This document shows positions 1 to 33,959 of a DNA stretch of 33,959 nucleotides, in pieces; the first letter of the stretch is position 1, and each line of letters opens with the position of its first letter. The stretch is taken from IMG/VR virus record IMGVR_UViG_3300008107_001068, positions 1 through 33,959 of that record; one strand, 5' to 3'. The notes under the pieces are model-generated. The model was not told where the DNA came from and made no database searches. It worked only from the letters and a program-made list of their open reading frames with translations. The DNA comes from a virus. The position numbers and the translations under genes are program-made.

Positions 1-1029
1 TCCATTTGATGCATAACCGAAAAACTGACCACTGTTACCTGTAACAGTTACAGAAGTAACATTTCCGATAAAATTAACATTACCCAAAACACTCAAATCA
101 TTTTGAATTGTTACGTTGCCTGAAATTGTACCACCAGATGAACTGAAACGTGTGTTTGCAAAATTATATGCCGCTTGTGCAAAAGTATTAGTATTTGCAA
201 TCCAAGTATTCTGCGTATTATTAATTTCACCTTCAGCGTTAGCTTTACCATATGCGGAGGTAGCTAATGCTACTCCAGCGTTTGCTGAGTTAAATGCAGA
301 ACCAGTAAAAGTATTTACAGAAGTGATATTAGTATTCTGTAAATCATTGATTGATTGTAAGTATACTGTATTACTTGATGCGGTATTGGCTTGGTTATAT
401 GCTGCTGCCGCTAGAGTAACTCCTGCATTTGCTGAGTTAAATCCTGACTGTGCAAATGTATTAACACTAGTAACGTTAGTGTTAGTTGTTGTCATCTGCG
501 CCTGTAATGCTACGGTGTTGCCTGAAGCATTATTGGCTTGAGCATAAGAAGCGGTTGCTAGATTTACTCCTGCATTTGCAGAATCAAATGCGGAGCTAGA
601 AAAAGTATTAACCGCAGTAATGTTGGTATTTTGTGAATCGTTAACTGCTTGTAGATATACAGTATTTGACCCTGCGGTATTTGCAGCAGTAAATGCGCCT
701 TGTGCTAATTCTCTAGCAACAGTATCTTCTACACCACCAGTTGCAGTAGAGTTAATTGTGACTGTCTTGGAAATTGTATTTGTTGATATCGTAACATTAT
801 TGCCTGGAACAATATTTAAGATATCTGTTGGTGTTGTAGCAATGATAAGAGAGTTGTTAGCATTAATCGTTGAAAACGTTTTTTGGTTTTCAATTGACTT
901 AATACCAACACCATTCTTATAGAACAGTTTACCGTCAGCATAGTTAATCGCCAACTCACCATGTGCTAGGTTAGCTGGCGTATTACCTGTTTGTCCTGAT
1001 TTTCTTAACTGTATTGTTGTATTTGACAT
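1..1029 (-). CDS. Tail fibre protein, N-terminal part (3' end cut by left edge)
   Basis: An open frame runs from an ATG at 1029 to the left edge without a stop (343 codons visible). The N-terminus (MSNTTIQLRKSGQTG, then NTPANLAHGELAINYADGKL) resembles the N-terminal attachment module of phage fibres of the Mtd type, and the 724-aa fibre at 1653-3827 starts the same way. The middle contains three 49-aa Ala/Asn/Thr repeats of the form NTxxxNTF..SAFxSANAGV.LA..AY.xAN, which probably form a trimeric shaft. The last visible part has the GNVTIQNDL/VLGN pattern of beta-structured fibre stems. The role as a virion fibre is inferred from composition, repeats and position beside the baseplate genes; the receptor-binding tip lies outside the window. 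There is no strong ribosome binding site: the ATG sits three bases beyond the stop of the upstream gene, in TTTTTAATAAATG. Confidence 0.75.
   Translation of the reverse strand, partial: MSNTTIQLRKSGQTGNTPANLAHGELAINYADGKLFYKNGVGIKSIENQKTFSTINANNSLIIATTPTDILNIVPGNNVTISTNTISKTVTINSTATGGVEDTVARELAQGAFTAANTAGSNTVYLQAVNDSQNTNITAVNTFSSSAFDSANAGVNLATASYAQANNASGNTVALQAQMTTTNTNVTSVNTFAQSGFNSANAGVTLAAAAYNQANTASSNTVYLQSINDLQNTNITSVNTFTGSAFNSANAGVALATSAYGKANAEGEINNTQNTWIANTNTFAQAAYNFANTRFSSSGGTISGNVTIQNDLSVLGNVNFIGNVTSVTVTGNSGQFFGYASNG
272..594 (-). repeat. 147-bp tandem direct repeats in fibre shaft
   Basis: Three copies of a block beginning with ACTCC(A/T)GC(G/A)TTTGC on the plus strand start at 272, 419 and 566, an exact spacing of 147 bp (49 codons). 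They encode the repeated SAFNSANAGV.LA unit of the fibre shaft. The copies are diverged but clearly related. Such in-frame tandem repeats can change fibre length by recombination. Confidence 0.8.
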
Positions 1030-1032
1030 TTA

Positions 1033-1611
1033 TTAAAAACTTCCGCCGTCCTTGATGATTTCGTCCGATACTACTAATTCTTCCAATTCTGCACTAACAA
1101 CTACTGTTTGTGCGGCCTTAGCCTCATCAATTTTTTTTCTTTTGGCAGGAGTTAATTTTAAATAGTCAATTTGGTCATTTAGTTCTTTAATTTCAGAACC
1201 ATATTTTCCATGCACACTTGTCAATTCTTCACGGGTCTTATTCAATTCATTTGTAAATGTATCAATATGTTGTAACTGATGCTTTACATTTTCATACTCA
1301 GACTTAATAATTGAAAGATCAGTTATTTGATTTTTTAAATTATTAATCGTATTATTTAATTCATTATTTGCATTTTGAAGTTGCTGAATTTTAGTGTTAT
1401 CATTAGCATTTTTATCTGCTTTTGTATTTTCTAATTCTTTTTTTGAAGATTCAACAGAAATAGTTAATTCTTCAACTTTTGTTTGCAACTCCTTAATAAT
1501 ATTTTCAGTTAATTTTAAATTTGCCTGTAGAGAAATGCTTTTGACGATGCTATCTTGCAAGGTCTTAGACATTACATCCACATAATATTCAATATACTTT
1601 TCCTGACTCAT
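1033..1611 (-). CDS. Coiled-coil virion-associated protein with C-terminal DGGSF tag
   Basis: This 192-aa protein is almost entirely predicted coiled coil from about residue 10 to 150: heptad-like Leu/Ile spacing, many Glu/Lys/Asn, no membrane segment and no signal peptide. A basic patch (TPAKRKKIDEAK) follows, then an acidic tail ending IKDGGSF. The same DGGSF ending occurs in the next upstream gene (1653-3827), and DGGIFT ends the gene at 3858-4121. That points to a shared assembly or docking signal in this fibre cluster. The start is supported by an AGGAG ribosome binding site 7-8 bases before the ATG. I do not recognise a named family. It may be a fibre-associated structural protein or a fibre assembly chaperone. 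The gene lies between two fibre genes that share an N-terminal module. Confidence 0.75.
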   Translation of the reverse strand: MSQEKYIEYYVDVMSKTLQDSIVKSISLQANLKLTENIIKELQTKVEELTISVESSKKELENTKADKNANDNTKIQQLQNANNELNNTINNLKNQITDLSIIKSEYENVKHQLQHIDTFTNELNKTREELTSVHGKYGSEIKELNDQIDYLKLTPAKRKKIDEAKAAQTVVVSAELEELVVSDEIIKDGGSF

Positions 1612-1649
1612 TTCAAACTCCTATCATTTAGAAAATTATATAATCATTG

Positions 1650-1657
1650 TATTTAGA
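1650..1657 (-). promoter_or_regulatory. Weak T4-late-promoter-like box (TCTAAATA)
   Basis: The minus strand reads TCTAAATA, one mismatch from the T4 late consensus TATAAATA, 38 bases before the ATG at 1611. It overlaps the 3' end of the preceding gene. One 8-base near match in AT-rich DNA is weak evidence. Confidence 0.25.
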
Positions 1658-3827
1658 AGCTGCCTCCATCGAGAACATATGAGTAACGAATCTCTTTTGT
1701 ATTTGAATTATAGAATGCAAGTCCATCATAAGTAGCATCTTGTGTTTCTGTATAACGAACTGGATTAACAAAGAATCCTGCTACTGTAGAACTTAGATTT
1801 GATCCAGAAGCATTCAAAATAATACTACCAGCAGCAGCAGTTTCAAAGCCAGCAAATTTACCTATTGAGATAGAATTGATTCCGGCTGCACTTGTATTAC
1901 CTTTAGCAGCTTGTTCACCGATAGCAATAGAAGATGCACCTTGTTGTCCTCCACTATCATAACCTAATGCAATAGCGTATTGTCCTTGTCCCCCACCAGA
2001 AGAATTACCAATCGCAATACCATAAGCACCTTGATTGGTTATACCGGCATTGATACCAATAGCAACAGCAGTTTGACCTTGATTAACGTTACCAGCACCA
2101 TAACCAATTGCAACACCATATGCACCTTGATTATTATAACCAGCAGAATCACCAATTGCAACTGCTTGTAATCCTTGAGTTATTGTACCAGCATTCTGTC
2201 CAAAGGCAACTGCGTCACCCGCAGTATCTTTGATGATTGCACCATTAGCTAACTGTAACCCTGCACCATTATGTACTAATAATCCATCTGTACTTTGAAT
2301 TGATAGTGAGAATGCACCATTAGCAATCGATGTTGGGGTTAGTGCATTATCGCTTGCATAGCTAAATCTTCCATTTGCAGCATCATAGTAAACTAGATTT
2401 GCTGTTGCACTATTTGGTAAATTAGGTACAAAAAGATTCGTACCAACTGTTACAGTACCGTTAGCAGTTGTATTACCACTAAATGTTGTTTGTATGGAGT
2501 CAACAAATATAGTTCCAGTAACACCATAAATTTCACCACCGTTAGGTAATATTAGTTTAGCATCATTGCTAAATGTCCAATAATGAGAATTTGCAGTAAT
2601 ATATGTTTCTTTGGCATTATCACTCACTTGAACATTAGTATTTTCACCACCTAAGAACAATTCAGCATTAGAAGAATCTATTGCACCACCAGCACGAAGG
2701 TGTATGTGATTTGGTGCTGTTGGATCAACAATAATGTATTGATCGTTTACTTCGGGTGCATAGTTGGCACTTGGTACTAAGTAGAGAGTGTTATTACTTA
2801 GATTGCCGTAGATACGATTGGCGACATATAGATTTCTTGATGTTTCTATATCACTATTGACATATAGAAGATTTGTATTAGCACCACCATCGTTGTAAAT
2901 ATCAACTATTGCGGAGTTATCGTTATTCTTTAGTCGTAAACGCTTCGCTGAGTTGATAACTAGGTTATCATCTAATATTGCTCCCGCATCGAAATATGGA
3001 GCATTTGCAAAATATGAAGAACCATTTGCATACAACTGAGAGCCGGACTGAAGTGTTAGAACATTTAGTACGTTAGACGTATTTGCAGTTAAGTTTGCTC
3101 TTAATGTTGCTAGTACAAAGCTATCAGAGAACGGCGTAATAACGTTTGATGTTGGTTCTGTCGTATAGTTATTGAACAGATAGTATTGTTTGTCTTGTGC
3201 ATGACGATAGAAACCAGTATGTCTCTGTACCCCATCATAGTAGTGACCAATAAAACCAATATCAACTACGTCAGAAGTATTGTTTGCAGCAAGTTGAATT
3301 AATGGGTCATCAACTTTAATAGTATCAACATTGATGACGGTTTCTGTGCCAAGAACTGTTAAGTTCCCTGCGATTTGAACGCTAGAATCAATGTACTGTG
3401 TAACAATAGGAGTATTTGCACGGAAAACAGTATTATCTACATTAAACGTTACTGTATTTGCTGTGACTGCTGATGTTAAACCGTCTCCTCCAGCAAAGGC
3501 AAGAGTTTCTGTAAGTAGATTAATTCCATCAGTTCCAGTATCACCAGAAATATTAAGCGTACTTGCAATTGCAGAGGTAGTTACATTGGTAACTAAACCA
3601 TTTGCCGAGATACGCAGGACTGGAATTGCTGTGGTGGAACCGTATTCTCCGGGAGTGATATTAGTGAAATTTTTAAATCCACCAATCTGTAATGCATTTG
3701 TACCATCTGCCGTACCGATAAACAGATTATTAGAGGTGTAAGAATAGGCTAATTCACCTGCCGCCAAGTTCGCCGGAGATGCCGTAGAGAACGAGCGTTT
3801 AATGAGAATTTCGGTATTAGAGGCCAT
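1653..3827 (-). CDS. Large tail fibre with YadA-head-like beta-roll repeats
   Basis: This 724-aa fibre protein has a mosaic build. Residues 1-50 are a fibre attachment module (ANLAAGELAYSY, Mtd-N-like) shared with the gene at 1-1029. Residues about 50-85 carry the TPGEYGSTTAIP unit also present in the fibres at 4506-5231 and 5521-6540. A long Asn/Thr-rich beta-structured stem follows. Residues about 538-676 hold roughly eight repeats of the form AVAIGxxAGxxNQG, which look like the left-handed beta-roll of YadA-type trimeric adhesin heads. The C-terminus ends VLDGGSF. Its likely role is a trimeric receptor-binding fibre. The adhesin resemblance is seen in the motif pattern and the fibre function is inferred. 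The start is supported by AAGGA upstream of the ATG. Confidence 0.8.
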   Translation of the reverse strand: MASNTEILIKRSFSTASPANLAAGELAYSYTSNNLFIGTADGTNALQIGGFKNFTNITPGEYGSTTAIPVLRISANGLVTNVTTSAIASTLNISGDTGTDGINLLTETLAFAGGDGLTSAVTANTVTFNVDNTVFRANTPIVTQYIDSSVQIAGNLTVLGTETVINVDTIKVDDPLIQLAANNTSDVVDIGFIGHYYDGVQRHTGFYRHAQDKQYYLFNNYTTEPTSNVITPFSDSFVLATLRANLTANTSNVLNVLTLQSGSQLYANGSSYFANAPYFDAGAILDDNLVINSAKRLRLKNNDNSAIVDIYNDGGANTNLLYVNSDIETSRNLYVANRIYGNLSNNTLYLVPSANYAPEVNDQYIIVDPTAPNHIHLRAGGAIDSSNAELFLGGENTNVQVSDNAKETYITANSHYWTFSNDAKLILPNGGEIYGVTGTIFVDSIQTTFSGNTTANGTVTVGTNLFVPNLPNSATANLVYYDAANGRFSYASDNALTPTSIANGAFSLSIQSTDGLLVHNGAGLQLANGAIIKDTAGDAVAFGQNAGTITQGLQAVAIGDSAGYNNQGAYGVAIGYGAGNVNQGQTAVAIGINAGITNQGAYGIAIGNSSGGGQGQYAIALGYDSGGQQGASSIAIGEQAAKGNTSAAGINSISIGKFAGFETAAAGSIILNASGSNLSSTVAGFFVNPVRYTETQDATYDGLAFYNSNTKEIRYSYVLDGGSF

Positions 3828-3854
3828 GTTACGTCCTTATTATTGTTATCTTTT

Positions 3855-3862
3855 TATTTATG
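3855..3862 (-). promoter_or_regulatory. Putative T4-type late promoter box (CATAAATA)
   Basis: The minus strand reads CATAAATA, one mismatch from TATAAATA, 27 bases before the start of the 724-aa fibre gene. It overlaps the stop codon of the 87-aa gene. The spacing would allow a short leader containing the AAGGA site. Proof would need transcript start mapping. Confidence 0.4.
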
Positions 3863-4121
3863 TAAATATGCCACCGTCAATAACTGCACTAATTGTGGCT
3901 GAATTAGCAAATACGAGATTACCTGTCATTGTATCACCAGACTTACTTACTTTAGTATTTGCTGTGTTATAGGCTGCTTGAGCTAATGCTAAAGCGGTAT
4001 TCGCTTGAGCCGCAGCATCACTCGCCCCAACAAATGATGCCGTGCTGTAAACCGTTTGCTGGTTTCCTTGATTAACTCTAACACTAATCTGCTGTACGGG
4101 ATTAACAATTACATTTGGCAT
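3858..4121 (-). CDS. Small fibre-related protein with C-terminal DGGIF tag
   Basis: This is an 87-aa protein. Residues 1-30 (MPNVIVNPVQQISVRVNQGN) are beta-like. An Ala-rich heptad-like segment follows (ASDAAAQANTALALAQAAYNTANT), then KSGDTMTGNLVF, a motif widely seen in phage fibre shafts. The end is VIDGGIFT, matching the DGGSF ends of the 192-aa and 724-aa neighbours. It probably forms a short trimeric connector or collar in the fibre apparatus; that is inference from motifs and context. It starts one base beyond the stop of the 115-aa gene, suggesting coupled translation. Confidence 0.7.
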   Translation of the reverse strand: MPNVIVNPVQQISVRVNQGNQQTVYSTASFVGASDAAAQANTALALAQAAYNTANTKVSKSGDTMTGNLVFANSATISAVIDGGIFT

Positions 4122-4122
4122 T

Positions 4123-4470
4123 TTAGTTTCTTGTTACAGATGGTGAAACAAATATTTGACCTTCAAGAACTCTAGTAACTGATCCTGTTGATGTTTCAGT
4201 AATAATTACATCATATACTAGTTTTTGCATAGTGGAAACATTTGACGTTGTTGCCGAGTTTGCAGACAATTGAATAACACCAGAGTTTGCACTATATACA
4301 GTTGCAGTAAAATTAATTGCTACATTTGACGAATAATAAGAATTTCTTGCTTGACTTCTTACTGTAAAGCCTGTAAGATTATAAGGTGCACCAGTATCAT
4401 CAGCAAGAGTCATCTGCGTAGTAAATGTTGTACCTTGTTCTAGAAATAAATCTTGATAACCTGCAGGCAT
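4123..4470 (-). CDS. Small beta-rich structural protein, possibly baseplate-upper-protein-like
   Basis: This 115-aa protein has the layout LEQGTTFTTQMTLADDTGAPYNLTG, then VRSQARNSYYS, then LVYDVIITE and VLEGQIFVSP. The order resembles small beta-sandwich proteins at the base of fibres and the N-terminal domain of BppU-type baseplate upper proteins, in which a linear gain of strands carries a polymer-like DDTG.P.NLTG motif. The similarity is my reading of the pattern and is not confirmed by a search. It would be expected to anchor or cap a fibre. A good ribosome binding site (GAGGA) precedes the ATG. Confidence 0.65.
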   Translation of the reverse strand: MPAGYQDLFLEQGTTFTTQMTLADDTGAPYNLTGFTVRSQARNSYYSSNVAINFTATVYSANSGVIQLSANSATTSNVSTMQKLVYDVIITETSTGSVTRVLEGQIFVSPSVTRN

Positions 4471-4489
4471 ATTTTTCCTCTATGTTTTT

Positions 4490-4497
4490 AATTTATA
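4490..4497 (-). promoter_or_regulatory. Putative T4-type late promoter box (TATAAATT)
   Basis: The minus strand reads TATAAATT, 7 of 8 bases of the T4 late consensus TATAAATA, 19 bases upstream of the ATG at 4470. It lies in the 35-base gap after the 241-aa fibre gene, one of the larger gaps in the cluster. Its sequence and location fit a late promoter for the downstream fibre genes, but the motif is short and the region is AT-rich. Confidence 0.35.
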
Positions 4498-4505
4498 AAA
4501 TATAA

Positions 4506-5231
4506 TTACCAACTCATCACTTCTAGCAAAACGTTAAAATAAGCAAACGAACCTACCGCTGGTGAGGTTCTATTTCCAAGTCTAATTGCAACAGAAGATG
4601 TACCAGTACCTGCTATAAAAGCTTTACCTCCATTAAATACACCAGCAGGAAAGTTAGTACCATCTGAATTGAAACTAGCTGTTAATGAACCACCTTCTAC
4701 TGTATAAAGACCTGTGCTATCGTTGTACCATATTCCAACTAGCCATTCTTTATAAAGTCTTGATTGAGCTGGAGTTACTGGATTACTAGTAGGCCAATAT
4801 GCTCCATGAACTTTTACTCTTACAAAGTTATATGATGCAGAACTATTGATTAAATACGGCCATATATCAATATCTTGAGTTGCTGTTGCCTCAGTAAAAC
4901 TGGCATTAAACATGTCTTGATATAATTTTCCGGCAGCGGTTGTACCAAGCTGAAAAGTAGCAAGACCAGATATGTTACCACCTGTAATATTCACTGAAGC
5001 TGCTGATTGGGTACTTATAGTACCTAAGCCTAAATTGGTTCTAGCTGTCGGCGCATCAGTAGCACCAGTACCACCACCAGAAATCTGCACGGTGCCTACA
5101 GCATTATTTGTTGCTGAAGTAATTCTACCTTGTTGATCTACAGTAAACGAAGGAATTTGTGACGCACCACCATAAGATCCTACTGTAACCGCAGTATTAG
5201 CTAACGTAGAACTTCTAACTCTTGTTATCAT
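4506..5231 (-). CDS. Short tail fibre, paralogue of the 339-aa fibre
   Basis: This 241-aa fibre begins with ITRVRSSTLANTAVTVGSYG then QIPSFTVDQQGRITSATN, a module common in phage side fibres. It has one GGGTGATDAPTARTNLGLGT repeat, the lambda Stf-type tail-fibre repeat. The C-terminal ~130 residues form a distinct globular domain (SRLYKEWLVGIWYNDSTG, FNSDGTNF.AG..NGG) ending in LLEVMSW. The 339-aa fibre at 5521-6540 has the same three-part plan and a clearly homologous C-terminal domain, so the two are duplicates. The C-terminal domain is the likely receptor-binding part (inference). No strong Shine-Dalgarno is visible; a GAAG lies about 13 bases before the ATG. Confidence 0.8.
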   Translation of the reverse strand: MITRVRSSTLANTAVTVGSYGGASQIPSFTVDQQGRITSATNNAVGTVQISGGGTGATDAPTARTNLGLGTISTQSAASVNITGGNISGLATFQLGTTAAGKLYQDMFNASFTEATATQDIDIWPYLINSSASYNFVRVKVHGAYWPTSNPVTPAQSRLYKEWLVGIWYNDSTGLYTVEGGSLTASFNSDGTNFPAGVFNGGKAFIAGTGTSSVAIRLGNRTSPAVGSFAYFNVLLEVMSW

Positions 5232-5239
5232 TTTTTAAT

Positions 5240-5527
5240 TTATTCTTCTACAGGACAATCTTCAAAGATTTTTTGTGCCCTAAAAATTTTATCATCAAGT
5301 TCACTCCATGATACAATAGCTGCAATCGCAGATGCTTGATCATTTAAGTCAACTTGTTCATCAATATCAACCTTGTTTAACACACAATGGCCAGAGTTCT
5401 GAGGATTTATAATTTGTACCTGAACTGATTTACTGTTATGATCAACAAGTATATGTAATTGATAATTTTTATAGGTATGCTGATATATTGACATACCGTT
5501 TGCTTGTAAAATATTGTTATTTACCAT
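5240..5527 (-). CDS. Small protein between two paralogous fibres, function unknown
   Basis: This 95-aa soluble protein has a beta-like first half (YQHTYKNYQLHILVDHNSKSVQVQII), an acidic second half ending FEDCPVEE, and two Cys. It has no transmembrane segment. Its start overlaps the end of the 339-aa fibre by seven bases and its stop lies eight bases before the 241-aa fibre, so it is translated as part of the fibre operon. Small genes placed directly after fibres are often fibre assembly chaperones, and that is a reasonable guess here, but I recognise no family. Confidence 0.65.
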   Translation of the reverse strand: MVNNNILQANGMSIYQHTYKNYQLHILVDHNSKSVQVQIINPQNSGHCVLNKVDIDEQVDLNDQASAIAAIVSWSELDDKIFRAQKIFEDCPVEE

Positions 5528-6540
5528 TTTGTTATCTCGAATAAAGTATAGAAATAAGTTGACGAATCTGCTGCTGGTGATGCTCTATTTGTAAATCTAT
5601 ACACAAGAGAAGTTGTTCCAGCACCTACTATAGCGGCTCTACCAGAATTCCAGGCGCCCGCAGCAAAGTTGGTGCCATCGCTATTAAAAGCAACTAGGTT
5701 TGTACCAAAATCTACTGTATAAACACCTGTACTTTGATTATACCATATTCCAACAGAAAAGTCTTTATAAAGTCTTGATGGGAGTGGATTGACCGGATTA
5801 AAAGCATTTGGAATATATATTCCCTGAGTTTTGATTCTCAACACTGTATAAGAAAAGGAACTAGAGAGTATGTATGAACCTAAATCCACATCTGCCGCTG
5901 GACTACTAGAAAACATACTTGTAGTTGACGCAAATGTTTCATATTCTCCTGTTGTTCCACCATATATCGAAACCGATCCATACAAGTTTGCATCAGAGAA
6001 ACCACTGGTTGAAAAAGTACTAAGTGATGCTATTGCACCTCCTGTGATACTTACTCCTGTACTATTTTGAGTACTCATAGTACCCAAGCCTAAGTTGCTT
6101 CTCGCACCTCCAGCATCAGTAGCTCCTGTACCACCTTTGGCTACAGGAACAGTGTTCTCAACTGCAACGCTACCTAGACCCAAATTAGTTCTAGCTGTTC
6201 CAGCATCAGTAGCACCAGTACCACCTTTGGCTACAGGAACAGTATTTTCAACCGCAACAGTACCTAGACCCAAATTAGTTCTAGCTGTTGCAGCGTCAGA
6301 TGCTCCAGTACCACCATCCGCAACAGCAAGATCAGTAATACCAGTTACCGAACCACCAGTAATATTGACATTACTTGAATTTTGAGTTGCCATAGTACCA
6401 AATAATATAGCAGCATTTGCTGCTGAAGTAATTCTACCTTGACCGTCTACAGCAAATGTAGGAATTTGTGTTGTACTACCATAAGTTCCAGGTGTAACGG
6501 CAGTATTAGCTAATACTAAACTTGTTACTTTCGTTGTCAT
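5521..6540 (-). CDS. Tail fibre with GGTGATDA repeats
   Basis: This 339-aa fibre begins MTTKVTSLVLANTAVTPGTYG then QIPTFAVDGQGRITSAAN. Four GGTGA[TS]DA..ARxNLGLG units lie at about residues 79-160, and the central ones form 30-aa near-identical copies. These are phage tail fibre repeats of the lambda Stf type. A C-terminal globular domain follows (SRLYKDFSVGIWYNQSTG ... FNSDGTNFAAG ... FEITKW), homologous to that of the 241-aa fibre downstream. It likely forms a trimeric fibre with a receptor-binding tip. An AAGGTGA ribosome binding site is present upstream, and the frame overlaps the end of the 891-aa fibre by four bases (ATGA type). Confidence 0.82.
   Translation of the reverse strand: MTTKVTSLVLANTAVTPGTYGSTTQIPTFAVDGQGRITSAANAAILFGTMATQNSSNVNITGGSVTGITDLAVADGGTGASDAATARTNLGLGTVAVENTVPVAKGGTGATDAGTARTNLGLGSVAVENTVPVAKGGTGATDAGGARSNLGLGTMSTQNSTGVSITGGAIASLSTFSTSGFSDANLYGSVSIYGGTTGEYETFASTTSMFSSSPAADVDLGSYILSSSFSYTVLRIKTQGIYIPNAFNPVNPLPSRLYKDFSVGIWYNQSTGVYTVDFGTNLVAFNSDGTNFAAGAWNSGRAAIVGAGTTSLVYRFTNRASPAADSSTYFYTLFEITKW
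6128..6307 (-). repeat. 90-bp near-identical tandem repeat in fibre gene
   Basis: The plus-strand block GTACCACCTTTGGCTACAGG occurs at 6128 and again at 6218, exactly 90 bp apart. TACCTAGACCCAAATTAGTT recurs at 6171 and 6261 with the same period. It encodes the 30-aa VPVAKGGTGATDAG.AR.NLGLG unit. The near identity suggests recent duplication. A related single unit lies near 5023-5080 in the paralogous fibre. Confidence 0.85.
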
Positions 6541-9212
6541 TTATTATCACCTTTGAGTGTGTTTATTTCTTGCTTTAATTCTTTGATAGCTTCAACTAAC
6601 AATCCAATCATATTTTGATACATGACTGATTTTCCATTTTCGTTTTCTGAAACAAGATAAGGAAGAATTTCTTCAACCTCTTGAGCAACTAGACCCATAC
6701 CTTTTTCTCCAGTATCTTTCCAGTTATACTCAACACCTTTCAATCGCATGACAGTATTCAACGCATCAGAAATTCCTACAATATTTTCTTTCAGATTTTT
6801 ATCTGATGTTGCTGTCATTATAGTAGCAGACAATGTTCCAGTTGATGGAACAAACGTCAATTTGGTGCTTGAAACATTAGAACTGAAACTTGTACCAGAA
6901 GTTTGTTGAGTAAATGTAATATAACTGGTGCTTGAACTTGATGTGTCATCGGTTACTGTCATACCGATGGGTCCTGCTAATTGTGCATTTGTAATTAATC
7001 CTACAATACCTGTATTAGCAACAGAGCCAGCAGAACCAGTAATGCTTGCAGTAAATGTTACACCTGAGTTTGCTTTATTATTGACAAATGCAGTTGTAGC
7101 TATTTGTGTATTACCAGAAGGACTATTAATTGTAGGTGTTGGTGCAAGTACAACATTAGTGAATGTTTGAGTTCCACCATTCGTGTTAGCATAATAAGTC
7201 ACTAGTTTAGATGTTAATCCATCAATGGCTAATTGAATACTATTCGCTGTCGGTGAGATATCTGAATTAATTGTGTATGCAATATTGTTCGCATAATATG
7301 GGTTATTGATATATCCATCAACTTCAAAAAGAATATTAATTCCACTTGTTACAGGAGTTGTAAACGTAACGCTAGTGTTACTTGTTTCTGTATAGCCTGC
7401 GGCAAACTGTCTAACACCATCAAAATACACTCTTAATTGAGCCGCTCCCGGTATATACGTTGGTGTCGTGTATGCTGAGGTTACACCATTTGCAATATAT
7501 GATAGACGAGAGGAGCTAATCGTTGTTCCTGGAGTGGTTCCACCTCCACCACCTCCGCCACCTGCTGCCCAATAGAAACTTCCTGGACCACCAGTAGTCA
7601 GAATATATCCAGCAGTTGTTCCTGTCGGAAGAAGTGCAGTAAGTGCTGATGCTGCTGATGTTGATCCAGTACCACCTTGTGAAATCGCAAGTGGATTGGT
7701 TAAAGTTAAACTATCGAATGTTGGGCTTGCTGTACTTCTTAAATCTTGTGATGTGCTAATATTAAGTACGTTTGATGAACCGTATATTGTAACACCATTA
7801 TTACTGCTGAATGAAATAACTCCAACAGAACCAGTAGCAGCACCAGTCGTTCCATTGAAAACACCATTGTTTGCTCTATTAAATGCTGCTTGAGTTAGGC
7901 TATTGGTAGCAGTAACATTAGCATTTACAGTAAACATTTGTGACTGCAATGCTATTATGTTACCATTAGCAGTATTAGCACCTACCCATGCTTGGTTAGC
8001 AGTAAATGCACCCATAGAAGCAAAGGTATTAGTATTATTGATCCAAACATTTTGTGTGTTTGACACATTCTGTAAGTAATTTACTGTTACAGAACTTGCA
8101 ATATTATTAGAACTTGGTAATACGGTGGAATCACTAATTAAGTTTGCTGTTAGTATTTTAGAATAGCTAATAGGATTATTTACATCTTTAAGCTCCCACC
8201 AATCATTAATCTCATTCCATTTTATTTCAGCATTTGATAATGGTCCTCTAGCATTAATAAAGCTTCCATTTGAAGCAATAATTTCTGCGGAATTAATTGT
8301 AAAGGTAGGTGAGTTATATGCAGTATCACCATTAATGAAGAAAGTTCCTTGAACTACTACAGTATTCGAAACAGTTCTATCAGCATATATAAATGCTTGG
8401 TTTGCATCTATCTTTGATGTTACTATTAATTCTGGTGTCGTTGCTAATACATTTGCTGTAATTAAATTACTAGTGACAGATGTGGTACCTATAACGACAG
8501 GAGATATTACTCTAGTATTTGCTGATATTATACTACTAATAACATTACTTGAAGCTACAACCGTAGGTGTATTAATCTGCGTGTTTGCTGTAATAAAATT
8601 ACTTGTGACAGATGTGGTACCTATAACGACAGGAGATATTACTCTAGTATTTCCTGATACTACATCACCAATAACATTATTTGCTCCTACTATTATAGGC
8701 GAATTAACAGTACGACCAACTATTAGATTATTCGAGAAATTAACATTACCATTAGCAACATTTAGTTTGAATGGTCCTGCAAATGCTGAACCAATATACA
8801 CGTTACCGTTGCCATCAATTACAGTTGAGTTTGCACCTGCTGTACCCATTCCTCCTGGTTGAGGATTAATTCTTAATACAAGTCCTGAACCAGACTGAGT
8901 AATATTAAGTATTGTATTAGCATCATTTGCAATAAAGTAATTGTTTGATGCTCCTATGATTGAACCATCAACCTGAATATTTTTTTGAATATAGGCAGAT
9001 GAACCAATACCAGAAACTTGAAGTTGTCCTTGAACAACAGCATTGTTTGCTACTTGGAGACCAAGAGTGGGAGAGCTAAGAAATAAAGTTCCTGTTGATT
9101 TTACATAATTATTCGCAGCAAGATCATTATTTTCTTGTATGAGTTTATTTGTAGTAACTACCCAATCGCCAAAAGTATTGGCATAGCTCAATAAAGTAAC
9201 TGTATTAGCCAT
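6537..9212 (-). CDS. Long tail fibre with C-terminal intramolecular chaperone (peptidase S74)
   Basis: This 891-aa fibre has an N-terminal NTVTLLSYANTFGDWVVTTN segment, followed by a long beta-rich stem with repeated ISPVVIGTTSVTSN.ITAN units. An NTxxALQ..M repeat is shared with other fibres, and a run of eight Gly (residues about 545-560) acts as a linker. The C-terminal ~89 residues form an intramolecular chaperone: SDKNLKENI, GVEYNWK, GMGLVAQEVEEILP and YQNMIGLLVEAIKELK are the classic S74 landmarks. In that family the chaperone helps fibre trimers fold and then cuts itself off before the Ser, here S803. The mature fibre would therefore be about 802 residues. An AAAGG site precedes the ATG. 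It is the best candidate for a long trimeric receptor-binding fibre. Confidence 0.9.
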   Translation of the reverse strand: MANTVTLLSYANTFGDWVVTTNKLIQENNDLAANNYVKSTGTLFLSSPTLGLQVANNAVVQGQLQVSGIGSSAYIQKNIQVDGSIIGASNNYFIANDANTILNITQSGSGLVLRINPQPGGMGTAGANSTVIDGNGNVYIGSAFAGPFKLNVANGNVNFSNNLIVGRTVNSPIIVGANNVIGDVVSGNTRVISPVVIGTTSVTSNFITANTQINTPTVVASSNVISSIISANTRVISPVVIGTTSVTSNLITANVLATTPELIVTSKIDANQAFIYADRTVSNTVVVQGTFFINGDTAYNSPTFTINSAEIIASNGSFINARGPLSNAEIKWNEINDWWELKDVNNPISYSKILTANLISDSTVLPSSNNIASSVTVNYLQNVSNTQNVWINNTNTFASMGAFTANQAWVGANTANGNIIALQSQMFTVNANVTATNSLTQAAFNRANNGVFNGTTGAATGSVGVISFSSNNGVTIYGSSNVLNISTSQDLRSTASPTFDSLTLTNPLAISQGGTGSTSAASALTALLPTGTTAGYILTTGGPGSFYWAAGGGGGGGGTTPGTTISSSRLSYIANGVTSAYTTPTYIPGAAQLRVYFDGVRQFAAGYTETSNTSVTFTTPVTSGINILFEVDGYINNPYYANNIAYTINSDISPTANSIQLAIDGLTSKLVTYYANTNGGTQTFTNVVLAPTPTINSPSGNTQIATTAFVNNKANSGVTFTASITGSAGSVANTGIVGLITNAQLAGPIGMTVTDDTSSSSTSYITFTQQTSGTSFSSNVSSTKLTFVPSTGTLSATIMTATSDKNLKENIVGISDALNTVMRLKGVEYNWKDTGEKGMGLVAQEVEEILPYLVSENENGKSVMYQNMIGLLVEAIKELKQEINTLKGDNK
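8473..8652 (-). repeat. Exact 48-bp direct repeat in the fibre stem
   Basis: The same 48 bases, starting GTGACAGATGTGGTACCTAT, occur at 8473-8520 and 8605-8652, 132 bp apart (44 codons). They encode NTRVISPVVIGTTSVT twice. The flanks are similar but diverged, so the exact core suggests gene conversion or a recent duplication. Confidence 0.9.
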
Positions 9213-9213
9213 T

Positions 9214-9435
9214 TTAGCCTTTTTCTAATAGTTTTAACATCAAAGCTTTTATTTCGTTCATATCTTCTTTGATGCCAGCAATTTCTTCCTTAACTGTATT
9301 TATTTCATCTTTATGTGTCTTTAACATACGAATTTTAGCATAATACTCATTTCTTGCAGTATTATCCGTGTTTATGAGAGCCATATTATTAGTGTCTCTC
9401 ACAAACTCTGATCCAGTAACTTTAACTAGTGCCAT
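9214..9435 (-). CDS. Small coiled-coil structural protein
   Basis: This 73-aa protein has residues 1-30 as MALVKVTGSEFVRDTNNMALINTDN, then a coiled coil (KTHKDEINTVKEEIAGIKEDMNEIKALMLKLLEKG) to the end. Its form and position, directly after the giant gp10-region protein and before the S74 fibre, fit small conserved proteins seen in marine T4-like phages; that family assignment is from memory of the pattern. It may trimerise and link a fibre to the baseplate. It has an AGGA ribosome binding site, and there is only one base between its stop and the next ATG. Confidence 0.75.
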   Translation of the reverse strand: MALVKVTGSEFVRDTNNMALINTDNTARNEYYAKIRMLKTHKDEINTVKEEIAGIKEDMNEIKALMLKLLEKG

Positions 9436-9436
9436 T

Positions 9437-12097
9437 TTACAATCCTGTTCCAGATGGTAAAGCTAATGCTCGTATGTCAGTCACAAAAGGTATATTTGTT
9501 GTATCTTCTGTTGTCATAACAAACTTGATTTGGAACTGATTAAATGAATTGTAAGTTTCGGTTCCTTTTGTATATGAAATAAAGTTATCTGCTAAATTAT
9601 TGACACCAGGAGCACATTCATATTCAATTAGATTTTGTTTTGATAGTGAATATGATATTGTACTTGTCTGAGTCATTAATTGCCATTCTTTATCATCAAT
9701 TACATCCGTATCGTCCGAATTCAGAATCTTATAATACACATAGATTTCTGTTCCTAGAGGTTTGTATGCTGTATAGAATACTCTTAAATCACCAGATTCA
9801 TTGTCTGGAGTTAATTTTACTACTTTTGTCAAGTATCTTGCGGTTGTTAAATTACCTCCACCAGATGAAGTCTCTCCACGAACAAGAACGGTAGCAGGAG
9901 TTGTATTCGCTCCAGTAATTGTGATTGTAGGAGTTTTAACATACCCAGAACCAAAGGTTGTCAAATACACATTGGTAATTACATTTGAAGTTAGAACAAC
10001 TCCACATGTTGCAGCATCACTACCAATATCAGGTGGACTTACAGTAGCAACTACGTTTGCTGGATGATACCCTGTTCCTCCATCTACAATTTCAATCATG
10101 CTGTTAGACAGTTCAAGATTGTTAATCACATATCTAATGTTATACAGACTTACACCATCATCTGCGATAATTGGAGATGTGTTAGAATCTGCTGTTGCCA
10201 TGGTTGCAAAAAGTCTAAATGAGTTATTTGCATCTCTAAGCAACGCTCTTGGTCCTCTTCCATCATCATAATCAACATCATCATATGTTGGTGATCCAAG
10301 TCTTCCTGGGAACACAGGGAACTGTCCAACAACAGTATTTGCACCATCATTTAATGTTGCACTTGCGGTGTACTTAATTACTGCTCCTGTTGGAATAAAA
10401 TCTGTTGTAGTGACGTTTACTGCATCAGAACGCATAACTGGTACCTTTTGTGCAAAGTTACCATAAGTATTATTGATGCTAGCCGGACTGGTTGTATGAA
10501 CAATATCGTTGAGAACATCAATTGCTCTAAATGGTAAACCAGAAGGTAAAGAGAATTCCAAAGTTTTTGAGTCTGATGTGGTGAATACACATTGATCAAT
10601 TACAAACATCATTTGTTTAGTTTGATCAACTTGCCAGGTGACAGCGTTTTGGGATTCGAATAATCCACCAACATATGGAGTTGCTCCAATTTTCCCTGGG
10701 TTAGCAGGATTAGGATCGGTTGGCAATGCTTTTGTTGTAGAAGGCACGGCAACAGCGTTTTGTTGTCCAAAGTATACTGTGTAGTCAGGACTATGCGAAA
10801 ATACAACAAAGGCATAAAAAATACTATTTTGAATGTAAACAGGAGCAGGAAATACGAATTCCGTTGCTGTTTCTGGATCAAGCCAATGTGGATTATTTGA
10901 AATTTTAATATCTTGAGCCTTCACTCTAGCTACAGAATAATCTAAATTTTTTCCATTAGGGTAACCATTTGTCGTTCCAACAACATACACTTCAACATCA
11001 GGAGCATTAGGTCCAGTTGGTTTTGATTGGAAGAACAACTTAACTGAACGTAAGAATGCTCCATTTGGATAATTGTCTTTAGGAACAGCGAACGTTTGAG
11101 CAAGAGGATCTTTATTGTGTACTAAGATAAACTTGTCACTACCTTTCAAACGTACATGATATGTTTTGTTTCCATGTAGTTTGAAGTTATAAAGTTGTAG
11201 ATCCGGAGCATCTTCTTTGAATTCAATGCTGTCTACTGTTAACAATGAGCCATCAGAGCATATGATTTCATCTCCAAGCTGTAATTGAGTAATGTCTATA
11301 TTTTCATTCTTCAAGGTTTCAGCGTGTAGAATCTTACACACTAGCATGAACTTCTCTGCACCTTTCATACGTACATGGTATGTTTTGTTTCCATATAGTT
11401 TGAAATTGTAGAGTTGCAGTTCTGGAACATCTTCTTTAAATTCAATAGTTTCTACTTTTAGTAGTGAGCCATCAGAACATATAATTTCATCACCAATTTG
11501 CAGTTGAGAAATATCAATGTTGTCTCCTTTTAGAGTCTTAGCATGAAGAATCTTACACATTTCTACTGTAGGTGTTCTCCAACCAGAGGTTGTTTTGATC
11601 ATATGATCTTCTGAGACAGAGAAGTTTGATTCATTAATTGATGCCAGTCTTAGTTTATGTGGTAAGATGTGATCATTGAGTCCCAGAGTTGGTCTGTGGA
11701 ATTCTCTTACTCTATTTTCAGATCCGTTTTCACCAATTAATACATCATTTATTTCAACATCTTCAATGTTCTTCCAAGTGTTGTCCTTCATGAGGACTTC
11801 TGTGCCTGAAGTAAAGCACTTGTTATGCACTAAGATAAACTTATCACTACCTTTCATACGTACATGGTATGTTTTGTTTCCGTACAATCTAAAGTTATAC
11901 AATTGTATTTCTGGAGCATCTTCTTTAAATTCAATGCTTTCAACTCTTAGTAGCGAGCCATCGGAGCATATGATATCGTCGCCAAGTTGTAATTGAGTAA
12001 TGTCAATATTCTCAATCTCTAAAGTCTTGGCATGTAGAATCTGAGAAGTTATAAACTTGAAGATCATCTCTGTCAGAATGTTCAGACATAGTTTCAA
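9437..12097 (-). CDS. C-terminal part of giant gp10-region structural protein, preceded by Hint domains
   Basis: This 886-codon frame has its first possible start at TTG 12097, with an internal ATG near 12067; no good ribosome binding site is seen. Residues 18-93 are a Hint C-terminal half-module ending LVHNK. Residues 94-180 are a second Hint N-terminal half (Cys94 in CFTSGTEVLM, SxxH at Ser162/His165). Residues 181-253 and 254-329 are two further C-half copies. From residue 330 (DPLAQTFAVP) to the end is the C-terminal extein. It contains a GGTGY-type beta repeat near residues 660-740 and the ALALPSGTGL end. The extein continues the protein encoded at 12012-17909 and appears to belong to the large DUF4815-type structural protein of marine T4-like phages. 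The frame is one base out of register with its upstream partner. No endonuclease domain is present. Confidence 0.85.
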   Translation of the reverse strand: MKLCLNILTEMIFKFITSQILHAKTLEIENIDITQLQLGDDIICSDGSLLRVESIEFKEDAPEIQLYNFRLYGNKTYHVRMKGSDKFILVHNKCFTSGTEVLMKDNTWKNIEDVEINDVLIGENGSENRVREFHRPTLGLNDHILPHKLRLASINESNFSVSEDHMIKTTSGWRTPTVEMCKILHAKTLKGDNIDISQLQIGDEIICSDGSLLKVETIEFKEDVPELQLYNFKLYGNKTYHVRMKGAEKFMLVCKILHAETLKNENIDITQLQLGDEIICSDGSLLTVDSIEFKEDAPDLQLYNFKLHGNKTYHVRLKGSDKFILVHNKDPLAQTFAVPKDNYPNGAFLRSVKLFFQSKPTGPNAPDVEVYVVGTTNGYPNGKNLDYSVARVKAQDIKISNNPHWLDPETATEFVFPAPVYIQNSIFYAFVVFSHSPDYTVYFGQQNAVAVPSTTKALPTDPNPANPGKIGATPYVGGLFESQNAVTWQVDQTKQMMFVIDQCVFTTSDSKTLEFSLPSGLPFRAIDVLNDIVHTTSPASINNTYGNFAQKVPVMRSDAVNVTTTDFIPTGAVIKYTASATLNDGANTVVGQFPVFPGRLGSPTYDDVDYDDGRGPRALLRDANNSFRLFATMATADSNTSPIIADDGVSLYNIRYVINNLELSNSMIEIVDGGTGYHPANVVATVSPPDIGSDAATCGVVLTSNVITNVYLTTFGSGYVKTPTITITGANTTPATVLVRGETSSGGGNLTTARYLTKVVKLTPDNESGDLRVFYTAYKPLGTEIYVYYKILNSDDTDVIDDKEWQLMTQTSTISYSLSKQNLIEYECAPGVNNLADNFISYTKGTETYNSFNQFQIKFVMTTEDTTNIPFVTDIRALALPSGTGL
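11111..11338 (-). repeat. Hint C-half module, copy 3
   Basis: 76 codons from CKILHAETLK to LVHNK, joined directly to the C-extein DPLAQTF. Its key motifs are GDEIICSDGSLL, LQLYNFKLHGNKTYHV (block F) and FILVHN (block G). It is a diverged copy of the modules at 11339-11557 and 11819-12046. Confidence 0.9.
11339..11557 (-). repeat. Hint C-half module, copy 2 (lacks terminal HNK)
   Basis: 73 codons from CKILHAKTLK to KFMLV. It follows the Hint-B N-half directly and would complete that domain, but it stops before HNK and runs straight into the CKILHA start of copy 3. It therefore lacks the Asn needed for C-terminal cleavage. Confidence 0.9.
11819..12046 (-). repeat. Hint C-half module, copy 1
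   Basis: 76 codons, SQILHAKTLE to ILVHNK, in the frame of the downstream gene part. It begins right after Hint-A is cut at YNF and is followed immediately by Cys94 of Hint-B. It is the same length as copy 3 and closely similar to it. Confidence 0.9.
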
Positions 12098-15000
12098 TTT
12101 TAAATCCTACACCGTCTACAGTTTCAATGACATCACCAACTTCCAACTTACCTATGTTCCAGTCAGAAAGTTTTTTATACTTTAATTTTGTCGCAACTGG
12201 ATCAAAAGATTTCCATGTGCCATCTTTCATGTAGACTGGATGATCATTGGTTATGAAAGGAGTGCTATCATTTAGAGAGATTAGTGTTCTTTCTCCCAAT
12301 ACAGGTCTGACATACTCAAGCACTGTATTAACAGAACCATCTTTACCAATCAACTCATCACCGATTTGAACATCTTCAATATTTTTGATAGAACCATCAG
12401 CCATGGTAATCTTTGTTCCAGCAATGAAACAACAACCTCTAAATCCTTGTTCTGCTATTACTTGCTGAGTGACAGTTGTTTGTGTCGCAGTACCTATGAA
12501 AGCACCACTTCTCTGATTGGTTTGTATAAAAGTTTTACCACCAGCATCAACTGACGGAGCAAATTCTAATTTTTGTCTAGAAGATGATAATCCAGAGGCA
12601 GTAAATGTTGCTTCTGCATAACATGTAGCAGTTAGAGGATCATTAGATATAGTTCTGTTATCAAGTCTAAAGAGTCTTTCACCAGTTCTGAATCTATTTG
12701 GACGAATCTCAAATAAACCAGTTACATTACCTTGAGCATCACTAGAGAAAGTTGGTACTGTAGTGCCATCTATAATTGCTTCTTCTAAACTAACAAGGTT
12801 ACCTTTAATACTGTATGTGGAATTAATGTTTCCAAATAATTGATTATCTCCTAATGATAGATTGACTGGTGTATCTAAAGTCGCAATTCTTAATTGACCA
12901 TCATAATCTATGATATTTGCGGTGTATGTTTCTATGCTTTGTAGAACATATCCAGTTCTTCCATCAGGTCCAACATAAGTTCTGCTTCCTACAGTAATTC
13001 CTCCATCTCCTGCGCCTCCAGATGTAAATGGAACAGGAATTTGTAGTGTGCTACCATCAGACAGATAAGTGTACAGATATTTTGTAGTTATGGTTATAGT
13101 TGAACCAATATAAAAATCATCTTGTTCACTTGCTCCTGCGGCCAAAGAAACTCTTGTAAATCCATCAAAGTATGCTCCTCCTAAAGGCAAGATTATTTGA
13201 GTTCCGCTTGGATAATCTACTGAAGGTGGATATAAAGCATTGAATACAATGTTTCTTCCTGGTGTTCCTACTGGTTCTGTTATAATACATGCAAGGCCAG
13301 ATTGAGTTGCTACTGTGGCAAGTGGTGTACCAGAACCATTTGCTGTTATTCTTATTGTGTGATTTCCAGGTGTCAACGAGATTGTCTTACTGACAGTTCC
13401 CGTTGGAGTCGCATTATACAATTCAGTAGCACTTATTTGAACAGTTCCGTCAATAGTAATTGTTGCTGTTCTATTCACAAATGGTGCTGTAGTGTCTCTC
13501 CAAGAACTAGCAGCTATAACATAGTTACCACCAGTGTTTGCTGTGAAAGTATATGTTGCATCCCAACTACGATATGCGGTAATATTATTACCAGTTGCCC
13601 ACATACCATTTATTTTTAAGAAATCACCCCAAGTAGCATCAGTCTTTGTGGATCTAAAAATTAAGTTCGCATTTGTATTTGCATTTGTAATAAGTGATCC
13701 TGCAGGACCTCTAATTGTTCCAGACACGTTTAGTGGTGAAACTCCAGATGATAGTTGTCCACTAGCGGTAGTAGATCCTGAAACATAAACTCCATTTTCA
13801 TCGAATCTAGCATTTCTTAGCGTAGCTGCCGCTAGGTATTCTGGTGCACCATCAATATCAAATATAGCCAAATTATAAGATGTTGATGCTCCTGGTACCT
13901 GTGTTACTCCCAACACTCTTCCTACAGGATAAAACACATTAGCTATCTCGAAACCTACAATATCATCTTCTCTGAAAACTCCAGATACATTATCTACTCT
14001 AATAATGTTAGGACTTACAATGTCATTAGATACATCTACTCCATCAAAGAATGCTTTTAATTTAGCATTAGCTAGTAATCCTGATGCTCTAAAGCGGACT
14101 CTTTGTGGACGAATGTATCCAAGTATCCCAATATTTGTTATATAACCATTGTTTAATCCAATAGTTGAATTAATTGCAGAATATCCCGAATTAATAACAT
14201 TTTGTATTTGATTACCAAATACATTAAATGTTTGTGTTGTCGTAGTTGTTTGTATGTTTCCAGTAGTGGTTACGGCTGTGGAAGTACCAGCAAGAGTTTG
14301 GCTTGTTGTTCCTGGAATTGTTTGCCAGTTACCAGCATTTTGAATGAGATTTGTTCCACTAGCTTGAAATAATTGTAGTCTTGGATCCACTACTAGAATA
14401 TCAGGTGCTTGTTGATTATCTACCCAATTATCCATAGGAGGACATAATTGCATAGATCCTTCATTTCTGATAACACCAAATGGATTTACAGATACTACGC
14501 TACTTGCTAGTGTTTGTCCAGTAATAAATTTGGTTGTGTAGGGTAGAGTGTATATATTTGTACTACCGGCAATAGTATGAACATAAAACGAATTTGTCTG
14601 TTTTATTGTTCCCAATGAATTTAGAACTATAGGATTTTTTAGTGCTAAATTATCTACAATACTTCTAGGTGTCAATTGTTTCTTCGCAATATCAATTTTA
14701 GCATTAAATCCTTCAGATAGTCGTGTATCTGCTGTTGCATATGAAGAAAAGTCATCTACAAGAATACCATTCTTAAATCTGTTCAAACCATTTGAATCTG
14801 GAATTTGTAGTGACTGTGCATTTTGTTCGAGCAAACTTAATGCAGTATAGTATTCGAGATTGTTAACACGATCCTGTAAATCAGTAATATCTCGTTTGAT
14901 CCAATTTTTATGTTGTACTCTTTCTATACTATAATTTGTCTGTTGTGTTGTCGAATCTTCACCTGGAATATAACCTGTATATGGATCAAGAGTCATCTTT

Positions 15001-17909
15001 GCAAGCAATAGTGCTCCGTCAGGTTCAGCCGGGAATGTAGGATTAACAGAAGGTGTTCCTAGAATAATATCAATTGTATTATCTTTTGTTATGACAAGTT
15101 TATCTTTTCTTCCTAAGTAGTATGCATAATCATGTGTAAAGTAACTTAGGTTTTGAGGAATTAAGATACCACTATCGTCTGGTGCAGATGGATTCCCAGT
15201 ATATTCCAAAGTAAATGGAACCGAAGAAACACTACCAGATGGTGCCTGTCTAACTGGTCTAAAATCTAAACTGTCAGTAAGTCTGTAGTTGATACCCGCT
15301 TTACTTGTATATTGACCAATTTCTCTATATTGATCTGGTGAAGAAGATATTGGGGTTAGATAAGAATTTACATCAAAGTATCCATCTCCTCCAGTATGTG
15401 CATAGTAATCAAAAATAACCAATAGATTTCCTAGTGGTCTAGAAGCTCCAGGTTTCAATCTAACAGCAGAAAAATCATAATAGTTATCTCTTTGTCCATT
15501 GTCTAGCAAGAACAAACTAGTTACATCATATGAAGAATCAGACAACATTGATGTTGTTGGTACTGTTACTGACGATTTTGTACTAATAATTTTTCTAATT
15601 TTCTTAACATCAGAAACATATAATGATGTTGTTTTTCCTACCGCAGATTCTTTAATATAAATTTGTCCATTTGTCAGATCAAGATAGGTATTAGCATCAA
15701 CAATCGCTGTAGGACCAGCATAACTCACTATCTGAGTATTTCCTACTACAAGATTTTTTGCCTTTAAGACTAACGTTGAGTTATCAGCATTTCCTACAGA
15801 AACTCCAGCAATAACATCTACTGTTGTTGTACCATAAACAGGTGTTGTGAATGTTGCTGTTTTTTGGTCGGAAGAAATAACAACAGTATTTCCAGCAGAT
15901 ACAAAATCTAGAATTTGTCTATTATTTGCCTTATTAACTACAGTAAAGTTTTGTTTAATGGCATCTGACGATAATGTTCCTGTTCCAATAAATTTGATAT
16001 TTGCAGTATTAACAGGAAGCGATAGAGTCATTACAAAATTTCCACCTGAGCTGGTGAAAGATTTTGATCTGAAAACTTTTTGTGAAATATAGCTACTATC
16101 AGAAATATTTGATACGTATGGATAACCAACAGTGAACAGCAGTTCCGCTTGAGTAGGATTATATAATATTGTATCACCAGTAAACAATCCGTTAAATTTT
16201 CCTGCATTCGGTATGTTAGCCGATGCAGTTCTAACGGTAGGTGTTGCAGGACCATTTGGCACATTAATCAAAGACTCAATATCTGTTGTTGAAAACAGTA
16301 AATTAAATTGAGTAGAATTTGTAGGATTTAATGTGAATGGTGAATCGACCGTTGCTGTTTTTGTTGTTCCATCATACGATACAATTTCTCTAACATCAGT
16401 ATAACCAGAAGTTAATGCGGAAATTTTAACACCAAAATATGCGTTTGCTACAGCAGAGAATTTTCCATTAGTGTCATTAAATTGAATTGTTGTTGGGGAT
16501 GACCCTGCTGCTAATGCTGTACCACTTAAAGTATTTGCACTTACATCAGTAATATACATTTTGTATGAATATGACGATGTATCTGAATCTGATACACTAC
16601 TTTCATAATCAATATTTCTTAAGAATGCAGAACCAATTAAAGTAGCAGAATATGTTACTGAGTTTGTTGAAACAATATTTGAATTTGCTACACAATGCAA
16701 ATCAATCTTTGGCATTGTAGTAATATCAAAGGTACCAGAAACATTATTTGCTAACACATAAGAACCATAATCAACATAAACTTGATTGTTATTAATAATG
16801 TTATTTGATCTTGCTCTAGGGGTAGAGAATGTTATGTCTGACTGATTTTCTACTCTGTACCCACGAATATATGCTAATCCTTTACTAATTTTTAAATCAT
16901 AAAGATCCGGATTTACAGTATTTGCAGTTGGTGTAAAACTAAACTCATTAACGATGAAATCACCATCTGTTTCGTATGTGCGTTTTGAAATATAATCATT
17001 AATAACTGAATATACTGTTCCGTCAACTTGTTTTAGAATTTTACCATTTTCAAGTCTGACAAGTTCAATAAATTGATCATCATTTCCTGGTGTGAGAGGT
17101 AATACAACTAATTCCAATGAAATTTTATATCTGTCTGCACCAGGTGCTTGATAATTTGATGCTCCTACAGCAGGATCTAAAAGTGAAGTATCATCAATAT
17201 AATCTACAATTGTTTCTGTAATTGAAAGTCCTACACGACCACTTGGATTACTAGCATACTTGTCAAGAATAATTGTCTGAGGTAAAACACTTACAAAATT
17301 ACCAATTGAATATCTGTTATATGTTCCATCTGGGTTCTGAACATTTGAAGTGTTATAACCATTAATGATGTAAAAAATACCCTCTGAAATTGATACTGTT
17401 GAAGATGCACCTGTGCATGTTTCAGCCGATGTATTTGTGCCTATAGTAGTGGCAGAAAAATTTGATCCATCGGTACAAATAATTGTAGATGCGTCCTTAA
17501 ATTTAGCTCCAGTATAGTAGGTTACAACAAGAGTAGGAGGATCAATTAAAGTTCCTTCTGCTACAGCAATAACTCTTGCTTGAACAATTCCATTTACATC
17601 TTGAATATCTTTGTTTAGAAAATTATTAACGTCAATTTCAACACCAGAAAATTGAGTTTGTAGCTTTACGTAATAAGCTCCAATATTTCCTATAGCTGCA
17701 AAGTTAAGTGAAACTCTTCCACCAGAGACTGGAGTATTTTGACTAAAAATGGCATCAGCAAAATTACTAATTTGATTTTGCAGAATAGTTTGAGATTGTG
17801 TTAGTTCTCTTGCTTGTACAGCATATCCTGGTTTGAAAAGTATTCTATGAAAATTCTTTGATGGATCAAAATCATCATAATATGGGTCAACATTAAAATT
17901 TAGGGCCAT
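12012..17909 (-). CDS. Giant gp10-region virion structural protein (DUF4815-like), N-terminal part ending in a truncated Hint domain
   Basis: This 1965-aa baseplate-periphery protein has an N-terminus (MALNFNVDPYYDDFDPSKNFHRILF, GYAVQARELTQSQTILQNQI) matching the large structural protein encoded after gp8 in marine T4-like phages, which I know as DUF4815. It is a positional counterpart of the T4 gene 9/10 region. Residues about 990-1045 form a short coiled coil (DLQDRVNNLEYYTALSLLEQN) followed by a conserved GLNRFKNGI block. Residues about 1405-1525 resemble a PA14- or carbohydrate-binding-like beta sandwich (TYTFTANTGGNYVIAASSW). From Cys1827 a Hint domain starts (TxxH at Thr1887/His1890) and runs to LQVYNF, then goes out of frame and stops at 12012. 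The rest of the structural protein is encoded at 9437-11110. Without the Hint DNA the exteins total about 2380 residues. An AAGGA site precedes the ATG. Confidence 0.88.
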   Translation of the reverse strand: MALNFNVDPYYDDFDPSKNFHRILFKPGYAVQARELTQSQTILQNQISNFADAIFSQNTPVSGGRVSLNFAAIGNIGAYYVKLQTQFSGVEIDVNNFLNKDIQDVNGIVQARVIAVAEGTLIDPPTLVVTYYTGAKFKDASTIICTDGSNFSATTIGTNTSAETCTGASSTVSISEGIFYIINGYNTSNVQNPDGTYNRYSIGNFVSVLPQTIILDKYASNPSGRVGLSITETIVDYIDDTSLLDPAVGASNYQAPGADRYKISLELVVLPLTPGNDDQFIELVRLENGKILKQVDGTVYSVINDYISKRTYETDGDFIVNEFSFTPTANTVNPDLYDLKISKGLAYIRGYRVENQSDITFSTPRARSNNIINNNQVYVDYGSYVLANNVSGTFDITTMPKIDLHCVANSNIVSTNSVTYSATLIGSAFLRNIDYESSVSDSDTSSYSYKMYITDVSANTLSGTALAAGSSPTTIQFNDTNGKFSAVANAYFGVKISALTSGYTDVREIVSYDGTTKTATVDSPFTLNPTNSTQFNLLFSTTDIESLINVPNGPATPTVRTASANIPNAGKFNGLFTGDTILYNPTQAELLFTVGYPYVSNISDSSYISQKVFRSKSFTSSGGNFVMTLSLPVNTANIKFIGTGTLSSDAIKQNFTVVNKANNRQILDFVSAGNTVVISSDQKTATFTTPVYGTTTVDVIAGVSVGNADNSTLVLKAKNLVVGNTQIVSYAGPTAIVDANTYLDLTNGQIYIKESAVGKTTSLYVSDVKKIRKIISTKSSVTVPTTSMLSDSSYDVTSLFLLDNGQRDNYYDFSAVRLKPGASRPLGNLLVIFDYYAHTGGDGYFDVNSYLTPISSSPDQYREIGQYTSKAGINYRLTDSLDFRPVRQAPSGSVSSVPFTLEYTGNPSAPDDSGILIPQNLSYFTHDYAYYLGRKDKLVITKDNTIDIILGTPSVNPTFPAEPDGALLLAKMTLDPYTGYIPGEDSTTQQTNYSIERVQHKNWIKRDITDLQDRVNNLEYYTALSLLEQNAQSLQIPDSNGLNRFKNGILVDDFSSYATADTRLSEGFNAKIDIAKKQLTPRSIVDNLALKNPIVLNSLGTIKQTNSFYVHTIAGSTNIYTLPYTTKFITGQTLASSVVSVNPFGVIRNEGSMQLCPPMDNWVDNQQAPDILVVDPRLQLFQASGTNLIQNAGNWQTIPGTTSQTLAGTSTAVTTTGNIQTTTTTQTFNVFGNQIQNVINSGYSAINSTIGLNNGYITNIGILGYIRPQRVRFRASGLLANAKLKAFFDGVDVSNDIVSPNIIRVDNVSGVFREDDIVGFEIANVFYPVGRVLGVTQVPGASTSYNLAIFDIDGAPEYLAAATLRNARFDENGVYVSGSTTASGQLSSGVSPLNVSGTIRGPAGSLITNANTNANLIFRSTKTDATWGDFLKINGMWATGNNITAYRSWDATYTFTANTGGNYVIAASSWRDTTAPFVNRTATITIDGTVQISATELYNATPTGTVSKTISLTPGNHTIRITANGSGTPLATVATQSGLACIITEPVGTPGRNIVFNALYPPSVDYPSGTQIILPLGGAYFDGFTRVSLAAGASEQDDFYIGSTITITTKYLYTYLSDGSTLQIPVPFTSGGAGDGGITVGSRTYVGPDGRTGYVLQSIETYTANIIDYDGQLRIATLDTPVNLSLGDNQLFGNINSTYSIKGNLVSLEEAIIDGTTVPTFSSDAQGNVTGLFEIRPNRFRTGERLFRLDNRTISNDPLTATCYAEATFTASGLSSSRQKLEFAPSVDAGGKTFIQTNQRSGAFIGTATQTTVTQQVIAEQGFRGCCFIAGTKITMADGSIKNIEDVQIGDELIGKDGSVNTVLEYVRPVLGERTLISLNDSTPFITNDHPVYMKDGTWKSFDPVATKLKYKKLSDWNIGKLEVGDVIETVDGVGFKIETMSEHSDRDDLQVYNFSDSTCQDFRD

Positions 17910-17918
17910 TTTTTTTCC

Positions 17919-19301
17919 TTAATATCCTAATACAAATCGTAATTGTTCTATTCCATCGACACTTCTTTGAATTGAGCTTCTATTCTCAACAAAAATTATG
18001 TGTCCTGAAAAAATATCATAATCTGGATTACTTATTGTTAAAGTTGTTCTTGCGGTACCAGACGTATTTCCAAAAATTGTAGAGTTAGGTACTGGTGTTC
18101 CTACTGTATTTATCAACCTAAGCACACCGGTTGCATCATCAAAACTTAAAACTGTTGCAGTAAATGTTGCTGTTGATAAGCTAGATCCTTGATATACAGT
18201 TTCATCGGCTAGATATGTTCCAAGTCCACTTACCAAAACTAAATCAGTGGTTGTTTTGAATATTTCGGAATTTGCAACATCAGGATAACTTCCTTGTGAA
18301 TATGGATTTACTACAAGTCCAATTTGACGAAAATCTATATCTGTAGGAATTAATCCATTTTCATTTCCATCAAATTCTATAGTAAACATTACACGGGAAC
18401 ATCCTAACTCTGATATTGGATCTGTTCCATGTCCTGATATAGGGGAAACAGGAGCTATAGCTGCTGCACCAGAACCTTGACTTGAAGTTATGGTTACATT
18501 AGAATAAGTGTAATTACCACCAGGATTAGTCACCACAATATTAGTAATGACATTACTGACTACGGTTGCTGTTCCTGTTGCACCTGTTCCATCACCTGTA
18601 ACTGTTATTGTGATTGGATTGTTTGCTGGATTATATCCTGAACCACCATCAAGAACATTAATCACATCAATATTTCCCGAACCTGCAGGAGTTGTTTGCC
18701 ATGGTGGAGAATATAATGATGTTGGTCCTGGTCTACCAATAGGAATAGGAATCCAAACGGTATCCATAAACTTCAGTTTTGCACCAATATCAACGGTGTA
18801 CATGTATTTCCACTTGTAACCGTCAGTACCTAGATACAAATTGTTTGATGTGTATGTACCTGGTTGAAAGTAAGGTTCATCTGAAACAACACCATCATTA
18901 TTATTCCAAAGACATTTAAATACTTGATCAAAACGATTCTTGATATAAAATTTTCTTACTAAGAATCCATTTTGATCTATCTCAAGCATATCAACATCAT
19001 CACGATAATAATCGTATGTTTCTCCTGCTACCCAATCAATTCGTTCAACTACTGGAGAAATATTATTCGTTCCTACTTTTTTAGCAACAAAAATATTTTT
19101 ATATATTTTCTTTAGACTTTTTTGATCTTGAGTTGGTATAGGAGGAACATTTTCATTGGGCCAAGGATCAACTTTTGCTAAAAAGCAATAAAAAGTTTCC
19201 ACAAAAGTGTCTGTAGCAAGTATCTGAGAAACAGGAGAATAGTATTGCTCTCTGACTCCTGTTAGCCTTGCACCGTATGTGATTATATTTTGATTTGCCA
19301 T
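17919..19301 (-). CDS. gp8: Baseplate wedge protein gp8
   Basis: This 460-aa protein is recognised as T4 gp8-like. The N-terminal region has the TFVETFYCFLAKVDPWPNENVPPIPT pattern (compare gp8 with GRSEPW and PPYP) and GYKWKYMYTVDIGAKLKFMDTVWIPI. In T4, gp8 dimers join the outer wedge and bind gp10, gp7 and gp6. T4 gp8 is 334 aa; the extra length here is mostly an insert at about residues 210-290 with a GGSGYNPANNPITITVTGDG repeat that also occurs in gp6, gp7-like and the gp10-region protein. The gene lies between a fibre-like protein and the gp10-region gene. The ATG is preceded by AATAAATA at a 4-base spacing, with no clear Shine-Dalgarno. Confidence 0.85.
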   Translation of the reverse strand: MANQNIITYGARLTGVREQYYSPVSQILATDTFVETFYCFLAKVDPWPNENVPPIPTQDQKSLKKIYKNIFVAKKVGTNNISPVVERIDWVAGETYDYYRDDVDMLEIDQNGFLVRKFYIKNRFDQVFKCLWNNNDGVVSDEPYFQPGTYTSNNLYLGTDGYKWKYMYTVDIGAKLKFMDTVWIPIPIGRPGPTSLYSPPWQTTPAGSGNIDVINVLDGGSGYNPANNPITITVTGDGTGATGTATVVSNVITNIVVTNPGGNYTYSNVTITSSQGSGAAAIAPVSPISGHGTDPISELGCSRVMFTIEFDGNENGLIPTDIDFRQIGLVVNPYSQGSYPDVANSEIFKTTTDLVLVSGLGTYLADETVYQGSSLSTATFTATVLSFDDATGVLRLINTVGTPVPNSTIFGNTSGTARTTLTISNPDYDIFSGHIIFVENRSSIQRSVDGIEQLRFVLGY

Positions 19302-19311
19302 GGTCTATTTA

Positions 19312-21066
19312 TTAAGCGTGTTGAACTGATACGAATGTGTTTGCCTGATCTCCATCAATACTAAAGTACCTCAAGTATGCAGAACTGGTTGCCGACATAT
19401 TAAATGTTGTAGAATTGATAGTAGAATTTAGTGCTGTACAACCATGAGTAACTGTTCTCTGATTACCGCTAGTATTGGTTAACCAAACCTCAACTACTTT
19501 ACCATAAACATAATTTGAAAGTGTGATAGTTAAATCCGCAACCAATTCTGCTTTAATCAATGATGTTGTTGAAAAATCAATTGTAAAGGCTGTCTGAGCA
19601 CCTTGTAACATCGTCGGTGTATAAATGAATCCTTTTTGTGGTGCTACAGTACCAGTGAAATAAACAGAATCGGCATTAAATGAAGCGATTTGATTAACAA
19701 CATTTGAACCATTTGGAGTATTGTAGAATAAAATTCTGGAACCACGTGCGGTATCTGTTTGATTTTCGGTAGCAACAAAATCAATTCTTGCTGCACCGAA
19801 TGGTGCATATCCTGTAGTACCATAGGAGTTGCCAGCAATACGCAACAGAATATCATTGTTCTGTGTTGGTGTTGGCGCATTTACCGTACCCCTGGCACTT
19901 CTACCAGCAATGATAGAATATGCTGCATTTGAAGTACCAAAAGAATCAACAAGTATTCTAGTAGGCGTGTTTGCTTTACCGGTTATTTGCATCATTGTAC
20001 CGGACTGCGTTGGAATTTGTGAACTTCCTGCTGCTGTAATTCTAAAGGCAGCCTCTGTTGCACTAAAGTTGCTGTTTGCAAGAACCATGGTGCTGTTGAC
20101 AGTTACAGCACCCGTCATGTAGGTGTTTGCAATCATTGACACGTTGCCTGTAAGTGTTGAAGTACCACTTACAATTAGATTACCTGTTGTGATGGGACCT
20201 GTAGAACTTGTTGTTCCTAGAACTGTAACATTTCCAGTGACAGTTAAATCTCCAGCAAATGTTCCTGAGGTGTTTGCTAATGCATTGTTTGCTTTGCTGA
20301 ATGCCGCTTGAGCAAATGTATTTACTGAAGCAATATTGGTATTCGTTGTGGACATTTGTGCTTGCAACGCCACAGTATTACCTGAAGCAGTATTTGCTCT
20401 ACCGTACGCTGCTGTTGCTAGTGTATTGATGGCAACTGTATTTGCTGCTGCTACATTTGCTGTAGCAAAAGCTTCTTGTGAAAAGCTTGCTGATGCTGCT
20501 GCGGTATTTTGAGATGTTCCGTCAGCAAAAATGATAGGTTTTTTCACCAATCTAAAACCAGTATCATCAATCATTCTTGCAACAACGTTAGCTTGTTCAA
20601 ATCCACCAATAATAAACTCAATTTGTTTACCTGATGTAATAGAACCAAGCATCAGATTACCACCAGGATCACCTGTTCCGTCACCAGCAACTACCAAATA
20701 TCCATCTAATGCACTTGTACCATAATTTGAGTTATTGATACCTAAATCTATGTAATGGGTAGTATCTGTACCAACATCGGCAGTTGCAACATAATCTGCT
20801 GAACCATTTGCTACACTATTCAATAGATTAACTTGTAGATATGCTTCAGAATCTCCTGCAAACTGTGCAACAACATCAGGAAGAACAATAGGATTATCTC
20901 CAACGTTTAGAATGTTATTTGCATAAAGTCTATCTGCTAGTTGAGTTGCAGTAAATTTACCAGTGATTCCTGTGGGAATATCTACCCCAAGAAATAGACT
21001 GTTTGAAGTATTTGCATTTAACCCACCAGGAATATTTGGTAGCTGCGAAATTTTTACTGTTGACAT
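19312..21066 (-). CDS. Fibre-like virion structural protein inside the baseplate operon
   Basis: This 584-aa protein has N-terminal residues 1-60 (VKISQLPNIPGGLNANTSNSLF, TGKFTATQLADRLY), a typical virion attachment module of marine myophages. Residues about 195-265 carry ANT..NTVALQAQM..TNTNIASVNTFAQAAFSKAN repeats shared with fibre genes at the left end. DLTVTGNVTVLGTTSST and GNLIVSGTSTLTGNV form beta-helical stem repeats. The last ~100 residues (FTIDFSTTSLIKAELVADLTITLSNYVYGKVVEVWL) look like a small C-terminal beta domain. It is probably a short tail fibre or a wedge-attached spike, in the place where T4 has genes 9-12; the exact equivalent cannot be set. An AGGAT site supports the ATG. 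Confidence 0.78.
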   Translation of the reverse strand: MSTVKISQLPNIPGGLNANTSNSLFLGVDIPTGITGKFTATQLADRLYANNILNVGDNPIVLPDVVAQFAGDSEAYLQVNLLNSVANGSADYVATADVGTDTTHYIDLGINNSNYGTSALDGYLVVAGDGTGDPGGNLMLGSITSGKQIEFIIGGFEQANVVARMIDDTGFRLVKKPIIFADGTSQNTAAASASFSQEAFATANVAAANTVAINTLATAAYGRANTASGNTVALQAQMSTTNTNIASVNTFAQAAFSKANNALANTSGTFAGDLTVTGNVTVLGTTSSTGPITTGNLIVSGTSTLTGNVSMIANTYMTGAVTVNSTMVLANSNFSATEAAFRITAAGSSQIPTQSGTMMQITGKANTPTRILVDSFGTSNAAYSIIAGRSARGTVNAPTPTQNNDILLRIAGNSYGTTGYAPFGAARIDFVATENQTDTARGSRILFYNTPNGSNVVNQIASFNADSVYFTGTVAPQKGFIYTPTMLQGAQTAFTIDFSTTSLIKAELVADLTITLSNYVYGKVVEVWLTNTSGNQRTVTHGCTALNSTINSTTFNMSATSSAYLRYFSIDGDQANTFVSVQHA

Positions 21067-21069
21067 GTT

Positions 21070-21654
21070 TTATCCTAATAAGATGATTCTATCGTCTTCC
21101 GTTGTAATTGTTTGTCCAGATTCAGTAATGAGTTCTGGATTATATTGTACTCCTATTGGTCCATAGATAACTACTTGGCCTTGATTTCCAAGAGTTCCAC
21201 CAGCAGAGAAAGTTCTCAACACACTTAGATTTGCACCAGCGTTTGCTGTGACCGCAGAAGAAAGAACAATATTACCAGTTTCGTAGTTTATAGATGAAAC
21301 TGTTCTTATGGCACCGTTTACTCTTACCTGATCTCCTACATATACAATGTCTTTTAAAGGATATGCAGTATTGCTGTAAATACCATTATTAATGATATTG
21401 TAAGTGCCAGTTAGTGATACTATATTTATTGTGGTGCATGAAGAAACCGCAGAAATATTCGCTACATTTGGGAATGTCAACCACGTATTTGCTGCTATGG
21501 TAATGGTGTTCGTTGCTGGATTAATTGAAGTAATTTCAGAGTGAACATTTGGTCCATTTGTTGGTGACAATGATATCGTGCTGTTTGCAAAAATGAAGTC
21601 TTGTAGTTGTATCCAAATCAAGTTCGTTATTAGACTTGAGTGCATATCTTCCAC
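21070..21654 (-). CDS. gp7: Displaced 3' end of gp7-like gene (out of frame)
   Basis: The open frame reaches back to an ATG at 21654, but that start lies inside the upstream coding frame and has no ribosome binding site. The real content starts near 21588 with ANSTISLSPTNGPNVHSEIT and runs 172 codons to a TAA at 21070. It is beta-rich (NTITIAANTWLTFPNVANI, YVGDQVRVNGAIRTVSSINYETG). It reads smoothly on from RLHF in the upstream frame if one T of the five-T run at 21589-21593 is skipped. I therefore take it as the C-terminal domain of the gp7-like protein and not as an independent gene. Confidence 0.7.
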   Translation of the reverse strand: MEDMHSSLITNLIWIQLQDFIFANSTISLSPTNGPNVHSEITSINPATNTITIAANTWLTFPNVANISAVSSCTTINIVSLTGTYNIINNGIYSNTAYPLKDIVYVGDQVRVNGAIRTVSSINYETGNIVLSSAVTANAGANLSVLRTFSAGGTLGNQGQVVIYGPIGVQYNPELITESGQTITTEDDRIILLG

Positions 21655-23767
21655 GAAGTTTAGTTCCAGACGGGTGAAGCAAGTTAAGTAAAGTTTCTCT
21701 GTATTTCGCTATTTCTTTTTCTACAGTGATTTGATACGTAAATTGATTATGATCTTCATCTTGTAGAATACTAAATGCACTTGGCTGACCTCTAGTATCT
21801 AGGTATTGTCCTTGACTGAATGTTAATCCATTTAGGAATGAAGCATCTGCTTTTGCTGTTCCATCACCATACGTTCTAATTCCACTTGTAAATTGAGGAC
21901 TTCCAGCAAAGAAATAATTTGCTGGATAATTATTATTATCAATATTTAAGACCATGTCCTGATTTGATATTTTTAATTGTAAAGCAGGATTTGGTGTTGT
22001 GCTATAATTATATACTCTAACTCTAAATTTTGATAGTTCTTCATTTAAATTAGGTTCAAGTATGCTAAAAGAATCAATACGAGCAACATAAGTTGCAACG
22101 TTTATATTAGCTCCTTGAAAAATTGTATTTCCTGTTTGAACTATTAGATTTAAATCTACATTTGAAACGATAATGTCTTGCACTCTTAAAGAAAGTGATG
22201 GTGCAGAAACATAATCTTCTCCTGGATTAATCGTATTGATTGTAGTGATTGCTCCAATACGATCAGTTGTTAATCCGAAATCAGCTCCTCTACCTAAAAT
22301 ACCATCAACATACAAGTTAGCACTAGTTCCTCCAGTTGATACCACGTTAAGTGTAGGTAACGCTTCAAGACTATAACCCATTCCACCATAAGGATAGTTA
22401 CCGTCAGCAGAAACATAATCTACTGAAGTAATTTGTCCATTTGCAGCTACGTTGGTTACATTTGCAAATGCACCATAACCAGAACCTCCTGTAATGGTAA
22501 TAACATCATTGATAACATAACCCGTGCCACCATGTGCTATTTGTATAGGACCTAATATTCCTAATGCACCTAAATTTCCAGGTGCAGAAGTATAGTTTGT
22601 TGGGTATGTTGATATAGCTGCTACACCAATTTGATTTTCTGCACTAATTCCTCCACCACCATTTAGAACAGAAACAGAACTTATAGGATAAGCTAAAAAT
22701 GATACTGTGTTTGAAAATGCATTTGCTATAGTTGTATTAGCATTAGCAGTAGAATTTACGCTGATGAATGAATATACTGCGTTTCCTATAGGTACATTAG
22801 CAGAAAAAGTAATGCTAGTAGGAATAATTAAACGTACATTAGCTAAAGTTTTTTGTGCAGGATCAAATCCTGCTGGTTCTGCTGCTGCTCCTTCAGCATT
22901 TGTTAAAATGATGTCTGTATTACCATTTGCATTATAACCATATCCACCATCTAGTACACTAATTCTTTGTATTGCTCCTAGTGTTACAGAACCAACTGTT
23001 GCTGTTGCTCCGATTCCAGTATTTGAATTTAATCCACCAACAAAAACAACAGGATCTCCAACTTTATATAACTGTCCTCTAAAATTTGGATTGATTCTTA
23101 TTTGACCAATTTGTCCAATGATTTTAGCACGAAGCACTTCACCATTAAACAATACTGGTTGATTGAACGCATCAACAATTTTTGCAAACTCTCCTGACTG
23201 AAAGAGTCTGGAGATATTTGATATATAAATTTCTGTTCTTGTATTTGCTAGTACAGCATTTTCAATTGTAGCGATTGTTTTTGATGTTTCACCAAATAAT
23301 CTAAGATTTTTTGTGCCAAGAAAGTTTGGATCATCAGAAGCTAAACGAACACTTTTCGCAACATACCAAGCACCATCAGATGCTTTAAGAACAGAATCAT
23401 ATGTATTGAAATATTCAAAATCAGAATCATAGAGAACTCTGAATAGAAAACTATACGATGCTGGTGTTCCTTTTGCTTTATATAATTGACGAGCAATTTT
23501 TATTGCTTTTCTTTTGTCTATTAATGCATCTTCTGGAAAATACGGAAGAAAATCATTAACAAAATAATCAATAAATTCATTTGTCGTTTCATCAACATCT
23601 TTATAGCTCAATAGATTTTTTGAACGATCCAAAGCTTGACCGTTCTGTTCCATCCATTCATAGTATGCTTTAAGAAACTCAACAAATTTAGAATAGTCAG
23701 GATTGTCCCTGATGAACTCAGGGAGCTGCGATGGTATTAATATCGAGGTCTTTTTATCTGTTGCCAT
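21536..23767 (-). CDS. gp7: Baseplate wedge protein, gp7-like (P2 gpI-like N-terminus), frame broken near 3' end
   Basis: This is a 743-codon frame directly after gp6. Residues 82-120 (DKRKAIKIARQLYKAKGTPASYSFLFRVLY) carry the KGTP motif typical of P2 gpI-type proteins, the simple-phage counterparts of T4 gp7. The gene order gp25-gp6-this gene equals P2 W-J-I. In T4, gp7 binds a gp6 dimer to form the wedge core. GGxGY beta repeats occur at about residues 260-290 and 405-480. The last ~17 residues (CKQHDIIVTNKWTKCSL) are unlike the rest and arise from a frame change near 21590. Joined to 21070-21588 the protein would be about 898 residues, closer to T4 gp7 (1032). The ATG lies two bases beyond the stop of gp6. 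Confidence 0.72.
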   Translation of the reverse strand: MATDKKTSILIPSQLPEFIRDNPDYSKFVEFLKAYYEWMEQNGQALDRSKNLLSYKDVDETTNEFIDYFVNDFLPYFPEDALIDKRKAIKIARQLYKAKGTPASYSFLFRVLYDSDFEYFNTYDSVLKASDGAWYVAKSVRLASDDPNFLGTKNLRLFGETSKTIATIENAVLANTRTEIYISNISRLFQSGEFAKIVDAFNQPVLFNGEVLRAKIIGQIGQIRINPNFRGQLYKVGDPVVFVGGLNSNTGIGATATVGSVTLGAIQRISVLDGGYGYNANGNTDIILTNAEGAAAEPAGFDPAQKTLANVRLIIPTSITFSANVPIGNAVYSFISVNSTANANTTIANAFSNTVSFLAYPISSVSVLNGGGGISAENQIGVAAISTYPTNYTSAPGNLGALGILGPIQIAHGGTGYVINDVITITGGSGYGAFANVTNVAANGQITSVDYVSADGNYPYGGMGYSLEALPTLNVVSTGGTSANLYVDGILGRGADFGLTTDRIGAITTINTINPGEDYVSAPSLSLRVQDIIVSNVDLNLIVQTGNTIFQGANINVATYVARIDSFSILEPNLNEELSKFRVRVYNYSTTPNPALQLKISNQDMVLNIDNNNYPANYFFAGSPQFTSGIRTYGDGTAKADASFLNGLTFSQGQYLDTRGQPSAFSILQDEDHNQFTYQITVEKEIAKYRETLLNLLHPSGTKLRGRYALKSNNELDLDTTTRLHFCKQHDIIVTNKWTKCSL

Positions 23768-23769
23768 TA

Positions 23770-25845
23770 TTATGACTTAGCTGTTAAATTTACGGTAATA
23801 GCATTTGGATCAAAAGGATCCACCGTGATTATTCTATTATATGATGATGAAATAATTGTAGAAACTGGAGTAGCACTGATGGTGAGTTGTCCTAAATCAT
23901 TTGTCACACCAATAGGAGCAAATGCATTTAAATCTATTATTCCTGTTTCATAGTCAATAGTTCCTACTGTTCCTATTATAACCTTTACGCCGTTTGAGTT
24001 ATAATAGTATGTTTGTAATGTACCATATCTTCCTTCAATATTTGCTACACCAACACCTAAAGCTCCTGTGGTGTCTCCTTCAGTAGGAGTTATAACTACA
24101 GTAGCACTAGTGTAATTATTTCCTTTTGCAGTTATGCGTATTGTCTTGATTGTACCGTTAGGATTAATTTCTGAAATTGCTGTTGCTCCAGAACCATCAC
24201 CATTGATAGTAACTTTAGGTGCTCTTTGATAATTAATACCAGGATTTAAAATAGAGATAGATTCAACACCACCAGTAGAAGATGGAGTTTCTTCAACATA
24301 AACGTTATTCAATATGTTTGAAACATTTTCTGGATCTCTAAAATCCATTGCTGGAAAACTTGTTACCCCACTTTGGAACATTCCTTTTTGAAGTTTTGTG
24401 CCAAAAAACAATTTATAACTTGTAGGAACTGTTAGTGTAGGATAAAACTTTTTCTGAACTCTTAGCGACAACTCATTTGTTATGATAGAAGGATCTGAAG
24501 ATTTAATCGCATCATTTACATCAGTAGCTAAGAATGTTGAGTTGAAAGTATCTAGTGTATCGTTGGTTACACTTACTATTGCAGTTTTTATTTTATCTTT
24601 AATTTGTGCTGCTGTTAAGTTTGTTTTTCTTGGATCATAAAGAGCATTTGCTGTTATATTTAAATAAGTATAATCTGGGTCAACCAAAACAGGATCGACA
24701 GTTAAAATAGAAATTGGCTCAATTACATCCTTTATAATTCTTTCTTTTTGCGTATCGGTAAATGTAAACGCACCGACAGGCTTAATTGACACAAATACTT
24801 GTCCATATACAGGAGGATCATTTTCTTGTCCTCCCCAAACATTAACAGCATCAAAAGCATATCCTAATTGATTCTGTTGAATTAATGTGATATAATCATT
24901 TTTTGATACTGCACGATTTTGTGCAGCGTATGACTTTGGTGCTTGAAACTTGATAGAATCAATACTTTCTTTTTCTCCACCATTTGTTGCTGGTGTAATT
25001 GAAAATATAGAAGTATTAGAAAACCCTGTGAGAGAATCAAGCAAAATGAAACTATTAGCACCAGCGGCTGCGGTTCCGTTGGTTGAAAGATAACTTAGAC
25101 GAACAATATTTCCATCAATTAACTTCTTACCTATGATATTATCACCAAAGTATATTTCATAATTTCCGTTCAATCCTTCTTGTAGGAAATATACTGTGCT
25201 TGTTCCGTCTAGTAATAATACATCACTTGCCTGCGTATATATTGTGCTAAATGAGTTTGTTCCGGAATCTTCTACTGTAACTTTTAATGTTGTTGTATCT
25301 ATCGTTTCATCTGGAATTTCAAATAGCAATTCAGGATTTGATGTGGTGTCAACAACAAAAGAATAGTCTACAGGAGTTCCTTGTTTTAATGTCACATCAG
25401 TAAAGTTTGCTTCACCTGAAACAACCGAAACTGTATATGAATCATCATTTACAAAAATATAGTTGACACCATCAATTGCTTCTGAGATAAACTGCGTAAA
25501 CTTTGGAAGAGTCAATAAACTTGTCGTAACACCATACGATGTCAAATTGATAGTTGCGGCTGGTGCAATCGTAGATTTTGGGGTGTAATTCAGAACTTTT
25601 GCTTGTGATACAACAGAACTTCTCTGTAGTGCAGTATCAAGAAACATTTCGTTTCCTACCATATTCAGATAGTATGCATTATATTGTGTATTGTACGCAA
25701 GAATATCTAATAGAACAGAAAGACCCGAACCTGAAAAGTTATAGTCTTTAAATGTATCTTGACTCTTTAAGAAAGTAATTAAACTTGATTTAATATCTGC
25801 AAAATCTAAATCTGCAAATTGTATACTTGAGTTGGCTGTTGCCAT
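23770..25845 (-). CDS. gp6: Baseplate wedge protein gp6 (baseplate J family)
   Basis: This 691-aa protein compares with 660 aa for T4 gp6. The N-terminus (DLDFADIKSSLITFLKSQDTFKDYNFSGSGLSVLLDILAYNTQYNAYYLNM) is the highly conserved gp6 start. Residues about 285-320 (NGGEKESIDSIKFQAPKSYAAQNRAVSKNDYITLI) are the baseplate-J signature. In T4, gp6 dimers interlock to form the continuous ring of the inner baseplate. A C-terminal insert near residues 530-600 carries an ILNPGINYQRAPKVTINGDG repeat shared with gp8, the gp7-like protein and the gp10-region protein. The start overlaps the gp25 stop by one base (TAATG), indicating coupled translation. Confidence 0.93.
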   Translation of the reverse strand: MATANSSIQFADLDFADIKSSLITFLKSQDTFKDYNFSGSGLSVLLDILAYNTQYNAYYLNMVGNEMFLDTALQRSSVVSQAKVLNYTPKSTIAPAATINLTSYGVTTSLLTLPKFTQFISEAIDGVNYIFVNDDSYTVSVVSGEANFTDVTLKQGTPVDYSFVVDTTSNPELLFEIPDETIDTTTLKVTVEDSGTNSFSTIYTQASDVLLLDGTSTVYFLQEGLNGNYEIYFGDNIIGKKLIDGNIVRLSYLSTNGTAAAGANSFILLDSLTGFSNTSIFSITPATNGGEKESIDSIKFQAPKSYAAQNRAVSKNDYITLIQQNQLGYAFDAVNVWGGQENDPPVYGQVFVSIKPVGAFTFTDTQKERIIKDVIEPISILTVDPVLVDPDYTYLNITANALYDPRKTNLTAAQIKDKIKTAIVSVTNDTLDTFNSTFLATDVNDAIKSSDPSIITNELSLRVQKKFYPTLTVPTSYKLFFGTKLQKGMFQSGVTSFPAMDFRDPENVSNILNNVYVEETPSSTGGVESISILNPGINYQRAPKVTINGDGSGATAISEINPNGTIKTIRITAKGNNYTSATVVITPTEGDTTGALGVGVANIEGRYGTLQTYYYNSNGVKVIIGTVGTIDYETGIIDLNAFAPIGVTNDLGQLTISATPVSTIISSSYNRIITVDPFDPNAITVNLTAKS

Positions 25846-26240
25846 TATCTTGACCTCTCAAGAAGTAGATTAATAGATGACGGTAATGTGTTATTTCCAA
25901 CAAAGAATTGTAGTTCAACAAAAAATGCATTCTGATCATCTAACGACAACACATTAACATCAATTAAATTGACTCTTGGTTCATAATTTAAAATGGTATT
26001 TTTTATTTCTGTTTCTAGTGCCGAAGCTGTTATTACTGTTGTTGGCTCAAACAAATAACCATTAACATTTGAGCCTAAATCTGGCTGAAATGGTCTTTCA
26101 TAAAAGTTTGTTAACAGTAGATTTCGGACTGAACGAATCACTGCGGTGTCATCATAACTCAAAGAAACGTCTTTGGTTATAGGATTCATTGCAAATGTTA
26201 AATCCAAATCTGAATATATTTTTTGTAGTGTGGTAGCCAT
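25845..26240 (-). CDS. gp25: Baseplate wedge / sheath initiator gp25
   Basis: This 131-aa protein has the same length class as T4 gp25 (132 aa). It contains DLTFAMNPITKDVSLSYDDTAVIRSVRNLLLTNFYERPFQPDLGSNV and the conserved EPR motif in NYEPRVNLIDV. In this family the domain sits at the inner baseplate, holds gp6/gp7 together and presents a strand that starts the tail sheath. It is the counterpart of P2 gpW. It lies directly between the needle gene and gp6. The ATG follows AATAAATA by four bases, with only a weak GAAG as ribosome binding site. Confidence 0.93.
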   Translation of the reverse strand: MATTLQKIYSDLDLTFAMNPITKDVSLSYDDTAVIRSVRNLLLTNFYERPFQPDLGSNVNGYLFEPTTVITASALETEIKNTILNYEPRVNLIDVNVLSLDDQNAFFVELQFFVGNNTLPSSINLLLERSR

Positions 26241-26256
26241 CTTCTATTTATTATAG

Positions 26257-27018
26257 TTATTGTGCAGGTGGACCGCTGTTTCCTATTCCTCCACCGTTTA
26301 TATGAACATGATTCTGTAAACTTACTGGTCCGGCAGTAACATCTCCACCATAATCTCCATAACCATCTACAATAACATTTCTGTGTCCAACAAAGTCAAG
26401 TTCTGCTTGAATATTTTTATCGGATGAAATATTACCTTGGTTAATGATATTCCCCGTAGAAGCAAAATCTCCTACTTGATTGATAGGACCAACAAAATTA
26501 AATGAATCTGCTATGGCACTAAACGTACCATCAACTTTCATGGCAAAATTACCTTTGACCTCCAATTCTACAGAACCGTCTACTTGTGCTTTCACGTTTC
26601 CTTTAATGTATAATTTTAGACTTCCTTGAGTAGATTTTTGTTCATTACCCATAATATACACCTGATTATCTTTTACAATAATCTGTACATTATCATTGAA
26701 AATTTTCTCAACTTTTGATCCATCTGGATGAATTTCTGAGAATGTTCCTGATCTATGCGTTATTGCTACTCTTTCAGCACCTGGTGTATCATCTAGTTCA
26801 ATAGAGTGACCAGATTCGGATGTTATAGAATGATTATATGGATACTTTGAATCATAAGGAGTTTTTGGTTCACCATACGAATTGTTTGGGTTTACCACGG
26901 CCTCAAGCTGATCGCCTTTTTGCTCATACTTTGGTTTATTTTGTTGAATTTCACCAAGTGCTTTTGTTTGTGCAACAGATTGATCTATTGCTTTTTCCAA
27001 ATCTGCTTCTGTCGCCAT
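26257..27018 (-). CDS. gp5: Central spike needle, gp5 C-terminal beta-helix as a separate gene, HxH tip
   Basis: This 253-aa protein has residues about 60-110 (HSITSESGHSIELDDTPGAERVAITHRSGTFSEIHPDG) in the VgrG/gp5 form that leads into the triple-stranded beta-helix. That is followed by short VKG/VDG repeats (LYIKGNVKAQVDGSVELEVKGNFAMKVDG). Near the end, His237-Val-His239 in NHVHINGGG matches the HxH motif that binds an iron ion at the tip of P2 gpV-type spikes. It should form the trimeric needle that pierces the outer membrane. In T4 the OB-fold, lysozyme and needle are one protein (gp5); here the needle is its own gene right after the OB-fold gene. An AAGGA site precedes the ATG. Confidence 0.87.
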   Translation of the reverse strand: MATEADLEKAIDQSVAQTKALGEIQQNKPKYEQKGDQLEAVVNPNNSYGEPKTPYDSKYPYNHSITSESGHSIELDDTPGAERVAITHRSGTFSEIHPDGSKVEKIFNDNVQIIVKDNQVYIMGNEQKSTQGSLKLYIKGNVKAQVDGSVELEVKGNFAMKVDGTFSAIADSFNFVGPINQVGDFASTGNIINQGNISSDKNIQAELDFVGHRNVIVDGYGDYGGDVTAGPVSLQNHVHINGGGIGNSGPPAQ

Positions 27019-27019
27019 T

Positions 27020-28648
27020 TTATGATCCTTGTGTTTTTAATTCATTACGTTTAATAGTATACAATTTTTGTAACTCTGATTGAGTTCCTAACAGACCATC
27101 TGCTTTTTTTTCTAAATCTTTTGTGGGAGAAATATCTTTCCCAGCTTGAGTCAATGCTTCTTCAACTTGATCAATTTTCTTTGCAATTATTTTTAAACTT
27201 CTTTCATAATAAAGATTGAAGTTAAGTAAATCTACATTTGTATTCATGTTGTTTACGAGTCTATAGCAGTTTGATGCTACTTTATCGATATATTCACTAG
27301 TTAGCATGATCATATTCTCTGTAGACTTTTCTAGTGTGCTTCCTACTTTTTCCAATGGAACTTCATTAGGAATTTTATTGGGGGCATAAACATTGACTGC
27401 TGTTCCTGGTGCGACTGCACCCAAGTTTGCCTTTGGTGTGGCACTTACAGTTTTTGGTGGATCTTCTGGTGGTCTTGGATATCCTGCTGCATCTAGACTT
27501 GATAATTTTCTTCTCAATCTTTCACGATTAGTTCTATCCCAAACAACAGGATCTTTACCGGCGTATATTAAATTTTCATCTTTAGTATTTTTATACAAAC
27601 TTCGTTCAAATGATATTCCAGTTTCAGTAAGTGCTGCTTTATCACCTACATCTAATATGACAGGTGTTTGTGTTGTCAATTTTCCAGGACTTAAGTTTGA
27701 CATTTTATTGGAAATATTTCCTGCTATCTTACTTGCTTTATCTCCTAAAGAATCTAAAGATTCATTCAATGATGCTGCTGCTTTTTTCTGTGCTTCTTGT
27801 GATGCCTTCAAAGCATCTTTAAGTTGTCTATCAACATCTTGTTGTGCTAGTTTTTGTTTAGCCTCTTGAATTTTTTTCTGTGCTGCGGAATCACCCCCAA
27901 CAAGTCCAGCCCCTAAGTCGAGACTTTGGCCTAATAACTTTGATAGACCACCAGGTGGAACTTGTATTGAGTTTGCTAAAGAATTTGCATTTGGCACTAA
28001 GCTCTTTAAGTCTTGAGTAAGACCTTGTGTAACAGCAGCCGCACCTTGTGCTGCACCAGCAATGGCTGTATTGACACTTTTTGCATCTGGTCCAGATATA
28101 CCTTCAGTAGAATCTAAGTATCTTGATGCAATAGAAGGTGGAGGATTTTTTGGATCATTAATCGCTAAAAGATTTGTATTTGGATATCCAACTGTAAGAG
28201 GATTGGGGTTTCTTACTGCTGGTTGATTTTTTACAACAGTTCCTGACCCATCACTTAATGTTGAAACTATGGGAGTGTTAGGAGCAGTTAGTAACTCTGC
28301 TGATGTTCTTGGATCCGAAAAACCTTTTTGTGGATTATTCACATAAGGTGTGGGAATACCCGGCAACACACCAAAGTATACGGGTGCTTGACCTAAAGGA
28401 CCATCAAAGAAAAATCCTATAACCCAGTCACCTTCAATCGGAGTTGTAAATGTTTTTGAATTATTTACAGGAAGAACTGGCTGGGCCCAAGGTAAATCTG
28501 ATGTAGGTATTAAATTCTTATCATCTGTGTGCCAACCAAACACTCTAATTTGACAACGACCAACATTTAATGGATCTTTTCTATTTTCAACAACACCTAT
28601 CCACCAAACAAATCCATTCATTCCTGTAAAGACAGTTGTTTGATCCAT
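27020..28648 (-). CDS. gp5: Baseplate hub OB-fold protein, gp5-like without lysozyme
   Basis: This 542-aa protein has residues 8-110 (FVWWIGVVENRKDPLNVGRCQIRVFGWH, DLPWAQPVLP, GDWVIGFFFDGP, PVYFGVLPG) as the OB-fold of gp5/VgrG-type spike proteins, the part that joins the gp27 ring to the needle. The middle (about 190-330) is Ala/Lys/Gln-rich, helical and coiled-coil-like, and the C-terminal ~120 residues are helical (LTSEYIDKVASNCYRLVNNM, KKIDQVEEAL). I see no T4-type lysozyme domain. The frame overlaps the end of the gp27-like gene by one base (TAATG) and the needle gene starts just after its stop, so hub genes are translated together. Whether the helical part replaces the lysozyme function is unknown. 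Confidence 0.85.
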   Translation of the reverse strand: MDQTTVFTGMNGFVWWIGVVENRKDPLNVGRCQIRVFGWHTDDKNLIPTSDLPWAQPVLPVNNSKTFTTPIEGDWVIGFFFDGPLGQAPVYFGVLPGIPTPYVNNPQKGFSDPRTSAELLTAPNTPIVSTLSDGSGTVVKNQPAVRNPNPLTVGYPNTNLLAINDPKNPPPSIASRYLDSTEGISGPDAKSVNTAIAGAAQGAAAVTQGLTQDLKSLVPNANSLANSIQVPPGGLSKLLGQSLDLGAGLVGGDSAAQKKIQEAKQKLAQQDVDRQLKDALKASQEAQKKAAASLNESLDSLGDKASKIAGNISNKMSNLSPGKLTTQTPVILDVGDKAALTETGISFERSLYKNTKDENLIYAGKDPVVWDRTNRERLRRKLSSLDAAGYPRPPEDPPKTVSATPKANLGAVAPGTAVNVYAPNKIPNEVPLEKVGSTLEKSTENMIMLTSEYIDKVASNCYRLVNNMNTNVDLLNFNLYYERSLKIIAKKIDQVEEALTQAGKDISPTKDLEKKADGLLGTQSELQKLYTIKRNELKTQGS

Positions 28649-30081
28649 TATTTTTTCACTCCTGCTACTGTATTTTTAATTATAGGTCTTTCATTATCAA
28701 CTTGTAGATATGCTTGAGGTAAACTATCTTTTACAACTTCAATGATTGTATTATATGCAGCAGTTTGAATAATGTGTCTTACCGCAGTCACTAGATATTT
28801 TCCAGAATAATATGGGTCTAATTGTTTTGGATCATTAGTAGAAGCAGGGTCTTGTGATAACAAATCAAAATTGATTGTCGAACCTACAGTCACATTAGGA
28901 TCTCCAGCAATATACAATTTTGCTCTGGTGTAATTAGCAAGACTTATCTGAGATTTTCTTTGTGAGAAGAATGTCTCAACGAATATATCTTTTGTAACAG
29001 AACCTGGTCTAGCTTTGATATAATCTACTTTTTCCCAACCACTGTTTGTTCCTGCTAATTTGAAACAAGCTTGTGGTGTTTCATATAAAGCACTACCAAA
29101 TCTATTTTTTAGATTATTGACAACAGGGTTTTTATTTAAAGATTTTGATTTTTCACGATACTTAAGATAATTGAAATCTGTTACTTTATAATTACGAAGA
29201 AGTGGATCTATTGTAAGTAATCTGTTTGCAAAGGTACCAGAAGAAATTCCTTCAATTACGTTAAATGAATTCAATATTTCATATCCAAGAACATTGAATA
29301 TTTCTTGATTGATGTTTTTATCATAGTTTTCCATACTAATATTCTTTGGACGATATTCGTATGTATGATAAGGATCTTTTTGAAACAAAGATTGTAATGA
29401 TGCGAAATTATATCCTTTTGCATTTTCAAAGAAAAGCATATCTGCACCAATTTGCTTTGATGCTTGAGCATACAAAGAAACCATATTGATAGCTTCAAAT
29501 GGTTTTAAATTTGGAACTATGATGCTATAGACACCTTTTGTCTGTTCTATGTTTCTAGCATCATATTTGTTCTCTGGTACTCTTAAATAGGTAAGAAGAA
29601 CATCATTTACAATTTGAGATATACTCTTACCGTTATATGATTTGCTTATCTTGTATTGTTCAGACAAAACTAATTCATCAGAACAAAAATGTATTACATA
29701 GTTTTCTGTATCAAATCCTGTAGTTTTCTGTCTATTGCTTATACTGTATATTCTGAATATCTTATCGATTCTTATATTAGGATTTTCGTCTTTACCAAAA
29801 GCCATGCGGATATATTCATTTCCATGCATACCCATCTTTTCAATCACACCTTGAGCATCACTTATTAAAATTTGACCAGATACAGAGTTACTGTAGATAT
29901 CTTCAAAATAAGATAGTTCTACTAACATTGGTTTCAAGTCTAATGTAATAAATTGGCCAGACAAAACATTTAAAGCTATCAGATTATAATCTTTTGCATT
30001 TCTGATACCACTTTTTGTACTGTCTGAGGAGTAATCTCTATTTACTCCAACTGTAGTATTGTCTACTAATGTTGTTGTCAT
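28648..30081 (-). CDS. gp27: Baseplate hub protein, gp27-like
   Basis: This 477-aa protein (T4 gp27 is 391 aa) has an N-terminal domain with LVELSYFEDIYSNSVSGQILISD and a C-terminal domain with LYIAGDPNVTVGSTINFDLL and YYSGKYLVTAVRHIIQTAAYNTIIEVVKDSLPQ. These are patterns of gp27/gpD-type hub proteins, in which two beta-barrel domains form a torus around the spike. The position directly before the gp5-like OB-fold gene supports the hub role. The gp27 name rests on this pattern and position; a structural search would settle it. There is only one base between the gp53 stop and this ATG. Confidence 0.75.
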   Translation of the reverse strand: MTTTLVDNTTVGVNRDYSSDSTKSGIRNAKDYNLIALNVLSGQFITLDLKPMLVELSYFEDIYSNSVSGQILISDAQGVIEKMGMHGNEYIRMAFGKDENPNIRIDKIFRIYSISNRQKTTGFDTENYVIHFCSDELVLSEQYKISKSYNGKSISQIVNDVLLTYLRVPENKYDARNIEQTKGVYSIIVPNLKPFEAINMVSLYAQASKQIGADMLFFENAKGYNFASLQSLFQKDPYHTYEYRPKNISMENYDKNINQEIFNVLGYEILNSFNVIEGISSGTFANRLLTIDPLLRNYKVTDFNYLKYREKSKSLNKNPVVNNLKNRFGSALYETPQACFKLAGTNSGWEKVDYIKARPGSVTKDIFVETFFSQRKSQISLANYTRAKLYIAGDPNVTVGSTINFDLLSQDPASTNDPKQLDPYYSGKYLVTAVRHIIQTAAYNTIIEVVKDSLPQAYLQVDNERPIIKNTVAGVKK

Positions 30082-30082
30082 A

Positions 30083-30718
30083 TTATGTGCTCAATAATGA
30101 TTTTAATCTTTCTTCCATTGGGCCAGCATATAGTCTATTAACAATATTCACTTCTCTTTTTGCTTCATTTGTTTGTAGTTCATAATCGTAAATGTCTTGT
30201 GCCTCTCTTGTCTCAGTCACAGTAACATAACTGAATTCATCAAAATATTTTGTAGTTACTAGATTGACAGGAAGATTAGCATATGTTTGTGCATCTACGT
30301 TATACTTCATCGTAGTTTCTGTTTGTGTACCAGAATCATATGTATGCACAACTTTTTTATAATATTTGATAGTTGACTTTGTATATGCAATAACTGTTTG
30401 ATTATTGGAGTTTGCAGCATCATAATATTTGTTTTGAAGATATGCATCAAAATTTAAATTTGATAGAGCAAGATCCCATTGAGGATCCATTACGTTATTT
30501 CCATACAAAAATATCCAATATCTGTATGGATTATCATAATATTTTGATCCTATGATTTCTGGTGTATCACCATCCTGCATAGTGTACTTATAGTAAAGAG
30601 CAGGATTCTTTAATAAACTTGGAACTAAATTTACTCTAGCTAAAAGATTTGTTGATAGATTAACATTTCCTTTACCATCTGAAGTAATAAGTTTTGGAAA
30701 ATTACTGAAATATTTCAT
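30083..30718 (-). CDS. gp53: Baseplate wedge protein gp53
   Basis: This 211-aa protein (T4 gp53 is 196 aa) has residues 1-40 (MKYFSNFPKLITSDG, NLLARVNLVPSLLKNPALYYKYTM) as the conserved gp53 start. Residues about 45-85 (QDGDTPEIIGSKYYDNPYRYWIFLYGNNVMDP) form a LysM-like unit typical of gp53. In T4, gp53 clamps neighbouring wedges around the hub and is needed for baseplate ring closure. The gene lies between gp48 and the gp27-like gene with gaps of only a few bases. A GAGA-type weak ribosome binding site precedes the ATG. Confidence 0.92.
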   Translation of the reverse strand: MKYFSNFPKLITSDGKGNVNLSTNLLARVNLVPSLLKNPALYYKYTMQDGDTPEIIGSKYYDNPYRYWIFLYGNNVMDPQWDLALSNLNFDAYLQNKYYDAANSNNQTVIAYTKSTIKYYKKVVHTYDSGTQTETTMKYNVDAQTYANLPVNLVTTKYFDEFSYVTVTETREAQDIYDYELQTNEAKREVNIVNRLYAGPMEERLKSLLST

Positions 30719-30722
30719 TGCT

Positions 30723-31856
30723 TTATCTCATTTGGTCTATTGAAGTGTTCATTCTAGTTCTATCAAGAATATCCATTTCTTTGAATGACAGAGTTAGTCT
30801 TGTTTGAACTGGTGCACCACCAGAATACGCTGCCCATCCGTTTGGTGCATAATCTACTGAGATATCTTCTAATACGCAATCACCAACTTTGTATAGTCTG
30901 TCATTTTCAACACCAGTAGATGCAGCACCAAATCTCTTAGCTAATGAAGTTCCTAATGGAACTCCAGGAATAATACTATTCCCCGCCTTTTGTAACATAT
31001 TCGTTAAGCTAGAAAATTGTCCAGTTTCAGCCACCTTAAAACTCAGATTGAATATTGACGGTGGAATAAAATACATACCGTTCGTTTCTGTTTGAACCGT
31101 TGGTGCTGCTGCATAAATGAAAGAGTTTATAATTGCAGAAACTTGATCTGATTCCTCTTTTGTGCTAGGAGTGAAAAGAAACTCCATGCTAAATGTTCTA
31201 AATCCCACACCTTTATAAACTAATTGAAGCTGAGGATTGATTGCTAATCCCATTGCTCTTAATCCAAGAGTGGTTGTTTGCATTCCTGTAGTTGCATCTA
31301 CTGCTCTGAGTGCTGCTTCAGCACCATAAGCATTAACATTTTTAGCTATACTATTTTTAAGATTATCTCCACCAACACCACCTTTTTGTAAATCTTCCGC
31401 TAAAGAACCAATGGCTCCAGCAACTCTATTCATACTATTAGTTGCATCCATAATAGACAATTCACTATATTCAGCATGATAGTTCATTGATAAAGTATCG
31501 GGCATATACAATGATATTGTTGTTGCTACTTGCTTTCTGTCTGGTTTTAAGTAAGATTGTAGGTTTTGTGCTACATCAGCACTTTTTGCGGCTACCGCTT
31601 GAGCCTTTCCACCAACTTCTGCTCTTTTTGTTTGGCTTATTGAATCTATAGTACCTAAAACGTCAAACTGTTTAGGAATTATGTTAAATATGGTGAATTG
31701 CACCATGTGCATTCTTGAAGGTTCATTACCTAAACTTGCAGGGTATTTGTAATTAAAAGGAACATTTTTATTACCAAAAAGTCTGTCTAGAGGTCCTTTG
31801 AGAACTCCAGTTAACCCACCTGTGGATATTCCACCAATTTGATTTAAGAGAGCCAT
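30723..31856 (-). CDS. gp48: Baseplate tail-tube cap protein gp48
   Basis: This 377-aa protein (T4 gp48 is 364 aa) has N-terminal GGLTGVLKGPLDRLFG, then KYPASLGNEPSRMHMVQFTIFNI and ISLYMPDTLSMNYHAEYSELS. The C-terminal part has GFRTFSMEFLFTPSTKEESDQVSAIINSFIYAAAP and VQTRLTLSFKEMDILDR. This order matches gp48, which sits on the hub and, with gp54, starts tail-tube polymerisation. It is the first minus-strand gene after the divergent junction and probably the head of the baseplate operon, with a perfect late-promoter box 32 bases upstream. No strong Shine-Dalgarno is visible before the ATG. Confidence 0.88.
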   Translation of the reverse strand: MALLNQIGGISTGGLTGVLKGPLDRLFGNKNVPFNYKYPASLGNEPSRMHMVQFTIFNIIPKQFDVLGTIDSISQTKRAEVGGKAQAVAAKSADVAQNLQSYLKPDRKQVATTISLYMPDTLSMNYHAEYSELSIMDATNSMNRVAGAIGSLAEDLQKGGVGGDNLKNSIAKNVNAYGAEAALRAVDATTGMQTTTLGLRAMGLAINPQLQLVYKGVGFRTFSMEFLFTPSTKEESDQVSAIINSFIYAAAPTVQTETNGMYFIPPSIFNLSFKVAETGQFSSLTNMLQKAGNSIIPGVPLGTSLAKRFGAASTGVENDRLYKVGDCVLEDISVDYAPNGWAAYSGGAPVQTRLTLSFKEMDILDRTRMNTSIDQMR

Positions 31857-31887
31857 GGGTGTTAAATAGATAAGAGATTAATGAAAG

Positions 31888-31895
31888 TATTTATA
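31888..31895 (-). promoter_or_regulatory. T4-type late promoter for the baseplate operon (TATAAATA)
   Basis: The minus strand carries an exact TATAAATA, the T4 late consensus read by a sigma55-like factor, 31 bases upstream of the gp48 ATG. It is in the 38-bp divergent gap and its 5' end touches the gp4 start codon on the other strand. The expected start site near 31882 would give a leader of about 25 bases. It is the only exact match found in a gene-start region of the window. Confidence 0.6.
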
Positions 31896-32329
31896 TGGCA
31901 TACTCTGGACGATTTAATCCCACAAACCCACAAAAATACATGGGAGATTATAAAAATATCATCTATAGGTCATCATGGGAGTGTAGAGTGATGAACTGGC
32001 TTGATAAGAATGATGATATTCTACAATGGGGTTCAGAAGAACTCATTATACCATACAAATCGCCGGTAGACGGTAGGTTTCATCGTTACTTTCCCGACTT
32101 TCTAGTGAGAGTCAAAACCAAAGACGGAAAAACAAAGACTATGATTATAGAAGTGAAGCCCGACAGAGAGACTAAAGAACCCAAACCTAGAAAGCGACTC
32201 ACCAAGCAGTATTTACAAGAGGTGACAACTTACGGTATCAATCAAGCAAAGTGGAAAGCAGCACAAGAGTATTGCTTAGATAGAGGTTGGGAGTTCAAAG
32301 TAATCACAGAAAAACATCTTGGCATCTAA
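31895..32329 (+). CDS. gp4: Head completion protein gp4 (nuclease fold)
   Basis: This 144-aa protein (T4 gp4 is about 150 aa) begins MAYSGRFNPTNPQKYMGDYKNIIYRSSWECRVMNWLDKND, the conserved gp4 start. It has PD-(D/E)xK nuclease hallmarks: Glu29 (SSWE), Asp68 (YFPDF) and Glu86-x-Lys88 (IIEVKP). In T4, gp4 completes the DNA-filled head so that tails can attach, and it is thought to have a nuclease fold. The catalytic residues are present here. It is the first gene of the plus-strand run, divergent from gp48. AGAGA lies 13-20 bases before the ATG, a weak site. Confidence in the family is high. Confidence 0.92.
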   Translation: MAYSGRFNPTNPQKYMGDYKNIIYRSSWECRVMNWLDKNDDILQWGSEELIIPYKSPVDGRFHRYFPDFLVRVKTKDGKTKTMIIEVKPDRETKEPKPRKRLTKQYLQEVTTYGINQAKWKAAQEYCLDRGWEFKVITEKHLGI

Positions 32330-32337
32330 CATAAATA
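32330..32337 (+). promoter_or_regulatory. CATAAATA box directly before a start codon
   Basis: CATAAATA, one mismatch from the T4 late box, lies four bases before the ATG at 32342 and just after the gp4 stop. A transcript from a T4-type promoter would start at or inside the ATG, so it may not be a promoter. The same 4-base spacing is seen before gp8 and gp25. Confidence 0.25.
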
Positions 32338-32341
32338 TTCA

Positions 32342-32950
32342 ATGGAATCTAAACTCACTCAATTAGCACAAGAACGATCAATGCTTGACTATGAAATATT
32401 GTCAAGGCAAAGTGTTCGTTGGTTTCAGGAACAAGTAAGGAATCTTCGTAATCCTTCACGAATGTCCAGAGACATAATTCGTGAGCAACAAAGAAAACAA
32501 TCAAGGGTCATACTAGGAAACTTATACTTCTTTGCTTATGATCCAAAATATGCTGATGTTTTACCTTATTATGATATATTTCCATTAGTGTTGGTATTGA
32601 AAAAGATGCCAGAAGGCTTCTTAGGAATCAACTTTCATTATTTGCCACCTATGGTTCGTGGTATGCTAATGGATGCATTAATGCCACTTGCCATTACCGA
32701 CGATGACGGAGAGGGCATAGAAAGGGTCAGAATTACAAACAAGACCTACGATATGCTGGCCTCATCCAGACGCTTCAGAGCCTTTCTACCCTGTCTGAAG
32801 CACTATCTTTATGAGCATATGGCCACACGACCTCTGAAAGTATTTCCTAAAGAATGGGAATCTGCATTGTTCTTGCCAGTGGAAAGATTCCAAAAGCAAA
32901 ACAAGGGTTCTGTATTTAAAGAATCTATGAGAAAAATAAGGAAAAAATAA
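32342..32950 (+). CDS. Conserved-looking phage protein of unknown function
   Basis: This 202-aa basic protein has two parts: a charged, Arg/Gln-rich helical N-terminus (YEILSRQSVRWFQEQVRNLRNPSRMSRDIIREQQRKQSRV), then a compact domain (GNLYFFAYDPKYADVLPYYDIFPLVLVLKKM, GFLGINFHYLPPMVRGMLMDAL), with a Lys/Arg-rich tail. The PYYDxFPLV and NFHYLPP blocks look conserved and are not fibre-like. It sits between gp4 and the gp54/gp19-like gene and its stop is followed at once by the next ATG. A head-tail assembly or DNA-binding role is possible from basic charge and position, but I recognise no named family. No clear Shine-Dalgarno precedes the ATG. Confidence 0.8.
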   Translation: MESKLTQLAQERSMLDYEILSRQSVRWFQEQVRNLRNPSRMSRDIIREQQRKQSRVILGNLYFFAYDPKYADVLPYYDIFPLVLVLKKMPEGFLGINFHYLPPMVRGMLMDALMPLAITDDDGEGIERVRITNKTYDMLASSRRFRAFLPCLKHYLYEHMATRPLKVFPKEWESALFLPVERFQKQNKGSVFKESMRKIRKK

Positions 32951-33640
32951 ATGCCATCATTAAACGAATTTAAGGCAAGTTTCAAAACTGACTTAGCCAG
33001 ACCAGCCAGATTTGATGTGGAAATTGCAATTCCACTTAAACTTGTGGCATACTTAAACACGGGAAGGCAAATAAAATTAAGATGTGAAAATGCAGAGTTG
33101 CCAAGCAAGACACTAGCAACAGCAGAAAGAAAGATTTATGGTCCAACAGAAAAACTTCCATATCTCACAACCTACAATGATACAACAATGACTTTTATGG
33201 TAAGTGATGATATGAGTGAAAAGAAACTGTTTGATGCTTGGATGAATCTAATCAATCCAAGAACAACATATGACTTCAATTATAGACAAAGTTATGTTAC
33301 ACCAATTACTGTAAATCAATATAACGTAAAAAATCAACTTTCATACTCAATTACTTTAGTTGATGCTTTTCCGATTTCAATTAATCAATTGGATTTAGAT
33401 TGGAGTAATGAGAATTCACATCATAAACTTGCTGTGACTTTTGCTTATTACACTTGGGAAAACAATTCTATTGCAGCATTTGCAGAGAATCTTATTAATG
33501 CTGGTGTTGAAACCGCTGTTGACATGGCAACAAGTGCGTTAACGAAATATGCTGGCGGAACTTCATACAATCCTTTCAATAGCAGTACATCAGGGAAGAT
33601 TTATGATATGACTTCAGTTGCTCAAGGATTTAAGACTTAA
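32951..33640 (+). CDS. gp54: Tail-tube fold protein, gp54/gp19 family
   Basis: This 229-aa protein has the core of the T4 tube family: ARFDVEIAIP, RCENAELPSKTLATAERKIYGPTEKLPYLTTYNDTTMTFMVSDDMSEKKLFDAWMNLI, YNVKNQLSYSITLVDAFPISINQLDLDW. The order (ELPS-, YGP-, FxxW-, DAFP-) is that of gp19 and its relative gp54. gp19 builds the tail tube and gp54 starts it on top of gp48. The nearness of gp26 and gp48 and a length above gp19 (163 aa) favour gp54, though a gp19-like tube protein is not excluded. AAGGA lies 9-13 bases before the ATG, which follows the upstream stop directly. Confidence 0.8.
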   Translation: MPSLNEFKASFKTDLARPARFDVEIAIPLKLVAYLNTGRQIKLRCENAELPSKTLATAERKIYGPTEKLPYLTTYNDTTMTFMVSDDMSEKKLFDAWMNLINPRTTYDFNYRQSYVTPITVNQYNVKNQLSYSITLVDAFPISINQLDLDWSNENSHHKLAVTFAYYTWENNSIAAFAENLINAGVETAVDMATSALTKYAGGTSYNPFNSSTSGKIYDMTSVAQGFKT

Positions 33641-33660
33641 TATATTATAGGAGATTGTTA

Positions 33661-33959
33661 TGGCTTTGCCAAAAATAGATACACCGATTTATGAACTTGA
33701 TTTGCCTTTGTCTGGAAAACACATTCGTTTCAGACCATTTCTAGTTAAAGAACAAAGAAACTTGCTAATGGCACTTGAAGCAAGTGATGAAAGTGCTATA
33801 GAACAGAATATTCGTCAAGTGTTACACAATTGTACTTTGACTGAAGATATTGACATAGACAAACTTCCTATCACAGACATTGAGTTTTATTTTTTAAACT
33901 TGAGAGCAAGGTCTGTGGGTGAGATTGCAGAAAACAAATACCGCTGTAACAATGAAGTT
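33661..33959 (+). CDS. gp26: Baseplate hub assembly protein gp26, N-terminal part (cut by right edge)
   Basis: 99 codons are visible from an ATG with a strong AGGAG site (TATAGGAGATTGTTATG). The sequence MALPKIDTPIYELDLPLSGK, then IRFRPFLVKEQRNLLMALEA, is the typical start of the T4 baseplate hub assembly family (gp26, the T4_baseplate family). The part with ITDIEFYFLNLRARSVGEI is also conserved in that family. In T4 this protein helps assemble the hub. The C-terminal half is outside the window. Confidence 0.88.

Follow-up and report, generated by a model that had tools for sequence, protein, structure and literature searches.

What interrupts the gene of a large baseplate-periphery protein directly before its DPLAQTF motif, and what could the interrupting domains do to the protein? 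This question is raised by the IMG/VR virus record IMGVR_UViG_3300008107_001068, of which we analyzed the whole stretch of 33,959 nucleotides (the window). A minus-strand gene starts at position 17909 and its product matches DUF4815 (Pfam E-value 8.4e-58) and phrog_358 (PHROG E-value 1e-233). The N-terminal extein of this DUF4815/phrog_358 protein (12432..17909, minus strand) comprises 1,826 residues before a cysteine (Cys1), and a Hint (hedgehog/intein) match begins at residue 1827. The frame from 12012..17909 meets a stop inside this domain, named Hint-A in the sequence-only reading of the window, and the remainder of the gene lies in another frame (9437..12097). The C-terminal extein, the VrlC-like part of phrog_358 (9440..11110, minus strand), begins with DPLAQTF and matches phrog_358 with an E-value of 2.1e-66 (best stretch 326-549); among the GenBank phage matches listed, most begin at or near the start residue of DPLAQTF and several are annotated as VrlC.

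The interruption lies where it had been placed from the sequence: on the minus strand Hint-A opens with a Cys codon at 12431, the final Asn codon runs to 11114, and 11113-11111 encode the Lys directly before DPLAQTF. Profile searches returned Hint matches in both frames. The neighborhood contains further baseplate genes, namely a Gp8-like wedge protein (17919..19301) and a wedge subunit (23770..25845), the latter sharing about 40% identity, across 70% of its length, with wedge proteins of the Methylophilales phage Melnitz and the Pelagibacter phage HTVC008M. Elsewhere in the window, two tail-fibre-like ORFs (4506..5231 and 5521..6540) have GGTGA-DA--ARTNLGLGT repeats in common, and the adjoining ORF (6537..9212) has an S74 chaperone domain at its end.

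Using the Hint region as query, we retrieved from IMG/VR a near-identical contig of 163,380 bases (IMGVR_UViG_3300008108_000057; G001, with its Hint locus L002). The alignment takes in the whole window and G001 bases 23631-58310 at 99.9-100% identity, and is broken at three stretches of G001 that are missing from the window. In L002 the gene is one uninterrupted frame, 3,022 codons from stop to stop, and encodes four tandem Hint units of 147, 163, 163 and 163 residues. All units end in His-Asn-Lys, with the Cys of the next unit directly after the first three and DPLAQTF after the last. The sequence-only reading had described two Hint domains with extra half-modules in one interrupted structural gene; this open frame rules out two Hints as the native state, and the gene is indeed a single one in L002, although the window copy is split over two frames. 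The earlier estimate of about 2,380 extein residues agrees with the 3,022 codons minus 636 Hint residues, and the absence of an endonuclease was borne out as well, since units of this size (146-147 and 163 amino acids in intact relatives) leave no room for one. No further type-1-like Hint was found elsewhere in G001.

The comparison with L002 explains each part of the insert in the window (all on the minus strand). Hint-1 (12042..12431), a type-1 unit with TNDHP as block B, is truncated before its C-terminal block by the first loss, and its frame stops at 12012. At junction 1 (12042..12042), 317 bp are absent according to blastn, with a 1-nt overlap and loss of the frame. The C-terminal half of Hint-2 (11819..12042), ending in His-Asn-Lys, and Hint-3 (11339..11818), a type-2 unit with SEDH as block B, lie within a 704-nt block that is 100% identical to L002 7789-8492. 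The final His-Asn-Lys of Hint-3 was removed by the second loss, in which 270 bp are absent at junction 2 (11339..11340) with a 2-nt overlap and the frame kept. The C-terminal half of Hint-4 (11111..11340; equivalent to L002 8761-8990) terminates in His-Asn-Lys. At junction 3 (21601..21602), 134 bp are absent without any overlap, so that another virion gene falls into two ORFs, 21536..23767 and 21070..21654. The half-modules are thus present in the window as reported, but are not native: they are what the losses spared of Hint-2 and Hint-4, in each case the C-terminal half. Altogether, the window contains three related C-terminal Hint halves (mean column identity 83%), one of which is fused out of frame to Hint-1.

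Relative to the four-Hint row, the window copy is shortened and its frame is broken. Because the losses occurred without homology and two of the three break the frames of virion genes, they are likely an assembly or library artefact. A genuine deletion variant, i.e. a defective or altered phage, would fit the 99.9-100% identity to G001 beyond the three junctions, but we regard it as improbable: the lost stretches (134, 270 and 317 bp; overlaps of 0-2 nt) all lie in virion genes and two of them break frames, which is at odds with recombination between tandem repeats, expected to be in register. A programmed frameshift was ruled out, as the frame is uninterrupted in G001 and the window loses it at a junction. 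Assembly-driven expansion of the L002 array was also rejected, since the DNA of its units diverges by 18-22%. Having no continuous reading frame, the window copy is unsuitable as the reference form of the array, and the case is a warning that viral contigs can misrepresent tandem Hint arrays.

To characterize the fold, the H1-H2 pair of a relative (L003) was modelled with AlphaFold2 (pLDDT 84.0; pTM 0.49, so that the placement of the two units relative to each other is weakly constrained). The best solved structure for this model was BIL2 of Tetrahymena thermophila BUBL1 (Z 19.3, 142 aligned residues, 2.1 Å), with the Clostridium thermocellum BIL (Z 16.1) and the gp41-1 intein (Z 15.8) tied in second place. 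Nearly all VIA-align rows for the pair model were restricted to residues 10-169, and we therefore made a second model of a single type-2 unit, L002 H3, the intact form of Hint-3 of the window (pLDDT 92.8, pTM 0.85). It matched BIL2 (Z 17.8), the C. thermocellum BIL (16.2) and the gp41-1 intein (15.6). Other inteins and hedgehog proteins ranked below these (hedgehog: Z 14.2 for the pair, 13.7 for the type-2 unit). Foldseek was also used for structure comparison of both models, and a profile-sequence search of PDB chains likewise had BIL2 and the C. thermocellum BIL on top. Both models thus have the Hint fold of the hedgehog/intein superfamily, in agreement with the original assignment of the insert. 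Among domain profiles, PT-HINT of Pfam aligns with type-2 units over their C-terminal half, and H1 reaches 14.4 bits against the intein C-terminal model TIGR01443, below its cut-off of 15.6.

Viral scans yielded 89 ORFs with at least one full-length Hint unit, from which 21 were picked by hand: 19 with DUF4815 or DPLAQ, plus L006 and L113, which have the same kind of array. Near-copies (L087, L093, L108), single or weaker units in other proteins and units below 50 bits were excluded. According to a hand tally of array sizes and spacer lengths over these 21 ORFs, six have one full unit, eight have two, two have three, four have four and one has six (50 units in total). Cys1 and the block-B Thr/Ser-x-x-His are present in 50/50 units and a C-terminal His-Asn in all 49 readable unit ends; one member of the set, L225, had been found by a pattern that requires His-Asn-Lys. 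The +1 residue is Lys in 40 and Arg in nine cases, whereas the Cys, Ser or Thr that defines the C-extein +1 position of inteins occurs in 0/49. With Cys1, block-B Thr/Ser-x-x-His, terminal His-Asn and a +1 residue other than Cys, Ser or Thr, the units have the complete set of features of A-type BILs. Since the catalytic residues are kept, self-processing by the array units is plausible as judged from their sequences.

These residues also bear on the possibility that the units are silent Hint folds, serving as structural spacers that lengthen a baseplate arm in the manner of repeated tail-fibre domains. A unit number ranging from one to six would suit such a role, as would the long and variable linker found at this site even without Hints. 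Cys1, block-B His and terminal His-Asn in every readable unit, together with the constant Lys or Arg at +1, would be needless for a pure spacer, and this reading is unlikely in our view.

The arrays are tightly packed. A single residue separates the Asn from the next Cys in 23/29 unit-unit junctions, and the remaining six have 2 to 17 residues. Among the 15 multi-unit ORFs, 10 begin with type-1 units (144-155 residues) followed by type-2 units (163-167 residues), and four contain two type-1 units. L231 combines a type-1 unit with one of a different kind, 155 residues long, that is likewise found at the end of L007. In L004, a frame change close to the end of the contig breaks the fourth unit (6831-7318). 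L006, L009 and L113 have an extra terminal Hint-like unit without the final His-Asn. A different Hint-like C-terminal unit was observed in L315 (3979-9477), L312 (2476-7899) and L319 (4000-9459) and at the ends of L009 (4448-11647) and L006 (1571-7084): it retains Cys1 and an xxNHP block B, ends VNGYGTTSI-like without His-Asn and is followed by a similar C-terminal region. Units of this kind may be limited to N-terminal chemistry, as far as their sequence indicates.

In a tree of the units, for which the tree tool gave a long-branch warning, 21 type-2 units form one group (100/99). Units cluster by array in L006 (H4/H5, 100/97) and L002 (H2/H3, 98/93); clustering across phages was seen for L003 H2 with L004 H4, at 96/60 only. 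Pairs of units within the L002 and L006 arrays differ mainly at third codon positions (dS about 0.8-1.6), with dN/dS values of 0.063, 0.068 and 0.106 among L002 H2-H4 and 0.044-0.138 over the six pairs of four L006 units, values that are rough where dS is near or above 1. Judged by this pattern, the copies in both arrays are old and have been kept by selection.

A DNA pattern for the one-residue junction, which also requires the Lys, hit 14 IMG/VR contigs, 12 of them true and two by chance. In 74 further viral Hint units, counted from 93 hits after removal of array units recurring under other locus ids, +1 is Lys in 59, Arg in 10, Ser in four and Gly in one. The 21 bacterial and archaeal units are more mixed (Lys 8, Cys 4, Asp 4, Thr 4, Ala 1), and no ORF with two units was found among the bacterial and archaeal relatives (73 loci; 22 units past the filter). 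Two or three weaker Hint units occur in other proteins of L040, L047, L050, L051, L061 and L121. Tandem Hints in other viral proteins were seen in L402 (743 onward), L394 (1 onward), L051 (6121-8835) and L050 (7706-10447), and these proteins include Gly-rich types that appear tail-tip-like by eye.

A tblastn search with three Hint pairs against 50,697 GenBank records matched 14, 38 (25 listed) and 22 records, all below 60% identity. The tandem array was absent from the three GenBank phage records inspected (Ruegeria, Ruminococcus and Klebsiella phages); the Ruminococcus phage has single Hints in two ORFs and the Klebsiella phage an insert. In Ruegeria phage DSS3-P1 (L390, 1501-2004), an intein-like insert ending in His-Asn-Thr lies in the annotated tape-measure protein. 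An exact-phrase search of open-access PubMed Central found no mention of tandem Hint or intein arrays, which is weak evidence of absence.

If the residues before DPLAQTF were a normal, uninterrupted part of the structural domain, related phages should retain them. Hint-free relatives carry a variable linker there instead. In a first extein scan (best 80 of 553 relatives), Hints lie directly before DPLAQTF in four. In a second (best 80 of 128, 77 with a readable motif), this is the case in one, the L002 contig itself, with weak Hint matches in the upstream ORF at five loci. All remaining loci of both scans have a linker of any composition: the C-extein of L311 is 69% identical and preceded by TITRR (...TITRR-DPVAQTF), and L233 reads ...GGGGGGK-DPLAQTF. 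A Lys or Arg precedes DPLAQ in 29 of 133 sequences without a Hint at the site, so inheritance from the extein does not by itself account for the invariable basic +1 residue. The presence of tandem Hints without an endonuclease in a baseplate-periphery protein is backed by profile matches, modelled structures, relatives and homologues that lack Hints.

That the units are ordinary endonuclease-free inteins, spliced out without trace, appears quite improbable. The Hint fold itself, the gp41-1 intein tied with the C. thermocellum BIL as second-best fold, and the weak, sub-threshold match of H1 to TIGR01443 would agree with it. Against it stand the Lys or Arg at +1 in 49/49 units, where Cys, Ser or Thr never occurs, BIL2 as the clearly top-ranked fold, and a site that is a hypervariable linker and not the conserved position, such as an active site, expected of an intein.

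In 27 of the 77 readable loci of the second scan, the protein is encoded as two ORFs, with the break 163-183 residues upstream of DPLAQ and away from the Hint site. Where read, many first ORFs of such loci have a Pro/Gly-rich linker and then an exchangeable module at their end. Other modules in the same slot were observed in L322 (4144-9462), L337 (602-5788) and L331 (4262-9478): they comprise IICTKLY... and CCVVATVM..., neither of which scores above the cut-off of any Pfam or NCBIfam model, and an end that by eye resembles an S74 chaperone.

Taken together, the insert is probably a tandem array of A-type-BIL-like, self-processing Hint units in a variable baseplate linker before DPLAQTF of a T4-like phage. 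The architecture is unusual, the domain type is known. By analogy, we infer the following chemical steps and their timing: each unit would fold, and Cys1 would convert the upstream peptide bond to a thioester by an N-S acyl shift. The last Asn of the unit would then cyclise and cut the bond before the Lys or Arg. As +1 is never Cys, Ser or Thr in the arrays, the usual transesterification would be impossible, and cleavage at both unit ends would be the outcome. Less surely, ligation could follow, with the freed amine (the alpha-amine of Lys/Arg or a Lys side chain, the latter as reported for Tetrahymena BIL2) attacking the thioester. A review (PMC7765530) denies A-type BILs the ability to ligate, whereas the title of Aranko 2013 refers to ligation without nucleophilic side chains. 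The mature protein would consist of two chains held together, or of a single rejoined chain with a few basic residues retained. A two-chain product would be compatible with function, given the relatives in which the two sides are separate ORFs, although the break in these lies away from the Hint site, and a product that is cut at the array or rejoined would account for the tolerance of zero to six units.

We also consider, as a speculative extension with low odds, that the Hint row could be an ATP-free protein-joining device. Here, a thioester and a freed Lys/Arg amine beside a neighboring unit would, during assembly, let the baseplate protein be rejoined covalently, be cross-linked with a partner subunit or be attached to a target, much as Tetrahymena BIL2 passes ubiquitin-like domains on to lysines; His-Asn-Lys/Arg, found in 49/49 array units and 69/74 further viral units, would be the signature of such a device. 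BIL domains have mostly been described singly, to our knowledge, and the arrays raise the question of why many copies are kept. A virion protein with one to six BIL-like units makes direct tests of baseplate cutting and re-ligation in assembly possible. If ligation does proceed via Lys/Arg amines, the units would also be candidate tools for joining proteins without a Cys, Ser or Thr on the C-side.

Among known systems, the top viral structure matches in BFVD were 'Hint domain containing protein' entries of uncultured Caudovirales (E-value 7.7e-13 and weaker), so phage Hint proteins have already been annotated. Phage inteins such as those of the phiCbK and Rak2 terminases are likewise Hint domains within phage proteins; those described in excerpts of PMC3556154 and PMC5259590 interrupt enzymes, and the phiCbK terminase intein ends in His-Asn followed by Ser, whereas the array units continue with Lys or Arg. 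The PT-HINT domains of polymorphic toxins resemble the C-terminal half of type-2 units in the Pfam match, but instead of a toxin domain the phage units are followed by a virion-protein family, with matches to phrog_358, phrog_877 and VrlC-annotated phage proteins. The closest fold match, BIL2 of T. thermophila BUBL1 (PDB 6tmm, 6y75), joins proteins by an isopeptide bond with a Lys amine as acceptor, according to PMC8616854. The same source places BIL2 between ubiquitin-like domains, whereas the phage units lack such flanks; they abut each other, mostly at one-residue junctions, and flank a baseplate protein. According to PMC7664689, BIL domains have no nucleophile at +1 and chiefly cleave, and the review (PMC7765530) has A-type BILs capable of cleavage, with ligation impossible. 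As far as these two sources describe them, A-type BILs (C. thermocellum BIL, PDB 2lwy) share with the phage units the Hint fold, Cys1, block-B His, terminal His-Asn, the lack of Cys, Ser or Thr at +1 and hypervariable surroundings. The phage units differ from them in standing in rows of up to six with mostly one-residue spacers, in an invariable Lys or Arg at +1 and in having a conserved phage baseplate protein as host.
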